Shown here: positions 1-64,000 of the stretch, in pieces | Layout of the letters: every line of letters starts with the position of its first letter | How positions within the stretch are numbered: the first letter of the stretch is position 1 | Assembly: GCA_947476045.1 (NCBI GenBank) | Contig: CANJNZ010000005.1 | Location: 1 to 64,000, forward strand | Direction: 5' to 3' | DNA from: Chthoniobacteraceae bacterium | GTDB lineage: Bacteria; Verrucomicrobiota; Verrucomicrobiia; Chthoniobacterales; Chthoniobacteraceae | DNA length: 64,000 bases | The notes under the pieces: model-generated | Database searches by the model: none | What the model saw: only the letters and a program-made list of their open reading frames with translations | What the model was told of the DNA's origin: nothing | Made by a program: the position numbers and the translations under genes

Positions 1-132
1 AAGGCCCACCTGCGCCAAGCCGCCCGCCGCACTTGGACTGGCTTGATCCGCGCCACCGCCTCAGCACTGGACACCTTCACCACAGCACACTGCCTCAATT
101 TCCTTCGCCATGCCCAGTATGCGACAGAATGA
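1..132 (+). pseudogene. IS630-family transposase, C-terminal end only (cut by window edge)
   Basis: Frame 1 is open from the first base to a TGA at 130-132. The 43 residues include LRQAARRTW, LDTFTTAHCLNF and LRHAQY. They match the usual end of IS630/Tc1-mariner-type transposases, which reads LR-AA-RT, then D-FTP-EC-N and a Y near the stop. Only the tail is visible, so I cannot say whether the element is intact to the left. It ends 12 bases from the convergent shikimate kinase gene. Motif resemblance is direct; the family name is recognition without a search. Confidence 0.65.
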
Positions 133-144
133 ATAGAAAATGCT

Positions 145-705
145 CTAGAGCTTCGCCGTTTCTTTCCAGCCGAAGACTTTCCTCGCGCCTTCGAGCACGC
201 GTTCGACGACGGCTTCACGCTGGAGGCCGGTGCTGTCCACGCTGAAGTCGGCGGCCTCTTCGTAAAGTGGCTGGCGTTCGGCGAGCATGGTTTCCACGCG
301 CTCACGCGGATTTTCCACCTGGAGCAGCGGGCGTTGTTTATTGTGCGCAACGCGGCGGAAGATTTCGTCGGGGTCGGCTTTCAAAAGCACCACCCAGCCG
401 AGTTTGTGGAGCAGCGGCAGATTGCGCGCTTGTGTGACGATTCCGCCGCCGGTCGCGATGATGTGACCTCGTCCTCCAGCCAGCGATGCGAGCGCTGCTG
501 TTTCGCGTTCACGGAAATACGCCTCACCGTGCTTCGCAAAAATGTCCTTAATCGGCATCCGGGCGCGTTCTTCGATGATGGTGTCCGTGTCCATAAAACG
601 AAACTTCAGCCGCTTCGCGAGCATCCGGCCAATGGCCGATTTTCCACTGCCCATGAAACCAATGAGGACAATGTTTTCGCGGGGTGGCGATGGAAGTTCG
701 GACGA
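145..705 (-). CDS. aroK: Shikimate kinase
   Basis: This 186-aa cytoplasmic kinase phosphorylates shikimate with ATP in the chorismate pathway. The start at 705 (MSSELPSPP) gives the normal family length; a longer frame to 756 adds an unlikely N-terminal extension. The P-loop GFMGSGKS lies at residues 17-24. It is followed by the shikimate-binding [10 protein letters not shown], the glycine stretch ATGGGIV, and a lid arginine in KQRPLL. The gene is divergent from purE, so the roughly 100 bases between them should hold both promoters. pheA, elsewhere in the window, uses the chorismate this pathway makes. Confidence 0.95.
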
Positions 706-809
706 CATGGCGAGTGAGGAAAACTGAATGCGTGACGAATGTCGAACGCACATCATCAGGGCTCACAGCGCGCTCGACACCCGCTGTGCGGCATATTTCA
801 CTCACACGG

Positions 810-1298
810 ATGAAAACAGACGCGCAAGTCGCAGTCATCATGGGCAGCAAGTCCGATTGGGAGACGATGAAGCACGCCGTCGAGATGCTGGAGAAATTCG
901 GCATCCCGCACGAGTCGCGCATTGTCTCCGCGCATCGCACGCCGGATTTGCTTACAGAGTTTGCGAAAGCCGCAGCAGGGCGGGGGATTCAGGTAATCAT
1001 CGCCGGAGCGGGCGGCGCGGCTCATCTCCCCGGGATGGTCGCGGCGCACACGCATCTGCCGGTGCTCGGCGTGCCGGTGCAAAGTCGTGCGCTCAGCGGG
1101 CTGGATTCGCTGTTGAGCATCGCGCAGATGCCCGGCGGAATTCCCGTCGGGACGCTGGCCATCGGCGAGGCGGGTGCAAAAAACGCGGGCCTGCTCGCCG
1201 CAGGAATCCTCGCGTTGCACGACGTGCGCGTGCGCAAGGCGCTGATCGCCTTTCGCAAAAAACAGACCAACGACGTTCTGGGGCAGAAGCTGCCATGA
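810..1298 (+). CDS. purE: N5-carboxyaminoimidazole ribonucleotide mutase
   Basis: Class I PurE converts N5-CAIR to CAIR in purine synthesis. The protein is 162 aa. It shows [10 protein letters not shown] near residue 11, then SAHRTP, then the glycine-rich [12 protein letters not shown] substrate loop, all diagnostic of bacterial PurE. ATG at 810 ([14 protein letters not shown]) gives family length; upstream in-frame starts would run into the divergent aroK promoter region. Its TGA overlaps the purK ATG as ATGA (1295-1298), so the two enzymes that replace a one-step eukaryotic carboxylase are translationally coupled. Confidence 0.96.
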
Positions 1299-2434
1299 GC
1301 GGGCCGATTCATCCGGGTGCAACCCTTGGCGTGATGGGCAGCGGTCAACTCGGCCGGATGTTTGCCATCGCAGCACGTCGCATGGGCTATCGCGTGATCA
1401 CATTTTCGCCGGATTGCGACACGCCGACCGGACAGGTCGCCGATGACGAAGTGACGGCGCGCTACGACGATGAAGCTGCTGTGCGTGCGTTTGCAAAGCG
1501 CGTCGCGGTGCTCACGTTCGAGTTTGAAAACGTGCCGTCGCAAACAGTCGAGTGGGCGGTGGCGCATTGTCCCGTGCGGCCTGCGGGCCGTGTGCTGCAC
1601 ATCTGCCAGCATCGTTTGCGGGAAAAGGAATTTCTCTCAGGCGCCGGTTTGCCTGTCGCGCCGTTCCGTCGTGTCGAGAGCGCCTTGCAGCTCGCAGACG
1701 CTGCGCGTGAAATCGGTCTGCCGGGCGTGCTGAAGACCGCAGCCTTTGGCTACGACGGCAAAGGCCAGCGCAAACTCGTGCCGGGCGACGATCTCGCGGC
1801 GGCGTGGGTGCCGTTCGACGGACAACCAGCGGTGCTGGAGAAGTTCATCACTTTCGAGCGCGAGATTTCTGTGCTCGTCGCGCGCGGCGTGGATGGCGAA
1901 ATCGCGACGTGGCCGGTGTGCGAAAACGAACACGCGAACCACATTCTCGACATCACCTACTGTCCGGCGCGAATTCCCGCCGCAGTGGCGGAGCAGGCGC
2001 GCTCGCTCGCTTGCAAAGTGGCGGCGGCCCTCGATCTCGTCGGCGTGCTGGCTGTGGAGATGTTCCTTTTGGCCGACGGCCAGATCGTGATCAACGAACT
2101 CGCCCCGCGTCCGCACAACAGCGGACACTTCAGTTTTGACGCGAGCGTCACTTCGCAATTCGAGCAGCAGGTGCGCTCCGTGTGCGGTTTGCCGCTCGGC
2201 GGCACGGAATCGCTCAGCCCCGCTGCGATGGCGAATTTGCTCGGCGACGAATGGGCGAACGGCGAGCCGAACTGGGCCGCCGCGCTCGCCGTGCCGGGCG
2301 TGAAGTTGCACCTCTACGGCAAGGCCGCGCCCAAGCCGGGGCGGAAAATGGGGCACCTCACTGCTTTTGGCGCGACCGTGGAAGAAGCCGCTGCTGCCGT
2401 CCGCGACGCTCGCGCAGCGTTACAGCGCAAATGA
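1295..2434 (+). CDS. purK: N5-carboxyaminoimidazole ribonucleotide synthase
   Basis: This 379-aa ATP-grasp enzyme makes N5-CAIR from AIR, bicarbonate and ATP, feeding PurE. The N-terminal dinucleotide-like fold begins [12 protein letters not shown]. The ATP-grasp core contains [10 protein letters not shown], and the metal and substrate loop is [13 protein letters not shown]. The same frame is open back to 728, but the part upstream of 1295 is a shadow of purE. The start at 1295 overlaps the purE stop by four bases, and the stop overlaps the next ATG (2431-2434). The gene therefore sits inside a coupled chain. Confidence 0.96.
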
Positions 2435-3423
2435 AGACGCAGATCGCGCCAGTCCGAACATCTACTCAGCGCGCCGATGCCATCGAGGCGGCTGTATATT
2501 TGCTCACTGGCGGATACCCCGTCGCGCTGCCGACGGAAACCGTTTATGGGCTAGCTGCGTGGGCGTTGAATCCCGAGGCGGTGTTCCGCATTTTCAATGC
2601 AAAGGAGCGACCCAGGTTCGACCCGCTGATTGTGCATCTGCCGAGCTTGGACTGGCTGACAAATCTTTGTGTGATTCCAAATGAAGATTTAAATCTGGTG
2701 CAAGAACTGACCAAGCAATTCTGGCCCGGGCCGCTCACTCTAGTTCTCCCGCGCAAACCGATAGTCCCGGATGTCGTCACCGCCGGACTCGACACGGTGG
2801 CAGTTCGCATCAGTGCGCAGCCTCTGTTCAAAGAAATCATCGAGGGCTTTGGTCAGCCGCTCGCCGCGCCGAGCGCGAACCGCTTCGGGCGCATCAGCCC
2901 CACGACTGCCGCCCACGTTTTTGATGAACTGAGCGGACGCATCCATCTCATCGTGGATGATGGCCCGTGTGAAATTGGAGTGGAGAGCACTATTGTGATG
3001 CCTAGCAAAGGCGTTCTTTGGGTGATGCGCGACGGACCGGTGACGCGCAGACAGCTTTGGGATTTTGCAGAAGTAAAAACTTCCCCGAGGAAAAAATTAC
3101 CGCAGGGCCCCGGTCAGCTTAAAAGTCACTACGCCCCACGCACGCCTCTTACCCTTCTGCCGCGGGACGCTGTGCCACTGCCCGCCGGGAAAGGTCCGGT
3201 GGGATTGCTCGCTTGGTGCAGCCCGCCACAGGAGAAAGGTTTTGCCCATGTCGAAATCCTCAGTCGCACGGGGAACTATCAGGAGGCCGCCTCCACGCTT
3301 TTCGCCAAGCTCCGCATTCTCGATTCGATGGGCATGAATCGCATCATCGCGGAGTCCGTTTCCGAGGAGGGGCTCGGCATCGCAATCATGGATCGCCTCC
3401 GCAAAGCATCGGGCAATGGCTGA
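2431..3423 (+). CDS. L-threonylcarbamoyladenylate synthase, Sua5 type
   Basis: The enzyme makes threonylcarbamoyl-AMP for the t6A modification of ANN-decoding tRNAs. The N-terminal YrdC/Sua5 domain shows PVALPTETVYGLA, KERPRFDPLIVHL, LAAPSANRFGRISPT and GVESTIV. At 330 aa it is the long Sua5/YwlC form, with a C-terminal domain of about 110 residues, rather than the short TsaC form. ATG at 2431 overlaps the purK stop; the longer upstream frame is a purK shadow. Its stop lies inside the start of murJ. Grouping with purine genes may reflect simple operon packing. Confidence 0.93.
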   Translation: MKTQIAPVRTSTQRADAIEAAVYLLTGGYPVALPTETVYGLAAWALNPEAVFRIFNAKERPRFDPLIVHLPSLDWLTNLCVIPNEDLNLVQELTKQFWPGPLTLVLPRKPIVPDVVTAGLDTVAVRISAQPLFKEIIEGFGQPLAAPSANRFGRISPTTAAHVFDELSGRIHLIVDDGPCEIGVESTIVMPSKGVLWVMRDGPVTRRQLWDFAEVKTSPRKKLPQGPGQLKSHYAPRTPLTLLPRDAVPLPAGKGPVGLLAWCSPPQEKGFAHVEILSRTGNYQEAASTLFAKLRILDSMGMNRIIAESVSEEGLGIAIMDRLRKASGNG

Positions 3424-5008
3424 TTCCAAACTCCCTCGCACAGGCAAAGCCACCGCCATCGTCGGCCTCGCCGTGATGTGTTCGCGCGTGCTCGGGCTTG
3501 TGCGCGAAGTTCTCTTCAACACGCTCTTTGGAACGAAGACGCTGCAATATTTCCTCACCGCGTTCCGCGTTCCAAACTTGCTCCGCGATCTTTTCGCAGA
3601 GGGCGCGCTTTCGACCGCGTTCATCACGGTGTTTTCAAAAAAAATCACCACCGAGGGAGAGCCCGCCGCGTGGAAACTGGCGAATCGCATCGGCACGCTC
3701 ACTCTCGTCGTAATGGGCGTCATCACGGTGCTGGGAATGATTTTTTCCAAACAACTCGTCGGCCTTGTCGCAGGCGGATTCACCGGCGAGGACGCGGCGC
3801 TTACTTCGGAACTCACGGCTGTGATGTTCCCGTTCATCCTCATGGTCTCGCTCGCTGCGCAGGTGATGGGGATGTTGAACGCAAAAAACGTCTTCGGCTG
3901 GCCCGCGATGGCGTCTTCGTTTTTCAACATCGGCAGCATCATCGGCGGTCTTACGCTCGCGTGGTGGATGGACAACGGCTTTGGCCGTCACGCGCTCTTC
4001 GGCCTCGCGTATGGCACGCTCATCGGCGGTTTTCTTCAACTCGCCATCCAGTTCCCGTCGCTGCGGCGCATCGGCTACCATCCGCGTCTTGATTTCAACT
4101 GGCGCGACTCCGGCGTCGCCGACGTGCTTCGCAACATGGCCCCCGCCGTCATCGCCGCGAGCGCCGTGCAGGTGAATGTGATGGTGAACACCAGCTTCGC
4201 CACGCACTGCGAAACAGGCTCCGTCACGTGGTTGAACAACGCCTTCCGCCTCATGCAGCTTCCGCTCGGAATGTTCGGCGTCGCAATCGGCACGGTCATC
4301 CTGCCCTTCCTTTCGCGCAGCGCAGCGCTCGGCAATCGCGTTGATTTTCGCGGCGCGCTCGCACGCGGAATCCGCCTCGTCTTTTTCCTCACCCTGCCCG
4401 CAAGCGTCGGTCTGTGGATGCTCGCCGATCCGATCCTCAGCGTGATCTATGAACACGGCAAAGTCGGCACTCACGACATCGAGCAAAGCGCCGCCGCCCT
4501 CCGCTTCTACGCAACCGGCCTCGCCGCCTACGCCGGGATGAAAGTGCTCGCGCCCGCCTTCTACGCCATCGGTCGCCGCAAGACGCCGATGGTGATCAGC
4601 TTTTTCTCCATCGCACTGAACTACGGGCTGAACTCGCTCTTCATCCGGTGGGGCTACGGCCACACAGGCCTCGCACTGAGCACCGGCTTCGTGGCGCTCA
4701 CAAATTTCAGCCTGCTCTACTGGTGCATGAGGAAGGAAATCGCACGCCTCGAAACCAAGCGGCTCATCATAGTGCTCGCAAAAATCTTCCTTGCCAGCGA
4801 CGTGCTCGCACTCGTGTGCTGGGGCTCCAAGTGGCTGCTCCTTTCGCAATGGCCCGACATGGGCTTCGCCTTCCGCACTACCGCCCTCCTCATCACAATC
4901 GCCCTCAGTCTCGGCGCATTCTGCCTCGCCGCCTCCCTGCTAAAACTGCGCGAAATGAACGACATGATTGACGCCGTGAAGCGTAAACTCGGACGTCGCA
5001 CAGCGTAG
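3416..5008 (+). CDS. murJ: Lipid II flippase MurJ (MviN family)
   Basis: This 530-aa polytopic membrane protein of the MOP superfamily is predicted to flip lipid II across the inner membrane for peptidoglycan synthesis. The hallmark FRVPNLLRDLFAEGALS lies near residues 43-60. About 14 hydrophobic segments are spread over the full length, matching the family size of 500-530 aa. The ATG at 3416 lies 8 bases inside the upstream gene, so translation is probably coupled. The stop is only 2 bases from the convergent hemB stop, and I see no hairpin terminator there. Confidence 0.95.
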   Translation: MADSKLPRTGKATAIVGLAVMCSRVLGLVREVLFNTLFGTKTLQYFLTAFRVPNLLRDLFAEGALSTAFITVFSKKITTEGEPAAWKLANRIGTLTLVVMGVITVLGMIFSKQLVGLVAGGFTGEDAALTSELTAVMFPFILMVSLAAQVMGMLNAKNVFGWPAMASSFFNIGSIIGGLTLAWWMDNGFGRHALFGLAYGTLIGGFLQLAIQFPSLRRIGYHPRLDFNWRDSGVADVLRNMAPAVIAASAVQVNVMVNTSFATHCETGSVTWLNNAFRLMQLPLGMFGVAIGTVILPFLSRSAALGNRVDFRGALARGIRLVFFLTLPASVGLWMLADPILSVIYEHGKVGTHDIEQSAAALRFYATGLAAYAGMKVLAPAFYAIGRRKTPMVISFFSIALNYGLNSLFIRWGYGHTGLALSTGFVALTNFSLLYWCMRKEIARLETKRLIIVLAKIFLASDVLALVCWGSKWLLLSQWPDMGFAFRTTALLITIALSLGAFCLAASLLKLREMNDMIDAVKRKLGRRTA

Positions 5009-5010
5009 GG

Positions 5011-5994
5011 CTAAGCCTTCAGCCACTCGACGCACTGGCGGGCCCAGTAGGTGATGATGAGGTCGGCACCGGCGCGTTTGAAGGCGGTCATCATTTCCAT
5101 TACGCAGGCGCGTTCATCGAGCCAGCCTTTGGATGCGGCGGCGATGAGCATCGAGTATTCACCACTCACGTTATAGACGGCGGTGGGCAGGCCAAATTGT
5201 TCTTTGATGCGCCAGACGAGGTCGAGATACGGGAGGCCGGGTTTCACGAGAACGATGTCTGCACCTTCGTTGATATCGAGTTCCACTTCGCGCAGCGCCT
5301 CTCTGGCGTTGGAGGCGTCCATCTGGTAACTGCGCCGGTCACCCGCGCTGGGTGCGCTTTCGGCGGCATCGCGAAACGGGCCGTAGAATGCGGACGCGAA
5401 TTTCGCCGCGTAGCTCATGATGATCGTGTCGTGAAAACCCGCTTCATCGAGTCCGGCACGGATGGCGCCAATGCGGCCATCCATCATGTCGCTCGGTGCG
5501 ACCACATCTGCACCGGCACGTGCGTGTGAGACTGCCATGGCGACGATGATTTGCACACTCTCGTCGTTGTGGACGTGTGCCACGCCTTCGTGAAACTCGG
5601 TGACGCCGCAGTGCCCGTGGCTCATGTATTCGCAAAGGCAGACGTCCGTCATCACGATGAGTTGGGGCAGTTCGCGCTTCAGCCGACGGACGGCGCGCTG
5701 CACCACGCCATCTTCGGCGCAGGCACCCGAGGCGTGCTCGTCTTTCGTTGCCGGGATTCCAAACAGCAGCACGGCTCGCACTCCCGCCGCGTGCGCCGCA
5801 CCTGCCTCGACGAGCAGTTCGTTTTCATCAAGCTGAAAAACACCGGGCATCGAGGCGACGGGCGCGCGTCCCTTCACTTTTTCCGAAACGAAAAGCGGCA
5901 GGATGAAGTCATCCGCACTGAGCGCAGTCTCGCGCACAAGGGCGCGAAGTTGCGGAGTGGAGCGAAGGCGGCGTGGTCGGCGTGGGAGATTCAT
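5011..5994 (-). CDS. hemB: Delta-aminolevulinic acid dehydratase (porphobilinogen synthase)
   Basis: HemB condenses two 5-aminolevulinate molecules to porphobilinogen in heme synthesis. The 327-aa product from ATG 5994 (MNLPRRPRRLRS) has family length. The catalytic Schiff-base lysines lie in MSYAAKFASAFYGPFRDAA and VLVKPGLPYLD. The metal site TDVCLCEYMSHGHCG keeps all three cysteines, so this is the zinc-dependent type. The longer frame to 6081 would extend into the divergent promoter region shared with the acyltransferase gene, which carries a small inverted repeat. Confidence 0.96.
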   Translation of the reverse strand: MNLPRRPRRLRSTPQLRALVRETALSADDFILPLFVSEKVKGRAPVASMPGVFQLDENELLVEAGAAHAAGVRAVLLFGIPATKDEHASGACAEDGVVQRAVRRLKRELPQLIVMTDVCLCEYMSHGHCGVTEFHEGVAHVHNDESVQIIVAMAVSHARAGADVVAPSDMMDGRIGAIRAGLDEAGFHDTIIMSYAAKFASAFYGPFRDAAESAPSAGDRRSYQMDASNAREALREVELDINEGADIVLVKPGLPYLDLVWRIKEQFGLPTAVYNVSGEYSMLIAAASKGWLDERACVMEMMTAFKRAGADLIITYWARQCVEWLKA

Positions 5995-6026
5995 GGCAGT
6001 GTTGTAGTGGATTTGTCCGGTCTTTG

Positions 6027-6091
6027 CGAATGACGAAAAACACGGTTTGCGCAGTTCGGCATTGTTTTCGACCGCAGTCATCCGTCATTCG
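6027..6091. repeat. Short inverted repeat of the CGAATGACG type between hemB and the acyltransferase gene
   Basis: CGAATGACG at 6027-6035 is exactly complementary to CGTCATTCG at 6083-6091. The same word family appears in other gaps of this window (11809-11877, 13491-13632). It lies in the divergent promoter region, and its right arm touches the acyltransferase start. A nine-base stem with a 47-base loop is weak by itself; recurrence of the word makes it worth recording. Confidence 0.45.
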
Positions 6092-6097
6092 TGCAAG

Positions 6098-6748
6098 GTG
6101 AGCAAGCCCGTCAGTCCGCCAAAAATCACCGCTGCCCAGCAGTTCGCATCCTTTCCCGCTGCGGGAATCCTGAAACTGCTGGGACTCACCATGCGCCTGC
6201 GTTGCGTGGATGAGGCGGGATTTCTAGATCCGAGACGACGTTCTCCACTCATGCTCTGCCTGTGGCACAACCGGCTGCTCGGCGGAACGCTTGCTCAATA
6301 CCGCGTTCGTCCACGCAAAGCGGTGCCGCTGAAAGTGCTCACGAGCGCGAGCAAGGATGGCGGCTGGCTCTCGGCAATCGCGGAGCGTTTTCGCATGGGC
6401 GCGGTGCGCGGCTCCAGTTCCCGGCGCGGTGCTGCGGCGCTTCTGGAACTCACACGGACTCTCGCCCAAGGCAATGACATCGCCATCACGCCCGACGGCC
6501 CGCGCGGGCCAAATTACAGCATCGCCCCGGGTGTCCTGTATCTTGCGCAGCGGACGGGCATTGGTCTGGTGCCGTTTGAAATTCAAATCAGCAGTCGCTG
6601 GCACATCGGGAAAAAATGGGACGCGCTCTGGATCCCGAAGCCTTTTGCCAAAGTGACCCTTCACTATCATCGCCCGCATTTCATCGGCGAAGGAGCAGAC
6701 TTCGCAGCGGAGTCGGCACGGCTCGATACTGCGTTGGGTGAAAAGTGA
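6098..6748 (+). CDS. DUF374-type lysophospholipid acyltransferase-like protein
   Basis: The protein resembles the DUF374 branch of the PlsC/LPLAT acyltransferases, which act on lipid A or phospholipid precursors at the inner membrane. It contains CLWHNRLLGG, where the family histidine motif sits, and later PDGPRGPNY, a hallmark of DUF374. I favour GTG 6098 (starting SKPVSPPK), preceded by a weak purine-rich site, giving 216 aa. A start at 6047 in the same frame would give 233 aa but would run through an inverted repeat between this gene and hemB. The true substrate is unknown. Confidence 0.82.
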   Translation: MSKPVSPPKITAAQQFASFPAAGILKLLGLTMRLRCVDEAGFLDPRRRSPLMLCLWHNRLLGGTLAQYRVRPRKAVPLKVLTSASKDGGWLSAIAERFRMGAVRGSSSRRGAAALLELTRTLAQGNDIAITPDGPRGPNYSIAPGVLYLAQRTGIGLVPFEIQISSRWHIGKKWDALWIPKPFAKVTLHYHRPHFIGEGADFAAESARLDTALGEK

Positions 6749-6760
6749 TCTGGAAAGTGA

Positions 6761-7738
6761 CTATGTCACCGGCGGGATGGTGCCGTGCGGGGGTTGGTTC
6801 GGGCGGAAGATGAGGAGGAGATTTGCCGCGAGGATCAGTGCGCCGCCGGCAAAGAGCTGCCACGTGAGGTGCTCGTTTGCGTAGGAGACGTGCGCGAACA
6901 TCGAGAACCATGCTGGTAAAAACAGCGCCCAGATGGATGCGAAGATGGGCTCCGTGGAGTAGATCAGTCCGGCTTGTGTGGAGGTCACAAACTTTTGCCA
7001 GCGGGTCATCGTGGCGTAGGCAAAAACGGTGCAGACGAGCGCGAGCAGCATCGTCATGGAGAGGACGCCGATGGAGGAATAGGCTTGGAGGATTCCGCTT
7101 CCGCCGCCGACGAGCGCGAATGGGAGCAGCACTGCGCCTTTCACCGCAAACATCATCGTGGCCGCGCGTCCCATGTCGTTTCGCTGGAACTCCGGGCGTT
7201 CGAGGCAGAGGATCTGTCCGGTGAAAAGCACCGCGCCGAGGATCGTCTCCCATTCACCACGTCCTAGCTTGATTGAGCCGAGTTCGACTCCGTTCAGCAC
7301 GGTGCAACCCGCCATCACGAGCACGCAGGCGATGATGACAAATACCGACGGCATTCGCTTTGACCGCAGCGCAACGACGAGTGGGACAAAGACACAGGTG
7401 AACTGTGTGAAGAAGGCCGAGGTGCTTGCGGCGATGTAGTTTTGCGCGTCGGTTTGCAGCAGCATCCCGAGTCCGCCGTAGAGGCCCAGTTCCAGCCCTT
7501 GTCGAAATTCGAGGCGCGTGAAGCCGCGCATTTTTCCTCGCAGCAGCAACGCCATCACAATGGTTGCGATGAGCATTCGATTAAACAAAATGAACGCTGC
7601 GTGAAACCACTCTGGCCGCCCCGGAAGAATGGCGGCTTGCGCGAGCATCACGGCTTTTGCGGTCGGGAAGCTGAGTCCCCATGCCGCAGTCGTGAGCGTC
7701 AGCCGCCAGATTGCTGTGCTTACGAGATTTTTGCTCAC
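6761..7738 (-). CDS. EamA-family (DMT superfamily) transporter
   Basis: This 325-aa inner-membrane protein has about ten hydrophobic segments in two repeats, typical of EamA drug/metabolite transporters. The first repeat begins near [18 protein letters not shown] and the second near [19 protein letters not shown]. The best start is GTG 7738 ([11 protein letters not shown]): its GTGA overlaps the folD stop TGA, so it is coupled to folD. The frame further upstream is a folD shadow. The substrate cannot be told from sequence. The end is convergent with the acyltransferase gene, 12 bases away. Confidence 0.85.
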
Positions 7739-8613
7739 TTTCCCGCCCGCTGTGCGGCGAGCACGGTGTTGTGCATGAGCATGGCGATGGTCATGGGGCC
7801 GACTCCGCCGGGCACTGGTGTGATGGCGCGGCACTTGGGCGCGACTTCGGCGAAGGCTACGTCGCCCACGAGCTTCGAGCCTTTTGGCGAAGTGGAATCG
7901 GAGACGCGGTTGATGCCCACATCAATGACCACGGCGCCTTCGCGGACGAAATTCGCCTTCACAAATTCCGGCTGCCCGATGGCTGCGATGAGGATGTCCG
8001 CCTGCGCGCAGACTGCCGCGAGATTCTTCGTGCGTGAGTGCGCGACGGTCACGGTCGCATCGCCGCCACGGCCTTTGTTCATCAAAAGAAACGCCATCGG
8101 CTTTCCGACGATCATCGAGCGCCCGAGCACGACGACGTTGGCGCCGGCTGTTTCGATGCCGCTTTCAATGAGCAGTCGCTGGCAGCCGAGCGGTGTGCAT
8201 GGCACGAACGCATCGGCATCGCCCATCGCGACCTTTGCGACGTTCACGGGATGAAAACCGTCCACGTCCTTGTGCGGGTCGAGTGCTTCGACGATGGCGC
8301 GTTCGTCAATGTGCCTCGGCGGCGGTGACTGCACGAGGATGCCGTGAATGGCTGGGTCGGAGTTGACGCGGTGGACTTCGGCGAGCAATTGCTCCTGTGT
8401 GGTCGCGGCAGGCATCTCGATTTTTACGCTGTGCATCCCGAGGTCTGCTGCCGTGCGTTCCTTGCTGCGCACGTAAGCGTGAGAAGCTGGATCATCACCC
8501 ACGACGATAACGGCCAGGCCGGGCGTGATGCCCCTGGCTTTTAGCTCCGCGACTGCTGCGCGGGTTTGTTCGTTGATCCGTTGGGCGATCGCTTTTCCGT
8601 CAATAAGCTGCAT
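7735..8613 (-). CDS. folD: Bifunctional methylenetetrahydrofolate dehydrogenase/cyclohydrolase
   Basis: FolD interconverts 5,10-methylene-, methenyl- and 10-formyl-tetrahydrofolate using NADP and supplies one-carbon units for purine synthesis. At 292 aa from ATG 8613 ([11 protein letters not shown]) it has normal length. It carries the YxxxK catalytic motif in [10 protein letters not shown], the loop GILVQSPPP (usually VQLPLP), PCTPLGC, the NADP site [11 protein letters not shown] and the signature [10 protein letters not shown]. The Leu-to-Ser change in the VQLPLP loop is a mild oddity. Its stop overlaps the EamA start. Confidence 0.96.
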
Positions 8614-9132
8614 GGGCTGATGAGGGCGGAAGGAGCGGGCAAGAAGCAAGTTTGTAGTTCCAAATAAATGCGCGAATTTGCGTCGGGAGTTTTTTATGGG
8701 GCTGGCTGGCGATATTTGGAAAAACAGCGCCGACACGATGCCATTCGATTTTGAGAATCAGCAGCAACACAGGTCGCGCTGCGTGGAGATGTTTTCTTAA
8801 AGATGAGGGGGGTGAGCCTTCTATTCCTGAGAAAATGAGGCAATACCCTGAAGATTGGTGAAATAATTTTCAAATAAATGAATCTCTTTGAACGTATCCT
8901 ACGTAGAACAATCTGAGACAATATGCCTTTAATCATATTAACAAAAAAACAGAATGATAAAAAAATGATTGACTCTAAGGAATAAAACCCGCTATTCATA
9001 CGTCCATACAATGGAGTGACAAACGAACTCCTACGAAAACTTTATCCGACAGAAAACAAAACAACCCAAAAGCAGAGAAACAAACAGACCCGAAACCAAA
9101 CTGCTATAACCACTAGAAAGAGAAGGTGCCTT
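8614..9132. other. AT-rich intergenic region and leader upstream of rpoD
   Basis: About 520 bases without a credible gene. The part from about 8820 to 9130 is strikingly AT-rich compared with its neighbours. It contains A-runs such as the stretch near 8941-8965 and a poly-purine leader before rpoD. A 105-residue minus-strand frame here has low-complexity composition and is rejected. The region must hold the divergent promoters of folD and rpoD; I see no tRNA or clear riboswitch fold. Confidence 0.6.
8969..8998 (+). promoter_or_regulatory. Candidate sigma-70-type promoter for rpoD
   Basis: TTGACT at 8969-8974 and TATTCA at 8993-8998 are separated by 18 bases, close to a housekeeping promoter. 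It would leave a transcribed leader of about 130 bases before the rpoD ATG. Position and local AT-richness support it, but such pairs also arise by chance in AT-rich DNA. Confidence 0.35.
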
Positions 9133-10026
9133 ATGTCCCGCTACGATGATTCAGATTCAGGATTCAAAATCTACCTCCGAGAAATCGGCAAAACGCCGCT
9201 TTTGACCCCCGCAGAGGAGATCAAACTCGCCGCCCGCATCAAGCGTGGCGACAAGGAGGCTCGCATTCACATGATTAAGGCGAACCTCCGCCTTGTGGTC
9301 AAAATCGCCCATGATTACGGCAATCTTGGCCTGCCACTGCTCGACCTCGTCTCCGAGGGCAACATCGGCTTGATGAAAGCCGTGGAGCGCTTCGACCCTG
9401 CAAAGGGCGGCAAGCTCTCGACCTATGCGGCGTGGTGGATCAAACAATCCATCAAGCGCGCACTGGCCAACCAATCGAAGACCATCCGCCTTCCCGTCCA
9501 TCTTGTGGACAAAATCTCCAAGATTCGCCGCGTCGCAATCAGTATGAGCGAAGAACTCGGCCGTGAGCCCACGGATGAGGAATTGGCAGAGGAAGTCGGC
9601 ATTTCCGCATCCAAGCTCTCGCAACTCCGCACCGTGAGTATTCGTCCCGCATCGCTCGATGCGCCGATGAATGAAGACGACGGCACGGAGTTTGGCGAAA
9701 TCGTCGGCGACGACGGCGCCGTGGATCCATCCGAAAACCTGTCCGACAAAAACATGCAGGAGGAAATCACTGATTTGCTCGGCGTGTTGGATGAGCGTGA
9801 GCGCAAAATCATCAACTCACGCTTTGGCCTCGATGGCGGTTCTGCCCGCACCCTTGAGGAAGTCGGAATGAAATTCGGGGTCACCCGCGAGCGCATCCGC
9901 CAACTCCAAAACATCGCGCTGGCGAAATTGCGTCGTGCACTCCGTAAGCGCGAGCATCCGATCGAGCATCTCATCCAAGGCATGGCCGACGATGAAGACC
10001 TCAAGGCCATCGCGTCGAATAACTAA
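9133..10026 (+). CDS. rpoD: RNA polymerase sigma factor, RpoD/SigA type (short form)
   Basis: This 297-aa sigma-70 factor starts at ATG 9133 (MSRYDDSDSGF), a few bases after an AGAAGG ribosome site. Region 1.2 (FKIYLREIGKTPLLTPAEE) begins almost at once, so the acidic region 1.1 of classical RpoD is absent. Region 2 includes DLVSEGNIGLMKAVERFDP and YAAWWIKQSIKRAL. Region 4 has the helix-turn-helix TLEEVGMKFGVTRERIRQLQ. It could be the primary factor or an RpoS/HrdB-like group 2 factor; the isolated locus, long leader and strong terminator fit a well-expressed gene. Confidence 0.9.
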   Translation: MSRYDDSDSGFKIYLREIGKTPLLTPAEEIKLAARIKRGDKEARIHMIKANLRLVVKIAHDYGNLGLPLLDLVSEGNIGLMKAVERFDPAKGGKLSTYAAWWIKQSIKRALANQSKTIRLPVHLVDKISKIRRVAISMSEELGREPTDEELAEEVGISASKLSQLRTVSIRPASLDAPMNEDDGTEFGEIVGDDGAVDPSENLSDKNMQEEITDLLGVLDERERKIINSRFGLDGGSARTLEEVGMKFGVTRERIRQLQNIALAKLRRALRKREHPIEHLIQGMADDEDLKAIASNN

Positions 10027-10046
10027 ACAATTGCCATAGGTGGTTC

Positions 10047-10087
10047 CCGCCCTGCCGGCGAAGAGAGTCGGCAGGGCGGTTCCTTTT
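10047..10087 (+). terminator. Rho-independent terminator of rpoD
   Basis: A perfect 11-bp stem pairs CCGCCCTGCCG at 10047-10057 with CGGCAGGGCGG at 10069-10079, with an 11-base loop, followed by TTCCTTTTT. It lies 20 bases after the rpoD stop, just before the convergent ABC permease gene. Confidence 0.9.
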
Positions 10088-10107
10088 TAAGGCGAAAGAC
10101 GCGTGCG

Positions 10108-11769
10108 CTAATCTTCAGCGGCGGCGAGTTGGATGCGGCGGTGGGTTTTTCTACACATCGCGATGAGGGTGATGAGGGTGAGGATGAAACCGATGTAGGC
10201 GGAGAGCATTTCTCCTCTTCGATCCAGATTCAGTGAATCGAGACAGACTGCGCCGAGCACATTTACAACCGTCATTGTGGCTATGGTCGCAGGGAGTGCG
10301 CCGCGCCGGATCCGTAGTGAGAACCAAACCAATACAGTGAGGCTGAGCAGGGCCTGAGTGCAGACATAGCAAACCACGCCGATTGCAGTGAGGAGGTAAT
10401 AGTTACCCCATTCATCAAATGTCGTCAGGTTGGTGATTTCCCGGATTATTTCCTCCCAGATTTGGCGGTAGTTGAACGAAAGGCCCACAGCGGCGAGGAT
10501 GATCCACGGCAGCAGCACTGCGAGGCAGCCGAGGATTTTTTGCCGGATGATTTTACCAACACTCCACGGCAGTGCCACGAGGCTGGAGAGGGTGAGATTT
10601 CGTCTTTCTGCGCCGAAAATACGGCCTGCAATCAAGAGAACTTCGAGCCCCGCGATCCATCCGGCTAGAACGATTGAGATCCCTGATAACTGCTCCCAAA
10701 AACGCGCGTCCACGCTGGCTTTGCTGTAGTAAGAGCCTTCTGAATTGCCGTAGTTCGTAGCCCATTCCAATTGCCGCTGGTAGCTTGACCATGCAATCCC
10801 GCAGGCACCGAGGAGGATCAATCCTGCCATGAACAGCCGGAAGTAAAAACCGAAGCGGCCGCCTGCCATGAAATTGAAATCCTTCCACGCAAGCGGCAGG
10901 CGCTGCCATGGGCGGCTCACATACGCCCAGCGGCGAGGCTTTCCGTTTTTGGTTTTCTTCACGCGCCCCGGCGCTGCTTCGGCGGTCGCGCAGTAGCGGT
11001 CGAAGATCAGCCATGCGAGGAGGAAGCAGAGCGTCCCTGCGCCTAGGCTGATCCACACATGCTTTGAAAGAAAAGCGCTGCGCCGGTAATCGAGCAGCAA
11101 ACTCCCCATCGCATACAAGGGATTTGCTTCGAAGATGTAGTTGCTGATCGTTTCCCAAAGTCCGCCGGTGGTTACATTCCCGGGCCTCCATCGCCTGAAG
11201 GAAGTGATCGCGCAAATTAAGGGCAGCACCGCGTAGAGTATGCCGCCAATGATGCCAGTGAGAAATCCCGCTCGCATCGCTGTGCGGCAATAGACCGAGG
11301 CGAGCATCGCGAGGTTGCAGAGGAAAAAAGTCGTCGCCCCGAGGATGGCGTAGGCGTGGAGGATTTGCGTTCTCGTCACGCCGCCGAGCGTCACTGCGAG
11401 CATCGTGAAAGGTATCTGCGCCGCCAGGAGCATCAGCGCAGAGATCAGGCGTGTTGCTCCTTTTCCTAGCAGGATCGAGAGCGGATTGAGGTTCGTCATG
11501 CGCAGCAGAGTGAGCGTGCCGTCCTCTTTTTCCTCCGCTATGGCCGAGGGGAAAATGCTCAGCGCGGCGACGCCGATGAAGGCGAGGTTCAGCATCATCA
11601 GCATCCCGAGAAACTCGCGCCCCGGCGCGCCGCTCCATGCAAACTTGCGCTGGTTTGCTCCGATGATGAGCAGGATCAGCAACACCAGTGCGGCCCGCAG
11701 GATGGGCGGCAGACGGGCGCGTAAATCTTCGCGGAGGCTGCGGATAAAAAGGGCAAAAAGTGCGCGCAT
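10108..11769 (-). CDS. ABC-2-type transporter permease (paralog 1)
   Basis: This 553-aa membrane protein is the last gene of the large minus-strand cluster. The N-terminus reads RARLPPILRAALVLLILLI, followed by GANQRKFAW. Further hydrophobic blocks lie in the middle and near the C-terminus, giving about 10-12 segments. The motif SAIAEEKEDGTLTLLRMT is typical of ABC-2 export permeases, where a conserved E-EKE-GTL follows the second helix. The upstream gene shares the whole architecture (PPIIRAT, SAITEEKEEETLALLRMT), so the two are paralogs and may form a heterodimer with the ATPase at 13636-14595. The substrate is unknown. Confidence 0.85.
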   Translation of the reverse strand: MRALFALFIRSLREDLRARLPPILRAALVLLILLIIGANQRKFAWSGAPGREFLGMLMMLNLAFIGVAALSIFPSAIAEEKEDGTLTLLRMTNLNPLSILLGKGATRLISALMLLAAQIPFTMLAVTLGGVTRTQILHAYAILGATTFFLCNLAMLASVYCRTAMRAGFLTGIIGGILYAVLPLICAITSFRRWRPGNVTTGGLWETISNYIFEANPLYAMGSLLLDYRRSAFLSKHVWISLGAGTLCFLLAWLIFDRYCATAEAAPGRVKKTKNGKPRRWAYVSRPWQRLPLAWKDFNFMAGGRFGFYFRLFMAGLILLGACGIAWSSYQRQLEWATNYGNSEGSYYSKASVDARFWEQLSGISIVLAGWIAGLEVLLIAGRIFGAERRNLTLSSLVALPWSVGKIIRQKILGCLAVLLPWIILAAVGLSFNYRQIWEEIIREITNLTTFDEWGNYYLLTAIGVVCYVCTQALLSLTVLVWFSLRIRRGALPATIATMTVVNVLGAVCLDSLNLDRRGEMLSAYIGFILTLITLIAMCRKTHRRIQLAAAED

Positions 11770-11808
11770 TTTAGAAACGACGTATGACGGGCGGGGAATG
11801 ACGAACGA

Positions 11809-11877
11809 ATGACGGATTCCGAATGGCAGGCCATCGCCCGTGCGGTTGCAAACAATTCGTCATTCGAAATCCGTCAT
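11809..11877. repeat. Intergenic inverted repeat, ATGACGGATTCCGAAT family
   Basis: ATGACGGATTCCGAAT at 11809-11824 pairs with ATTCGAAATCCGTCAT at 11862-11877 with one mismatch in 16. More copies of the GACGAATGACGG words surround it (from 11783 to 11885). It fills the 118-base gap between two co-oriented permease genes, so in RNA it would form a long hairpin within the operon transcript, much as REP/BIME elements do. Confidence 0.7.
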
Positions 11878-11887
11878 CCGTCATTTC

Positions 11888-13477
11888 TCACTCCTCCTCC
11901 GCGCATTGCGCGATGCGTCCGGGAATGAACGCGGCGAGGAAAAAAGTAGCCAGACCCAGCACGAAAGTCTGGAACGCGATCCAGCCCTTGCCACCGAATC
12001 CAAACATTGCCGCAGAGAGAAAATGCGCCATGCCAAGTGTAATCAGCGCAATGACGAGCGGTGCGCGGCGGAATCGCAGAGACAGATAGGCCGTCAGCGT
12101 GCCGAGGAACAAATAGTTAACGACGGTAAAAGCCTGCTGGAGGAAAACGCGCTCCTGATACTCGGCGCTTCTATAGTAGTCACCGTATCCGTATCCACCG
12201 TGATGATATTGCCAGTCGTCATACATCCACCAACCGAGAATCCAGAGGCCAAAGGAAGGTGCAAAACCGATGATGCAGCCGAGAACTTTCTGCCATGCGA
12301 TGCGCGCCGGACTTATCGGCAGCAGGTAAAGGCTGCCGAGCGTCTGCCGCTTTCTCTCGACTCCAAAAATACGCGCGGAGACCGACACAAACTCCGCCGA
12401 GAATAAAATCAACGCCGTCCAGCGGATGATGCCTCCGATGTCTCCGTAATCGAGGTTTCCGCTGCCGTATTTGTTGCTATTGGACCACGCGCAGATGCAG
12501 CCGATGACGATGGCATAAAGCACCAGACGGATGGCCATGCCTTTCTTTCCGCCGGTGATGAAATGGAAGTCCTTCCACGCAATCGCCAGTCGCCACGGAC
12601 GTGGCACGCGGAGGCCATTCGCGGAGCCGCCCGCCGATTTGCGCTTACGCGGAGCAGCCTCGCCCGCGTTGCTGCAAAACCGATCAAAGAGTGCCCATGA
12701 GAGGAGGAAAAAAACCAAACCGCCGATGAGGTGGAAGGGGAGGGAGTCTGTGGCGAAGGGAAAACCGCCGCCGCCGCTGCGATTAAAGATCGTGCTGGCT
12801 ATGTCGCCGAGCGGGTTTGAACTGATGAGAAATTTGATGCTTCGCTCAAAAAGTCCCAGTTCTGATGAGGACGGACCACCGAACAAACCTCCGAGAAGCA
12901 GGCTTCCGGCGAGGAACCAGGGCAGGATGTAAAACAGAATCCCGCAGAAGAACGTGAGTGACACCGCCCGCGATGTGCGGCGGCAGATGACGGACCAGAA
13001 CAGGCCGAGGTTGCAGAGGAAAAAAAGATACGCGCCGAGCACGGCATACACCCGCAGGATTTGATCGCGCGCCGCGCCGCCGAGCGTGACGCAGAGCATG
13101 GTGAATGGAATCTGCACCGCGAGAAAGAGCAGTCCGCCGACGAAGCGCGCGGTGCTTTTGCCCAGCAAAATGGCGAGCGGGTTCAGTCGCGTCATCCGCA
13201 GCAGCGCGAGCGTTTCCTCCTCCTTTTCCTCGGTGATGGCGGAGCAGAATGAGCCAAGTCCAACGAGCGTGAGCCCGAAGAAGTTCACCATCGCAATCAT
13301 CATGAGCAAGCCCTGCCCCGCAGCGGCCTGATACTCAAAGCTGCGTTGATTTATCCCGACAAGCAGCAGCAAAAACAGCGCGGCGGTGGCGCGGATGATA
13401 GGCGGAAACTTTCCACGCACTTCGTCGCGAACGGCGCGGCTGAAAAGAGCGATGAGTGGCAGGAAGCGCGCGATCAT
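11888..13477 (-). CDS. ABC-2-type transporter permease (paralog 2)
   Basis: A 529-aa polytopic membrane protein paralogous to the downstream gene 10108-11769. It shares the N-terminal block GKFPPIIRATAALFLLLL and GINQRSF, the cytosolic motif SAITEEKEEETLALLRMT, and a second-half RIFGVERKRQTLGSLYLLP. The repeated ERK-QTL/EKE-ETL motif after each helix bundle is typical of ABC-2 permeases. Between the helix bundles is a hydrophilic stretch around SNAGEAAPRKRKSAGG. It follows the ATPase gene with a repeat-filled gap of 158 bases. Direction of transport is probably export. Confidence 0.85.
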   Translation of the reverse strand: MIARFLPLIALFSRAVRDEVRGKFPPIIRATAALFLLLLVGINQRSFEYQAAAGQGLLMMIAMVNFFGLTLVGLGSFCSAITEEKEEETLALLRMTRLNPLAILLGKSTARFVGGLLFLAVQIPFTMLCVTLGGAARDQILRVYAVLGAYLFFLCNLGLFWSVICRRTSRAVSLTFFCGILFYILPWFLAGSLLLGGLFGGPSSSELGLFERSIKFLISSNPLGDIASTIFNRSGGGGFPFATDSLPFHLIGGLVFFLLSWALFDRFCSNAGEAAPRKRKSAGGSANGLRVPRPWRLAIAWKDFHFITGGKKGMAIRLVLYAIVIGCICAWSNSNKYGSGNLDYGDIGGIIRWTALILFSAEFVSVSARIFGVERKRQTLGSLYLLPISPARIAWQKVLGCIIGFAPSFGLWILGWWMYDDWQYHHGGYGYGDYYRSAEYQERVFLQQAFTVVNYLFLGTLTAYLSLRFRRAPLVIALITLGMAHFLSAAMFGFGGKGWIAFQTFVLGLATFFLAAFIPGRIAQCAEEE

Positions 13478-13490
13478 TGGAAAATGACGG

Positions 13491-13632
13491 ATGACGAATT
13501 CCGAATGACGAAGGAATGTCGGATGTCGGATGACGAATGGCGAATGACGGCACGTCCAACACGCTCCCCGCGAGCGAGCGCACCATTCGTCATTCGTAAT
13601 TCATTCGTCATGCGAAATTCGGAATTCGTCAT
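13491..13632. repeat. Intergenic inverted repeat, ATGACGAATTCCGAAT family
   Basis: ATGACGAATTCCGAAT at 13491-13506 is the exact complement of ATTCGGAATTCGTCAT at 13617-13632. A second inner set of GACGAATGGCGAATGACGG and CATTCGTCATTCG words lies between. It occupies the gap between the ABC ATPase and permease genes and resembles the repeat at 11809-11877 in words and placement. A folded transcript could protect the upstream mRNA segment or lower downstream expression. Confidence 0.75.
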
Positions 13633-13635
13633 TTC

Positions 13636-14595
13636 TCATTCCGGGCGCACGCCCGGCTCTGTCAGATCCATGAACGCCTGGTTCAGATGCTTCACGTCCT
13701 CGGTGAAGCTGACGATTTGCGCACCGCTCGAAAGCGCGGCGGAGAGCAGTGCGTTCGGAGTGATCTGCTCTTTTTCAAACGCGACGCTGTAGCGCGGCTC
13801 GCCGGGTGTGATCTGCTGCACGGTCTTCACTCCGGGGATGGCGCTGAGCGCGTCCACAAACGGCGGGTGCTCGGCGGTGAGCGTGAATGCGTAGGCGTCG
13901 TCTGCGCCGTTGTTGGAGATGAGGCCGCGCATGGAGCCGGTGTATTTCACCGAGCCGCGATCGAGGATGGTCACGGAGTCGCACAGTTCGGCCAGCTCGC
14001 TGAGGATGTGCGAGCTGATGAAGATGGTTTTTCCGAGGCGTTTCAGCTCCTGCAAAATTTCCATCAGTTCGATGCGGGCGCGCGGGTCGAGGCCGCTGGC
14101 TGGTTCGTCGAGCAGGAGCAGGTCGGGGTCATGCACGAGCACGCGGGCGAGTGAGACGCGCTGCTGCATCCCGCGCGACAGTCCCTGGATGAAATCGTTT
14201 TTGCGTCCCGCCATGTCGGTGAGAGCGAGCACGTCGCCGATGATTTTGTCGCGCTGACCCTGCGAGAGTCCGTAGGCCGCGCCGAAAAAATCGAGATACT
14301 CGAACACGGTCATCTGCCGATACATCGAGAAATGATCGGGCATATAGCCGATTTTCCGGCGCACCTCCGTGCGGTCGCGCACGATGTCGCGGCCAAAGAC
14401 GGCGACCATGCCCGCCTGTGGTTTTAGCAGTGTCGCGAGCACTTTGAGCGTGGTCGTTTTGCCCGCGCCATTCGGGCCTACGAAACCGTGGATGCTCCGA
14501 GGGTTCACGGTGAATGACACGTCAGCGACGGCGACGTGGGTTTTGTAAGCGTGGCGGAGGCCGCGGATGTCTATGACTGGTTCCATATGGGTCAC
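13636..14595 (-). CDS. ABC transporter ATP-binding protein (CcmA/NatA type)
   Basis: This 319-aa ATPase of an ABC-2 exporter has Walker A GPNGAGKTTT, signature LSRGMQQR, Walker B LLLLDEPASGLDP and H-loop FISSHI. The last 90 residues form a C-terminal extension common in NatA/CcmA proteins. The GTG at 14595 overlaps the upstream stop as GTGA; ATG 14586 (MEPVIDI) is an alternative start. It likely powers the two permeases downstream and works with the membrane protein upstream (14592-16379). A close paralog lies at 20133-21077. Confidence 0.93.
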   Translation of the reverse strand: MTHMEPVIDIRGLRHAYKTHVAVADVSFTVNPRSIHGFVGPNGAGKTTTLKVLATLLKPQAGMVAVFGRDIVRDRTEVRRKIGYMPDHFSMYRQMTVFEYLDFFGAAYGLSQGQRDKIIGDVLALTDMAGRKNDFIQGLSRGMQQRVSLARVLVHDPDLLLLDEPASGLDPRARIELMEILQELKRLGKTIFISSHILSELAELCDSVTILDRGSVKYTGSMRGLISNNGADDAYAFTLTAEHPPFVDALSAIPGVKTVQQITPGEPRYSVAFEKEQITPNALLSAALSSGAQIVSFTEDVKHLNQAFMDLTEPGVRPE

Positions 14596-16379
14596 GGTTT
14601 TGTGAGGTCTTGCACGTAAAGGACGAAGCTTTCGCCGGATTGAAATTTGTCGCTCTTCATGTCGAAGCCCGCAGGTGCGTTGGCGTAGATGAAGAGTCGC
14701 ACACGCTCCGGCGGAACCGGCGTGGTGATGGTGCCCTTGCGAAAATAAAACGGCTCGTTGTTGGCGAACGCGATGAAGAGCTTGTCCAGACTGCGCAGCC
14801 GTTCGATTGCGGCTTTTTTGTCACCGCTCTCTCCGTAGTAGGGGCCGTGGTCGTAGTAATTGTTGTTTTCGCCGAAAAATGCCTGTGCGTTCTGTTCCGA
14901 TCCCGGGTTGAGTTCCAAGCCGCCAGCCACTGGAATCAAATAGTAATATTTCGAACCAAACTGAACCCTCGCCTGAATCACTTTGGACGCGATGACAGAA
15001 TTCAGCTTCAGCTTGATTGTTCCCTTCGCCGTATTCGGTTCCATTTTCCACTCCTGAATCTCCACTCCGAGATCATCCGCGCTAAGCACGCCGCGATGGA
15101 GAAATGGGCGCGATGAAAAGAGCGGCATGTCTGCCTCGAAGTGCGACTCTTTGCCAAGTGTCACTGCGCCACGCACCGTCTCGCCTTCGCTCACAGCAGC
15201 GTAAAGCTGACTGCCTCCTACGTGTTCGAAACGATAGTTGTCGCCCGTCGTGGCGAACGCATGAATCCACTCCGAAACATCGTAACGACCACCGCCGAGC
15301 GAGTGGGCGATGGCGAGCGAGTGGTAGATTTGTTTTTCACCATAGCCACGCCGACCCACTACCGTAAAAATCCATGCGAACAACACCACAGTGGCTACAA
15401 AGCCAGCGAGCAGCAGGCGGTAGTCGCGTTTGCGAAGGACGTAAAACGCGGGGCCGATGAGCAGCACATACGCGATGGTGAGCAGGTAAATGAGCCACCA
15501 TGCGATGTGCGGCTTGGTCGCGCTGGCCAGTTTTCGGAAAAGCATCGCGTCGAGATCGCTGATGTTGCCGTTGTCATTGTTCTTGGTCGTCGCAGGCGCT
15601 GAAAATCCGGCCTTTTCGAGCCAGTTGAGGGTGATTTCCGAGCGGGAGACTTTTTGTTTCACCACGAGCCCGGCACCGATGGTTGTGCGGTCTGAGGTGA
15701 CATTGAGCGGCGCGAGTTCCTCGGTAAATTGGGGCATTTCACCATTCAGGCCGGGCAGCAGATGCACGATGCCGCCGCGCTTCACCCAATCAAGAAACGC
15801 CTGCCTGCGCGGTGGGTCCCAGCGCGGCGAATGGTCGAGCACGACTGCGTGCAGTGCATCTGTCGCTGAGACAGTCGGCGGGAAAAGTGTCTCGGGAAAA
15901 ACGGGCATTCGCACATTGCGAATCGCGGGCGATTCGGGATCGGCGAGCATCACCGTCGCGGGCACAGCGCTACTGGGTCTCTCAAAAGGAATGACACCGC
16001 CTTTCTCTTCCGTCCACGAGAGCCGCCACTCGGGGGTATAGGAGCCGGTGTGAAAATAAAACTGCACCCACTGCGACGTGCCCGGAGCGAGGAAGAGATG
16101 CCTGACATACGGAGCCTGCGAGCTGCCCACGCCGAGCGCTTCTTCGAGCGTGAGGTCGCCGTCAAAGGCGTGCCCGCCGATGTTGCGCACTTCAAACGAA
16201 AGAATATTGAAAGATTCCTGACGCACATGGCCGTCGAAACCCCAGAATGGTTTGCCGATTTCGAGCGCACCCGAAGCGCGCATCACGAGAAGAAAGAGGA
16301 GGAGCAGAAAACGAGGAACCATGCGACGAGCGCGGAAGCTGGCAGAGAGCCCCGCAAATGTGGAGCGGGAAAGCATCAT
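14592..16379 (-). CDS. Membrane-anchored protein with GATase-like extracytoplasmic domain (ABC module B auxiliary)
   Basis: A 595-aa protein of unknown function from ATG 16379, whose ATGA overlaps the upstream stop. A signal segment (MVPRFLLLLFLLVMRASGA) is followed by a beta-rich domain. Then comes a Rossmann-like, glutamine-amidotransferase-type stretch with HAVVLDHSPRW, RRQAFLDWVKRGGIVHLLPG. Two central helices (WWLIYLLTIAYVLLIGPAFY and VATVVLFAWIFTVVG) precede a soluble C-terminal half. No catalytic Cys-His-Glu triad is evident. The layout recalls GldG-type auxiliaries of ABC-2 exporters, but that is inference. The gene at 18169-20136 has the same architecture. Confidence 0.7.
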   Translation of the reverse strand: MMLSRSTFAGLSASFRARRMVPRFLLLLFLLVMRASGALEIGKPFWGFDGHVRQESFNILSFEVRNIGGHAFDGDLTLEEALGVGSSQAPYVRHLFLAPGTSQWVQFYFHTGSYTPEWRLSWTEEKGGVIPFERPSSAVPATVMLADPESPAIRNVRMPVFPETLFPPTVSATDALHAVVLDHSPRWDPPRRQAFLDWVKRGGIVHLLPGLNGEMPQFTEELAPLNVTSDRTTIGAGLVVKQKVSRSEITLNWLEKAGFSAPATTKNNDNGNISDLDAMLFRKLASATKPHIAWWLIYLLTIAYVLLIGPAFYVLRKRDYRLLLAGFVATVVLFAWIFTVVGRRGYGEKQIYHSLAIAHSLGGGRYDVSEWIHAFATTGDNYRFEHVGGSQLYAAVSEGETVRGAVTLGKESHFEADMPLFSSRPFLHRGVLSADDLGVEIQEWKMEPNTAKGTIKLKLNSVIASKVIQARVQFGSKYYYLIPVAGGLELNPGSEQNAQAFFGENNNYYDHGPYYGESGDKKAAIERLRSLDKLFIAFANNEPFYFRKGTITTPVPPERVRLFIYANAPAGFDMKSDKFQSGESFVLYVQDLTKP

Positions 16380-18172
16380 TTCCTCAGCCATAGTTCCGCT
16401 TTTCGCAGGCAGAGTGCACGAACACCGAGGGTGAGTAGTGTGTATATGGCAAAATTATACAGCACCGGTGACAGTGGTCTTCCGATGCTGATGACGGTGC
16501 GCCCGCTTTTCAAAACCTCCACAAAGAACTGCGCGAGATTGTTGTGTTCGTTGGCATCGAGGATGCCGAGCGGGCTGAGCAGCGAGAGCCACAGCCCTGT
16601 GGGCTGATCGCGCCAGCTCGGCATGGTAAAGTGGAGCGTCGCGAGCGGTGCGATGAACCACAGGGCAAAGATGCAGAGCGTGGCGATGATCGCCTTTGCC
16701 TGCGCGCGCAGCCGCAGCGCGAATAAAAGCGAGACCCAGATAATCAGCGGTGGATACACCAGCAGCACAAGCCCCGCGCACAGCCAGTATTGACCGAGCG
16801 AGCGCCACATCATGTTTGAGCGGAGGTATTGGTATTCCGACCACCCTTGCAGCGCAAAGACGATGCCGAGAAGCAGCGCAAAGAGAACCCAGTATCGCCA
16901 GAGTGCGCGCACTTTTTCGCGCAGGATTTCCACCGCACCGAGCGGCGTGGTGAGCAGGATGTCGAGCGTCTGGTTCGAGCGTTCGCTAAGCATCGCGCCC
17001 ACGCTGCGCACCACAAGCACGAGCACCGCCGCGCTGCCGATCACCACGGCGAAATGATGCAGCCGCTGCGGCCCCTCCGTGCGCGGATAAATGCCCAGCA
17101 GAAAAAATGACATCGCCAGCGTGAGCACGCCGAGCACCACGACGAGATAAGCGAACCTCCCGCGCCGCCCGAGCACTCCGCGCCCGCTTTCGCGCCATGC
17201 GACGGGATCGTCCTTCGGCAGATCCACGTGCGCGGGCCGGAAGGAGCGGAACCATTTTACCGTCGAGTGCGCGATTTTTTTTACGCGGCGCGTCCTCGCA
17301 GGCGCGAACGCCCGCCGCATCAGCACGAGCCGCGCAAGCAGCCAGCAAACGCCCGCGCTGCCGATGAGCGGCGAGCAGTGTTCCCACGTCGTGGAAAAAA
17401 GACGCGGCCACAGCGCGGTGGAGTCGCTGGCGAGGACGGACGCCGCGCCTTCCTGTTCCGAGAGAATCCGCGAGAAAGCCTCCGGCGGCCAGTGTGCCCA
17501 GATCCAGCTTGGGATTTCAAAGCCATGCACATCCGCGCCCCACAGCACGTAGCGCACGCCGAGCGAGTAGGCGACTGCCGGTGTGAGGAACACCACCGCG
17601 CCCACGAGATACGAGCAGAGCATCGCGCCGACCGTCGTGCGGCACCACGCCGAGCACAGCAGCGCAAACGCCCCCGCCTGCAACCACGCAGAGAGCACCA
17701 CGCACGATCCCGCCGCGAGGAGTTGCGGCGACACTCCGCCATAGGCCATCGTGATCGCGCCGAGCGGCAGCGCGAGCAGCAGCAGCGTCGCCATCGGCAA
17801 AAGCCCGGCGAGCGTTTTCTCGACGAGCATTTTCGTTGGCGACATCCCGGTGAGCAGCAGCAGCGAGAGCGAGTCGCGCTCCTTTTCATAAGTGATCACA
17901 CCCGCCATCAGCGCGGGCTGAAAAATGAAAACGCCCGAGCATTGCAGCACGACGAGATCGGAAAACAAATCGCGCCCCACGCCCAGCACAGACAATCCGC
18001 TCGGATCGCCCGCCGCTATGCCTATCACCCGGTGCAGCGCGTAGAGAAACATCGCATAGAGCACCACGCCGTAGGCCACGCGCCCCGCGTAGGTGCGGCG
18101 GCGCGCGGCGCGCTCTGTGAGTTCGCGCGCGAGTAGCGGATAGGAAAATAGCGAGCGCAGCAGCGAAGTCAT
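16376..18172 (-). CDS. ABC-2-type transporter permease (module A)
   Basis: A 598-aa polytopic permease from ATG 18172 (MTSLLRSLFSYPLLARELTE), overlapping the upstream stop as ATGA. The frame further upstream is a shadow. The cytosolic motif ITYEKERDSLSLLLLTGMSP follows the second hydrophobic block, as in ABC-2 exporters, and a second copy, ERSNQTLDILLTTPL, appears in the C-terminal half. The two halves look like an internal duplication of a six-helix unit, so one chain may form the whole pore. It pairs with the ATPase at 20133-21077 and the auxiliary at 18169-20136. Confidence 0.86.
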   Translation of the reverse strand: MTSLLRSLFSYPLLARELTERAARRRTYAGRVAYGVVLYAMFLYALHRVIGIAAGDPSGLSVLGVGRDLFSDLVVLQCSGVFIFQPALMAGVITYEKERDSLSLLLLTGMSPTKMLVEKTLAGLLPMATLLLLALPLGAITMAYGGVSPQLLAAGSCVVLSAWLQAGAFALLCSAWCRTTVGAMLCSYLVGAVVFLTPAVAYSLGVRYVLWGADVHGFEIPSWIWAHWPPEAFSRILSEQEGAASVLASDSTALWPRLFSTTWEHCSPLIGSAGVCWLLARLVLMRRAFAPARTRRVKKIAHSTVKWFRSFRPAHVDLPKDDPVAWRESGRGVLGRRGRFAYLVVVLGVLTLAMSFFLLGIYPRTEGPQRLHHFAVVIGSAAVLVLVVRSVGAMLSERSNQTLDILLTTPLGAVEILREKVRALWRYWVLFALLLGIVFALQGWSEYQYLRSNMMWRSLGQYWLCAGLVLLVYPPLIIWVSLLFALRLRAQAKAIIATLCIFALWFIAPLATLHFTMPSWRDQPTGLWLSLLSPLGILDANEHNNLAQFFVEVLKSGRTVISIGRPLSPVLYNFAIYTLLTLGVRALCLRKAELWLRK

Positions 18173-20136
18173 GGTTCGGGTGGCGCGGCGAAGCGCCGGT
18201 AGATCGTCGTGACATTCCCCTCTTTCCGCCACGCGAGGCTGAATGGTTCGTTGCGGGTATTGTCGTTCACAATACTTCTCTGCAGATCACCCGTCGCGCC
18301 TGGGGCGCGGCCAAGGCGGGCTTTGAGTTGGACATGCGCGTTCATCTCATCGGTGTCTTCTGCATCGTCGAAATCCATGACGCGAAGCGCTTGGGGAAGC
18401 ACGCTGCCGCCCTTGGCCGAAAACCAATATTGAAGGCCACCTTGGGAAGCTACGGGTTCGTCATTCACGAATACTCCTTTGTTTTCACCCAGTCGGACTT
18501 TGAGGTTGCTCGCTTCGAGAGAATCCCACTGAGCGCCTGAGTCGTCCTTTGCTCCGACGGGAAAAGTGGTCACGCGCATTAGCGCGGGTGTCCACTGTCG
18601 CAGCGAACGCTGAATACGCCCGCGCGATGCGGACTCCCACTCGAACACGGCATCCCCGGAGTCCTTGGATGAGGAGATTCTGCCTGCAGGATACTGAACA
18701 AAGCCGCGCTGAGGCTGGATGTAGTCTTCGATATTTGTGCGAGGCACGGACACAGCGAGACCGTCCTCCACGCGCACTTCCCACTGGCGGTCGCGTGCCG
18801 GGAGCAGAAATTCATAGCGCAGTTCGCGCAGGACGCGCCCGTCGCGTGAAACATCCACAAAGCGTAGAGTGCCGCGCCGGTCATCGCTGCCGATGCTACG
18901 CTCGGCGGCGCGGCCAATCCACCACGCGCACAGCGCGCAGCAAGCGGGAAAAAGCAGCCACGTCCAGCGCCGACGCCGCAGCCAGCCGAGCAGAAAAAAG
19001 TCGCCCGGCCCTACGCCGAGCAGTAGCACGACAAGCGCGGTGCCCACAATGGCGAGCGGCACCGTTTTCGGTGCATCAGGCCTCAGCGAATCCATTCCGG
19101 CGGTGGTTGTCCACAGCGAGTGCAGTGCGAGTTCGTTATTAAAATATCGCCTTTGGATTTGCTGCTGTGCCCAGTTGTCGCTCCACACGCCTTCCGCCGC
19201 GACTTCGCGCACTTGTTCCGGCGGCAGTTTCCAAAGTGCCGCCACCGCAGTTCGCCACGGTTTTTCGGAAAATTCCTTTTCGACCGCCGTGTGCGTCACG
19301 ATTACCGCGACGCCCAGCCCCGGACTCAGCACCAGCGGCTCGCGGCCCGGTGCTGTGATGCGTCCTCCATCTCCGGGCGTGTATCGTTTCTTTGTGCCGT
19401 GCGAGTCACAGAGCGCATTGAGGAAATCAGTGTGCCGCTCCTGCGCGGGCACATCCGCGCACACCCACGCGCTGCCTCCGCCCTCGATCCAACGACGCAG
19501 GCCGGTGAGTTGCTTTTCGCCGAGCGCGGCAAACGCAGGGCCGTCGAGATACACCGCGTCGTAGGCGCACCAGCCAGTCGGATGTGCGGGCAGGTTCTCC
19601 ACGCGCACGCCGCTGGTGAGTATGGTGAAACTCAAATAGGACTTCGCGTCGAGTTTCGGGCGCAGCGTGTCGAGGTGCAGGCTGCGTTCGCGGGCGGTAT
19701 CGAGTTCGGTGATGCGCCTGTCGGTGCGCGGGACACAGAAGACGAGTTCGTTCGAGGCGAATCCGTAGATGCCCAGCTTTTGATCGCCGAAGTCCCACGT
19801 GCCCGACTTCCCCACAAAGCGCACGCGCACCGCGAGTCCGTCGCCGTTTTCCGTCGCGGGCGGTGGCGGCAGCAGCACCGGCACAGCGCGTTTGCCCGGC
19901 TGCATGACGATCTCCGCCGTGCGCACCATGCCCGCCGGATGCGCGCCGCGTTGCATGGAAAATTCCAGCCGTCCTTCGAGCAGTCCCGGCCCGGCCCAAA
20001 TGAGATTCGCATCGAATGTGACGGGCGCGTCCTTGCGAAGATGGATCGCGTTTGTATCGAGCGAAAATGTGAGCGCGCCGGCGAGGCAGGAATGTCGGAT
20101 GACGAATGTCAGAATGATGAAGAGCAGCGTCCTCAT
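18169..20136 (-). CDS. Secreted/membrane protein with GATase-like domain (ABC module A auxiliary)
   Basis: A 655-aa protein of unknown function. A signal peptide (MRTLLFIILTFVIRHSCLAGA) leads into a beta-rich region. A GATase/Rossmann-like segment follows with YDAVYLDGPAFAALGE and LTGLRRWIEGGGSAWVC, and two central helices with LAIVGTALVVLLLGVGPGDF and LLFPACCALCAWW. The C-terminal half is soluble. The architecture matches 14592-16379 without obvious close identity. Its start overlaps the upstream ABC ATPase stop, and its stop overlaps the permease start, so stoichiometry is probably tightly linked. A copy of the GGATGACGAATG repeat word lies inside the signal-peptide codons. Confidence 0.7.
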   Translation of the reverse strand: MRTLLFIILTFVIRHSCLAGALTFSLDTNAIHLRKDAPVTFDANLIWAGPGLLEGRLEFSMQRGAHPAGMVRTAEIVMQPGKRAVPVLLPPPPATENGDGLAVRVRFVGKSGTWDFGDQKLGIYGFASNELVFCVPRTDRRITELDTARERSLHLDTLRPKLDAKSYLSFTILTSGVRVENLPAHPTGWCAYDAVYLDGPAFAALGEKQLTGLRRWIEGGGSAWVCADVPAQERHTDFLNALCDSHGTKKRYTPGDGGRITAPGREPLVLSPGLGVAVIVTHTAVEKEFSEKPWRTAVAALWKLPPEQVREVAAEGVWSDNWAQQQIQRRYFNNELALHSLWTTTAGMDSLRPDAPKTVPLAIVGTALVVLLLGVGPGDFFLLGWLRRRRWTWLLFPACCALCAWWIGRAAERSIGSDDRRGTLRFVDVSRDGRVLRELRYEFLLPARDRQWEVRVEDGLAVSVPRTNIEDYIQPQRGFVQYPAGRISSSKDSGDAVFEWESASRGRIQRSLRQWTPALMRVTTFPVGAKDDSGAQWDSLEASNLKVRLGENKGVFVNDEPVASQGGLQYWFSAKGGSVLPQALRVMDFDDAEDTDEMNAHVQLKARLGRAPGATGDLQRSIVNDNTRNEPFSLAWRKEGNVTTIYRRFAAPPEP

Positions 20137-21077
20137 GCCGTTTTTCCTTCGGTGAGCTTCATGAACGCAGTCTCCATGTCCACGGCATCCGGCTGGAACA
20201 TCCGCACACGCGCGCCCGTCGCGCGGATGGCGTCGAGCAAATCCTCTGGCGTGAGATCACCCTCGCGCAGACGCACGACGAGACGATCCGGCAATTCCTC
20301 GACCGATGCGACGCCTGTGATGGCGCGGATTTTTTCAACCCACGGCGCGGAGGAACCGGCGAGGCCGATGTGGATGGCGCGATCCAGCGCGAGCGTGCGG
20401 TAGATTTCCTGGAGCGGCCCGGCGGCGACCACGCGGCCCTGCTCGAGGATGCCGATGTGGGAGCAAAAATGTGCAAGCTCGTGGAGGATATGCGACGAGA
20501 TGAGGATGGTTTTTCCGAGGTTTTGGAGTTCCTTCAGCAGCTCGCGCATTTCGATGCGGGCGCGCGGGTCGAGGCCGTTGGCGGGTTCGTCGAGTAGGAG
20601 AAATTCGGGATCGTGGAGGAGGAGGCGTGCGATGCCGAGGCGCTGTTTCATGCCGCGAGAGAGGCCGTCCACGGGTGCCTGCGCCTTCGCGGTGAGGTCG
20701 GTGAGCGAGAGCACGTCGGAGATAATGCCGCGCCGCTTCATCGAGGGGATGTGATAAGCGGCGGCGAAAAAATGGAGATATTCCTCGGCGCTGAGATCGT
20801 CATACACGCCGAAGAAATCCGGCAGATAGCCGATCTTGCGGCGGACTTCGCCGGGGTTCGTCACGACATCGTGCCCGCACACGCGCACTCTGCCCGCGCT
20901 CGGTCGCAGCAGGGTGGCGAGGACTTTGATGGTGGAGGTTTTTCCAGCGCCGTTCGGCCCGATGAAGCCGTAAATCGCACCGCGCGGGATGTTGAACGAG
21001 ATGTCGTGGACCGCTTCGGTTTTTCCGTAGCGAACGATGAGGTTTTCGATGGAGACGAGGGGCTGCGTGTCCTGCAT
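20133..21077 (-). CDS. ABC transporter ATP-binding protein (module A)
   Basis: A 314-aa ATPase from ATG 21077 (MQDTQPLVSIENL). The frame upstream of that is a proline/serine-rich shadow. Walker A is GPNGAGKTST, the signature LSRGMKQR, Walker B LLLDEPANGLDP, with ISSHI as the H-loop. It shares nearly all motif wording with 13636-14595, so the two ABC modules probably arose by duplication. The BatA-type gene ends 49 bases upstream, and the downstream stop overlap couples it to its auxiliary protein. Confidence 0.93.
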   Translation of the reverse strand: MQDTQPLVSIENLIVRYGKTEAVHDISFNIPRGAIYGFIGPNGAGKTSTIKVLATLLRPSAGRVRVCGHDVVTNPGEVRRKIGYLPDFFGVYDDLSAEEYLHFFAAAYHIPSMKRRGIISDVLSLTDLTAKAQAPVDGLSRGMKQRLGIARLLLHDPEFLLLDEPANGLDPRARIEMRELLKELQNLGKTILISSHILHELAHFCSHIGILEQGRVVAAGPLQEIYRTLALDRAIHIGLAGSSAPWVEKIRAITGVASVEELPDRLVVRLREGDLTPEDLLDAIRATGARVRMFQPDAVDMETAFMKLTEGKTA

Positions 21078-21126
21078 GGGGAACGAATAGGAAGAGACTG
21101 CGTCCTGCGCCAGCGCGGAATGATGA

Positions 21127-22983
21127 CTACACTGTTCGCCGCTGGAACCACCACCACTCGATGAGCAGCACGGCGAAGCCGAGCGCGGCGAGTGTCCACC
21201 ACAGCGAGCGATCGGCTTTCGGGGCGACTCTGGCGGTGGCGACGGAAATGCGGTCGCCAAACTCGACTTCGTTCACTGCAGTAAGGCCGGTCTCGCTCGT
21301 GGAGAGCAGGCTCACGCCGATACGCGTTTCATTTCCACCGCCGGCGGAAAGCACATATTCGCCGACGCGCGGCGCGGGGATGCCGGTTACGAAGCCGCGC
21401 TCGTCGGCCTTCTCGGTGCGTGTGAATTTTTCCGGACCGCTGACGTTCACGCTCGTGCCGCTGGTGAATTGATGAGCGGGCAGCACGCCCGTGGCGACTG
21501 ACACGGATTCGCTCAGCCCGGCGAGTTTCTGTGCGTGCGCGACGAGGTTGCTGGCGAGGATCGGAAACGCGACGCGGAAGGGGAGTGTGCTGCGATCCGG
21601 ATGGAAAATGAGGTGCAAACGCAGTGCTGTGTCATCGCCGCGCACGAGGGCGAGCGGGCCGTGCGGGCCGAGGATGAGCGGTTCGTAGCCGAGGTTTGCG
21701 AAGGCGGTTTCGTCCTTGCCCGCAGCGGTGATGGGATCGTCCATGAAGAGCACTTCATCGAAGCTCACATGCTGGAGCAGCGGGGATTCGCGCCGCCAAT
21801 CAATCGCGGCGACCGACTTCTTTTCCACGGAGACGAGTGTTTTCAAATCGTCCGGCACGATGCCGACGGTGCAGGTGAGGCGTGCGGGTAGTGCGTCGGC
21901 TTTGTCCGCGATGGCGAGGTCGTAGCTACTGGGCGAAGGCGTGTCTTTCGCCGGGAAAATGCGGAGGCCGTCGAGCGCGGCGAGCGCGTGGCGGAATGCG
22001 CCGAGTGATTCCGGCACAAAGACATCCAGCGAACGCACGGCGGGGAGCGCGAGCCAGGCGGTGTTGTCTGCGGAGAGCGAATCGAAACCGCCGGGTCGCA
22101 GCGTGGCGCGGATGAGTGCGCTCTGCGCGCCGCTCACGCGAAACGCGAGTTGTGGAGCGCCGCCGGGCGTGAGCGCGACTTGCTCGGTGGCGATCACTTT
22201 CCCCTCGGCGCTCAGTTCGATGCTTGCGGTGTTTGCGGGCGCGGGATCGGTGACTGCGAGCTGGACGAACAATTCCCAATCGCCCGCCGCCGTGCGCCGC
22301 GCGTTGCAAGCGGTGATGCCCGCATTCGGCCCGGCTGCCGGGAGCTTTTGCAGATCGAGCGTGAAGGGCAGCTCGAACGTCGTCTTCGCAGGCAGGTTGC
22401 CATCCGTGAGCACGAGCACTCGCTCGAATGGCGTGGTGCGTGCGAGCGCCTGTGCGAGGCGAAGTGCCTCTTCGAGATCGCCGGGGACATCCTCCACATC
22501 GAGCGAGGCGACCGCATCGCGCAGTTCGGTTTTGTTGTTCGTAAAGCCGACGAGCTTCCGCGCGCTTTTGCTGAACGCGTTGATGCACATCTCCTGATCC
22601 GGCAGCAGTCCATCAATGCGTTCGCGCAGGCGCTGGCTGGCTTCTTCGAGCCGCGACTTACCGCCGTCCTTGTCGAGCGCAGCCATGCTCGCGGAGACAT
22701 CCACGAGCACCGGCAGACGTCCCGCGCGCTTCGCCTCGCGTCGCAGAAAAGGCTGCATCGCCGCGAGCGCTAGCAGCGTGAGTAACAGGATTTGGAGAAG
22801 GAGAAGCAGGTTTCGTTTGAAGCGCTGAAACGGAGAGTTCACCCGCTGGTCGCTCATCACCTGCCGCCACAGCACAAGCGAAGAAATGATCTGCCGTGGC
22901 CGTTTCAATTTCAGAAAATAGAAAATGATCAGCGGAACAAGCAGAGCAAAAAGCCACGCGCTTGAGAGCGAGGTGAAGTTCAT
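21127..22983 (-). CDS. BatA-type membrane protein with von Willebrand factor A domain
   Basis: A 618-aa inner-membrane protein. Helices lie at about residues 8-24 and 58-77, then a vWA domain whose metal-ion site begins DVSAS (95-99) with a later LVLTDGN. A long beta-rich region follows, ending in a C-terminal helix near ALGFAVLLIEWWWF. This is the layout of BatA/YfbK-like partners of MoxR ATPases. Cleaved or chaperoned substrates are unknown. The ATG overlaps the stop of the PIN-domain gene as ATGA, so a toxin gene is read into it. DUF58 and MoxR, the usual partners, lie upstream on the same strand. Confidence 0.87.
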   Translation of the reverse strand: MNFTSLSSAWLFALLVPLIIFYFLKLKRPRQIISSLVLWRQVMSDQRVNSPFQRFKRNLLLLLQILLLTLLALAAMQPFLRREAKRAGRLPVLVDVSASMAALDKDGGKSRLEEASQRLRERIDGLLPDQEMCINAFSKSARKLVGFTNNKTELRDAVASLDVEDVPGDLEEALRLAQALARTTPFERVLVLTDGNLPAKTTFELPFTLDLQKLPAAGPNAGITACNARRTAAGDWELFVQLAVTDPAPANTASIELSAEGKVIATEQVALTPGGAPQLAFRVSGAQSALIRATLRPGGFDSLSADNTAWLALPAVRSLDVFVPESLGAFRHALAALDGLRIFPAKDTPSPSSYDLAIADKADALPARLTCTVGIVPDDLKTLVSVEKKSVAAIDWRRESPLLQHVSFDEVLFMDDPITAAGKDETAFANLGYEPLILGPHGPLALVRGDDTALRLHLIFHPDRSTLPFRVAFPILASNLVAHAQKLAGLSESVSVATGVLPAHQFTSGTSVNVSGPEKFTRTEKADERGFVTGIPAPRVGEYVLSAGGGNETRIGVSLLSTSETGLTAVNEVEFGDRISVATARVAPKADRSLWWTLAALGFAVLLIEWWWFQRRTV

Positions 22984-23390
22984 GACTGGGCTGTGAAAAG
23001 CGGCACAAATCCAGCCTGCGCGAAATGGCGATCCTCGCTCAACGATTCACGGATGCCATGTTCCTCCATGACAACAAAGGAAACACAATCGGTCAGAGAC
23101 CATGTTTTGTCCGGTCGTTGTGCGTAGAGTGCGAGGCCGCGATGGTAGAGATCGTCCGACCCGCCGATGATCGTAGTCTGTGGATCATTCTCAAGGTCAC
23201 GCAAAAACGCAGTCGTTTCTTCGCGGATATCGGAGCCGGCCATTGCGTTGGCCACCTCGGCGAGCACCCATCGTGTTGTGATGAGAAAACCGCGATACTC
23301 TCGGCAAAACTGAGCAACCCAATCGTGATGCTGATCTCGCTCGCGAAGCAGCGCGACGTAGAACCAGGTGTCCGCAAAAACAGTGTTCAC
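22980..23390 (-). CDS. PIN-domain ribonuclease toxin, VapC-like
   Basis: A 136-aa PIN protein beginning NTVFADTWFYVALL, where the first Asp is the catalytic acid. It has EVANAM for the second acid, and LTDCVSFVVMEEHG plus LSEDRHFAQAG for the remaining acids (D-x-x-S-F typical of VapC). Such proteins cleave tRNA or rRNA until their antitoxin binds. The GTG at 23390 overlaps the antitoxin TAG by one base. The stop overlaps the BatA start. It therefore sits inside an envelope operon as a coupled unit. Confidence 0.85.
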   Translation of the reverse strand: MNTVFADTWFYVALLRERDQHHDWVAQFCREYRGFLITTRWVLAEVANAMAGSDIREETTAFLRDLENDPQTTIIGGSDDLYHRGLALYAQRPDKTWSLTDCVSFVVMEEHGIRESLSEDRHFAQAGFVPLFTAQS

Positions 23391-23605
23391 TATTTTTTCT
23401 TCGGCGTGCCGTAGAGGTAGTGATCGTGCTCGGACGCCAGATCAGGCGCGCCTGTTTTGCTCGCACCGATGTATTTGGCGAACCGCTCGGCGAAGCTCTT
23501 TTGCGAAGCCTCAACAGTCTCGATCTTCACCGTCGTGCCATCCGGCAGATGCACGCCATTGGGAAGTTTGATCGTATCGTTCTCGACTGTGGCGGTGATA
23601 CTCAT
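23390..23605 (-). CDS. Antitoxin partner of the PIN toxin (DUF104/AF2212-like)
   Basis: A 71-aa protein from ATG 23605 (MSITATVENDTIKLP). The N-terminal beta-strand pattern, with NGVHLPDGTTVKIE, resembles AbrB/AF2212-like antitoxins, while the C-terminal part (SFAERFAKYIG) is the likely toxin-wrapping helix. The short frame further upstream is discarded. It is read directly into the PIN gene. Autoregulation is usual in such modules, but I see no clear palindrome within the gap to the divergent gene at 23746. Confidence 0.75.
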   Translation of the reverse strand: MSITATVENDTIKLPNGVHLPDGTTVKIETVEASQKSFAERFAKYIGASKTGAPDLASEHDHYLYGTPKKK

Positions 23606-23745
23606 GCGCGGAAGTTGCCGCAGACAGCCCCGGGCGTCAATGAGACAGGAGGTGCTTGACCATGATGACGTGCTGCATTGTGACGGAACAAATTTTTCAC
23701 ATTGCAGCCATTGCACCGCACACCAATGGCTGGCATCACTTTACC

Positions 23746-24684
23746 ATGATCTCCCGCACGATACTCCTCACGATATTTGTGGCTCTGCTCGCCATACTGA
23801 AAGCCGAAGAGCCAGCGCCTTATGAAGGCAATGAGATGCGGACGAGAGCCTTTATGATCCCAATAATGACACTCTGCTTCCCCCATGCGGATAAGGCGGA
23901 AACTGCGGTGAAATCCTTGGTTCGTGACGGATTGGAAGACTCGGAGCAGACGCGGGCATATAACGCGCGTCCCTACATCGAAGCACTTGGAGTGGAATTT
24001 CCTCCAGGAGCTTCTGCTCTATATGGCCTCAGTGGTTCAATTCTCATCGTCACGAACACGAAGGAGAACATCAAAAAGATCGCTGACATTGTCTTAAAAA
24101 GAAATGCCGAGCTGTGGGGAAGAATGATTCGCATTGAGGTTCGAGTCGTAGAATTTCCGCCTGAGATGGAAGAGCAGTTGAACGCCAAGAGCACTTTTCA
24201 GTCGCTTGAGAAAAATCTTGGCCCGGCGCTGAAGACTCTTTGCGTTTCTAGTGTCGTCACGAAATCTGGAAATCGGGCTCAATCACAAGCAGACGGCGCA
24301 CATACTAATTCGCTGGGAACGAAGAAACCCAGTAAAGACGAGGGATGGCCTCCTCCGATTGGTGCGGAGCGTGCGCTTTTAGAAGTAGAGCCCGTAGTTG
24401 GGCCCGATGGAAAATGCGTGGATATGCAGATAGCATTTCATTACGCATCGAAAACCATACCTACGCGGCTGGAGCTGACTACGAACATCACCGTGGAAGA
24501 CGGGCGAATTTTCAAGGTGAAGACATTTACAATCAACGATGCAAAGACTCCGGCTAATCCTCCCAGACGGTGCGCGGTTCTTGTGGGCTGTCAGCTGGTG
24601 GATCAGCGGGGGCGCATAACGGAGGATTTGCGTGATGAATTTTTGAAAGAGATCAAGCGGCAGCAGAGCCAGCAATCAAAGTGA
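23746..24684 (+). CDS. Secreted protein of unknown function with secretin-N/STN-like segment
   Basis: A 312-aa exported protein from ATG 23746 (MISRTILLTIFVALLAILKA), a clear signal peptide. Residues about 70-110 read YIEALGVEFPPGASALYGLSGSILIVTN, a pattern like the short N-terminal domains of secretins and TonB-dependent receptors, followed by a basic IEVRVVEF stretch. No secretin pore domain is present. It is the only plus-strand gene inside the minus-strand cluster and is poorer in GC than its neighbours. It ends 12 bases from the convergent DUF58 stop. The function is unknown. Confidence 0.65.
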   Translation: MISRTILLTIFVALLAILKAEEPAPYEGNEMRTRAFMIPIMTLCFPHADKAETAVKSLVRDGLEDSEQTRAYNARPYIEALGVEFPPGASALYGLSGSILIVTNTKENIKKIADIVLKRNAELWGRMIRIEVRVVEFPPEMEEQLNAKSTFQSLEKNLGPALKTLCVSSVVTKSGNRAQSQADGAHTNSLGTKKPSKDEGWPPPIGAERALLEVEPVVGPDGKCVDMQIAFHYASKTIPTRLELTTNITVEDGRIFKVKTFTINDAKTPANPPRRCAVLVGCQLVDQRGRITEDLRDEFLKEIKRQQSQQSK

Positions 24685-24696
24685 TGTCTGCTTTGC

Positions 24697-25584
24697 TCAT
24701 ACGACCCACCCTTTTTTTCGTAGAGTCTCGAAGAAGATGCGCTCGAATGGTTCGGCGGCGCTGAGGCTGAGGAAGCGTCCGTTGCGCTGCTGGCAGAGGG
24801 AGGTGAGCAGGGCTTCGTGGGCTGTGCGGTATTCGTGGTAGAGGGCGAGCAGGTCGCCGATGTTGCTGATGTCGAGTGTGGCTTCGGTCTCGCTGTCCAC
24901 GAGGCGGAAGTCGCCGGCGACGTCGGGTGCGATTTCTGCGGGCGCGAGGATTTGCAGCGCGAAAGTTTCAAGCCCGGCGCTGTGGAGGTGGTTGAAGGCG
25001 CGGCGCAGATCGCCCGTGGTGAGAAAATCCGAAAGCACGATGGCGACGCCGCGTCCGCGGTGCTGGCGAAGTGCGGACTCGATCGCGGCGTCAACCGGCA
25101 CGTCTCCGCCTGCGGTGAGGCTTTCGATGAATGTGAACATTTTCGCGAGACTCGCGCGCCCGGTGCAGGGCCGCAGGCACGCGGTGGTGCCGCTTCCGAG
25201 CGCATGGACGCTCACTTTCTCTGCACCGCGCAGACCGAGGACGCCGAATGCGGCGGCGAGTTTTTGCGCGAGTGGGAGTTTGTCCTCGAAGTTCATCGAG
25301 GTGGAGCAGTCCACGAACAGGACGATGTGCTGCTCCTCCTCGTGGTGAAATTGTTTAAGGTAGGGCCGGTTGATGCGCGCGAAGATGTTCCAGTCGAGAA
25401 AACGCACGTCGTCGCCCGGCGAGTAGTCGCGAAAATCGCAGAACTCCGTGCTCGCGCCGCCCTTCGCCGCGAGATGCTCACCGCGAGCGCGGTTGGTGAA
25501 GCGCCGCGTGGCGTTCAGCCGCAATCGTGCAAGGCGATCCAAGTCGCGGTTGGTGAGGAGCGACGTGATTTGTGCGGCACTCAT
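24697..25584 (-). CDS. DUF58 domain protein (vWA-like, MoxR partner)
   Basis: A 295-aa cytosolic protein. The DUF58 hallmark GEHLAAKGGASTEFCDFRDY (residues about 35-54) and the following SPGDDVRFLDWNIFARINR are intact. A vWA-like DCSTSM lies near residue 94. DUF58 proteins pair with MoxR AAA+ ATPases and BatA-type proteins, here 26667-27662 and 21127-22983. It is separated from both by the inserted pairs at 22980-23605 and 25615-26612. The start at 25584 is set by ATG and the family N-terminus. Confidence 0.93.
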   Translation of the reverse strand: MSAAQITSLLTNRDLDRLARLRLNATRRFTNRARGEHLAAKGGASTEFCDFRDYSPGDDVRFLDWNIFARINRPYLKQFHHEEEQHIVLFVDCSTSMNFEDKLPLAQKLAAAFGVLGLRGAEKVSVHALGSGTTACLRPCTGRASLAKMFTFIESLTAGGDVPVDAAIESALRQHRGRGVAIVLSDFLTTGDLRRAFNHLHSAGLETFALQILAPAEIAPDVAGDFRLVDSETEATLDISNIGDLLALYHEYRTAHEALLTSLCQQRNGRFLSLSAAEPFERIFFETLRKKGWVV

Positions 25585-25614
25585 TGATGGAAGGATAGGA
25601 ACATCGGCGGGAGG

Positions 25615-26409
25615 TTAGTTTTTCGCGACACGAGGCCAGGCGCCTTTCAAGCTGCCGAAGTGGCGGGTGAGGTGCGGAAACCCGGGTGCGGAGGGATCCG
25701 GGCAGACGGGACTTCCGGCCGCATCGAGGTAGAAGCAGCCCATGTCGGCCATCGGGAGTTTTTGGAAAAGAGCGGCGGCTTCAGCGGTGGCTTGCAGCCA
25801 GACGAGTTTGAGTTCGTGCAAATCCACCGGGCGTGTGAGCTGGAGTTGATCGAGATCCTCCTGCTGATAGCGCGTCGTTCGGCGCGCCCAGTCGAGAATC
25901 ATCTCGGGTGTGAGTCCCGCGTCCTTCCCGGCGGCGGCCCAGATGAGCGCGCCGATGTGGAGATGGCTTCGATGGAGAAAAACACAATCCACGTAATCGC
26001 GGATCGTCTCGCGGCCAAACAGAGCGAGAACTTTATTTGTGGCCGCATCCCAGAAATGCAGCCGCCAGCCCAGTTGCGCGTCAGCCTCCACGGGAAAAAA
26101 ACGAAAGGCGCTGTCGAACGCCCATTCGAGTTTCGTCTGCTCTCCGCTCTTGCGCACGATTGCGCGACGAAAGGTTTCCTGACTCCCGGCCATTTCGATC
26201 TCATAGCCAGCCGCGCGCAGGGCTGCGGTGTCGGCCTCTACAGCTACGGCGAGGCTTTCCACCGTGTCGTGAAACACATCCACATCCCGCGAACACCGCA
26301 GGGACTCGGGTGCCTGATGTAACACAGTCGCCCCTGCGACGAAGCTGTCTGGATTGCGGTTTGCGGCGATGAGCCGGAGGACATCGCGCTCGAAATCGCC
26401 TAGAGGCAT
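25615..26409 (-). CDS. Nucleotidyltransferase-fold protein, AbiEii/MenA-like
   Basis: A 264-aa protein from ATG 26409 (MPLGDFERDVLRLIAANR). The segment FVAGATVLHQAPESLRCSRD ends in the D-x-D of RDVDVF, matching the GGT-like loop and metal aspartates of the nucleotidyltransferase fold seen in AbiEii and MenA. A third acid may be in EWAFDSAF. The ATG lies 10 bases inside the small upstream gene (26400-26612), so the two are coupled like a type IV or II toxin-antitoxin pair. Biochemical activity is unproven. The N-terminal frame beyond 26409 is rejected. Confidence 0.65.
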   Translation of the reverse strand: MPLGDFERDVLRLIAANRNPDSFVAGATVLHQAPESLRCSRDVDVFHDTVESLAVAVEADTAALRAAGYEIEMAGSQETFRRAIVRKSGEQTKLEWAFDSAFRFFPVEADAQLGWRLHFWDAATNKVLALFGRETIRDYVDCVFLHRSHLHIGALIWAAAGKDAGLTPEMILDWARRTTRYQQEDLDQLQLTRPVDLHELKLVWLQATAEAAALFQKLPMADMGCFYLDAAGSPVCPDPSAPGFPHLTRHFGSLKGAWPRVAKN

Positions 26410-26612
26410 AGTTCGGCGGCGAGTTGGTAGCCGGGATGCCCGCCATTTTCGCGTAGCCCCCGAATGATGAAAGGAAGATGCCGCTCCTCGATTTTCATCG
26501 CCGGATCGGACGACCAGAAGCACTGCGAAAAACGTTCGCGAAAGATCCGTCGCGCCAGTTCCAAACGACGCGCGATTTCGGGGGCAACTGCAATCTCACT
26601 GTCAGTGCTCAT
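26400..26612 (-). CDS. Small acidic/helical protein coupled to the nucleotidyltransferase gene (possible antitoxin)
   Basis: A 70-aa protein beginning MSTDSEIAVAPEIARRLELA, with no domain I recognise. It is mostly helical, with charged ARRIFRERFSQCFW. It overlaps the downstream gene by 10 bases and follows MoxR after a short gap of 54 bases. Its size, position and overlap suggest an antitoxin or a translation leader for the nucleotidyltransferase. A wholly different role is possible. Confidence 0.55.
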   Translation of the reverse strand: MSTDSEIAVAPEIARRLELARRIFRERFSQCFWSSDPAMKIEERHLPFIIRGLRENGGHPGYQLAAELCL

Positions 26613-26666
26613 GGCGGGGAAAGTAGCACGCTTACCATGATTGCGGCAAGAGTGGCGGTTGATTGC

Positions 26667-27662
26667 TCAGACTGCTTCCTCCGGCACAGCTTTGGCGACT
26701 TCGGCGACTAGGGCGGGGACACTGAGGTTTTCGGCGAGACCGTCGTAGTTGAGGAGGACGCGGTGGCCGAGGACTTCGGGGGCGAAGTGGCGCACGTCCT
26801 CGAAGGCGACGTGGGCGCGGCCTTCGGCGAGGGCGCGCACGCGGGCGGCGCGGATGAGCGCCTGCACTGCGCGCGGGGACGCTCCCAATTTGACGAATTT
26901 TTTCACCGTGTCTCCGCTCTCGACGGCGTCGGGGTGCGTGGCGAGGACGAGGCGCACGGCGTAGTCGCGGAGGGGATCGGCGACGACCACTTTCTCCAAG
27001 ACGCTGCGCAGTTCCATGATGCGGTCGCCGCTCATGATGCGCGGCACGTCTGCGCCGCCGCCGAGCGTGGTGCGGCGGACGACTTCGTTCAACTCGGCGC
27101 GATTGAGGAAGGGCACGTTGAGCTTGAACATGAAGCGGTCGAGCTGCGCTTCGGGCAGCGGGTAGGTGCCTTCCTGCTCCAGCGGATTTTGCGTCGCGAG
27201 GACGAAGAACGGCGGGCGCAGCACGTGGGTTTCTCCGCCCACGGTCACGCTGCCTTCCTGCATCGTTTCCAGTAAAGCGGCCTGCGTCTTTGGCGTGGCG
27301 CGGTTGATTTCATCGGCGAGCAGGAGCTGGGTGAAAATCGGGCCGCGCCGGAATTCAAACTGGTAACGTCCGTCCGCGCCTGCGCTCATCACGGTCGTGC
27401 CGATGATGTCGGCGGGCATGAGGTCGGGCGTGAATTGGATGCGGCGGAAATCGAGATCGAGCGCGCGGGAGAGCGCCTTCACGAGTTCCGTTTTGCCAAG
27501 GCCGGGCACGCCTTCGAGCAGCACGTTGCCGCCCGCGATGACGGCGACGAGCACGCCATCCACCACGCGCTGCTGGCCGACGATGACGCGCCCGACGCTG
27601 TCGCGCAGTCGCTGGAAGTCGTCCCGGAATTTTTGTGCTTCGGCTTGGAGTGTGTCGCTCAT
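26667..27662 (-). CDS. MoxR-family AAA+ ATPase
   Basis: A 331-aa AAA+ protein with Walker [10 protein letters not shown], Walker [10 protein letters not shown], sensor 1 [19 protein letters not shown], and the MoxR-typical DRFMFKLN. Such ATPases act as chaperones for vWA-domain partners; here those are DUF58, the BatA-type protein and the 1002-aa protein upstream. The start at 27662 ([10 protein letters not shown]) gives the family length. A 100-base gap separates it from the DMT gene, which could hold an internal promoter. Confidence 0.95.
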
Positions 27663-27762
27663 GGTGGTGGTGTTTGAGTTGTTGAAAATGGGCTGGCTCA
27701 GATGGTGATGGTTGTCCCTGAGAACGTGGTGATCGTCGAGGATTTCGGTGTGTAGTGCATGG

Positions 27763-28197
27763 TCACGCTTTCCAATTTAAGATGATGATACCCGCGAGAA
27801 CGAGTCCGGCACCGAGTGCGGTCTGCTTGGTGAATTCCTCGCGCAGAATGAGCGCGGAGAGCAGTAGCGTGATGAGGATGCTGCCTTTGTCCACGAGCGA
27901 GACGAACGTGACTGTGCCGGTCTTCATCGCGCGGTAGTAAAAAATCCATGACAGCGAAGTGGTCACGCCGCTCAGTGCGAGCAGGGCGAGATCGCGCGGT
28001 TGGGCGGAACGCAGCGCGGCTAGCGGTTTCGCGGTTGTCCACACGAGCATATTGAGCATCACAATGGTGAAAACGACGCAGGTGCGCAGGGCGAGGCTCA
28101 CGTCGGGGCCGAGATTTTTCATGCCGGACTTGGCGAGGACGCTGGTGAGTCCGGCGAAAATGGCGGCGAGGATGGCTTGGATTTTCCATGTTTCCAT
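27763..28197 (-). CDS. Small EamA/DMT-type permease (four to five helices)
   Basis: A 144-aa membrane protein beginning METWKIQAILAAIFAGLTS. Half-size EamA/DMT proteins with about five helices (here with LVDKGSILITLLLSALILRE at the end) typically form dimers. The last signature GAGLVLAGIIILNWKA matches the EamA repeat. It lies 3 bases from the 1002-aa gene and is read in the same transcript. Its presence here may be incidental to the vWA cluster. Confidence 0.85.
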   Translation of the reverse strand: METWKIQAILAAIFAGLTSVLAKSGMKNLGPDVSLALRTCVVFTIVMLNMLVWTTAKPLAALRSAQPRDLALLALSGVTTSLSWIFYYRAMKTGTVTFVSLVDKGSILITLLLSALILREEFTKQTALGAGLVLAGIIILNWKA

Positions 28198-28200
28198 ACG

Positions 28201-31200
28201 CTAGGAATTGTCGTCCTCCTGCCGCTTGCGCTTGCGTGCGAGCAGGCGTTCGGTGGTGGATTGCGGGGTTTCTTTGGAAGGTGGTTCTGGCGGTTTTTGC
28301 GGAGCGGGCACAGCGGCTTTCGGCGTGGCTGTGGTTTGCGCCGGGAGGATGACGGGCTTTGGTCGCTCGGCGGGTGTGGTGGTCGTTGCGACCTGCTTTT
28401 TGCGTTCGAGCAATGCGCCCATCGTGGCGGTGGACGCCCGTTTTTTGCTTAAACCAAACCAGCCCCGGATGACGAGCCAGTCGAGTTGCACGCGGCGCAA
28501 TGCGACATCGAGCGGGATGAGGCAGGCGAGCACGATGAGGAACCAGTCGAAGACGGGCTTGCTGCTTTCGCGTGTGCTGCGCGCTGGGTGGAAGAGGTCG
28601 AGATCCGCCGGGCTGAGGATGCGCCCGCCGGTGCGCTCGGCGATTTGTTTCAGCACAATCGGGTCGCTCTTGAAGCGCAGATACTCGGGCGAATACGGCA
28701 CGGCGAATCCGCCAAAGGCCTGCTCGTTTCGTGGCTTGCCGCCGTCGCCCGATGTGCTCACTCCGGCGGCGGCGATTTGGTAGCGGCCCTTGCCCCAGAG
28801 CGGAAACTGGCCTTGATAGCGGCGCGGCGCGATTTGCTTCAGCGGGACTTCCACCGTCTCGCCGCGCGGGCCGTTCACGCGGGCTTTCAATTCCATGAAG
28901 CTCTCGGTTTTTGCAAAATCCTCGATGGTGATGATGCCCTGCGCGCCCACGGCAAACGTCGAGAGCGTGAGGTCGCTGCGCTGCTCGACGCGCGAGACTT
29001 CGGTGGTGAGTTGTTTCACGAAGGCGCGGAATTTTTCCCAGCCCATCCAGTCGCGCGCCCAGTTTGGCGCGAGGTCGCTCGTCCACGCGGCAGTCGTGCC
29101 GAGGCCGTAGCGCCAAATGGCGAGCACGGGATCGGGCGAATCACCGGCGGCGGTTTCGGCGGCATCCGGCGGAGCTTTCAGCACGACGCTCGCGCGCGGC
29201 TTTGCAGTTGTTAGCACAAAGCCGTGAAGCATCGGCAGCGCGTCGAGGCCTTTCAAAATCGGCGATGGAAACTCGACCTGCGCGGCGAAGTCTTTGTTTT
29301 GCAGCATCGAGCGTTTCAGCGTCTTGGCCTCCTTGATGAAAATGCTCGGGAGCTGCGACGGATCCTGCGGGTAGTAAAAACGTCCGCCGGTTTCGTTCGC
29401 GATGCCTTCCATGAGCGCGACCGTCTGGCCGCCGTGTGGATTGATCGCCACGGTGGAGACGGTGACTTTCTGCGCCTTGTATTGCGCGAGCAGCGCCGGT
29501 GTCGGCGGCTGCGGATCGCCGTCGCTGATGATGATGCAGTGCTTCATCGCAGCGTCGCTGCCTTGGAGCCCTTTCAGCGCCATCGTCATGATGTTGTCGA
29601 AGGCCGGCATGTCCTCGGGCTCTGCGGCATTGATGAGCGGGAGCAGCTTGGTCTCGAATTCCTTCGCCGGCGTCATCGGAAAAACCCACTCGTCGCCCTT
29701 CGCGTATTTGAAATGCAGCAGCCCCACTTCGTCCTCGCCACCGAGCACGCGGATTGCCTCCTTCGCGATCCGTTTCGCCCACGTATTTCCCTCGGCAAAT
29801 TCGCAAGTGTGCATCACGAGCGCTAGCGCGCCCTTCGGCAGCACCTTCTTTTGCGTCACGTCCATGGTCACCGGCAAAGCGTCCTCCACCACGCTGCGAT
29901 GATAGCCGCCGGGGCCGAAGCTGTGCTCGCTGCCGAGCATGAGGAAGCCCGTGCCTTGATTGTAGATCGCCTCGTGCAGCGCCTGGAGTTGCACCGCGTC
30001 AAACGCATCGGCGGGGGCGTTTGGAAAAACGATCAAATCATACGGCAGCAGCGAAAGCGGGTCGCGCGGGAACTCATACGCCATGCGCACCTGCACGATG
30101 CGCTCGCTCTCCTTCATCGCCTTCACAAAACTTTCCCACTCGCGCGCGTCGGCGCGTGCATCCGTGACGACGAGCACCTTGCCCTCACCCTTCAAATACA
30201 GGTCGCCCATCGCAACATTGTTCTCCGCCCATGAATCCTCGCCCTTCGGCAATTCGATGCTGGCGACATATTCGTAGTAGCCCGGCCCGCGCTGCGGAAG
30301 CGGGAGCGAGAAGCGATTTTTTCCGGCTGCAAACTCGACCTCCTTCTCGAAAACCTGCTGCCCGTTTTCCGCGAGACGCAGCTTTCCTTTTCCAGCACCG
30401 AGCGAGGAAAGCAGCACGGTCGCCTCGTAGGTTTCGCCTTTTTTTACCACGCGCGGGAGGTCTAGGCGCTCCAGCCAGACTTCCTTGGAAAAGTCGAATC
30501 CCACCGGCAGCACATCCACTGCGATGCCGCGCGATTTCAGTTCGTCGAGTGTGGCGAGCACGTTGCCGTCCGTCTCGTTGCCGTCGCTGATGAGCACCAC
30601 GCGGCCCTGATTTCCCTCCGGCAACATCGCCGCAGCCAGTCCGAGGCCCTTCGCCATGTCGGAACCGTCGCGACCAATGCGGGAGTTGATCGTTTCAAAA
30701 GGGAACGATGTGCGAGGCGGCAGTTCCACCGACGCATCGCGACCGAAAACCACCAGCCCCGCTTCGTCTTTCTGCGGCTTTTGCCCGACTGATTTCAAAA
30801 TCCATTCCAGCGACTTGTCCGAGATTTTCTCGCCCATCGAGTCCGACACATCGAGCGCATACACGAGCGAGAGAGCGTCCGACTTTCTCACCGCCCTCGG
30901 CTCGGCGAGCAGCGCGGCAAAGATTCCCATCAGCAGAAGTCGCGACAGCAGCGCTGCATGCGCCCGCCATCCACGCAGTCCGCTCGATCCCGCGAAGTGC
31001 ATCCACCACACCCACGGCGCGGCGAGCATCAGCCAGAACGCGGGCCGCCATGTGAAGCGAATGATGCCGCGCATTTCGCAGACGACCACCGCTGCCGCAT
31101 ACACCGCCGCGAAAATCAGCAACGGCGAAAGCGCGAGCAGCGTCACGCGCTGGCGTGCCGCCGGAACAAGCGAGCGACCCCAGCGTTGGAGAAATGTGAA

Positions 31201-31209
31201 GGGCTTCAC
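28201..31209 (-). CDS. Large membrane protein with vWA domain(s) and GATase-like domain
   Basis: A 1002-aa protein and the first gene of the cluster. Helices lie near residues 24-45, 55-70 and 88-103. A vWA domain starts ALDVSDSMG (MIDAS at 120-124) with VVLISDGNETD. A GATase-like segment reads LIVFPNAP and LMLGSEHSFGPGGY (about 390-436). A second vWA-like fold has IISDGDPQPP (about 560) but lacks a full DxSxS. A C-terminal helix is near VFDWFLIVLACL. The tail is basic and Pro-rich. This combination is known in Verrucomicrobia/Planctomycetes as uncharacterised proteins. Role: unknown; envelope assembly is inferred. Confidence 0.83.
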   Translation of the reverse strand: MKPFTFLQRWGRSLVPAARQRVTLLALSPLLIFAAVYAAAVVVCEMRGIIRFTWRPAFWLMLAAPWVWWMHFAGSSGLRGWRAHAALLSRLLLMGIFAALLAEPRAVRKSDALSLVYALDVSDSMGEKISDKSLEWILKSVGQKPQKDEAGLVVFGRDASVELPPRTSFPFETINSRIGRDGSDMAKGLGLAAAMLPEGNQGRVVLISDGNETDGNVLATLDELKSRGIAVDVLPVGFDFSKEVWLERLDLPRVVKKGETYEATVLLSSLGAGKGKLRLAENGQQVFEKEVEFAAGKNRFSLPLPQRGPGYYEYVASIELPKGEDSWAENNVAMGDLYLKGEGKVLVVTDARADAREWESFVKAMKESERIVQVRMAYEFPRDPLSLLPYDLIVFPNAPADAFDAVQLQALHEAIYNQGTGFLMLGSEHSFGPGGYHRSVVEDALPVTMDVTQKKVLPKGALALVMHTCEFAEGNTWAKRIAKEAIRVLGGEDEVGLLHFKYAKGDEWVFPMTPAKEFETKLLPLINAAEPEDMPAFDNIMTMALKGLQGSDAAMKHCIIISDGDPQPPTPALLAQYKAQKVTVSTVAINPHGGQTVALMEGIANETGGRFYYPQDPSQLPSIFIKEAKTLKRSMLQNKDFAAQVEFPSPILKGLDALPMLHGFVLTTAKPRASVVLKAPPDAAETAAGDSPDPVLAIWRYGLGTTAAWTSDLAPNWARDWMGWEKFRAFVKQLTTEVSRVEQRSDLTLSTFAVGAQGIITIEDFAKTESFMELKARVNGPRGETVEVPLKQIAPRRYQGQFPLWGKGRYQIAAAGVSTSGDGGKPRNEQAFGGFAVPYSPEYLRFKSDPIVLKQIAERTGGRILSPADLDLFHPARSTRESSKPVFDWFLIVLACLIPLDVALRRVQLDWLVIRGWFGLSKKRASTATMGALLERKKQVATTTTPAERPKPVILPAQTTATPKAAVPAPQKPPEPPSKETPQSTTERLLARKRKRQEDDNS

Positions 31210-31330
31210 GGGCGCGGACTGTGTGGAAAAAAGCCCCGTCGAAGCGAGCGATTATTCGAGGGAGAGGGATGGGAGCGTGGTCGGCATGGACATGATGGAT
31301 ACGGCCACCACTGCCAAACACGGCTCCGCT

Positions 31331-31699
31331 TTATCCGATGTGTGCGCTGTATGCGGTGGCATCCATGAGCGCGTCGCGGTCGGCGGGGTTGGAGAGTTCG
31401 AGTTTGAACATCCAGCCTGCGCCGTAGGGATCGGTGTTCACGAGCGCGGGGTTGGCGGTGAGGTCGGCGTTTGCGGCGACGACTTTTCCGGCGGCGGGCG
31501 CATAGATGTCGCTCGCGGCTTTCACGCTCTCGACGACGCAGATGACGTCGCCGGCGTTCACCGTTTTGCCGATGGCGGGCAGGTCCACGAAAACCACGTC
31601 GGTCAGCTCGTGCTGGGCGTGATCGGTGATGCCGGCGGTGCCGTCAGCGCGGAGCCATTCGTGGGATTTTGCGTAGCGGAGATCGTCTGGAACGTTCAT
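31331..31699 (-). CDS. gcvH: Glycine cleavage system H protein
   Basis: A 122-aa lipoyl carrier that shuttles the aminomethyl group between P and T proteins. The lipoylated lysine lies in [14 protein letters not shown], and the family core [16 protein letters not shown] opens the protein. It follows gcvT by 29 bases, so the two are probably cotranscribed. gcvP is not within the window, nor is a glycine riboswitch visible upstream of gcvT (only 34 bases separate it from the rhomboid gene). Confidence 0.96.
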
Positions 31700-31728
31700 G
31701 TGATGAATTGTGAAAGTGTGGTTGTGTG

Positions 31729-32838
31729 CTATCCGGCGCTGCCGCCGCGGTGAAGCGGTTTCTTTTCCACGACGGCGGGAAAGCGGCGTCCGCGGATGTC
31801 AATTTCGATGGCCGTGCCGGGCGTGACGGATGCAGGCAGATACGCGAGGCCGATGCCGCAGCCGAGCGTCGGCGAAAGTCCACCGCTGCACGTTTCGCCG
31901 ATTTGCGCTCCTTCGTTCCAGACGCCGTAGTGGCTGCGTGGCGGCGGAGTCGCGCCGACCATTTTGAAAGCGACGAGCTTGCGCGCGGGGCCGCTGGCTT
32001 TTTGTTCGGCGAGGACGGCGCGACCTGTGAAGTCAGGTTTGTTCAAATCCACAAAAAAACCGAGTCCCGCCTCGATGGGCGTGTGGTCGGGCGAGAGATC
32101 GTTTCCATTCAGCGGGTAGCACATTTCCATGCGCAACGTGTCGCGTGCACCGAGTCCGCAAGGCTGGATGCCAAACGCTGCGCCGGTCGTGAGCACGTCG
32201 TTGAAAAGTTTCACCGCTGATGCCGACGGGCAGAAAATCTCGAACCCATCCTCGCCCGTGTAGCCGGTGCGCGCGATGTAGAGCGGCACGCCGCCGAGTT
32301 CCAGTCGGACGATGGCATTGCGTGTTGGCGCGACGCATTTCCCCGCGACAAACGCATCGAACCACGCCGCTGCGCGCGGCCCCTGCACGGCGAGTCCAGC
32401 GTGGGAGTCGCTCTGGTTTTCCAAAATCACGCCGTTGTCGAGATGCGCGCTGAGCCACGCGAAATCTTCGTCAATTTTTGCGGCGTTCACGACGAGCAGC
32501 CACTCGTGGTCGCAGATGCGGTAGATGATGAGGTCGTCAATCACGCCGCCGCGCTCGTTGAGCATCAGCGTGTATTGCCCGCCGCCGATGGCGAGTTTCT
32601 CGACGTTGTTGGTGAGCATCCGGTTCAGCCATGCGGCGGCACCGGTGCCGCGCGCGAAAAACTGGCCCATGTGCGAAATATCGAAGACGCCCAGCGCAGT
32701 GCGGACGGCATGATGTTCGGCGATGATGCCTGCGTATTGCACGGGCATGTCCCAACCGCCAAAGCCGATCATTTTACCACCGAGACGGACGTGTTCGGCG
32801 TGGAGCGGCGTGGTTTTTAAAGTAGCATCTGCGGGCAT
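31729..32838 (-). CDS. gcvT: Glycine cleavage system T protein (aminomethyltransferase)
   Basis: A 369-aa THF-dependent aminomethyltransferase from ATG 32838 ([20 protein letters not shown]). Family marks are [38 protein letters not shown] and LGARDTLR. It makes 5,10-methylene-THF from the H-bound intermediate, linking to folD in the window. The upstream frame to 32964 overlaps the end of the rhomboid gene and is rejected. The 34-base gap suggests one transcript with the rhomboid gene. Confidence 0.96.
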
Positions 32839-32872
32839 GAGGGCGCGGAGACTAAGAGCCGAGCCGCGAGTG

Positions 32873-33928
32873 TCAACGCCCGCGCTTCCGCGTATTCCAT
32901 TTCGCCACGATGAAGCCAGCGGCCATGCCGAAAACGAGTCCCCCAGTGTGCGCGGCGTTGGCAATCGGGCCGAGCAGGCCGGTGTAACAGACGACCAGCC
33001 AGATCATCATCAACTGCACCGTTTGAGGGTTCAGCCTCCAGAGGCCGCTGCGGTCGAATTTTCCGCGCATCCACAAATAGCCGAACAGCCCGTAGTTCAC
33101 GCCCGACAGCCCGCCAGCGCCGGGGCCGGCCCAAAGCAGTTGCGCGTAATTGCTCACGATCGCCGTGAGCAAAACGAGCACTGCGAGATAGCCCGCACCG
33201 AAGCGATGCTGAATGAAACCGCCGAGGTCGCGCAGCCACATCAGATTAAAAACGATGTGCATGATTCCGAAGTGCAGGAAAATCGAAGCGAACAGCCGCC
33301 AGACTTGGCCGTGGCGCACTTCGGGCAGCGAGATGTCGTAAAAATGCCGCCGCACTTTGCGTGTGAATTCTCCGCCGCTCGCCAGAAGGTCCCTGCTCAG
33401 ATCGAGGTTATCCTCGATGTTTGTCGGGTCGCGCCACTCGGTCATCGCGAGCTTGTTGCGTCGCTCGAATAATTTTTCCGCCGCCAGTGCCTTTTCCGAT
33501 TTATCCGCACCGTGGCCCTGCGGCGTCCACGCGGACGGCATGAATTCCAACTCACCCGCCCAGAGCGTCACCGCCACGCTGATGATTGCCAGCAGCATCG
33601 GCAGCCACGCAAAGCCAGTGAAGTTCCGTTCGTATTCCATCCGCTCGCGCGTGATCACATTCGATGCACGCCGTGCGTCCTCTTTTTCCTGAAGTGCGCG
33701 TTTAGCATTCGCCTCGCGCACCGCAGCAAAAAATTCTGCATCATACGGGTTCGCGCGGAAGCGGGCGAGCGTGGCGGTGGCTTCTGCGAGGTGATCGTCA
33801 TCGTGGACCCAGATGGAGAAAGCGCCGTCGTCCTCGGCCTCGATGTCCGTCTCGATGCCGCGCACGTAGAGAACTCCGCTCAGGGTCTTCGCGTCTTTTT
33901 CCGTAGGCAGGTTGCCAATGTTTCGCAT
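32873..33928 (-). CDS. Rhomboid-family intramembrane serine protease
   Basis: A 351-aa protein with a roughly 200-residue cytosolic N-terminal part, then six helices. The catalytic serine is Ser275 in GLSGVNYGLFGY, and the histidine is His327 in NAAHTGGL. The oxyanion-hole HxxxN is His224/Asn228. GlpG-like N-terminal features (ETDIEAEDDGAFSIWV) match a cytosolic domain as in E. coli GlpG. It sits upstream of gcvT on the same strand. Substrates are unknown. Confidence 0.93.
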   Translation of the reverse strand: MRNIGNLPTEKDAKTLSGVLYVRGIETDIEAEDDGAFSIWVHDDDHLAEATATLARFRANPYDAEFFAAVREANAKRALQEKEDARRASNVITRERMEYERNFTGFAWLPMLLAIISVAVTLWAGELEFMPSAWTPQGHGADKSEKALAAEKLFERRNKLAMTEWRDPTNIEDNLDLSRDLLASGGEFTRKVRRHFYDISLPEVRHGQVWRLFASIFLHFGIMHIVFNLMWLRDLGGFIQHRFGAGYLAVLVLLTAIVSNYAQLLWAGPGAGGLSGVNYGLFGYLWMRGKFDRSGLWRLNPQTVQLMMIWLVVCYTGLLGPIANAAHTGGLVFGMAAGFIVAKWNTRKRGR

Positions 33929-33984
33929 GAGCGGGCTGTATCAGTGCAGCGAGCGGGCGACACGGTAAAAATGAACCATGATGA

Positions 33985-34332
33985 CTCGCACAAAGGCACG
34001 AAGGCACAAAGTGGTGGTTTGTATTTTCCGAGCCCAGACGGCTGGATTTTACATGGCGTTAGTCACCAAACACGTGAACGGCCCAATTTCGATTCACTGC
34101 TGCTTCGATTTTACGCAAGTCCATGAATCAAAACTCCGTGTCCTCCGTGAACACCGTGCGAGGCACATTTCGAATTTCTTAACACAGAGGGATGGATGCA
34201 GCACAAATCCTCGCGCGGAGTTCACGGAGGACACGGAGCAGGATGTGCAGGGCCGCCGCAAATCCGCCCGTGCTCCAATGCAGGACAAATAGACAGAGCC
34301 AATTACTTCGTGCCTTTGCGCCTTTGTGCGAG
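33985..34332. repeat. Nested inverted-repeat element before pyrD
   Basis: The outer arms pair 33985-34012 with 34305-34332 (25 of 28 bases match; core CTCGCACAAAGGC). The inner arms pair 34134-34163 with 34209-34238 (28 of 30; core CTCCGTGTCCTCCGTGAAC). No credible gene lies inside, and the whole would fold into one long hairpin with a second hairpin within it. It is about 350 bases. The right arm covers the farthest upstream pyrD start. It resembles a non-autonomous MITE or a large REP element; no transposase is near. Confidence 0.85.
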
Positions 34333-35405
34333 GCTTCTTCGATTTTTGGCTGGTTGCCCTCGCGGCGTGTTTTGTGTTGCCTGCGCGCGTGCTGGATTTT
34401 GCCTACCGTCGTCTTGTTCGTCCGTTGTTGTTCCGTTGCGATGCGGAGCGCGTGCATCATTTTGTCATGGCCTTTTTGCATGGGCTGGGGCCTGCGATGC
34501 AGAGTTTGCACCGCGCATTTCCGCAGGATGCGACGCGCGAGCGCGAGGTCTTCGGGCTGAAATTTCCAAACGCCGTCGGCCTCGCGGCGGGCTTCGACAA
34601 GAACGCGCTCGTGCTGCCCGCGTGGGAGGGGCTCGGCTTTGGTTTTGCGGAAGTGGGCACCATCACCGCCAAGGTGCAGCCGGGGAATCCACGCCCGCGA
34701 CTTTTCCGCGTGCCGGAGATCGGCGGCGTGATCAATCGCATGGGCTTCAACAACGACGGTGCGGAAGTGATCGCCGCGCGGCTGGCGAAATTGCGCGCAA
34801 CGCCGAGGTGGCCGCGCTTTCCCGTGGGAATCAATCTCGGTAAATCGAAAGTCACGCCGCTGGAGGAGGCGACGGCGGACTACCTCGCATCGTTCGCGCG
34901 ACTGCGGGAACTGGGCGACTACTTCGTGCTCAACGTCTCGTCGCCAAACACGCCGGACCTGCGAAAGCTTCAGGATCGTGCCGCTCTCGCGGAGCTTTTC
35001 CGCGCAGTGCAGGCCGCAAACACCGCGAAAAAGCCCGTGCTCGTGAAAATCGCGCCCGACCTCACGTGGGAAGCCGTCGACGACGTGCTCGCACTCGTCG
35101 AGGAACACGCCATCGCCGGAGTCATCGCGACGAACACGACGATTGATCATTCCCCTGTGCCCGAAGCACGCCGGCAAACCGGCGGACTGAGCGGCAAACC
35201 ACTGCGCACACGCGCCACCGAGGTCATCCGCCACATCACGAGCCGGACAAAAACGCCCGTCATCGGCGTCGGCGGCATATTTTCCGCCGACGATGCCCGC
35301 GAGAAATTCGACGCCGGAGCCGCCCTCGTCCAACTCTACACCGGCTTCATCTACGAAGGCCCCGCCCTGGTCCGAGCTATCGCTCGCTATTCTTCGCCGA
35401 AATAG
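34326..35405 (+). CDS. pyrD: Dihydroorotate dehydrogenase (quinone), class 2
   Basis: The FMN enzyme of pyrimidine synthesis, membrane-associated, passes electrons to quinone. Marks are [46 protein letters not shown] and [13 protein letters not shown]. The catalytic base is the Ser in NVSSPNT, as in class 2. The longest frame starts GTG 34326, inside the right arm of the repeat; GTG 34374 or 34389 ([11 protein letters not shown], aligning to the E. coli start) is more likely, as no ribosome site is seen. The end overlaps the convergent parE by 19 bases. Confidence 0.92.
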
Positions 35406-35686
35406 GCAGACGCGATGTCCCGCGCGCCGTGGAGCGCGCGAACGAGTTGAATTCCATCCGCGACTTCGCGGTAGAAAAGGAGGTAGTTGCCAACGGGAAA
35501 ACTGCGGAGATTTGGTGCGAGGTCGAACTCCCCTTTGCCCAACGCTGGCATCGTCGCGAGAAGACGGAGCTTTTGCTCAAAAGCGGAAATCAGCCGGTCT
35601 GCGGCACGAGAATCATCCTTGGCGATGTAATCCCAAATCTCCTCGTAATCGAGGATGCTCAGCGCACTGCGAGTGACGTTCGCCAT
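35387..35686 (-). CDS. RelE/ParE-type toxin
   Basis: A 99-aa ParE-like toxin. It shows the family helix [20 protein letters not shown], then [16 protein letters not shown] and [10 protein letters not shown] near the end. The ATG at 35686 shares one base with the antitoxin TAA (TAATG). ParE toxins poison gyrase, RelE ones cut mRNA; the sequence fits the ParE side, but this is not certain. The last 19 bases overlap the end of pyrD on the other strand. Confidence 0.85.
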
Positions 35687-35958
35687 TACGACTGCAACGA
35701 GGTGCGCTTCGCATTCATATCCGCGAGGAAGCTCTCCAAATCGAACTCCGCCGTTTTTCCAGCATCGAGTTCCGTGATACCTTTTTCGATTTCCCGTTTC
35801 AGTTCCGCGCGCCTCGCCTTGCGGAGTTCTTCCCGCGTTTTGAGAATATCAAGGGCAGTCGCCACGACTTCGCTCTTAGTGGTAAATGAACCACCATCCA
35901 CCGCATCGCGGATGAACTTCTCATGGTCTTCGTTAAGCGTGATGGCGACCGTTGTCAT
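35686..35958 (-). CDS. ParD-type ribbon-helix-helix antitoxin
   Basis: A 90-aa antitoxin from ATG 35958 (MTTVAITLNEDHEKFI). The N-terminal RHH domain (VAITLNEDHEKF to TTKSEVVATAL) would bind the promoter as a dimer, and the C-terminal RRAELKREIEKGITEL helix would clasp the toxin. The frame upstream to 36060 is rejected. It is divergent from scpA, with a 128-base gap that should contain both promoters and its operator. Confidence 0.87.
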   Translation of the reverse strand: MTTVAITLNEDHEKFIRDAVDGGSFTTKSEVVATALDILKTREELRKARRAELKREIEKGITELDAGKTAEFDLESFLADMNAKRTSLQS

Positions 35959-36086
35959 GCGCGCACGATACACGCGGCAATCACACCGGCAAGCAGGGGA
36001 TGAACGGGCTTTTGGTGAATTAGCATTCATTCCCCCGGCACTTGCACTTGCACACCCCACGGTCGCGCCCGTAGCCTCCGCGCCTC

Positions 36087-36806
36087 ATGTCGCAAGAATA
36101 CAAAGTGAAACTCGAAGTGTTTGAGGGGCCGCTCGATTTGCTGCTCTTTCTCATCAAGCGCGATGAGGTGGATATTTACGACATCCCCATAGAACACATC
36201 ACCAAGCAATACCTCGATTTCATGGAGCTTTTCAAAATGCTCGATCTGGATGTGGCGGGGGAGTTCGTGGTGATGGCGGCGAATCTGATCTACATCAAGA
36301 GCCGCGCGCTGCTGCCCGTCCACGCGCAGCCGCCGGACGAGGAGGCGGAGGAGGAAGATCCGCGCTGGGAGCTGGTGCGGCAGCTTTTGGAATACAAAAA
36401 ATTCAAGGATGCGGCGGCGCAGCTCGGCCAGCGCGAGGCGGATCGCCAGGGCATCTTTGCGCGTGCGGCGGAGTCTGCGGAGCCTGTGCCGGAGAGGCCG
36501 CTGGGCGAGGTGTCGGTGTTTGATTTGATCAATGCGTTCAACAAGGTGCTCAAGCGCATCGAGGACAAGCGCGAGGATCTCGCGGAGATTTTCGAGGAGA
36601 ACTTCACGGTGGCGGACAAGATTGATCTGATTTTGAAAATCACGGCGGGCGGCGTGGCGCTGAAGTTCACGGAGATGTTTGCAGAGGCGGCGTCGCGCGG
36701 GGAGATCGTGGTGACTTTCCTCGCGATGCTCGAACTGGTGCGGCTCAAACAACTGCGCTGTGTGCAGCCGGAGCCGTTTGCGGAAATCGAAATCGTCCGC
36801 GTCTAA
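36087..36806 (+). CDS. scpA: Segregation and condensation protein A
   Basis: A 239-aa kleisin of the Smc-ScpAB condensin. The N-terminal mark is KLEVFEGPLDLLLFLI, followed by DIYDIPIEHITKQYLDFM; the C-terminal winged helix ends near LAMLELVRLKQLRC. The ATG at 36087 is well placed. It is followed by scpB with a 12-base gap. The middle region (EEAEEEDPRWELVRQLLEY) is acidic, as usual for a kleisin linker. Confidence 0.95.
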   Translation: MSQEYKVKLEVFEGPLDLLLFLIKRDEVDIYDIPIEHITKQYLDFMELFKMLDLDVAGEFVVMAANLIYIKSRALLPVHAQPPDEEAEEEDPRWELVRQLLEYKKFKDAAAQLGQREADRQGIFARAAESAEPVPERPLGEVSVFDLINAFNKVLKRIEDKREDLAEIFEENFTVADKIDLILKITAGGVALKFTEMFAEAASRGEIVVTFLAMLELVRLKQLRCVQPEPFAEIEIVRV

Positions 36807-36818
36807 CTTTGGAACGTC

Positions 36819-37562
<744 letters not shown>

Positions 37563-37566
37563 GTGA

Positions 37567-38445
37567 CTAGGGCGAAGAGCCGTTTTGTTTCCGGGCTGGC
37601 CGGGCAGCGCTGTTTTTAAAACCGGAGTCCGCAAGATCCGGCGCGCGGAAGCCGCGATTGGTGTCGAGGCCGAGCATCTTCCAGTGATGCGCATGCAGGT
37701 CGAACGGCACGCGAATTCTCTCGTCGAAATCGGTCGGCCAGAGAATGCCGTCGATCCTGCGGAAGTCGCGGAAGGTCACATCCACCTCAGCGCCGCGTGT
37801 GCTTTCGAGGCCGTTCAAAGTCATGCGCACGCGCCGGAGTTGCTTGGTGGTGCGGTCTATGAAAAGGATCACGCGATCTTCCTCTGCAGTGCCGAATCCG
37901 GGACGCAGCACGGCAAGCACTTCGTCGCACACCGCCTTGTCCATAACCGACTCGCCATTCGGCGCGAGCACGACGCCCGGGCGGTCGAAGTAGAAAGGCC
38001 CGAGCAGAAACATCGTGTAGGCGTCGGCGACGAGTGCGGCGGCGCGTCTGGTTTCCTCATCGGTGGAAAGTGAGCCGTTGTAGCCGGCTGTGACTTTTCC
38101 CGGCGCGCGAACGACGAGCTTCTTTCCCGCCGGACCCGTGTGCTCCTGCGCGATGATACGCGGCCCGACCAACAGCCGCTCCTCGGAGCCGCGCCGGAAC
38201 GATGTATCCGCAAGCACCGGCTGAAAGCGTGGCCCGAGCGATGCCCAGCGCCCATCGTAGCGCACGCTCACGTCGCGGACTTTTGCGAACGCCGTTTTCC
38301 CGTGCGCGCGCTGCGATGCAGCGAGCAACTCTACAGCTTTGGTGTCCGATTTCTGGATCTCTCGCGTGCAGATTTTTGGCGAAGCGCAGCTGCTGAGCAA
38401 GCATGCCATCGCGATGAGCAGGATGTGAGTAATACGTGTGTTCAT
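37567..38445 (-). CDS. Lipoprotein of unknown function
   Basis: A 292-aa protein from ATG 38445 (MNTRITHILLIAMACLLSSC), with a lipobox LSSC, so it should be a lipid-anchored envelope protein. The mature part has repeated KSYL-type beta strands and FDLHAHHWKMLGLD near the C-terminus, resembling outer-membrane lipoprotein-sorting (LolA/LolB-like) folds only vaguely. The ATGA start overlaps the SDR stop, so it is coupled to that gene. The function is unknown. Confidence 0.75.
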   Translation of the reverse strand: MNTRITHILLIAMACLLSSCASPKICTREIQKSDTKAVELLAASQRAHGKTAFAKVRDVSVRYDGRWASLGPRFQPVLADTSFRRGSEERLLVGPRIIAQEHTGPAGKKLVVRAPGKVTAGYNGSLSTDEETRRAAALVADAYTMFLLGPFYFDRPGVVLAPNGESVMDKAVCDEVLAVLRPGFGTAEEDRVILFIDRTTKQLRRVRMTLNGLESTRGAEVDVTFRDFRRIDGILWPTDFDERIRVPFDLHAHHWKMLGLDTNRGFRAPDLADSGFKNSAARPARKQNGSSP

Positions 38446-39311
38446 AATTTCAGTGGTGTTGCGGTGAAATCCGTGGGCAGGCCGATGTGTTCCCAAGCGG
38501 CGCGCTCCACTTCGGAATCGGCGAGTTTCTTGCGCGTCTTGTCGTTGGCGTATTTGCCAAGCACGAGGCGCAGCGGCGGCGTTTCGGATTCCACGGCGGC
38601 GATGATAGCTTCCGCTGCCCTCGCAGGATCGCCGGGCTGCCTGCCTGCCATTGTTTCGAGGACACGCAGGAACTTCCCGCTCGTGCGATCGTATTCGGCG
38701 ATGTGGCTCTTTGCCCGCTCGAGTGAGCGCGCGATGAAGTCAGTGCGGAATGGTCCCGGCTGCACGATGGTCACTTTGATCCCGAGCGGTTTGAGTTCCG
38801 CGGCGAGCGATTCCGACACGCCTTCCAGCGCCCACTTCGTCGCGCCGTAGATCGAAAAGCCGGCGTAGTTCGAAATGACCGCGGCGGCGGAAATGTTCAC
38901 GATGTGACCACTGCCCTGTGCGCGCAGGGTGGGCAGCGCGGCACGGATGACTTCCAGGGCGCCGAAGAAGTTCGTTTGGAAGTTGCGGGCAATTTGCTCC
39001 GGGCCGAGTTCCTCGAATGCGCCGATGAGCCCGTATCCCGCGTTGTTCACCACGACATCGAGCTGCCCGAACTCTTTAACCGCCTGCGCGATTACATCCT
39101 TCACCAGCGCTGAATCCGTGACGTCGAGCGAGAGCGCGCGACAGTTCTCCGGGTGTCGAGCGACGAGTTCGTCGAGAGCAGTTATTTTTCGCGCGGTTGC
39201 GATGACGCGCTGCCCGCGGGCGAGCACATGAGCGGCAAGCGCGGCCCCGAAGCCGCTGGAGCAGCCCGTGATCAGCCAGACCCGTGCAGGTAATGTTTGG
39301 CCTTTATCCAT
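38442..39311 (-). CDS. Short-chain dehydrogenase/reductase
   Basis: A 289-aa classical SDR. It has the NAD(P) motif TGCSSGFG, NNAGYG, and the catalytic Ser-Tyr-Lys as INISAAAV then YGATKWALEG. It probably is an NADPH-type enzyme of unknown carbonyl substrate. The start is at 39311 (MDKGQTLPARVWLITG). It is the first gene of a small unit with the lipoprotein. Confidence 0.9.
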   Translation of the reverse strand: MDKGQTLPARVWLITGCSSGFGAALAAHVLARGQRVIATARKITALDELVARHPENCRALSLDVTDSALVKDVIAQAVKEFGQLDVVVNNAGYGLIGAFEELGPEQIARNFQTNFFGALEVIRAALPTLRAQGSGHIVNISAAAVISNYAGFSIYGATKWALEGVSESLAAELKPLGIKVTIVQPGPFRTDFIARSLERAKSHIAEYDRTSGKFLRVLETMAGRQPGDPARAAEAIIAAVESETPPLRLVLGKYANDKTRKKLADSEVERAAWEHIGLPTDFTATPLKL

Positions 39312-39347
39312 CGAGCAAACGATTGGCGTTGTTTTTTCAGCCAGCGA

Positions 39348-39563
39348 TCAGGCTTTCTTCTCGGCGTAGCGGTCGAAGCGATTCGAAAGGATGAAAAATG
39401 TCGGTGCCCACAGTCCGACGAAGATGCCAAAGCGCTCGGCATGCGCTTGTGAATTTACCTCCGTGCCGCCGGTCATGAACCAGATGGCGATGGAGCCAAT
39501 AATGGAGGCAAAGCCGAGGATGAAGCAGAGATTACTGAGGAGTTTGAGTTGAGCGGATTTCAT
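39348..39563 (-). CDS. Small membrane protein, two helices
   Basis: A 71-aa protein with hydrophobic LCFILGFASIIGSIAIWFM and FGIFVGLWAPTFFILSN segments separated by a polar turn, ending in a charged RFDRYAEKKA. No family is recognised. It is divergent from the ECF sigma gene and lies 36 bases downstream of the SDR start in genome order. It could be a regulator or stress protein. Confidence 0.65.
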   Translation of the reverse strand: MKSAQLKLLSNLCFILGFASIIGSIAIWFMTGGTEVNSQAHAERFGIFVGLWAPTFFILSNRFDRYAEKKA

Positions 39564-39720
39564 ATTATTTTTTGTTGTTTTGAGTGATGGACAGCGCTGA
39601 GAAGTGGAGGTGCCTGATCAGCACGGTGCTGTATTTATTCGTCTGTGGCGGCGATGTGGATGCCTCAAAAATGCTGTTTCGATTGTCGAAACGCCCTGGC
39701 CCCGTCATGTTTCATCGGAA

Positions 39721-40299
39721 ATGGAAACCGACACCGCTCAACAACTCGACGCCGAGATCGAGCTTTTGCGACGCGTTGCCAAAGGTGATCGCAGCGCTTT
39801 CGAGGAACTCTATGATCGGTTTTCCGGTGTTTTATTTTCCACGGCTTACCGCGTCCTGAACAATCAGGAAGCCACGGAGGATGTGACTCAGGATGTTTTC
39901 ATCCAGATCTGGGAAAAGGCTCCGCTCTATAATCCTGCGCTCGGCAAGCCGATGACTTGGGCCATCACACTCACACGCAACAAGGCGATTGACCGACTGC
40001 GTTCCATGCAGCGCCGCGGACGCTTGCAGGACGAGCTGCAGCGTGAGGCGGAGACGTTCGAGCAGTTTGATGAGCGCAGTTCCTTTGATGCGGCATCGGG
40101 TGTGGAAACGGGGAAGCTCGTGCGCGATGCAGTTCAAAAGCTCTCCAAAGACCAGCGTGAAGCCATCGAACTCGCATTCTTTTCCTCGCTCACTCAGACG
40201 GAGATAGCAGAGCGATTGAATGAGCCCCTCGGAACGGTGAAGGCGAGGATTCGCCGGGGGATGCTGAGGCTGAAAGAAATCCTGGGCTCGAAACTTTAG
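39721..40299 (+). CDS. ECF-family RNA polymerase sigma factor
   Basis: A 192-aa sigma factor from ATG 39721 (METDTAQQLDAEIELL). Region 2 has YDRFSGVLFSTAYRVLNNQEATEDVTQDVFIQIWEKA, shown here in part; region 4 has LSKDQREAIELAFFSSLTQTEIAERL, also a known HTH pattern (positions about 135-170). ECF factors control stress or envelope regulons and are held by an anti-sigma factor. The convergent gene 40306-40881, with a stop only 6 bases away, has an anti-sigma-like N-terminus. Confidence 0.92.
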   Translation: METDTAQQLDAEIELLRRVAKGDRSAFEELYDRFSGVLFSTAYRVLNNQEATEDVTQDVFIQIWEKAPLYNPALGKPMTWAITLTRNKAIDRLRSMQRRGRLQDELQREAETFEQFDERSSFDAASGVETGKLVRDAVQKLSKDQREAIELAFFSSLTQTEIAERLNEPLGTVKARIRRGMLRLKEILGSKL

Positions 40300-40305
40300 C
40301 AGGTG

Positions 40306-40881
40306 CTACGCCGCGATTTGGTCAGTCAATTCACGTTCGCGCGCCACGAACCAGAGCGGCTGGCCCGCGTCATCGAGAATCGGCGTGATGGCGATTTCGA
40401 CCAGATAGGGAGTTCCGTTCTTGTGGTAGTTGATGAGTGTCTCTGTGCAGGGAGTATTTGAATGCACCGCGCGGCGTATGCGCTCTGCCGCATCACGGTC
40501 GGTCTTCGGTCCCTGTAGTATTGGGCCCAGGCTTTTACCACGAAGTTCTTCAATGGAATAACCGCACATCTCGCTGAAGGCAGGGTTGACCCATTGGACA
40601 AGGCGGTCGGGTCCGGACATGACGATCCCCTCCGGTGTAACACGCTGTGGCCGCGTCGCAACGAGGCTGGCGATACGCGCTTTGAGTTGCGGCGAAGGCG
40701 CGGGGCCGGCGGGACGATGGTCTGCGAGACACATTGCCGCTCCGACCTCGGACAACTCAGTGACGAATTCGCGGAGTTCATGGTGAAACTCGAGAACCAG
40801 TTCAAATTGCTCGCGCTCGTGTGAATTCATGGCGCCCGACGCATAAAGTGCAGCTTGTGTTTGTAAGAAATCGTTTAGCAT
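40306..40881 (-). CDS. PAS-domain protein with anti-sigma-like N-terminus
   Basis: A 191-aa protein. Residues 1-80 look like the ASD of anti-sigma factors: QAALYASGAMNSHEREQFEL resembles the L-x-x-Y-x-x-G-x-L-x-x-E helix. A PAS domain follows (about 85-185) with NPAFSEMCGYSIEELRGKSL, then ILQGPKTDRD and NYHKNGTPYLVEI. The LOV-like wording lacks the photoactive cysteine (GKSLGPILQ instead of GRNCRFLQ), so it is probably not a blue-light sensor. Function as anti-sigma sensor is inferred from its neighbour. Confidence 0.72.
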   Translation of the reverse strand: MLNDFLQTQAALYASGAMNSHEREQFELVLEFHHELREFVTELSEVGAAMCLADHRPAGPAPSPQLKARIASLVATRPQRVTPEGIVMSGPDRLVQWVNPAFSEMCGYSIEELRGKSLGPILQGPKTDRDAAERIRRAVHSNTPCTETLINYHKNGTPYLVEIAITPILDDAGQPLWFVARERELTDQIAA

Positions 40882-40919
40882 TTTGAGTTGAGATGAACTG
40901 TTGAGGCCAGTGCTTGCTA

Positions 40920-40934
40920 GAACGGTTTACGTTC
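40920..40934. promoter_or_regulatory. Short inverted repeat upstream of the PAS gene
   Basis: GAACG at 40920-40924 and CGTTC at 40930-40934 form a 5-bp inverted repeat with a 5-base centre, 39 bases upstream of the PAS gene ATG on the minus strand. On that strand it contains GGAAC, which resembles an ECF -35 element, but no fitting -10 was found. It could be a small operator. Confidence 0.25.
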
Positions 40935-41104
40935 CTGCTAAAAGTTTGGATGCGGTTTTATTGCCAGTATTTTTGTGAAGCCTGAAGTGACGCTAGAGGA
41001 GAATCGGGAACATTTTTCGAAAGACAAATCAAGAGCACTGCTGAGATGCGCTGTGGTGCTTGGATTTTTGGGTTCGCCTCTTCAGGTATGATGATCTCAG
41101 CCGC

Positions 41105-43303
41105 TTACTTGGCGGCTTTTACTTCCTTCACCGTCCATTTTGTGACGGTGAGGCCCTTCGACGAACGCGCACTGACCGGGACATTCGTCAGGTCAAAATC
41201 GAGTTCACGCACGCGTGCGCCGCTGCGGCCGTCGAGGAAAACGCGGATTGATTTTGGCATCTCTTTTTCCGTGGCGGCGATGTGCAGCCAGACGATCTTC
41301 GAGTTTTCGCTCTTCGTGAGCGGGTAGAGCTTGTCGCGAGAGAGGCCGCCGATTTGGAATTTCTTGGCGAATGCCTTCCCAGTTTCGCCGTCCTGATAGA
41401 CCATCGTGTAGAAGTTCGTGTCGCCGTCCTTCGGCCAGATCGCGATGTGGATGATCTCGCGGCCCATGAAAATCTTGTCGGCGACTTTCGCGACCTTGAG
41501 CGAGCCGTCCTTCATGATCGTGAGCACGCTGTCGAGGATGGTGCATTCCTGGACGAACTCGTGCTGCCGCCAGTTCAGCCCGATGAAGCCGTCGGTGCGG
41601 TTCACGTAAAGTCGCTGGTTGGCGGAGACGACGGCGCTTGCATCAATCTGGGCGATCTCGTCGTAGCTCGTGCGGCGTTTGATGCCCTTGCCGTATTTTT
41701 GCTGGAGCATCTCAAACCACGCGACCGTGTAGCCGGTGAGGTTCTTGAGGTTCGCCTTCGTCTCCTTCATGCCTTCCTCGATTTTCTTCATGGCCTCGTC
41801 GGCCTGAAAGCGGTTGTAGGCGGAGATGCGCTTGATGCGAATCTCAGTGAGCCGCACGATGTCCTCCTCGGTCACCTCGCGGCGGAGTTGCTTGAGGAAC
41901 GGCTTCAGGCCTTTCTGGATCTCGTCGAGCACGCTCTCCCACGTCTTCGATTTCTCGATGTTCCGGTAGATGCGCTCCTCGATGAAAATGCGCTCGAGCG
42001 AATCCCAGTGCCACTGCTGTTCGAGTTCGCCGAGCTTGATTTCGAGTTCGCGCTTGAGCAGCGCCTTCGTCGCCTCCGCGCTCGCCTTGAGGATGTCGCG
42101 CACGCCGAGGAAATGCGGCTTGTCGTCGCCGGTCTCGGGATTGCGCACGATGACGCACGCAGCGGGATTGAGCTGCACCTGGCAACTCGTGAAGACATAG
42201 AGCTGCTGGATTACTTTCTCCGGCTCCGCGCCCTGCGGCAGATGGATCAGAATCTCCACCTTGTCCGCCGTGTTGTCGTCCACGTGCTTCACCTTGATTT
42301 TCCCCTTCGCATTCGCCGCAAGGATGGACTCGATCAGCGAAGTCGTGGTCACGCTGAATGGTAGTTCGGTCACCGCGAGCAGATACTTCGAGCGCACCTC
42401 GATGCTCGCGCGCACCTTCACTTTGCCGCCGCGCTCGCCGTCGTTGTATTCGGAAAAGTCTGCCGTCCCGCCGGTCGGAAAGTCCGGGAGGATGCGGAAA
42501 TTTTTCCCCTGCAAATGATTGATCGCCGCGCGGCAGAGGTCGTTGAAATTGTGCGGCAAAATCTTCGTCGAGAGCCCGACCGCTATGCCGTCCGCGCCTT
42601 CGAGCAGCACGATGGGAAATTTCGCCGGCAGCGTGATGGGCTCCTTGTTGCGCCCGTCGTAGCTGAGCTGCCAAGTCGTCGTCTTCGGGTTGAAAAGCAC
42701 GTCCTTCGCAAACGCCGTGAGCCGCGCCTCGATGTAACGCGGCGCCGCCGCATCGTCGCCCGTGAGCGTGTTGCCGTAATTCCCCTGCGGCTCGATGAGC
42801 CACCCGCGCTGTCCGATGGAAACGAGCGCCGCACCGATGGACGCATCGCCGTGCGGATGCAGCTTCATCGTCGCGCCGACGACATTCGCGACCTTGTGAA
42901 AGCGCCCGTCGTCCATGTCCCAAAGCGTGTGCAGCACGCGCCGCTGCACCGGCTTCAGCCCGTCATCAATGTGCGGCACCGCGCGGTCGAGGATGACGTA
43001 GCTCGCGTATTCGAGGAACCAATTCCGATAGCTCTGCGCCAGCGGAGCCTGCTCATCCTGCACCTTCTCGCCTTCCTTGCGCCGCGGAGCTACGGCCTCC
43101 GCCGAAGCCGCAGCGTCACCATTTGCATCCACGGCTGTATCCGACACAGCACCATTGGTGGAAACCGGCACGTCCGCCGGCGCTGCGGGCGCATCGGATG
43201 CAGTCGCAGGCACAGCAGCAGCCTCCAAAGGCAGTTCCGATTGATCGCTAGCAGTTGGTTTCTTCGATGGTTTGTCGGTGGGCTTATTCTGACGTTTTGG
43301 CAT
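41105..43303 (-). CDS. parC: DNA topoisomerase IV/gyrase-type subunit A
   Basis: A 732-aa type IIA topoisomerase A subunit from ATG 43303 (MPKRQNKPTDKPSKKP). The N-terminal tail is low complexity (Ala/Pro/Ser). The core has YASYVILDRAVPHIDDGLKP, the catalytic tyrosine in APRYIEARLT and HPHGDASIGAALVSIGQRGW. The C-terminal DNA-wrapping domain ends WTVKEVKAAK and looks shortened compared with GyrA. It relaxes and decatenates DNA together with parE. The partner lies 2.1 kb upstream on the same strand, but a plus-strand TA/Mrr island lies between them. Confidence 0.93.
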   Translation of the reverse strand: MPKRQNKPTDKPSKKPTASDQSELPLEAAAVPATASDAPAAPADVPVSTNGAVSDTAVDANGDAAASAEAVAPRRKEGEKVQDEQAPLAQSYRNWFLEYASYVILDRAVPHIDDGLKPVQRRVLHTLWDMDDGRFHKVANVVGATMKLHPHGDASIGAALVSIGQRGWLIEPQGNYGNTLTGDDAAAPRYIEARLTAFAKDVLFNPKTTTWQLSYDGRNKEPITLPAKFPIVLLEGADGIAVGLSTKILPHNFNDLCRAAINHLQGKNFRILPDFPTGGTADFSEYNDGERGGKVKVRASIEVRSKYLLAVTELPFSVTTTSLIESILAANAKGKIKVKHVDDNTADKVEILIHLPQGAEPEKVIQQLYVFTSCQVQLNPAACVIVRNPETGDDKPHFLGVRDILKASAEATKALLKRELEIKLGELEQQWHWDSLERIFIEERIYRNIEKSKTWESVLDEIQKGLKPFLKQLRREVTEEDIVRLTEIRIKRISAYNRFQADEAMKKIEEGMKETKANLKNLTGYTVAWFEMLQQKYGKGIKRRTSYDEIAQIDASAVVSANQRLYVNRTDGFIGLNWRQHEFVQECTILDSVLTIMKDGSLKVAKVADKIFMGREIIHIAIWPKDGDTNFYTMVYQDGETGKAFAKKFQIGGLSRDKLYPLTKSENSKIVWLHIAATEKEMPKSIRVFLDGRSGARVRELDFDLTNVPVSARSSKGLTVTKWTVKEVKAAK

Positions 43304-43489
43304 TGAGAAAGTGTTCTGAAATTCTTTTGGCTGCGAAGCCAAGGGCGGCGAGATAAATGGTTTCTTCCTCATTCGACAAGCGTCGGAAGTTTCACGAACC
43401 GCACTCCCAATGGCGATTTTCCTGCGGGTGCTGTGAAGGAGCGCGAGGCAGCCGCTTGCCTTCTTTAGTGCGAGCGGTAGGGTGTGCCC

Positions 43490-43699
43490 ATGAGTTTCAG
43501 CCAGATTCTTGATGAACTGCCACACCTCAGCCCGCAGGAACGATTGCGTGTCGCGGAGCAGGCGCTGGCGCTCGACGCGCTGTCAGAGGAGGACGAATCA
43601 GTCGTCCGGGAACGGCTCGCCGAGCACGACCGCGCACCGGGAACGGCGGTTCCGCTGGATGACTTTCTCGCTCAACTGCGCGCGCGTTACGCCCTGTGA
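43490..43699 (+). CDS. Addiction-module antitoxin component (TIGR02574-like)
   Basis: A 69-aa protein from ATG 43490 (MSFSQILDELPHLSPQERL). It reads LSPQERLRVAEQAL and ends with DDFLAQLRARYAL, matching the putative addiction-module antitoxin family that pairs with RelE/ParE toxins. Its toxin, just downstream, is broken (43696-43788). The TGA overlaps the next GTG, so the original pair was coupled. Confidence 0.8.
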   Translation: MSFSQILDELPHLSPQERLRVAEQALALDALSEEDESVVRERLAEHDRAPGTAVPLDDFLAQLRARYAL

Positions 43700-43788
43700 A
43701 CTGGCGCGTGGTGGTGCGTCCGGAGGTTCGCTCGCCGCAATATCCGGTATTGCCACAATGCAGTGCGCGTAATACCTTCCGCGCATGA
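43696..43788 (+). pseudogene. RelE/ParE toxin remnant
   Basis: GTG at 43696 overlaps the antitoxin stop as GTGA. The 30-residue frame begins VNWRVVVRPEVRS, which looks like the N-terminal strand of ParE/RelE toxins (M-W-V-x-x-x-P-x-V). After about 13 residues the frame no longer looks like the family, and it stops at 43786-43788, overlapping the next ATG. This suggests deletion of most of the toxin, leaving the antitoxin alone. Confidence 0.6.
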
Positions 43789-44024
43789 CAACCATCTCGT
43801 TGAAAGTCCACGACACGCTCGACTCTCGCTTGACGGAGGAAGCGCAGCGGCGGCGCACGTCGAAGTCTGCTGTGGTTCGCGAGTGCGTTGAGAAGATGCT
43901 GCTCGCGCCCCGCAAGGATCGCGCGGCCTCTTGTCTCGACCTCGCCGGTGATTTGGCCGGCTGCCTCAAGGGGCCACGCGATATCGCCACGAACCCGAAA
44001 TACCTTGAAGACTTTGGCCAATGA
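43785..44024 (+). CDS. VapB-type ribbon-helix-helix antitoxin
   Basis: A 79-aa CopG/RHH protein (MTTISLKVHDTLDSRLTEEA) with RRTSKSAVVRECVEKML completing the DNA-binding fold. The C-terminal CLKGPRDIATNPKYLEDF is the VapC-binding segment. The stop overlaps the VapC start as ATGA (44021-44024). The start overlaps the end of the toxin remnant. Confidence 0.85.
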   Translation: MTTISLKVHDTLDSRLTEEAQRRRTSKSAVVRECVEKMLLAPRKDRAASCLDLAGDLAGCLKGPRDIATNPKYLEDFGQ

Positions 44025-44452
44025 GGGAGGTCGTCATCGCCGATACCGGGCCGCTCGTCGCCTTCCTCGTCCGGCAGGCGCAGCATCACCGCTGGGCGTG
44101 CGAGACGATGGCGACACTCCGCCCGCCGCTGCTCACCTGCGAACCCGTGCTCGCCGAAGCCGCGCACATCCTGCGCCGCCACGGCTGCGACACCGATCCG
44201 CTGCTGGCCTTGATCGAACGCGGCGTGCTCAACATCGCCTTCTCCGTCGAGAGCGAACTCGCCCCGCTGCGCCAGCTCATGCGCCGTTACCGAGACCAGC
44301 CGATGTCGCTCGCCGACGCCTGCCTCGTCCGCCTCGCCGAACTCCACGACAAGCCGCGCGTCTGGACGCTCGATTCCGATTTCCGCGTCTATCGCCGCCT
44401 CGGGAGGTTGGTTATTTCAACTCTGATGCCTACTGAAACAAGCTCACACTAA
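44021..44452 (+). CDS. VapC-type PIN toxin
   Basis: A 143-aa PIN ribonuclease. Catalytic acids are likely in IADTGPLVAFL, CEPVLAEAAHIL, MSLADACLVRLAE and LDSDFRVYRR. The family layout D-E-D-D is complete. It is coupled to the antitoxin and lies 40 bases before the Mrr gene, and together with it makes a small plus-strand island between parC and parE. Confidence 0.9.
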   Translation: MREVVIADTGPLVAFLVRQAQHHRWACETMATLRPPLLTCEPVLAEAAHILRRHGCDTDPLLALIERGVLNIAFSVESELAPLRQLMRRYRDQPMSLADACLVRLAELHDKPRVWTLDSDFRVYRRLGRLVISTLMPTETSSH

Positions 44453-44492
44453 TGAATCCAGCGCCTTCACCACACATGCTACTTCCAAACTA

Positions 44493-45401
44493 ATGCCAGT
44501 CCCAGAATTCAATGAGATCAAAGCGCCAGCGTTACAGTTCTTCGCCGATGGCGAGCAGCACAAGTTATCGGAAGTCTTTCACTCGCTTGCCACACATTTT
44601 GAATTAACCGAGCAGGACTTGAGCGAACTTCTCCCAAGCGGCACTCAATCCCGTTGGCACAACCGCGTAAACTGGGCGTGTTACGATCTCTTTCGTGCCG
44701 GGCTCTTAGATCGTCCCAAAAAAGGACTCTATGTCATTACGGAGCTAGGTAGGAGCGTTACCGCCAAGAAGCCAAAGAAGATCGACCGAGAGTTCCTGAT
44801 GCAGTTTCCGAAATTCGCTGAGTTTATGAAAAAGTCAGAGCCCGATAAGCCTCCTGCTGGAACTTCAGTTGGACCCGGCGCGGTCACACCCGAAGAGCAA
44901 ATGGGATCGTTGGCTACGGTGCTGAAACGAAATCTTGCTGTTGAGTTGATCGATCAGGTGAAGACGATGGACCCATTCAAATTTGAGCGACTGGTCCTCG
45001 ACCTCCTAATTGCGATGGGCTACGGCGGATCGCGTGAGGAAGCGGCTGTCGCCGGCAAAGGCGTAAACGATGGCGGCTTGGATGGCCTCATCAACGAAGA
45101 TCGACTTGGCCTGGATCGGATTTACATCCAAGCGAAACGCTGGGAGAACACTGTTGGCAGACCCGAGATCCAACACTTTGTGGGAGCCCTCGCTGGGCAG
45201 CACGCGCAAAAAGGGATCTTTATTACGACGAGCGAGTTTACTGCTGGCGCGCGTGACTACGCCAAGCACCTGCCGCAGCGCGTGATTCTCATCGATGGCG
45301 AACGGCTCGCCGAGTTGATGATCGAACACAATATCGGCGTCGCGCGCGCTTACACATATGAGGTGAAGCGCGTCGACAGCGATTATTTCGAGGAAAGCTA
45401 A
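44493..45401 (+). CDS. Mrr-like restriction endonuclease
   Basis: A 302-aa protein with an N-terminal winged helix (residues about 10-90) and the Mrr-type PD-(D/E)xK nuclease domain. The catalytic motif is Asp197 in NDGGLDGLI and QAK at 213-215 in IYIQAKRW. Such proteins cut methylated foreign DNA or act in other defence. Base composition is lower in GC than the neighbours, so transfer is plausible. It ends 18 bases from the convergent parE. Confidence 0.88.
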   Translation: MPVPEFNEIKAPALQFFADGEQHKLSEVFHSLATHFELTEQDLSELLPSGTQSRWHNRVNWACYDLFRAGLLDRPKKGLYVITELGRSVTAKKPKKIDREFLMQFPKFAEFMKKSEPDKPPAGTSVGPGAVTPEEQMGSLATVLKRNLAVELIDQVKTMDPFKFERLVLDLLIAMGYGGSREEAAVAGKGVNDGGLDGLINEDRLGLDRIYIQAKRWENTVGRPEIQHFVGALAGQHAQKGIFITTSEFTAGARDYAKHLPQRVILIDGERLAELMIEHNIGVARAYTYEVKRVDSDYFEES

Positions 45402-45419
45402 CTGTGGTTCGCAGCGCGC

Positions 45420-47264
45420 CTACGCCATATCCACCAGATCCTTCTCCACGCGCAGGTTCTCGATGATGAACTCCTGCCGCTCGGGCGTGTTCTTTCCCAT
45501 GAAGAACGAGAGCAGCTCGTCGGAGCTGTAGAGGTGGTGGAGGTTGACGGGGTCGAGGCGGATGTTTTCGCCGATGAAGTCCTTGAACTCACCGGCGGAG
45601 ATTTCGCCGAGGCCTTTGAAGCGGGTGATTTCGTGGCTCGCTCCGAGCGCGGCGACGGCAGCCTGTTTCTCCTGCTCGCTGTAGCAATACTTCGTGACCT
45701 TCTTGTTGCGGACGCGGAAGAGCGGCGTCTGCAGGATGAAGAGGTGGTTGTTGCGGATGACGTCGGGGAAGAACTGCAGGAAGAACGAGAGCAGCAGCAG
45801 GCGGATGTGCATGCCGTCCACGTCGGCGTCGGTGGCGATGACGATCTTGTTGTAGCGCAGGCCGTCGAGGCCGTCCTCGATGTTCAGCGCGGCCTGGAGA
45901 AGGTGGAACTCCTCGTTCTCGTAGATGACCTTTTTCGTGAGGCCGTAGGTGTTGAGCGGTTTGCCTTTCAGCGCGAAGACGGCCTGCGTCTGCACGTCGC
46001 GCGTAGCGGTGAGCGAGCCGGCGGCGGAGTCGCCCTCGACGATGAAGAGCGTGCTGTCCTCGGCGCGCGGATTTTTGTCGCCGAGATGGAGGCGGCAATC
46101 GCGCAGCTTGCGGTTGTGCAGCGAGGCTTTCTTCGCGCGCTCCTTGGCGATGTTGCGGATGCCGGCGAGTTCCTTCCGCTCGTGCTCGTTCTCCTCGATT
46201 TTCTTGCGGATGATTTCGGCGGTCTCGCGGTTTTTGTGCAGGTAGGTGTCGAGGGCCTGCTGCACGAATTTGCCGACGAATTCCTTGATGGTCGGCCCCT
46301 TCGGCCCGACTTCGGTGGAGCCGAGCTTCGTCTTCGTCTGCGACTCGAAGACGGGCTCCTGCACGCGCACGACGATGGCGGCATCGATGGACTGGCGCAC
46401 GTCCGCGGCGTCGAATTCCTTTTTGAAATGATTGCGCAACGTCGCAACGAACGCCTCGCGGAAAGCGGCGAGATGCGTGCCGCCCATCGTGGTGTGCTGG
46501 CCGTTGACGAAAGACCAGTATTCCTCACCGTAGTGGTTGCCGTGCGTGACGGCGATTTCGATGTCCTCGCCCTCGATGTGGATGATGGGATAGAGCGGTT
46601 CGCCGCTGAGTTCCTTCGCGAGCAGATCCTTCAGGCCGTTCGCGGATTTGAAGGGCTCGCCATTCAGCGTGAGCGTGAGGCCGCGGTTGAGGAAGGCGTA
46701 GTTCCACAGCATGTCCTCGATGAACTCGAGGCGGAACTTGAAGTCCTTGCCAAAGAGCGCCTCATCGGGCGTGAACTCGACCAGCGTGCCGTTGCGCTCG
46801 TCGGTCTTCGTCACGCGTGACTGCGACTTGAGCTTCCCCTTTTCAAAATCAACGACCTTCGTCTCGCCCTCGCGGATCGCCTGCGCGCGGTAGGTGAACG
46901 AGAGCGCATTCACCGCCTTCTGCCCGACGCCATTGAGCCCGACCGCCTTTTGAAAAGTCTCACTGTCGTATTTTGCGCCCGTGTTGATGATGGAGACGCA
47001 ATCCACGAGCTTGCCCAGCGGAATGCCGCGCCCGTAGTCGCGCACCTTCACGCTGCGCTCCGTGATCTCCACCTCGATCTTCTTTCCCTGCCCCATCATG
47101 AATTCGTCGATCGAGTTATCGATCGTCTCCTTGATCAGCACATAGATGCCGTCCTCCGCATGCGCGCCATTGCCGAGCCGCCCGATATACATGCCGGGGC
47201 GGAGGCGGATGTGCTCCAGCGAGCTGAGGGTCTTGATGCTGGCTTCAGTATAGTTGGCTGCCAT
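45420..47264 (-). CDS. parE: DNA topoisomerase IV/gyrase-type subunit B
   Basis: A 614-aa type IIA topoisomerase B subunit from ATG 47264 ([20 protein letters not shown]). The GHKL ATPase shows [17 protein letters not shown] and GRGIPLG; the transducer and TOPRIM domain carry EGDSAAGS and [11 protein letters not shown]. The start upstream to 47312 is rejected. The order parE-[island]-parC on the same strand suggests a split operon. pheA is divergent across 203 bases. Confidence 0.95.
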
Positions 47265-47467
47265 GGATTGGTGCGCGGGAAGAGACGGAAACTGAGGCGC
47301 GCTGACAAGCAATTCTCACTTCGTGTGTGCTTTCGTGGATATGCTCACGGCCACCTTATTCAAACAACTGTTGCATCCTGTCAGTGGCAGCTTCCCGTGC
47401 TGCGGGCTTGCCAGCGGAATCGCGAACGGGTTTCTAGCACGGATACACCACGCATTTTTAACCAACC

Positions 47468-48538
47468 GTGAGCCTCGCCGATATTCGCACCAAAATTGAC
47501 GTCGTGGATGAGCAAATCATCCGCTTGCTGAATGAGCGCGCAGATCTCGTGCATGAGGTGGGCGTGATCAAGAAGGCCGACGGCCAGCCCATTTACGCGC
47601 CTGAGCGGGAGGAGAAGGTGCTGCGTGCGCTCGCTGCGAAGGCTGTGGAGATGAAGAGCCGCCTGCCCGAACAGAGCATCCGCGCGATTTACCGCGAGAT
47701 CATGAGCGCGGCGCTGGCGTTGGAAAAAGACATTACCATCGCCTACTTCGGCCCGCACGCGACGAACACGCATCAGGCCGCACGCAGCCGTTTCGGAACT
47801 AGCGTGAGCTATGTGCCGCAAGTCACCATCGCGGATGTCTTCGACGCCGTCGCTCGCGGACGTGCGGACTATGGCGTGGTGCCCATCGAAAACAGCACCG
47901 AGGGCGCGGTAAACCACACGCTCGATGTTTTCATGGAGAGCGACCTGCGCATCTGCGCGCAGATTTTGATGCGCATCGAAAACCACCTCGCATCGAAGTG
48001 TCCGCGCGGCGAAATCCACCGTCTCTATTCGCACCCGCAGGTCTTCGGCCAGTGCCGCCAGTGGCTCCAGCGCACGTTGCCAAATGTCGAGTTGATCGAA
48101 GTCGGCAGCACGCCTCGCGCAGCCGAACTGGCCGCCAGTGAGCCGAACAGCGGCTGCCTTGTCGCACGCATGGCAGCCGAGGAATTCGGCCTGCCCATCA
48201 TCGAGCAGAGCGTGCAGGACAATCCGAACAACACGACGCGCTTTCTCGTTCTCGGACTAAAGGCCTCACCGCCCACAGGCGATGATCGCACGTCGCTCAT
48301 GTTCTGCGTTCGCGACGAGCCCGGCGCGCTTTTCAAAGCGCTCGAACCTTTCAACCGTCTCCGCATCAGCATGAGCAAAATCGAAAGCCGCCCCAGCAAG
48401 CGCAAGGCGTGGGAGTATTTCTTCTTCGTGGATGTGGACGGACACGCCGAACAGTCCCCGCTCAAAGAAGCGGTTGCTGAGCTGAGTAACCACTGCACGC
48501 TGGTCAAAATCCTCGGCACGTATCCGAAGACGACGTAA
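47468..48538 (+). CDS. pheA: Bifunctional chorismate mutase/prephenate dehydratase (P-protein)
   Basis: A 356-aa enzyme for phenylalanine synthesis. Residues 1-85 are an AroQ chorismate mutase (RTKIDVVDEQIIRLLNERA), 90-270 the dehydratase (IAYFGPHATNTHQAA, VVPIENSTEGAVNHTL), and 280-356 an ACT domain with ESRPSKRKAWEYFFFVDV for Phe feedback. It starts at GTG 47468. The dehydratase motif reads ATNTHQAA instead of the usual GTFSHQAA, a mild change. Confidence 0.94.
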   Translation: MSLADIRTKIDVVDEQIIRLLNERADLVHEVGVIKKADGQPIYAPEREEKVLRALAAKAVEMKSRLPEQSIRAIYREIMSAALALEKDITIAYFGPHATNTHQAARSRFGTSVSYVPQVTIADVFDAVARGRADYGVVPIENSTEGAVNHTLDVFMESDLRICAQILMRIENHLASKCPRGEIHRLYSHPQVFGQCRQWLQRTLPNVELIEVGSTPRAAELAASEPNSGCLVARMAAEEFGLPIIEQSVQDNPNNTTRFLVLGLKASPPTGDDRTSLMFCVRDEPGALFKALEPFNRLRISMSKIESRPSKRKAWEYFFFVDVDGHAEQSPLKEAVAELSNHCTLVKILGTYPKTT

Positions 48539-48544
48539 CTCTCG

Positions 48545-49243
48545 CTACGCCAGGTCGAACAGCAGCGCCTCGGCATCCGACGAGGCTGCTATGGAAAGTT
48601 TTCCCGCGCTTTCGCAACTCCCGGCGTCGCCAGCTTCCAGCGTCACACCGTTGAACGAAAGCGATCCACGCATCACTTGCAGCCAGACGGCACGGCTCTC
48701 GTGTAATTCGTGGGACACACTTTCACCCGCACGCAGACGCACGCGAAATACATCCGCATCAGCCGCGATTGTCGCCGACGCATCGCGTCCTTCGTGCGAA
48801 ATGATCAGCACCTTCGCCGCTGTCTGTTGCTCCGTGGTGGGACGCCATTCCGTGTAGCGTGGTGGAAGTCCGCGTTGTTCGGGAACGATCCAGATTTGCA
48901 AAAAATGCGCAGCCTCCGAGCGCGAGGGATTGAACTCGCTGTGCATCACGCCAGTTCCCGCGCTCATCAACTGCACCTCGCCTGCTTGCAGCTTGCGCGT
49001 ATTTCCCATGCTGTCCTTGTGCGCGAGCGAACCTTCCAGCACGTAGCTGAAAATTTCCATGTCGCGGTGCGGATGCGTCGGGAACCCCATGCCCGGAGCC
49101 ACGCGATCCTCGTTGATCACGCGCAGCGAGCGGAAGCCCATGTGCGCCGGATCGTAGTAGTCTGCGAAGGAAAATGTGTGGTGTGAATCGAGCCAGCCAT
49201 GTTCTGCGTGGCCCCGTTCATGGCTGCGGCGGATGGTAATCAT
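48545..49243 (-). CDS. Pirin-family protein (YhhW-type quercetinase-like)
   Basis: A 232-aa bicupin protein. The pirin core is HTFSFADYYDPAHMGF, PTHPHRDMEIFSYVLEG, GTGVMHSEFNPS; the metal-binding histidines and Glu are kept (HPHRD, HSE). Some members open flavonols, but the natural substrate is unclear. It ends 6 bases from convergent pheA. Confidence 0.92.
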   Translation of the reverse strand: MITIRRSHERGHAEHGWLDSHHTFSFADYYDPAHMGFRSLRVINEDRVAPGMGFPTHPHRDMEIFSYVLEGSLAHKDSMGNTRKLQAGEVQLMSAGTGVMHSEFNPSRSEAAHFLQIWIVPEQRGLPPRYTEWRPTTEQQTAAKVLIISHEGRDASATIAADADVFRVRLRAGESVSHELHESRAVWLQVMRGSLSFNGVTLEAGDAGSCESAGKLSIAASSDAEALLFDLA

Positions 49244-49359
49244 GCGCGCACTTTACGTGAAGAAAACCCGGACACAGAGACAAAATTTACGTTCTCCGGC
49301 GCGAATCCCAATCACGAACACCTTGCCAGCGGGCCGCGTGTGCGTTGTCCTTCGCACCC

Positions 49360-50172
49360 ATGAGTGCATCCCTTTTTGATCTCACGGGTGAAACCGCCGT
49401 CGTCATTGGCGCAACCGGAATCCTCGGAGGCGCGCTGGCGGATGGTCTCGCGGCTGCCGGCGCGAAGGTCGCGGTGCTGGGGCGAAACGCACAACGCGGC
49501 CAGCAGCGTGTGAACTCCATCCGCGAGATCGGCGGGGCTGCGGAATTTTTCGCCACCGATGCGATGGACAAATCGAGCCTGCACGACGCCCACGAAGCCG
49601 TGGCCGAGGTGCTTGGCGCGCCGACGATTTTGATCAACGCGGCGGGCGGCAATGATACGAAGGTGACGGTGACTGAGGGGCACCCATTTGAGTCCATCGC
49701 ACTCGACGACTGGCGCGCAAACTTTGATCTCAACCTTGTCGGTGGAGTGCTGCTGCCATGTCAGGAATTTGGCCCCGCCATGTGTGAACGCGGACGCGGC
49801 AGCATCATCAACATCGCCAGCGCCAGTGCACACATCCCGCTCTCCCGCGTCGTGGCTTACAGCGCGAGCAAGGCCGCCGTGCTCTCACTCACGATGTTCC
49901 TCGCCCGCGAATGGGCGGCTCGCGGCGTGCGTGTGAACTCGATCACGCCCGGATTTTTTCCCGCCGAGCAAAACCGCAAATTACTTTTCAATGACGACGG
50001 TTCGCCGACTCCGCGCACTCAGGCGATCCTAGGCCACACGCCGATGAAGCGCTTTGGCGAAAGCAAGGAACTCATCGGGGCCTGCATCTACCTCGCCGCG
50101 CACAAAGCGAGCAGCTTTGTCACCGGCACCGATCTCGTTGTGGATGGCGGCTACCTTGCACAAACGATCTGA
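49360..50172 (+). CDS. SDR oxidoreductase, D-mannonate oxidoreductase-like
   Basis: A 270-aa SDR from ATG 49360 (MSASLFDLTGETAVVIGATG). It has the cofactor motif GATGILGGALA, NAAGGN and the catalytic Ser-Tyr-Lys as IASASAHIPLSRVVAYSASK. The insertion NRKLLFNDDGSPTPRT after PGFFPAEQ is typical of the D-mannonate (fructuronate) oxidoreductase group. It is followed after 24 bases by a LarA-like gene, which suggests a shared sugar-acid pathway. Confidence 0.85.
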   Translation: MSASLFDLTGETAVVIGATGILGGALADGLAAAGAKVAVLGRNAQRGQQRVNSIREIGGAAEFFATDAMDKSSLHDAHEAVAEVLGAPTILINAAGGNDTKVTVTEGHPFESIALDDWRANFDLNLVGGVLLPCQEFGPAMCERGRGSIINIASASAHIPLSRVVAYSASKAAVLSLTMFLAREWAARGVRVNSITPGFFPAEQNRKLLFNDDGSPTPRTQAILGHTPMKRFGESKELIGACIYLAAHKASSFVTGTDLVVDGGYLAQTI

Positions 50173-50196
50173 GTCAACGAAGGTGACCTCACGGTC

Positions 50197-51486
50197 ATGA
50201 ATACCATGCAGCCACTCTCACTCACTCCCGCGCCGGGTCAGCTTCTCGATGCGGAGCAAGTGCGCATCTTCATCGCACGCGCGCTGCCTGCGGCGGATTT
50301 TTCCGGTAAGAAAGTGCTGCTCATCGTGCCGGACGGAACGCGTTCGTGCCCGCTCGGGATGCTTTTCAAGGCAGTGTTCGAGGAACTGGGCGGTGCGACG
50401 ATGGCGCTCGATGTGATAATCGCGCTCGGCACCCACGTGGCGATGAGCGAGCAGGCGATTTGCGAGCGGCTGGAGATCACGCTGGAAGAGCGCCGCGACA
50501 AATACGAGGGCGTGCGCTTTTTCAACCACGAGTGGGACAACCCGGCGGCGCTGCGCACCATCGGCGTCATCACGCGAGAGGAGAGCGCGGAGCTGAGCGG
50601 TGGTCTGCTCTCGGAGGAGGTGCCGGTGGAAATCAACGCGCGCATTTTCGACTACGACCAGCTCGTGATTTGCGGACCGGTGTTTCCGCATGAGGTCGTC
50701 GGCTTTAGCGGCGGAAACAAATATCTTTTCCCCGGCGTGGGCGGGCCGACGGTGCTGAATTTTTTTCACTGGCTCGGCGCGCTGGTGACGAATCCCGCCA
50801 TCATCGGAAACAAATGGACACCCGTGCGCAAGGTCGTGGATCGCGCCGCGTCGCTCGTCAAAGTGCCGAAGTCCTGCCTTTGCATGGTCGTGGAAAAAGA
50901 CGGGCTCGCCGGATTATTCGCGGGTGATTCCGTGAGTGCATGGGATGCGGCGAGCGACCTGTCCCGCGAACTGCACATCACCTACAAGGAGCGTCCTTTT
51001 CACACCGTCCTCTCGTGCGCGCCGCCGATGTATGACGAGCTGTGGGTCGGCGGAAAGTGTATGTATAAACTCGAACCGGTAGTCGCCGATGGCGGCGAAC
51101 TGATCATCTACGCACCGCACCTGCACGAGATCAGCGTGACGCATGGACGGCACATCCGGGAAATCGGCTACCATTGCCGTGATTATTTCACCGCGCAGCC
51201 GGAGCGTTTCGCGCACATCCCGCGCGGGGTCATCGCGCACAGCACGCACGTGAGAGGCATCGGGACTTTTGAAAACGGAGTGGAGCGTTGCCGCATCCGC
51301 GTGACGCTCGCCACCGGCATCCCGCGCGAAGTGTGTGAGTCCATCAATCTCGGCTACCGAGACTGGCGCGACATCCGCGTGGAAGACTATGCCAACCGTG
51401 AAGACGGAGGCGTGCTCTACGTGCCGAAAGCAGGCGAGATGCTCTACCACCTGCGCGAGCGGCCCGCATGGGCGCGTGAGGTGTGA
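50197..51486 (+). CDS. LarA-family nickel-pincer racemase/epimerase-like protein
   Basis: A 429-aa LarA-like enzyme. The conserved histidine of the GTHRPM motif is His80 in ALGTHVAMSE. The PH--GFSGGNKYLFPG block carries His165 and the pincer-linked lysine Lys175. LarA uses the Ni-pincer NPN cofactor to racemise or epimerise 2-hydroxyacids. Pairing with a mannonate-type SDR suggests a sugar-acid epimerase. Cofactor genes larB/C/E are not in the window. Confidence 0.85.
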   Translation: MNTMQPLSLTPAPGQLLDAEQVRIFIARALPAADFSGKKVLLIVPDGTRSCPLGMLFKAVFEELGGATMALDVIIALGTHVAMSEQAICERLEITLEERRDKYEGVRFFNHEWDNPAALRTIGVITREESAELSGGLLSEEVPVEINARIFDYDQLVICGPVFPHEVVGFSGGNKYLFPGVGGPTVLNFFHWLGALVTNPAIIGNKWTPVRKVVDRAASLVKVPKSCLCMVVEKDGLAGLFAGDSVSAWDAASDLSRELHITYKERPFHTVLSCAPPMYDELWVGGKCMYKLEPVVADGGELIIYAPHLHEISVTHGRHIREIGYHCRDYFTAQPERFAHIPRGVIAHSTHVRGIGTFENGVERCRIRVTLATGIPREVCESINLGYRDWRDIRVEDYANREDGGVLYVPKAGEMLYHLRERPAWAREV

Positions 51487-51501
51487 GACCACCGAAGACG
51501 C

Positions 51502-52536
51502 TTAGTATGAACTCGTCAGTCGCTCATTGATCCGCCCCACGGCCCACTGCGCGTGTTCGGCTATGAGCGGTTCGGGGTCTTGCGCGGCGCGGGCTAATGC
51601 GGGGAGGTCGTCGCGGGTGCCGATGTTGCCGAGGGCGACGCAGACGTTGCGCAGGAAGCCGCGACGTTTGATGCGCTTGATGGGGGAGCGGTGGAAGAGC
51701 GTGCGGAATGTGGAATCGTCCAGTGCGAGGAAGTCACGGAGCGGTGTATTGACGAAGTCGCGTGCGGCGAAGCGGGATTCGGGCGATGCGGTGGCGAAAC
51801 GATTCCACGGGCAGGCGTCGAGACAGTCGTCGCAACCGTAGATGCGGTCGCCGAGCAAGGGACGGAGCGATTCGGGGATGGAGCCTTTGTTTTCGATGGT
51901 GAGGTAGCTGATGCACAGTCGCGCATCGAGCTGCTGCGGTGCGGTGATGGCACCGGTGGGACACGCGACGATGCAGCGTGTGCATTTTCCGCAATGGTCG
52001 CGCATCGGCTCATCGGGCGGGAGATCGAGCGTGGTGAAAATGGAGGCGAGAAAGAAGAACGTGCCGAGCTTCGGGTGAATGAGCATCGTGCTCTTGCCGT
52101 GCCAGCCGAGTCCGGCGAGTGCGGCGAAGTCGCGTTCGAGCACGGGGCCGGTATCCACGTATTGGCGTTGGGAGCCGCCGAATTTTTGCAGGAAGGCGTC
52201 GAGCTGCCAGAGCTTAGGCTCGATGATTTCGTGGTAGTCATCGCCGAGCGCATAGCTGGCGATGCGCCCTGTTTGTGGACTTCGCGCACTGGGAGTTGCG
52301 CGGTAATTCATCGCCAGAACAATCGCGCTGCGAGCACCGGGCAGCACGAGCTGTGGGTCGGTGCGGCGGTCTGCATTGCGCGCGAGCCATTCCATTTCGC
52401 CGTTCTTTCCGGCGGCGAGCCACGCGCGAAATTCCTTTGCGTGTGGCGGCGCGGAGGCTGGAGCGATGCGGCAGAGATCGAAGCCGAGAGCTTCTGCCTC
52501 GGTCAGAATTGCTGCTTTGGTTTCCTCGGGCGTCAC
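51502..52536 (-). CDS. queG: Epoxyqueuosine reductase
   Basis: A 344-aa cobalamin- and two [4Fe-4S]-dependent enzyme doing the last step of queuosine synthesis in tRNA. Marks are DTGPVLERDFAALAG, GWHGKSTML, CGKCTRCIVACPTGAI and CDDCLDACPWNRF. The HEAT-like C-terminal extension lies after residue 290. The start at 52536 (MTPEETKAAIL) fits the family length. Confidence 0.95.
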   Translation of the reverse strand: MTPEETKAAILTEAEALGFDLCRIAPASAPPHAKEFRAWLAAGKNGEMEWLARNADRRTDPQLVLPGARSAIVLAMNYRATPSARSPQTGRIASYALGDDYHEIIEPKLWQLDAFLQKFGGSQRQYVDTGPVLERDFAALAGLGWHGKSTMLIHPKLGTFFFLASIFTTLDLPPDEPMRDHCGKCTRCIVACPTGAITAPQQLDARLCISYLTIENKGSIPESLRPLLGDRIYGCDDCLDACPWNRFATASPESRFAARDFVNTPLRDFLALDDSTFRTLFHRSPIKRIKRRGFLRNVCVALGNIGTRDDLPALARAAQDPEPLIAEHAQWAVGRINERLTSSY

Positions 52537-52610
52537 TGGTGATGATGTTCAACCAGCGCGGTAGCGGGAGTGCGAGCCTTGAAAAAAGGTCCGCTTGTGA
52601 AAAGACGCGG

Positions 52611-53432
52611 CTACGGCTTGGCGGGGGCTGGCGCTGCCTGCTTTTTCAAATCTTCGAGACTTGTGACGGCGCTGACTCCGTCCACGCTGGTCAGACTTTT
52701 CGTGGGTTTGACTTTTGGTGCGGCAAGTTTTTCGACGTGCATTTTCAGCAGCTCTGAGACGGTGACGAACTTGAATCCCTTCGCGAGCAACGCATCCAGC
52801 GTAGCGGGCATGGCGTCAATCGTCGTCTTGTGAATGTCGTGGCAGAGGATGATGGAGCCGCGGTTCGTCTGGGAGAGAATGATGGACTCGGTTTTCGCGG
52901 GATTGCGGTGCTGCCAGTCGAGGCTGTCCACGTCCCACAGGATGCACTTGTAGTCCCACGTCGCGTGCGCCCATGCGCGCTGTTGCACGGTGAATGCACC
53001 ATACGGCGGACGCATGAGCGTTGGGGTGACGCCGGTTGTTTGCTTGATTACGTTGTGCGTGCGGTCGAGCTGGTCGCGCACGGACTCGGTGCTGAGCTTG
53101 GTGAGCAACGGGTGGCTCCACGAGTGGTTGGCGATTTCGTGACCTTCGTTCACGATTTGCTTCGCGATCTCGGGATATTGCGCAACGCAATTGCCGCAGC
53201 AGAAAAACGTGGCGTGGATTCCACGATCGCGGAGCATTTTCAAGACACGCGGCGTTTCCACTCCATGCGGGCCGTCGTCGAAAGTGAATGCGATATAAGG
53301 CCCATCAACGTTGCATTGACTGAATGTGATTCGCGGTGCGGCGGGAGCGGCAGTAGCTGTGGCTGCGGGAGTTTCGGCGGCGCTTGCGGCAAGGCATAGC
53401 GCGAAAAATGAAAACGCGAGTGTGCGGAGCAT
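52611..53432 (-). CDS. Secreted polysaccharide deacetylase (NodB family)
   Basis: A 273-aa exported CE4 enzyme from ATG 53432 (MLRTLAFSFFALCLAASAAE, signal peptide). Catalytic motifs are FTFDDGPHG and ANHSWSHPLL, then LMRPPYGAFTV and ILCHDIHKTT. It probably removes acetyl groups from peptidoglycan or chitin-like sugar. The start at 53510 lies upstream of the natural signal and is rejected. The Ala/Thr-rich linker follows the signal. Confidence 0.92.
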   Translation of the reverse strand: MLRTLAFSFFALCLAASAAETPAATATAAPAAPRITFSQCNVDGPYIAFTFDDGPHGVETPRVLKMLRDRGIHATFFCCGNCVAQYPEIAKQIVNEGHEIANHSWSHPLLTKLSTESVRDQLDRTHNVIKQTTGVTPTLMRPPYGAFTVQQRAWAHATWDYKCILWDVDSLDWQHRNPAKTESIILSQTNRGSIILCHDIHKTTIDAMPATLDALLAKGFKFVTVSELLKMHVEKLAAPKVKPTKSLTSVDGVSAVTSLEDLKKQAAPAPAKP

Positions 53433-53506
53433 GTTGAGTGACAGAAAACCGAGACTGCGCTGAGCGCAAGGAGGAATCGGGAATGAGGGACAAGGAACTT
53501 TGTGCA

Positions 53507-54826
53507 TCACGCTATTTCAAAATTTAGATTCACCTTCACCTCATCGAGATGATTCCTGCCTGTGAAACGCACGGCGACGCGCTGGCCGTCGTCCTCCACT
53601 TCGACCCAGCCGAAGAGGCCATCTTTGCCTTTTGGAAGATAAGTTCCCTCGGAGTAGGGGCCGCCTTTCAAGCTGCCGCCTTGATCGAATGCCGAGCCGT
53701 GTAGCACGGGGATTCGCAGTTTTTTGGAGTCGCTGTAGTCGCTGTTTGTGCCGTTGTCGGCGGCAAGCATATGGGCGTCGCCGCAGAGGATGCAGAGGTT
53801 TTTAATGCGGTGTTGGGCGATGAAATTGCACAGCTCGCGGCGCTCGTCCGCGTAGTTTTGCCACGAGTCGCTGCCTTTGGCGCCGATCCACGGGACGCTG
53901 CTGCCCCACACGACGAGTCCATGCGTGCGCGATGCTTCGAGTAGTTCGCGCTTGAACCACTCCTTTTGCGCCGCGCCCAGCATGCTCTTGGCGGGGCTGT
54001 CTGGTGTTTTCTCGGCGTCGCGCTCGCTGCGCAGATCCGTGAGGATGAAGCGCACACGCCCCACGGTGAATGCCTGGTAAATCGCCGCGTCGCCATCGCC
54101 GGCTGGCAGCGGGTAGTGGGGTGAGTATTCGCGATAAACAGTGCGCGAGGCGGGACGTGCGGGTGAGCGTTTGTCGGCGTCGTTCGGGCCGAAGTCGTGG
54201 TCGTCGTAGATGTATGCGAGCGGGACGTTGCGGTAGAGCGCGCCCTGCGTGGTGGATGAGAGTGTCGTATCCCATGCCGCGCGGAAAGAACGGGGATCGT
54301 TGCGCGAGATATTGCAGTAATGGAAATCGCCGAGATGAAGCAGCACTGCGGGACGTTTGCGTGCGATGGTGTTGAAAACCTCGTGCTGCGATCCCGTTCG
54401 CGCGCAGGAACCAAATGCGAACGCGAAATTCGCAGGCTGCCCCTCAGGCGGAAACGTGCGCACCATCGCAGGCGGAAAGGATGCTGGTGCTCCTTTGACT
54501 TCCAGCGTGCACTGGTAGTCGGTCAACGGGCGGAGGTGTTCGAGGCGGAAAATTGCGACAGTCTGCGATGGGTCGAGCAGAGGCTCTGGCTTGAAAATAA
54601 GAGGTTCGCCGCCGGCTTCGCGGACGAGCAGGCGCGGGTTGAGTCCGGGCGGGATTTTGGTTTTCACCACGCCGCCCGTGGCGGTGACTGCGCCGACCCA
54701 CATGGTTGGAAATCCCTTCGGTTTTTCCGGTGGGCGAAGATTCGGCTCGGGCTCTGCGAATGAGCGCGCTGTGCTGGCGGCGGCGAGACCGGCGAGGGTT
54801 TTGATGAATTTACGACGTGGCTGCAT
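53507..54826 (-). CDS. PhoD-like alkaline phosphatase/phosphodiesterase
   Basis: A 439-aa exported protein from ATG 54826 (MQPRRKFIKTLAGLAAAST). RRKFIK looks like a Tat signal with a twin Arg. The PhoD metal sites are LLHLGDFHYCNI, IYDDHDFGPNDAD and ILCGDAHMLAA. PhoD enzymes act on phosphate esters outside the inner membrane. A phosphate-box promoter was not seen. It precedes the deacetylase, 74 bases away, on the same strand. Confidence 0.9.
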   Translation of the reverse strand: MQPRRKFIKTLAGLAAASTARSFAEPEPNLRPPEKPKGFPTMWVGAVTATGGVVKTKIPPGLNPRLLVREAGGEPLIFKPEPLLDPSQTVAIFRLEHLRPLTDYQCTLEVKGAPASFPPAMVRTFPPEGQPANFAFAFGSCARTGSQHEVFNTIARKRPAVLLHLGDFHYCNISRNDPRSFRAAWDTTLSSTTQGALYRNVPLAYIYDDHDFGPNDADKRSPARPASRTVYREYSPHYPLPAGDGDAAIYQAFTVGRVRFILTDLRSERDAEKTPDSPAKSMLGAAQKEWFKRELLEASRTHGLVVWGSSVPWIGAKGSDSWQNYADERRELCNFIAQHRIKNLCILCGDAHMLAADNGTNSDYSDSKKLRIPVLHGSAFDQGGSLKGGPYSEGTYLPKGKDGLFGWVEVEDDGQRVAVRFTGRNHLDEVKVNLNFEIA

Positions 54827-55001
54827 GAATTGGAGTAACAGGAAACTTTGACCACTATGCAGCCGGATGCTTAGGCAGCGAAGCTTCATCGTCGCCGTTG
54901 CCTGACAGGATAGTGACGGCTAGCTTCGCGGAAAGATGAGCAAACGAAACATCCACACCGGCACCGAATTCACGGCGCGTCGTTCATAGAATCCACCACC
55001 C

Positions 55002-56252
55002 ATGTTTCCATCGCTTGCTCTCCGCATCCTTCGCACGACAGACACGCGCTGCCTCGGGAAATTCCTATGGAATTTCGGCTGCAAGGGACTCCGCTCGATT
55101 CAGCTTTTTAAAAAACGCATCAAGCGCGGCGAATTTTTTCCGCCCTTCCTCTATCTCTCGATTTTAAATTCCTGCAATTTGCGCTGTCAGGGTTGCTGGG
55201 TGGATGTCGAAGCGGAGCGCACACAGATCGATCTCGAAACGCTCAACCGCACCATCACCGACGCCAAGGCTCACGGAAACTCGTTCTTCGGCATCCTCGG
55301 CGGCGAACCGTTCATGCATCCCGAGTTGCTCGATCTCTTCGCGGCGCACCCGGACTGTTACTTCCAAGTTTTCACCAACGGCCAGTTCATCACCGAAAAA
55401 GTTGCGCGTCGCCTCCGCGAAATCGGCAACGTCACCCCGCTCATCAGCATCGAAGGACGCGAAGTCACCAGCGACGAACGGCGCGGCAACAAGCAAGTCT
55501 ATGAGCGCACCCTTCGCGGTCTGCGCGCGTGTTTGAAAGAAAAGCTCCTCACCGGTGTCGCCACCAGCGTGTGCCAGACAAATATCGGCGAACTTTGCAC
55601 CGAGCAGTGGCTCCGCGAACTCATCGAATTCGGCGCGCACTACGTATGGTTTCATACCTACCGTCCCGTGGGGCCGAAAATGAACCCCGCCCTCGCGCTC
55701 ACACCGCAACAGCTCGTGCAGGTGCGGCGCTTCGTCGTCGAGATGCGCACAAAAATGCCCATCGGAATCGTTGATGCCTATTACGATCACCGAGGCCAGG
55801 CGCTCTGCCCGATGAGCAACGGCATCTCGCATCACGTGAATCCACGCGGCGACATAGAGCCGTGCCCGATCATCCAGTTTGCCACGGAAAACATCCGCGA
55901 CCCGCGCGGCGTCTTCGCCACGATGCGCGATTCCGCTTTTCTCAAAGACTTCCGCGACATCAGCGCGCAGCACACACGCGGCTGCGTTGTTTTGGAAAGA
56001 CCCGACCTCGTGAAGGAAATCGTAATCAAGCATGGCGCACGCGACACGACGATGCGCGGCACTGCGATTGCCGAACTCGACGCGATGACCCCGCGCTTTT
56101 CCCAATGGCTCCCCGGCGAGGAAATCCCCGAGCAACACTGGATGTATCGTTGGGCAAAAAAATGGTGGTTCAACGATTTCGGCGCCTACGCAAAGGCCGA
56201 CCACGACGCGACTTCGAAAGCCAAGGTGAGGACGCTCGCTGGCACACTTTAG
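55002..56252 (+). CDS. Radical SAM/SPASM-type protein of unknown function
   Basis: A 416-aa protein from ATG 55002. The radical SAM cluster motif is CNLRCQGCW with Cys58, Cys62 and Cys65, followed by GGEP in FFGILGGEPFMHPE. A SPASM-like region CPMSNGISHHVNPRGDIEPC with more cysteines follows (about residues 268-290). The long C-terminal helix region has no known family. Substrate unknown; such proteins modify peptides, lipids or sugars. The gene is divergent from the PhoD gene across 175 bases. Confidence 0.85.
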   Translation: MFPSLALRILRTTDTRCLGKFLWNFGCKGLRSIQLFKKRIKRGEFFPPFLYLSILNSCNLRCQGCWVDVEAERTQIDLETLNRTITDAKAHGNSFFGILGGEPFMHPELLDLFAAHPDCYFQVFTNGQFITEKVARRLREIGNVTPLISIEGREVTSDERRGNKQVYERTLRGLRACLKEKLLTGVATSVCQTNIGELCTEQWLRELIEFGAHYVWFHTYRPVGPKMNPALALTPQQLVQVRRFVVEMRTKMPIGIVDAYYDHRGQALCPMSNGISHHVNPRGDIEPCPIIQFATENIRDPRGVFATMRDSAFLKDFRDISAQHTRGCVVLERPDLVKEIVIKHGARDTTMRGTAIAELDAMTPRFSQWLPGEEIPEQHWMYRWAKKWWFNDFGAYAKADHDATSKAKVRTLAGTL

Positions 56253-56298
56253 CAGGCTAGAATAGATTTATTGCTAATGAGCGAAGGCCTTTGCTGGC

Positions 56299-56327
56299 TT
56301 GACGACCGAGGCTCCGCCATCTAGCCA
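56299..56327 (+). promoter_or_regulatory. Candidate promoter of the Ala/Pro/Lys-rich protein gene
   Basis: TTGACG at 56299-56304 and TAGCCA at 56322-56327 have a spacing of exactly 17 bases and lie about 70 bases before the ATG at 56397. It resembles a sigma-70 promoter with a weak -10. The alternative is read-through from the radical SAM gene. Confidence 0.3.
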
Positions 56328-56396
56328 CGGCACGGCAAGGACGGTCCCCCAAGGGCTCCGCCGTTGCTCCCAAAACAAACCAAACTCAAGAACAAC

Positions 56397-56942
56397 ATGA
56401 AAAAACTACTATTCACCCTCGCTATCACCCTCGCTTTTGCGTCCACTCCTGCAGCGTTCGCGCAAGCTAAGAAGAAAGCCGCAGCCGCACCTGCTGCCGC
56501 TCCTGCCGCTCCTGCCGCCGCCGCCCCCGCAGCGGAAGCCGCCAAGCCTGCCGAGAAGCCCGCAGCGCCAGCCGCGAAAGCTCCCAAGCCTCTTCCGTTC
56601 AGCTCGACTGCGGATGAAATTGACGCCGCTGGCAAATCTTTCACCCACGCCAATGCCGATGGCAAAAAAGTGAAGAACGTGGTGACCGACAAAACGGAAA
56701 TCAAAAACGGCGAGGCCGCCGCGAAGTTTGAAGACATCAAAGTCGGCGACAAAGTTTCCGGCCTGCGTTTGAAAAAGAATGCCGACGGCACCGAATACGA
56801 AGTGGTGAAGATCACCAAGTTCGCAGCTCCCGCAGCGAAGAAGGCCGACGCTCCTGCTGAAAAGAAGGAGAAGCCAGCGAAGAAGGCCGACAAGGCCGCG
56901 CCAGCCGCTGCTCCTGCTGCTCCTGCTGCTGAAAAGAAGTAA
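56397..56942 (+). CDS. Secreted Ala/Pro/Lys-rich protein with a small central OB-like domain
   Basis: A 181-aa protein from ATG 56397 (MKKLLFTLAITLAFASTPAA, signal peptide ending AFA). The flanks are low-complexity Ala/Pro/Lys repeats, while residues about 65-140 form a folded core with IDAAGKSFTHANADGKKVKN and KVGDKVSGLRLKKNADG. This core resembles the DUF5666 pattern. The basic tails may bind DNA, peptidoglycan or polyanions. It has its own terminator and is probably well expressed. Confidence 0.75.
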   Translation: MKKLLFTLAITLAFASTPAAFAQAKKKAAAAPAAAPAAPAAAAPAAEAAKPAEKPAAPAAKAPKPLPFSSTADEIDAAGKSFTHANADGKKVKNVVTDKTEIKNGEAAAKFEDIKVGDKVSGLRLKKNADGTEYEVVKITKFAAPAAKKADAPAEKKEKPAKKADKAAPAAAPAAPAAEKK

Positions 56943-56963
56943 TTCAGCGCTCCCATTCACAAT

Positions 56964-56998
56964 AGCCGGCACCTGCCACAGCGGGTGCCGGCTTTTTG
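56964..56998 (+). terminator. Rho-independent terminator
   Basis: AGCCGGCACC at 56964-56973 pairs exactly with GGTGCCGGCT at 56984-56993, with a 10-base loop, followed by TTTTTG. It ends the unit of the Ala/Pro/Lys-rich protein. Confidence 0.85.
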
Positions 56999-57150
56999 TT
57001 GCTTGCGTTCAGCAGCGCTGCACAGAATTTGCCTGCAACCTTGCGTTCTAAAATTTTCGCGCCATTGTCCGCGCCCTGTTTCGCGGGGCAGGCGCTCATG
57101 CCGGCACGCGGCACGGGCACACTGGAAAGGGAACAAATTTAAATACAGCC

Positions 57151-58860
57151 ATGAGCACTGAAACCATCGCAGCAACGACCACCGAGAAGAAGCCAACTCA
57201 CAACGAGGAAATCAAACTCGCCATACCGACACTTGCCGGGACTTTGGCCGCGACGCTCGCAGACCCTGCACTCGACCGTTTTTCAGAGGACGATCAGCAG
57301 TTCATGAAATTCCACGGCATCTACCAGCAGGACGACCGCGACCTTCGCAAGACGGGAAAGAAGTTCATGTTCATGATTCGCGGGCGCATCCCCGGCGGCG
57401 TGCTCCAGCCGAAGGGCTACCTCGTGTATGACCGCCTCGCGACCGAATACGGCAACAACACGCTGCGTCTCACTTCGAGGCAGAGCTTTCAATTTCACGG
57501 CGTTGTGAAAAGCGGACTCGGGCCGCTGATGAAGAAAATCAACGAAGCGATGATGGACACGCTCGCTGCGTGCGGCGACGTGAACCGCAACGTGATGGCT
57601 CCATCCGCCCCGGCGCGCGATGCGCTCGGCCAGCGGTTGCGCGACGATGCCCGGCGCGTGAGCGAGGCGCTGATGCCGAAGACGAAGGCGTATCACTCGA
57701 TCTGGGTCGAGGGCGTTCAGCTCAATCTCGAAGAACCGGAGAACAAAGAGTTCGTAGATCCGCTCTACGGAAAGACGTATCTGCCACGGAAATTCAAAAC
57801 CGCATTTGCGCTCGCGCCAGTCAATGACGTGGATCTTTTCACAAACTGCCTCGGCTATATCGGCATCGCCGATGCGAATGGCGAACTCGCTGGCTACAAC
57901 CTCACCGTCGGAGGCGGCCTCGGTCGCTCGCATGGAAATACGATGACGTATCCGCGTATGGCGGACGTGATCGGCTTTGTGACGCCGGAGCAGCTTGTCG
58001 AGGTTTCACGTGGAGTGCTCACCGTGCATCGCGATTTCGGCGACCGCACAGACCGCAAACACGCGCGCTTGAAGTATATTTTGGAAGAGAAAGGCGCAGC
58101 GTGGTTCCGCGCGGAACTGGAGAGCCGTCTCGGTTACAAGCTGGCAGAGGCGCGTCCGTTTGAGTTCACGAGTCAGAGCGATTCGTTCGGCTGGCACCAG
58201 CAGGCCGACGGGAATCTGTATCTCGGACTTTTCGTGCTCACCGGTCGCATCAAGGACGACGGTGCCTACCGTCTGAAATCCGGCCTGCGCGCCGTTGTGG
58301 AAAAATTCGACCCCGAAGTGCGCCTCACGCCTTCGCAAAACATCGTGCTTTGCAACATCGCGCCCGCTCAGCGCGAGGCCATCACCGCTTTACTCGCCGA
58401 GCACGGCGTGCCGGTTGAGAATCAGGCCACCATCATCCGCCGCGCCAGCATGGCGTGCCCCTCGATGCCCACTTGCGGCCTCGGCCTCGCGGAAAGCGAA
58501 CGCTATTTGCCCGGACTGATGGATCGCATCGAGACGAAGCTCGGATCGCTCGGACTTTCCGACGAAGAAATCGTCATCCGCATGACAGGCTGCCCGAACG
58601 GCTGCGCACGCCCCTACATGGCCGAGATTGGTTTCGTCGGCAAAGGCCCCGGACGCTACCAGCTCTGGCTCGGCGGAAACGTCTCCAGCACCCGCCTCAA
58701 CCGCGTTTACAAAGAGACCGTGAAAGACGCCGAGATGGACGCCGAACTAGGGGCCCTCTTCGAGCGCTGGAAAAACACCCGCATTGGGGCTGAACGCTTT
58801 GGCGACTGGGCCGCGCGCGTCGTCTGGCCCGAAATCGTCGAAACACCCGCTGCGGTTTAA
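57151..58860 (+). CDS. cysI: Assimilatory sulfite reductase hemoprotein (siroheme, Fe-S; CysI/Sir type)
   Basis: A 569-aa enzyme that reduces sulfite to sulfide. The siroheme/4Fe-4S cysteines are in ACPSMPTCGLGLAESERY and MTGCPNGCARPY. SRQSFQFHG, early in the protein, is the siroheme-arginine block. Two ferredoxin-like half-domains repeat over the chain. It could use NADPH-CysJ or ferredoxin; the partner is not visible. The start ATG 57151 has a GGAAAGGGA site upstream. The cysH-like gene at 63666 belongs to the same pathway. Confidence 0.92.
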   Translation: MSTETIAATTTEKKPTHNEEIKLAIPTLAGTLAATLADPALDRFSEDDQQFMKFHGIYQQDDRDLRKTGKKFMFMIRGRIPGGVLQPKGYLVYDRLATEYGNNTLRLTSRQSFQFHGVVKSGLGPLMKKINEAMMDTLAACGDVNRNVMAPSAPARDALGQRLRDDARRVSEALMPKTKAYHSIWVEGVQLNLEEPENKEFVDPLYGKTYLPRKFKTAFALAPVNDVDLFTNCLGYIGIADANGELAGYNLTVGGGLGRSHGNTMTYPRMADVIGFVTPEQLVEVSRGVLTVHRDFGDRTDRKHARLKYILEEKGAAWFRAELESRLGYKLAEARPFEFTSQSDSFGWHQQADGNLYLGLFVLTGRIKDDGAYRLKSGLRAVVEKFDPEVRLTPSQNIVLCNIAPAQREAITALLAEHGVPVENQATIIRRASMACPSMPTCGLGLAESERYLPGLMDRIETKLGSLGLSDEEIVIRMTGCPNGCARPYMAEIGFVGKGPGRYQLWLGGNVSSTRLNRVYKETVKDAEMDAELGALFERWKNTRIGAERFGDWAARVVWPEIVETPAAV

Positions 58861-59009
58861 AACGAGATAATATCGTATAATAACAACGTGGACAACGACA
58901 TGTATTTGTCCATTTAGATATCTTTGAATGTCTAAAAGATGTTGTGTTTTTTTCCGCAACGACAGGTGAAAAATACTCTATTTGGCGCGTTGTAGGCTAA
59001 GAAGAGTGT

Positions 59010-61163
59010 ATGGCCGCAGCAGCGCCAGCCGATTTAGCCCAAATATTCATTCGCACCGAGCCCTTCGATCAGATGTCCTCGGAGCTACGTTCTCGTTTGC
59101 TTTCACAGGCCTCCTCGAAGCGCTTTCTCGAGGGTGAACAATTATTCCCCGAAAACCAGCCACCGGAGGATGTGTGTATCCTTCTCCAGGGTAAGGTGTG
59201 TATTTTTGCTGATTTGCCTGGTGAAAAAGACGCTGTATTTCTGGAAGAACTTGGCCCTGGCGCGTGTGTGGGATGGAACTCTGCACTTTCCGGCACCGTC
59301 GGTTTGAGAGCTTTGGCAACGACAGATGCACTTGGTTTGCTCGTTGCTGCGCCAGCGTTTCTGGAAATGGCCCGCTACGATCCTGTGTTGAAGGAGGCGA
59401 TTTTCAAGAAACCTAGCAAAGGCGAGGTGTGGCACGCGGTGGCTGCGGAAATCGAGCGGCGCAAACTGGGTGTCGGCAGTCTTCGTCAGATTGTGGAAAA
59501 ATTAGTGGATGACTGTGTCGCGCGCGACTGGCCGGAGGATGAAGTATCGATAGAGGTCGATAAGGATCGTATCTGGGTCGTGAGCGGCGGTGAGGGCGTG
59601 AGTCCCGGTGCGCGCTGGAAGGATGACACGGGAGTATTATGGGCGCGACTCATTGGCTTGCCTGCTGAGCGACTTGGCAGGGCGCTGGTAGTGAATCGCG
59701 CAGGCCCGGCTCGTGAGAGCCTGCGGAGTCCGCGAATAAGTTCCGTAAGCAGTGTGAAAAAAAAAGATACGGCCCCCAAAACTTCTGATTCCTCGGAGTT
59801 GGCTGCGGTGAAAGCGCAGAAAGTATCGACACCGAAATGGCGCGGACTATTGCGCATGGCAACCGTCGGAATTTTCGCGCTCTTGTTCCTCCTCGTAGCA
59901 GCGGCCTTTTGGGCTCAGAAACAGCCAGCCATGGAGTCAGTCTCTATTCGAGGAACGCTCGTTTTTTCCGGTGAGAGCCGGAATATTAACGCTGTTTTCG
60001 ATGGCACGCTCATCGAATTGGGCATCCATCCCGGGCAACGTATCGAGCGGGGAGCCACCATCGCTGTCATTCGGCCGATATTTGATGAGGCACGCGCCAA
60101 AGAACTTGTAGAAGCCCGCAATCAGGCGCTGACGCAGGCGGAATTTTGCAACGGAGTAATCTTGGGGCGCCCCGTGAAATGGACAGGTATTCCAGCATCT
60201 CTCGTTGAACTTGCACGTGAGCACGCGGCATTGGTCGGCGAATTACGCGTTCTAAATGCGATTCAGCGCGGCGGTGGAAATATGGCCGACCTCAGCGTGG
60301 AAGAGCGCAAACGAGTTGAGACGTATTTTAGCACACTACGCGAAAACCGGCTCGACCGTGCCAGTTCCGCCTCACGCGATATTGAGGCCCGCAGGGAAGA
60401 TTTACGCGAGGCCGAGGACGCGCTGCGCGAAGCGCAGTCTGAACTACGCGTGCAAAGTGAAGCATACTCGCAGTTGCGTGCTCAAAAAAATGACGATGCC
60501 AGGGAGGAATACTCAGTCGCCCAACGTGCAGTAGCCACGCTGAAACGCGGAGTGAACCAGCGTCAGGAGGTGGTGAATCGTATTCGCAAGGAGATCACTG
60601 CGATGAATGTCTCCAAAGAGCCGATGAAAAAAATCGAGCCGCAGAAAACAGATGCCTTTGAAACTACGAATGCCGCCCTGGCCTCGATCGAAAAACAACT
60701 CAAAAATCAAAGCATTGAGCAGCGCCAGATCGCATCTGAAAATGAGAAAACACTGGCGCAAATGCGGGCGGATAACGCGCCCAGAATCATACAGGCGGCT
60801 CAGCGGGGATTGATCGTAGAGACCAAGCCAATCCCTGCGGGAACATTTGTGCGTTCCGATACTTTTCTCGGGCGTCTCGTTACGCGCCAATCATGGCAGG
60901 TCCAATGTCGCTCAGCACAGGTGGCGCTGCTTCAGCATAGGCAGGCTATGACATTGTTGGTGTCTGGCAGCGATGGCTCCACGATGCGATTGCCGGAGAT
61001 ATTCGATATGGCTCCTGAGGTCGCATCGAAAAACCAAACGATGCTTCGCCTGCAAGCCTCCCGTGATACGTGGCGTGACGGTGCTCCAGTCCGGATCGAG
61101 GCGACTGTGCAGGCCGGCACCCTTATGGATCGTTTGCTGGCTAAAAACGATGTGATGCGCTGA
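59010..61163 (+). CDS. Fusion of cNMP-binding-like domain and HlyD-type membrane-fusion protein
   Basis: A 717-aa protein. Residues about 15-130 resemble the Crp/PKA cNMP-binding fold (RFLEGEQLFPENQPPEDVCI, ILLQGKVCIF) but lack the Glu and Arg of the phosphate-binding cassette. An uncharacterised 140-275 region follows, then one helix (281-302, FALLFLLVAAAFW), a biotinyl-lipoyl-like hairpin (312-355: VFDGTLIELGIHPGQRIERG), and a long coiled coil (about 357-600). The end is a HlyD barrel. ABC or peptidase partners are not found nearby. The gene is poorer in GC than its neighbours. Confidence 0.75.
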   Translation: MAAAAPADLAQIFIRTEPFDQMSSELRSRLLSQASSKRFLEGEQLFPENQPPEDVCILLQGKVCIFADLPGEKDAVFLEELGPGACVGWNSALSGTVGLRALATTDALGLLVAAPAFLEMARYDPVLKEAIFKKPSKGEVWHAVAAEIERRKLGVGSLRQIVEKLVDDCVARDWPEDEVSIEVDKDRIWVVSGGEGVSPGARWKDDTGVLWARLIGLPAERLGRALVVNRAGPARESLRSPRISSVSSVKKKDTAPKTSDSSELAAVKAQKVSTPKWRGLLRMATVGIFALLFLLVAAAFWAQKQPAMESVSIRGTLVFSGESRNINAVFDGTLIELGIHPGQRIERGATIAVIRPIFDEARAKELVEARNQALTQAEFCNGVILGRPVKWTGIPASLVELAREHAALVGELRVLNAIQRGGGNMADLSVEERKRVETYFSTLRENRLDRASSASRDIEARREDLREAEDALREAQSELRVQSEAYSQLRAQKNDDAREEYSVAQRAVATLKRGVNQRQEVVNRIRKEITAMNVSKEPMKKIEPQKTDAFETTNAALASIEKQLKNQSIEQRQIASENEKTLAQMRADNAPRIIQAAQRGLIVETKPIPAGTFVRSDTFLGRLVTRQSWQVQCRSAQVALLQHRQAMTLLVSGSDGSTMRLPEIFDMAPEVASKNQTMLRLQASRDTWRDGAPVRIEATVQAGTLMDRLLAKNDVMR

Positions 61164-61172
61164 GCGTCTGTT

Positions 61173-61664
61173 TCAATCGCGGAAATTTCCGAATGCGAGG
61201 CCGACGCCGAAATCTTTGGAGCGGCAGAAAGCGATGACTGCCTGCAAGTCGTCGCGGTTTTTTCCGGTCACGCGGATCTGGCGTTCCTGCAAAGCGCTCT
61301 GCACTTTGAGGCCCTGTAATTTAATCGAGGCGACAATCTCCTTCGCCTTGTCGCCATCGAGACCCTGCTTGATGAGTAATTCCTGTGTTGCGTGGCCGAG
61401 CGGCGATATGGCCGGGTCTTTGCGATCCACGTTACGCAAGTCCACGCCGCGTTTGCTCAGTTTTCCGATCACGATGTCGTGCAGACTGCGCAGACGGCTT
61501 GCGTCCTCGGCGGTGAGTTTGATTTTCGATGTCTTGAGGTCGAGTTCGATGGAGGACGTGCTCCCTTTGAAATCAAAACGCGTGGCGAGTTCCTTGTTCG
61601 CTTGGTTGATCGCGTTGTCGAGTTCCTGAGTGTTCACTTCGCTGGTGATGTCGAAAGAAGGCAT
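61173..61664 (-). CDS. YajQ/DUF520 nucleotide-binding protein
   Basis: A 163-aa protein from ATG 61664 (MPSFDITSEVNTQELDNAIN). The family wording RFDFKGSTSSIELD and IKLQGLKVQSALQERQIRVTGKNRDDL is intact. Members bind c-di-GMP or tRNA-like nucleic acids and act in regulation. The longer frame to 62195 is a shadow of the next gene. It ends 9 bases from the convergent HlyD fusion. Confidence 0.95.
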   Translation of the reverse strand: MPSFDITSEVNTQELDNAINQANKELATRFDFKGSTSSIELDLKTSKIKLTAEDASRLRSLHDIVIGKLSKRGVDLRNVDRKDPAISPLGHATQELLIKQGLDGDKAKEIVASIKLQGLKVQSALQERQIRVTGKNRDDLQAVIAFCRSKDFGVGLAFGNFRD

Positions 61665-61802
61665 TGGCGGAGAATGGCAGAGATGTTTGAGGTTGGAAGT
61701 TACTATTTCCAGTGCGTGTGATTTGAATGTGGGCAACTGGTAGTTTGTTTTCGACAAATTCTGTCTTTTGCAAAGTGACGTGCGCACTTTACACAGCCAC
61801 GC

Positions 61803-62954
61803 ATGAATCTGATACGCACTGCTTACGGAACTTGGAATGCTGGCCGCTATATGCACTTTGGCGAGCCGGTGGATGATGCGCGCTTTGAAGCGTGCATCCG
61901 CCGCGCGTATGAAAAAGGCATCCGCACTTTCATGACTGCTGATGTCTATGGAAACGGCGAAGCCGACGAGGCGCTCGGTCGTGCACTCAGCGGCGTGCCG
62001 CGCGACAGCTACTGTCTCGTGGAAATGATCGGCCACGATTTCTACGGCGGTGTGCGCGACGGGCAAAAGGGGTTTCCGCGTTTCACCGACCCGCGCATCC
62101 GTCAGGCGAGCGACTACGCAGACTATGTTCGCATGGCCACGGAAAAGGCGCTCGCCCGCTGCAAGACGGATCATTTCGACTGTGTGATGCTGCACAACCC
62201 GGACAGCATCGGCTACTCACAGGAGTCGGTGTGGAGCGCGCTCGCAAAAGTGCAGGAGGAAAAATTGACCGAGATGCTTGGCGTGGCTCCGGGGCCCGCG
62301 AATGGTTTCTCTCTCGATTTGATTTTGTGCATGGAGCGGTTCGCGTCGCTGATTGACTGGACGATGATCATCCTCAATCCGCTGGAGCCGTGGCCCGGCC
62401 AGCTCGTGCTGGATGCGGCGCAAAAGCATAACGTTTCCATTGTCACGCGTGTGGTGGATTACGGCGGGTTGTTTCACGGCGACGTGCGGCCTGGCCACAC
62501 ATTCGGCACTCGCGACCACCGCACATTCCGTCCGCAGGGCTGGGTGGATGCGGGCTGCGCGAAACTCGATGCGATGCGCGTCATCGCCGAAAAGCACGGC
62601 ATCACGATGCTCCAGCTTTCGTGCGTGTGGAATCTCAGTCAGTCAACCGTGCGCAGCGTGGTGCCCACGCTCATTCAGGAAGTCGCTCAGACAAACGGCG
62701 CGAAGGTGAAAACCATCGAGGAGAAAATTGACGAGCTTGCCGCGCTGCCGGATGTGAAGTTGAGCGCTGGGGAAATCGAACAACTCGCCGCCATCGGAAA
62801 CAACAAGGGTTGCATGGAATTGAAAGGCGGCAATCCCGGTCACACGACTGAACCCGTTGCAGATCGCTGGTCGCTCAATACCGATTTGCTCGACGTAGCT
62901 GCCCGTTGGAAAATCGAGCCTGCGCGTGACCTCACGTGCACGCATGCTGCATAG
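61803..62954 (+). CDS. Aldo/keto reductase-like protein
   Basis: A 383-aa protein. The AKR pattern shows TFMTADVYGNGEADEALGRA (catalytic Asp and Tyr), FDCVMLHNPDS and MLQLSCVWNLSQSTVRSVVP. It is longer than usual because of a C-terminal extension of about 60 residues. The expected catalytic Lys/His are not clearly placed, so substrate and cofactor are uncertain. It is divergent from YajQ across 138 bases. Confidence 0.85.
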   Translation: MNLIRTAYGTWNAGRYMHFGEPVDDARFEACIRRAYEKGIRTFMTADVYGNGEADEALGRALSGVPRDSYCLVEMIGHDFYGGVRDGQKGFPRFTDPRIRQASDYADYVRMATEKALARCKTDHFDCVMLHNPDSIGYSQESVWSALAKVQEEKLTEMLGVAPGPANGFSLDLILCMERFASLIDWTMIILNPLEPWPGQLVLDAAQKHNVSIVTRVVDYGGLFHGDVRPGHTFGTRDHRTFRPQGWVDAGCAKLDAMRVIAEKHGITMLQLSCVWNLSQSTVRSVVPTLIQEVAQTNGAKVKTIEEKIDELAALPDVKLSAGEIEQLAAIGNNKGCMELKGGNPGHTTEPVADRWSLNTDLLDVAARWKIEPARDLTCTHAA

Positions 62955-62962
62955 CCGTCGCG

Positions 62963-63502
62963 CTACGCGGGAAGCATTCCGCTTTTGCGGGCGAAATTGA
63001 ACACGCCGCCAGCGTCAATCACCGGCTTGGCTTCGCCGAGAGGCTTTAGCGCGTGCGTCTGGCCGTTCACGGTCAGCGTATTTGCATCGAGGTCGAGCGT
63101 TCCCACATCGCCTGTTTTGAGCACGTCGCAGAGGCGTGAGGTGGCGTCGTAGGGATACAGTTCGCCGGTTGCCACACAGTTGCGGAAAAAGATGCGCGCA
63201 AAGCTGTCTGCGATCACCGCCTCACAACCCGCCGCACCCATCGCGATAGGCGCGTGTTCGCGTGAACTGCCGCAGCCGAAGTTCCGCCCAGCGACGACGA
63301 TTTTATACTGCGTCTTCGTTCCCTCGGGCACAAACTTCACCGGATACTGGTCGTCCGGCAGACCGATGAGCGCGTAGCTTCCGAGCTTTTCGTATTCATC
63401 CGGCTTGGTCGGCACGAGCGTGAGGTAGCACGCGGGGATGATTTGGTCGGTGTCTATGTTGTCGCGGACGACGAAAATCGGGCTGGTGATAGTATTGGCC
63501 AT
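62963..63502 (-). CDS. leuD: 3-Isopropylmalate dehydratase small subunit
   Basis: A 179-aa subunit from ATG 63502 ([20 protein letters not shown]). The family pocket [17 protein letters not shown] and FARIFFRNC are intact. It works with LeuC, not in the window, in leucine synthesis; it could also be a homoaconitase small subunit. It is 8 bases from the convergent aldo/keto reductase. Confidence 0.94.
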
Positions 63503-63665
63503 AAATCGAGAGTGCCCAAGAAAGCGCAGGACGCCCGCGAGGGAAACGGAAAAATAGCATTTGTAAGCTTCCCGCAGCGATGATGCGTGCAAATTCATTC
63601 ACCAATCTCGGGCACTTGCTCTTGCACTCGCGGGGTTTTCGCCCGATACGTGCCGCCCATTTTTC

Positions 63666-64000
63666 ATGTCATTGCAGCTTTCAGAAATCTCGCCCGATGA
63701 GGTGAAGCGGTTGGCGGCGGAGTTTGAATCCGCATCGCTCACCGATGTGCTCGGCTGGATTTGGAACAAGTTCGGCACGCGCGCGGCGGTCGGGACGAGT
63801 TTTCAGGGGGCAGGTCTGGTGATGATCGACCACGCAATCAAAGCCGGCTTCCGGTTCCCGATTTTCACGCTCGATACGAATTTACTCTTTACCGAAACCT
63901 ACGAGTTGAAGTCGCGACTGGAGAAACACTGGGGTATCGAAATCGAAGCCATCCAGCCCGCGCAGACCGTTGAGGAACAGGCGGCGGAGTATGGCGCGGA
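63666..64000 (+). CDS. cysH: Phosphoadenosine/adenosine phosphosulfate reductase, N-terminal part (cut by window edge)
   Basis: The open frame from ATG 63666 (MSLQLSEISPDEVKRLAA) runs to the window end. The PP-loop region is AVGTSFQGAGLVMIDHA and the next block is IFTLDTNLLFTETYEL, matching APS/PAPS reductases, which make sulfite for CysI at 57151-58860. The C-terminal cysteines that tell APS from PAPS types lie beyond the window. It is divergent from leuD. Confidence 0.85.
   Translation, partial: MSLQLSEISPDEVKRLAAEFESASLTDVLGWIWNKFGTRAAVGTSFQGAGLVMIDHAIKAGFRFPIFTLDTNLLFTETYELKSRLEKHWGIEIEAIQPAQTVEEQAAEYGA

Follow-up and report, generated by a model that had tools for sequence, protein, structure and literature searches.

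Does a vWA domain without the DxSxS motif of the Mg-dependent adhesion site (MIDAS) have to be a degenerate one? The question is raised by a protein encoded in a stretch of 64,000 nucleotides from a Chthoniobacteraceae bacterium (assembly GCA_947476045.1, contig CANJNZ010000005.1; hereafter the window), in which an earlier note had seen one proper vWA domain (vWA1) and a second, degenerate one (vWA2) that might be a scaffold. Pairs of a MoxR ATPase and a vWA protein act as chaperone-like machines on metal enzymes and on membrane complexes; their Bat branch is widespread and, to our knowledge, has no agreed function. We name the protein BIG and propose, with a probability of roughly 45%, that in PVC bacteria it serves a Bat-type MoxR machine as the envelope-side subunit and has a rebuilt vWA2 site that is probably metal-binding.

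A vWA domain nested in a GATase1-like fold

The 1002-aa protein described earlier is present, read on the minus strand from a GTG start at 31209, and the word 'giant' is too strong for it. Its frame is more than chance because Pfam finds VWA (E = 2.6e-14) as well as GATase1_like (E = 3.4e-10) above cut-off, copies at ≥57% identity occur in 10 of 147 genomes of the same order (the window's own genome counted) and a collection of named genomes holds 70 related loci. Relatives are found in Verrucomicrobiota, Lentisphaerota and Planctomycetota; no NCBIfam entry matches BIG over its curated cut-off. Frames 27698-29116 (minus, 472 aa) and 30656-31753 (plus, 365 aa) were translated and rejected as genes because the conserved BIG frame overlaps them in other frames.

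BIG runs from three N-terminal membrane helices through vWA1, a beta domain, a GATase1-like domain split by vWA2 and another beta domain to a last helix and a basic tail (Table 1; AlphaFold2 model, mean pLDDT 81.2, 55 sequences). Positive flanks and hydropathy suggest that vWA1 and vWA2 lie outside the cytoplasm and face the periplasm; others have shown that a BatA-like protein of Borrelia exposes its vWA domain to the periplasm (PMC5700661). The Pro-rich tail, which had been suspected of reaching into the cytoplasm, indeed comes after the last membrane helix, and a cytoplasmic location is predicted for it.

The GATase1-like domain (343-741) is whole and interrupted by vWA2. PF07090 scores 40.4 bits against a cut-off of 27, and VIA-align recovers the split fold in 3soz (Z 26.1, 204 residues), 2gk3 (Z 25.9) and 3rht (Z 24.1), each alignment covering about 204-208 residues spread over model residues 342-741, with vWA matches at 458-635. 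These three proteins share the fold of residues 343-741 minus vWA2 and, unlike BIG, have no vWA domain inside it. The motif LGSEHSFGPGG is where the earlier note had placed it, but the GATase-like part is not an insert between two vWA domains. None of 210 typed alignment rows has a Cys at columns 426-432, which in this fold should correspond to the nucleophile elbow of a class I glutamine amidotransferase, and because the Cys is missing at this expected elbow we set a glutaminase role aside.

vWA1 scores 54.2 bits with PF00092 (cut-off 23.8; best stretch 115-243), the BatB structures 4jdu and 3ibs match it, and the proper MIDAS that had been read as DVSDS belongs to a complete set: D120, S122, S124, S183 (Ser or Thr in relatives) and D209. 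The second vWA-like part without DxSxS is also real, at about 455-636. Structure prediction, which had been proposed as a check, gives it a vWA fold: strands and helices alternate at 460-633 of the model, and among solved vWA domains VIA-align superposes it on 4fx5 (Z 22.1, 172 residues, rmsd 2.0). PF00092 gives vWA2 of the window protein 24.1 bits against the cut-off of 23.8, the family is recognised at E 0.01 in 29 of 32 members, and a vWA2 profile finds 25 PDB sequences at E ≤ 0.01, led by 4rck (1.3e-6) and calcium-channel alpha-2/delta-1 (alignments viewed for the best three of the 25).

Table 1. Features of BIG and of neighbouring genes, with positions in the window.
Feature	Position	Strand	Basis
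BIG gene	28201..31209	-	Pfam; genome and named-collection relatives
Predicted membrane helix 1, residues 25-43	31081..31137	-	hydropathy; model helix 24-46
Probable membrane helix 2, residues 55-72	30994..31047	-	model helix; under hydropathy cut-off
Predicted membrane helix 3, residues 83-101	30907..30963	-	hydropathy and model
vWA1, residues 110-243	30481..30882	-	Pfam VWA 115-243; PDB 4jdu, 3ibs by sequence
MIDAS DVSDS of vWA1, residues 120-124	30838..30852	-	invariance in His-type rows
Beta domain, residues 244-340	30190..30480	-	model strands 244-319
GATase1-like domain, first half, residues 341-454	29848..30189	-	VIA-align to 3soz/2gk3/3rht over 342-741
LGSEHSFGPGG, residues 425-435	29905..29937	-	alignment; no catalytic Cys
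vWA2, residues 455-636, nested in GATase1-like domain	29302..29847	-	model, VIA-align, PF00092
HTCE, residues 467-470, replacing MIDAS DxSxS	29800..29811	-	alignment
D533, loop aligned with MIDAS Thr loop, GDMP-type motif	29611..29613	-	D in 130/130 His-type rows
SDGD, residues 562-565	29515..29526	-	alignment
P591-H592	29434..29439	-	H592 in 130/130 His-type rows
GATase1-like domain, second half, residues 637-745	28975..29301	-	PF07090 at 644-731 (profile positions 158-238); VIA-align
Second beta domain, residues 746-840	28690..28974	-	model
Last predicted membrane helix, residues 886-904	28498..28554	-	hydropathy and model
Tail motif 1, STATMGALLERKKQ, residues 926-939	28393..28434	-	row comparison; model helix 930-943
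Tail motif 2, STTERLLARKRKR, residues 984-996	28222..28260	-	row comparison; model helix 985-1001
MoxR AAA+ ATPase	26667..27662	-	PF07726 207.6 bits; conserved downstream of BIG
DUF58 protein, no membrane helix predicted	24697..25584	-	family scan, hydropathy
BatA-type membrane vWA protein	21127..22983	-	PF07584 and PF13519
ABC transporter ATPase	20133..21260	-	family scan
Membrane protein beside cluster in 16/70 related loci	18169..20136	-	family scan, loci comparison
ABC-2 type permease	16376..18232	-	PF12679
Second ABC transporter ATPase	13636..14595	-	family scan

An invariant residue set in place of the MIDAS

The named-genome collection was searched with two peptide patterns, DEAGLVVF and QKKV[LM]PKG, the latter adjoining the vWA2 site; among its 60 deduplicated rows, 18 have DEAGLVVF alone and one (L095) has neither. 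Matches were found in 137 of 199 Planctomycetota genomes, from which the best 30 loci were taken automatically and 60 picked by hand among the matches listed (34 His-type and 26 Asp-type, as defined below), and in 34 of 194 genomes of a Verrucomicrobiota draw, where one of 29 newly fetched loci was His-type. Altogether 227 loci gave 211 non-redundant rows, with the best frame per locus kept and the window itself (L001), L097 and rows with identical cores dropped. Sorted by residue 467, these rows have His in 131 and Asp in 79, and in one the residue is absent.

The MIDAS of vWA2 is replaced by H467, E470, D533, D563, D565 and H592. H467-T-C469-E470-F471 stands for DxSxS and P535 for the Thr; D563, the third-motif Asp, is the sole MIDAS residue retained, and D565 is specific to the His type. 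While H467 is constant in His-type rows by definition of the sorting rule, E470 is Glu in 131/131 and D533, D563, D565 and H592 are each kept in 130/130; E470, D533, D565 and H592 occur all together in every one of the 130 testable rows, whereas of the 79 Asp-type rows 76 lack all four and 77 carry DxSxS. All 68 named-collection loci that reach residue 467 (L093 and L097 end before it) read H-[TSA]-C-E; L165 and L178 have D-A-V-E at this place. Model strands 460-466, 555-562 and 582-588 end at H467, at D563 and just before H592, respectively. The vWA1 site is likewise kept in His-type rows that reach the positions (D120, S122 and S124 in 128/128, Thr or Ser at 183 in 129/129, D209 in 130/130).

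Conservation, rather than a metal, is what these data show, and the rebuilt site might instead work without metal, as a pocket in which hydrogen bonds select a particular peptide or sugar; we consider this rather unlikely, because two His and four carboxylates, jointly invariant, would be more typical of a metal site. Less likely again is that vWA2 is a degenerate fold and scaffold alone, with vWA1 as sole partner binder. Some vWA domains that lack a MIDAS are known to act as scaffolds, vWA2 has neither DxSxS nor the MIDAS Thr, and the second BIG copy of the tandem pairs at L059 and L060, which has lost both kinds of site and was left out of the alignment by the one-frame rule, appears eroded. 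However, none of 130 rows departs from E470, D533, D565 and H592, where a decaying site would vary, and vWA2 is the most conserved domain of the orthologues in both row sets (in 79 close rows, 0.754 as compared with 0.678 for vWA1). Because vWA2 combines this top conservation with an invariant replacement of DxSxS, we do not regard it as degenerate. That BIG is an ordinary Bat-type membrane vWA protein, its site change a lineage quirk without new function, would agree with domain types and gene partners of known kinds but is improbable for a change that is all-or-none and kept over three phyla. A Cys/His catalytic site of thiol-hydrolase or peptidase-like kind at H-T-C-E, suggested by C469 in 124 of 131 His-type rows, is very improbable and Cys-based catalysis was rejected, since the other seven rows have Ile, Ser, Thr or Val there and keep all remaining site residues, so that the Cys is not indispensable.

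Asp-type paralogues, such as G000:C74:9094-11634 in the same genome, share the nested layout and an intact vWA1 MIDAS; unlike BIG, they have DxSxS in vWA2 and mostly lack the long tail. Changes between His and Asp number 5-6 on a tree without vWA2 and 2-3 on a vWA2-only tree; because of this difference, the His type need not have arisen once, residue by residue, and the concerted switch may be due partly to exchange of the whole vWA2 domain, or to reversal. An independent-pairs test on site type has 5 pairs, with which 0.05 is out of reach.

Gene neighbourhood and cytoplasmic tail

An association with MoxR had been assumed, and a MoxR gene does lie downstream of BIG. The genes for MoxR (AAA_3), DUF58 and a BatA-type membrane vWA protein stand together on one strand, as in Bat (Bacteroides aerotolerance) operons, which have MoxR, DUF58 and BatA/BatB; beyond these, the cluster has ABC-2 transporter genes and BIG itself, with two vWA domains, one of them GATase1-nested, and a cytoplasmic tail. 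The listed TTG start of the ABC transporter ATPase at 20133..21260 is probably too far upstream. MoxR scores 46.1 bits for PF20030 (MoxR-vWA-beta-propeller ternary conflict system) and 207.6 for AAA_3, and no beta-propeller family was found among the window proteins scanned, which represent part of the window.

His-type genes are often found just upstream of MoxR-DUF58-BatA. MoxR starts at most 3 kb downstream in 41 of the 48 named-collection loci with at least 3.5 kb of downstream sequence; the other seven, among them L034-L038 from close verrucomicrobial relatives, lack a MoxR gene directly behind BIG. Across 42 longer stretches MoxR follows 15 of 20 His-type genes and 1 of 22 Asp-type genes, and this one (L246) makes gene order and site type separable; the order MoxR-DUF58-(BatA)-BIG, with BIG last, occurs in 7 of the 22 Asp-type stretches. 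The His-type tail carries two conserved LLxRK-like motifs and is at least 88 aa long in all 90 His-type rows with a known end, against a median of 7 aa in 47 Asp-type rows, of which 17 still have at least 60 aa.

With the vWA domains predicted outside and MoxR inside, the tail is a likelier contact for MoxR than DVSDS. MoxR binding at DVSDS is doubtful given this predicted topology and the NorQ/NorD precedent, in which, according to PMC9976466, mutation of the MIDAS left co-purification with the MoxR partner in place but cost the function on the target.

Comparison with known systems

NorQ/NorD is the best-studied MoxR/vWA pair; there, acting on the target requires the MIDAS and binding MoxR does not (PMC9976466). 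Such pairs resemble the BIG cluster in joining a MoxR ATPase to a vWA partner; NorD, however, is soluble with one C-terminal vWA domain, whereas BIG is a membrane protein with two, one of which has a rebuilt site. In Rhizobium leguminosarum, the conserved operon RL3499-RL3502 (cmdA-cmdD) includes a MoxR from the MoxR-proper subfamily, and its mutants show defects of morphology and of the envelope, according to citations in PMC3893208 and PMC5700661. No agreed role has emerged for Bat proteins: when they were deleted in Leptospira biflexa, no oxidative-stress phenotype appeared (PMC3557215). A full-text literature search, with most subscription journals outside it, returned no paper on the BIG family or on a His-type vWA site, and the main text of PMC10632474 does not mention MoxR, VWA or DUF58. 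The nested vWA-in-GATase architecture is already known; the rebuilt vWA2 site is new.

A putative envelope-side subunit of a MoxR machine

If BIG is an envelope-side subunit, both vWA domains would face the periplasm, where vWA1 would bind an acidic group of a client via Mg2+, as usual, and the rebuilt vWA2 site, with its two His and four carboxylates at strand ends in the MIDAS place, would bind a metal with a preference for His and carboxylate ligands (Zn, Fe or Mn, for instance). The GATase-like domain would be a binding module rather than a glutaminase. Binding of metal or ligand outside would be relayed via the last membrane helix to the tail in the cytoplasm, where the LLxRK-like motifs of the tail may dock on MoxR or DUF58; ATP hydrolysis by MoxR would then remodel the membrane complex or the client, and the ABC-2 transporter genes may supply or move a substrate. 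More tentatively, the MIDAS may have been rebuilt into a two-His four-carboxylate metal centre, possibly dinuclear and possibly catalytic, which is kept across Planctomycetota, Verrucomicrobiota and Lentisphaerota and which a MoxR machine, contacted via the two-motif tail, employs outside the cytoplasm.

The predicted topology suggests a way for MoxR in the cytoplasm to reach a vWA protein on the envelope side, namely via the conserved tail. The common annotation reflex by which a vWA domain without DxSxS is called degenerate is corrected here. If our reading is true, the invariant His/carboxylate set that replaces the MIDAS would make a vWA site of a new kind, and it would give the Bat problem a concrete starting point in six residues and a metal.

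Domain layout and topology of BIG

The earlier observation that BIG combines two vWA domains with a GATase-like part was borne out by its 1002-aa frame, by Pfam, by an AlphaFold2 model and by VIA-align. In Pfam, the best VWA stretch was 115–243 and GATase1_like was matched only in its final third (residues 644–731, profile positions 158–238 of 247). The model, built with 55 sequences (pTM 0.57, mean pLDDT 81.2), had low confidence only in the tail. GATase1-like structures (3soz, Z 26.1; 2gk3, Z 25.9; 3rht, Z 24.1) matched across model residues 342–741 with just 204–208 residues aligned, and solved vWA domains matched 458–635 (4fx5, Z 22.1), so the second region has a vWA fold and, in the model, vWA2 (455–636) is nested within a GATase1-like fold. 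This nesting is not new, since Asp-type paralogues can be aligned across the same layout. No Cys occurred at columns 426–432 in any of the 210 typed rows of the alignment, and glutaminase activity of BIG is therefore unlikely.

Hydropathy gave membrane helices at 25–43, 83–101 and 886–904, and the model a further one at 55–72; with positive flanks inside, residues ~105 to 885 are predicted to be non-cytoplasmic and the tail cytoplasmic, in line with the tail position proposed in the earlier note. A periplasmic location of the vWA of a Borrelia BatA-like protein has been shown by others, as stated in PMC5700661. Measured after R906 in rows with a known end, the tail had 88–142 residues in 90/90 His-type (H-type) rows, with loose patterns matching motif 1 in 79/90 and motif 2 in 89/90; the median for Asp-type (D-type) rows was 7 residues (n = 47; at least 60 residues in 17/47), with 7 motif-1-like and 11 motif-2-like loose matches. 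In the window these motifs, STATMGALLERKKQ (motif 1) and STTERLLARKRKR (motif 2), are similar to each other and both helical in the model.

A rebuilt site in vWA2

The earlier interpretation holds for the MIDAS, for the vWA fold and for a cytoplasmic tail, but its reading of vWA2 as a degenerate scaffold does not, because vWA2 is the most conserved domain (0.754 against 0.678 for vWA1, residues 110–243, among 79 close rows; 0.632 against 0.542 across all 131 H-type rows) and E470, D533, D565 and H592 occur jointly in 130/130 H-type rows, whereas none of the four occurs in 76/79 D-type rows. A first alignment of 23 sequences had H-T-C-E in 10 orthologues and D-R-S-G-S or a close form in 13 paralogues, and H-[TSA]-C-E was found in 68/68 named-genome loci reaching the motif. 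Among 211 rows, residue 467 was His in 131, Asp in 79 and missing in 1. H-type rows carried E470 (131/131), C469 (124/131) and D533, D563, D565 and H592 (each 130/130); D-type rows had Gly at 533 (76/79), mixed residues at 565 and 592, and retained D563 (79/79). In the model, each site position comes after the end of a strand (466, 562 or 588) or before helix 537, the place at which a vWA fold has its MIDAS. We read the rebuilt site, which combines two His with four carboxylates, as a putative metal site; the main rival interpretation is a metal-free pocket, which agrees with a remark on vWA domains without Asp in an eLife survey (PMC7159879).

The vWA2 profile (window residues 455–636) also matched calcium-channel alpha-2/delta-1 vWA domains (E ~1.5e-6), with a His at the H592 position in the aligned stretch. 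Tandem second BIG copies in Schlesneria (L059:12014-14803 and L060:12029-14806) have neither the His-type nor the Asp-type site in vWA2 and keep DVSDS in vWA1.

History of the site types

A tree of 102 rows without the vWA2 columns gave six type changes, or five if two D-A-V-E rows are grouped with the H-type; a vWA2-only tree without the site columns gave two to three and is compatible with one origin. The two related D-A-V-E rows (L165 and L178), in which D-A-V-E replaces H-T-C-E, are placed inside the His-type part of the tree, and L165 retains the MoxR neighbourhood. In one genome (G459), two sister copies are of opposite types: L201 (H) adjoins MoxR-DUF58-BatA, whereas L206 (D) is without these neighbours. 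Either reversal or an exchange of vWA2 domains may have occurred, and the joint switch is therefore no proof of residue-by-residue coupling.

Gene neighbourhood and relatives

The minus-strand order in the window is GcvT, GcvH, BIG, an EamA-like gene, MoxR, an AbiEii-like gene, DUF58, a PIN gene, BatA, an ABC ATPase, a membrane protein, an ABC-2 permease, another membrane protein and a second ABC ATPase.

Coordinates of BIG and selected neighbouring genes in the window
Feature	Position	Strand	Remark
BIG	31209 down to 28201	minus	1002 aa
PIN-domain gene	22980-23390	minus	
AbiEii-like nucleotidyltransferase gene	25615-26523	minus	below Pfam cut-off
EamA-like transporter half	27763-28197	minus	144 aa; between BIG and MoxR
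GcvH (glycine cleavage system)	31331-31699	minus	directly upstream of BIG, with GcvT
GcvT (glycine cleavage system)	31729-32964	minus	directly upstream of BIG, with GcvH

MoxR was found in 50/70, BatA in 38/70 and DUF58 in 34/70 named-genome loci, many of them cut by contig ends. Where at least 3.5 kb followed BIG, a MoxR start lay at most 3 kb downstream in 41 of 48 loci and was not found there in L034–L038, L065 and L073. In 42 longer stretches, BIG was followed by MoxR for 15/20 H-type genes versus 1/22 D-type genes (L246); the other D-type stretches had MoxR-DUF58-(BatA)-BIG (7), MoxR further upstream (1, L244), DUF58 without detected MoxR (8) or neither gene (5). Within 1.5 kb flanks only, MoxR was present in 24/37 H-type versus 1/53 D-type loci, the latter a D-A-V-E row. 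The PIN and AbiEii-like genes, which lie among the cluster genes in the window, look like passengers, since each was seen in just 1/70 named-genome loci (L032).

The genome (123 contigs, 4.37 Mb) holds a second BIG copy (G000:C74:9094-11634; 28% identical). In the collection of named genomes, the closest relatives are MAGs that bear Spartobacteria (97%) or Chthoniobacter-type labels. Three MAGs titled Prosthecobacter debontii (L033, L034 and L035) carry copies 73–96% identical to the window's BIG; such copies are otherwise found in Spartobacteria and Chthoniobacter bins, and these titles may be wrong.

Possible role

In NorQ/NorD, the MIDAS is described as serving the target, not the MoxR partner (PMC9976466). 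Given this role and the predicted topology, vWA1 and vWA2 would contact ligands on the envelope side, and the cytoplasmic tail would be the point of action for MoxR and DUF58. Bat deletion in L. biflexa is reported to give no oxidative phenotype (PMC3557215). The R. leguminosarum MoxR operon, as cited in PMC3893208 and PMC5700661, suggests a role in envelope upkeep.

Follow-up and report, generated by a model that had tools for sequence, protein, structure and literature searches.

A protein joining a cNMP-like domain to a HlyD-type adaptor in a single genus of Chthoniobacteraceae

Introduction

In Nostoc PCC 7120, the cNMP region of HetC is required in vivo, and the N-terminal domain of the protein binds ppGpp with a Kd of 59 µM (PMC10986499). 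No adaptor gene lies beside hetC in cyanobacteria (PMC10986499). The HlyD adaptor of E. coli can no longer bind TolC after single changes at its tip (PMC3391258). Here we describe a gene of a Chthoniobacteraceae bacterium in which a cNMP-like fold is fused to a HlyD-type adaptor. This combination was proposed in an initial annotation made from the DNA, and the PF00027 match and the structural matches agree on it. The window, the whole stretch of 64,000 nucleotides analysed here, comprises positions 1 to 64,000 of contig CANJNZ010000005.1. No description of a cNMP–HlyD fusion was found in searches of open-access papers, and one may have been published elsewhere.

Results

Domain order of the encoded protein

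The forward-strand ORF at 59010..61163 of the window encodes a protein of 717 residues (Table 1). An AlphaFold2 model built from a 29-row alignment has a mean pLDDT of 85.9 and contains the cNMP fold, a domain at about residues 137–231, a disordered stretch at 234–279, a TM helix at 282–304, lipoyl halves, a long hairpin and a beta part. Its pTM of 0.43 means that the model does not predict how the domains are placed relative to one another. Residues 1–235, modelled separately, reached a pLDDT of 90.2 and a pTM of 0.86. The layout of a membrane fusion protein (MFP), with TM helix, two lipoyl halves, helical hairpin and beta part in this order, was found in the model, in Foldseek matches and in the alignment. 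Membrane topology is a model-based prediction, in which 281 residues precede the helix, in line with the approximately 280 cytosolic residues given in the initial annotation. No C39 peptidase, ABC membrane domain or ATPase was among the Pfam matches of the protein. In the alignment its C-terminus stops short of the LLGPxxKMKEV-type tail found in relatives.

Table 1. Features of the fusion gene and its upstream region (window positions)
Feature	Position	Strand	Basis or remark
cNMP / HetC-type linker domain / TM / HlyD fusion, 717 aa	59010..61163	+	ORF; orthologues in 6 further genus genomes; model pLDDT 85.9
cNMP-fold domain, residues 4–136 (Pfam core 37–121)	59019..59417	+	PF00027 E 2.2e-8; Z 16.3 vs PKG CNB-B
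Phosphate-binding cassette position, residues 83–106, PGACVGWNSALSGTVGLRALATTD	59256..59327	+	FGE Glu and conserved Arg missing; alignment columns, 17 relatives
Second folded domain, residues 137–231 (WVVSGGEGV..W..LWARLIGLP)	59418..59702	+	In HetC-type exporters sits between cNMP and C39
Disordered variable spacer, residues 232–281, with the presumed junction inside	59703..59852	+	pLDDT <50 at 234–279; segment of highest omega
Predicted single transmembrane helix, residues 282–304	59853..59921	+	Model helix; aligns with TM helix of exporter-linked HlyDs
First lipoyl / beta part, residues 306–357	59925..60080	+	HlyD_3 E 0.0013 at 326–363; model strands
Periplasmic helical hairpin, residues 360–588, turn near 492–495	60087..60773	+	Model helices; tip differs from exporter-linked HlyDs
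Second lipoyl half and shortened beta part, residues 590–717	60777..61160	+	Alignment; model strands
Upstream intergenic region with the same sharp divergence as the gene	58861..59009		Identity to G001 falls from 92–97% to 51–56% at about 58860

The cNMP head and its relation to HetC-type exporters

The Pfam match of PF00027 (cNMP_binding) lies over the gathering cut-off and recurred in a whole-genome search. In comparison with PDB structures, VIA-align superposed the domain on PKG CNB-B at 2.4 Å over 129 residues. A non-cNMP fold would have spoken against the fusion; the modelled fold is that of a cNMP domain and the claim stands. The cassette Glu and Arg are missing in the fusion, as the initial annotation had noted, but also in 17 of 17 aligned relatives, and thus their loss is not special to the fusion. 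Because they are missing in all of these proteins, canonical cNMP binding is unlikely in the fusion and in the 17 relatives alike.

The N half aligned with exporter N-termini over 210 columns in hhalign (P 6.8e-24), and the match thus extends beyond the cNMP domain. The linker domain alone matched the exporters with P 3.2e-5. As a control we compared the linker profile with successive stretches covering the entire exporter alignment: the equivalent position gave P 1.3e-5, the overlapping stretch 1.5e-4 and the rest at least 0.01. Within residues 181–218, 15 residues are invariant across the seven fusions; columns before 180 were unscorable (one copy is partial). Fold-search results were filled by the cNMP domain and barely probed residues 137–231. 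A chance match of the N half was rejected on the PF00027 match, the 210-column alignment and the fold match to PKG CNB-B.

Profiles derived from the fusions ranked the N-termini of same-order exporters (about 890–1010 residues) above other cNMP proteins in the set. The exporter of locus L053, the only one scanned by Pfam, has the order cNMP-C39-ABC. Together with the hhalign matches, this bears out the link to peptidase-ABC exporters carrying cNMP domains that had been suggested. The suggested link to NHLM systems did not survive, and NHLM membership was rejected on profile cut-offs: the L053 cNMP-bearing ABC passes TIGR01846 (HlyB-type; 734.8 against a cut-off of 725.55) and lies under the cut-offs of both NHLM ABC profiles (425 vs 853; 410 vs 709), and the fusion itself misses TIGR03794. 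Among 72,556 plasmid records there were six N-half matches, all cyanobacterial, five of them with an annotation as ABC transporters of the peptidase-domain or toxin-secretion kind. In relatives the operon order is peptidylprolyl isomerase, cNMP-linker-C39-TMD-ATPase exporter and HlyD adaptor, and the annotated order PPIase-exporter-HlyD was seen in two of the opened cyanobacterial plasmid loci. In seven operons a one-base overlap joins the exporter stop to the HlyD start, and therefore the fusion would arise if the middle part were lost in frame. The N half of the fusion is very probably of HetC-type origin.

In HetC-like operons of Verrucomicrobiota and Cyanobacteria, the PpiC-type/peptidylprolyl isomerase gene lies immediately upstream (L053 5010–5744, L144 5216–5971 and L146 5168–5902). 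The L053 isomerase gene has a weak match to TIGR04500 (peptide maturation).

The HlyD half

HlyD-type profiles begin at about residue 283 and all remain under cut-off. TIGR03794 was the best NCBIfam match (E 3.9e-6; 26 bits vs 156.2), and TIGR01843 (E 8e-4; 18.5 vs 208.65) and HlyD_3 (19.9 vs 22.2) also matched. In Foldseek the periplasmic part matched EmrA, MacA and HlyD (best E 7.7e-13). With a HlyD profile of the fusions, 13 exporter-linked HlyDs scored E 8e-18 to 1.4e-9 and the other adaptors and MFPs 2.5e-5 or worse; part of this set had been retrieved by querying with the fusion, which biases it towards such loci. Other adaptors of HlyB-type exporters, taken from the same family as controls, gave E 6.6e-4 or worse. 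A P..I..LA...AAL..E stretch after the first lipoyl half is common to the fusion and the exporter-linked HlyDs. In HlyD trees the fusion branch is very long; with one set it grouped with other MFPs, and with a second set it fell outside all HetC-operon HlyDs. The branching is not settled by the trees because of this long branch, so that descent from a HetC-operon HlyD rests on profile scores, and we rejected the trees as proof of origin for their long branches and conflicting placements.

A hairpin-tip pattern was present in 13 of 13 HlyDs of same-order operons vs none of seven fusions. Since some ordinary MFPs in the set also lack the pattern, the remodelled tip is only suggestive of changed TolC docking.

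Distribution, selection and locus history

The fusion is present in seven of the ten genus genomes, including that of the window, and was not found in three. Full-length orthologues occur in G001 (62% identity) and in G002, G007, G008 and G009 (37–41%), and G006 has a partial copy running off a contig edge. These copies in six other genomes led us to reject an assembly chimera. No match spanning both halves was found in any other of 213 genomes of the order, or outside the genus among 388 genomes drawn from the phylum. When 84,980 species were scanned with sequence patterns, only the same genus came up; the patterns were derived from genus sequences, and therefore independent cNMP–HlyD fusions may exist elsewhere. 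This distribution agrees with the earlier view that the adaptor fusion seems new. A widespread N-terminal extension among HlyDs would have counted against this view; it is absent from the exporter-linked HlyDs that were retrieved from other genera.

The omega of the fusion gene is 0.17–0.20, which indicates purifying selection, and the spacer has 0.36–0.38. Between the window and G001, the fusion gene has a dS of 1.62 (omega 0.17) vs 0.20–0.60 for ten other gene pairs compared. DNA identity to G001 (L047) is 92–97% upstream, about 47–81% over 58860–61170 and mostly 83–97% downstream, and G006 (L052) shows the same divergence step on the 3' side. In the comparison of G002 with G007 (dS 0.34, omega 0.20) the gene evolves like its neighbours. 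That it is AT-richer than its neighbours, as originally remarked, was confirmed by a GC3 of 0.563 vs 0.69–0.74 in nearby genes. GC3 is also low for the locus in five other genomes and not in G008. The simplest reading would be allele replacement at a fixed locus in the subclade of the window. In G002, G007 and G009 (L048, L049 and L051) the fusion has a zinc-ribbon protein on one side and a DUF4407 membrane protein on the other, away from sulfite reductase, and therefore its genomic site varies among subclades.

In G009 (L150 3475–4801), another coding stretch, neither the fusion nor YajQ, lies between sulfite reductase and aldo/keto reductase. The window also contains an alanine/lysine-rich ORF of 192 residues with no Pfam match (56364–56942). 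An Rfam search of the window gave no match.

Search for an exporter or partner

As stated in the initial annotation, no ABC, peptidase or peptide gene adjoins the fusion in the window. No HlyB-type ABC was found at E <= 1e-120 in the ten genus genomes. These are incomplete bins, and therefore the absence of an exporter is strong genus-wide and weaker for each genome. The C39 peptidase-ABC partner that had been looked for was not found in the fusion's own genome, where the two C39 matches lie in frames of 452 and 201 residues, and neither TIGR03794 nor TIGR03797 was matched over cut-off there. The same genome encodes many ABC proteins, three of which are full-length exporters. A long C29 frame considered as the missing exporter was rejected: it is an MsbA-like ABC, and its upstream extension looks spurious. 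No neighbour common to all fusion loci was found. DUF4407, which all ten genus genomes encode whether or not they carry the fusion, and the zinc-ribbon protein were rejected as dedicated partners; only in G002, G007 and G009 are they neighbours of the fusion.

Discussion

Our data establish, at the level of sequence comparison, the two halves of the protein, their tie to exporter operons, conservation, purifying selection and a search that found no HlyB-type exporter. Our tentative explanation, which may be correct, is that the fusion is a chimera of neighbouring parts of a HetC-type operon, repurposed as a membrane-spanning sensor or anchor, and probably no longer a T1SS adaptor. The cytosolic regulatory head of an exporter (cNMP plus linker) would have been joined to the adaptor's TM helix and periplasmic body through loss of the intervening C39, membrane and ATPase segments, an event that we infer; no intermediate genome was seen. 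With the predicted topology, the Crp-like head would lie in the cytosol and the MFP-type body in the periplasm. The head might respond to a cytosolic signal, be it a protein partner or a small molecule other than the canonical ligands, and the signal might be passed on to the periplasmic body, presumably an oligomer. The role in type I secretion would probably have been given up. In a bolder and rather unlikely version, an alarmone-type cytosolic sensor would be wired directly to an MFP ring in the periplasm via one TM helix, as a dismantled type I exporter that has no ATPase and whose alleles are exchanged between species.

The main rival is that the protein is a working secretion or efflux adaptor for an unlinked inner-membrane transporter, the cytosolic head being a regulatory domain that the transporter lacks. 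The confidently predicted periplasmic part with its matches to EmrA, MacA and HlyD, the three full-length exporters of the genome and the purifying selection all fit such a role, and a transporter of another class could be the unlinked partner. We nevertheless consider it somewhat unlikely, since neither a HlyB-type nor a C39 ABC was found, the fusion loci have no universally common neighbour and the hairpin tip is remodelled. The origin may also have differed: a HetC-type head could have been captured by an unrelated MFP gene through domain shuffling instead of by loss of the operon middle, with either of the two functions above. The long branch of the HlyD half and its grouping with other MFPs in one tree would suit this origin; however, HetC-operon HlyDs top the profile ranking by several orders of magnitude, and relatives have both source genes side by side in the order that the fusion requires, so that domain shuffling appears improbable. 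A decaying, functionless remnant might be expected from the missing exporter, the atypical GC3 and the three genus genomes in which the fusion was not found, but six genomes keep an open frame of about 700 codons, omega is low and both halves contain invariant residues. We therefore regard decay as very unlikely.

If the chimera explanation is true, the protein is a secretion machine that lost its engine and kept its sensor. The fusion may also serve as a Rosetta stone, in which a HetC-type regulatory head is physically tied to a HlyD adaptor. It therefore suggests that the head is near the cytosolic side of the adaptor in intact HetC-like systems.

Among known systems, TIGR03794 of NHLM/NHLP export (TIGR03794, TIGR03796 and TIGR03797) is the best NCBIfam match of the fusion, yet with 26 bits vs 156.2. 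Crp/Fnr regulators and eukaryotic CNB domains have the same cNMP fold (Z about 14–16), but the fusion differs from them in having no conserved phosphate-binding Glu/Arg and in being a membrane protein. The HlyDs beside HetC-like exporters, which are of TIGR01843 type, share with it the TM helix, lipoyl halves, hairpin and P..I..LA...AAL..E stretch, whereas the fusion lies under every curated HlyD cut-off and has a remodelled tip, a shortened beta part and 281 residues predicted to be cytosolic. Where HetC-type exporters continue with C39, membrane domain and ATPase, the fusion has instead a TM helix and a periplasmic adaptor. HetC is its closest characterised relative, compared by published architecture and not by sequence, and both have an N-terminal cNMP domain. 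In HetC-like exporters, both those from the same order and those on cyanobacterial plasmids, the cNMP domain is followed by the linker as in the fusion.
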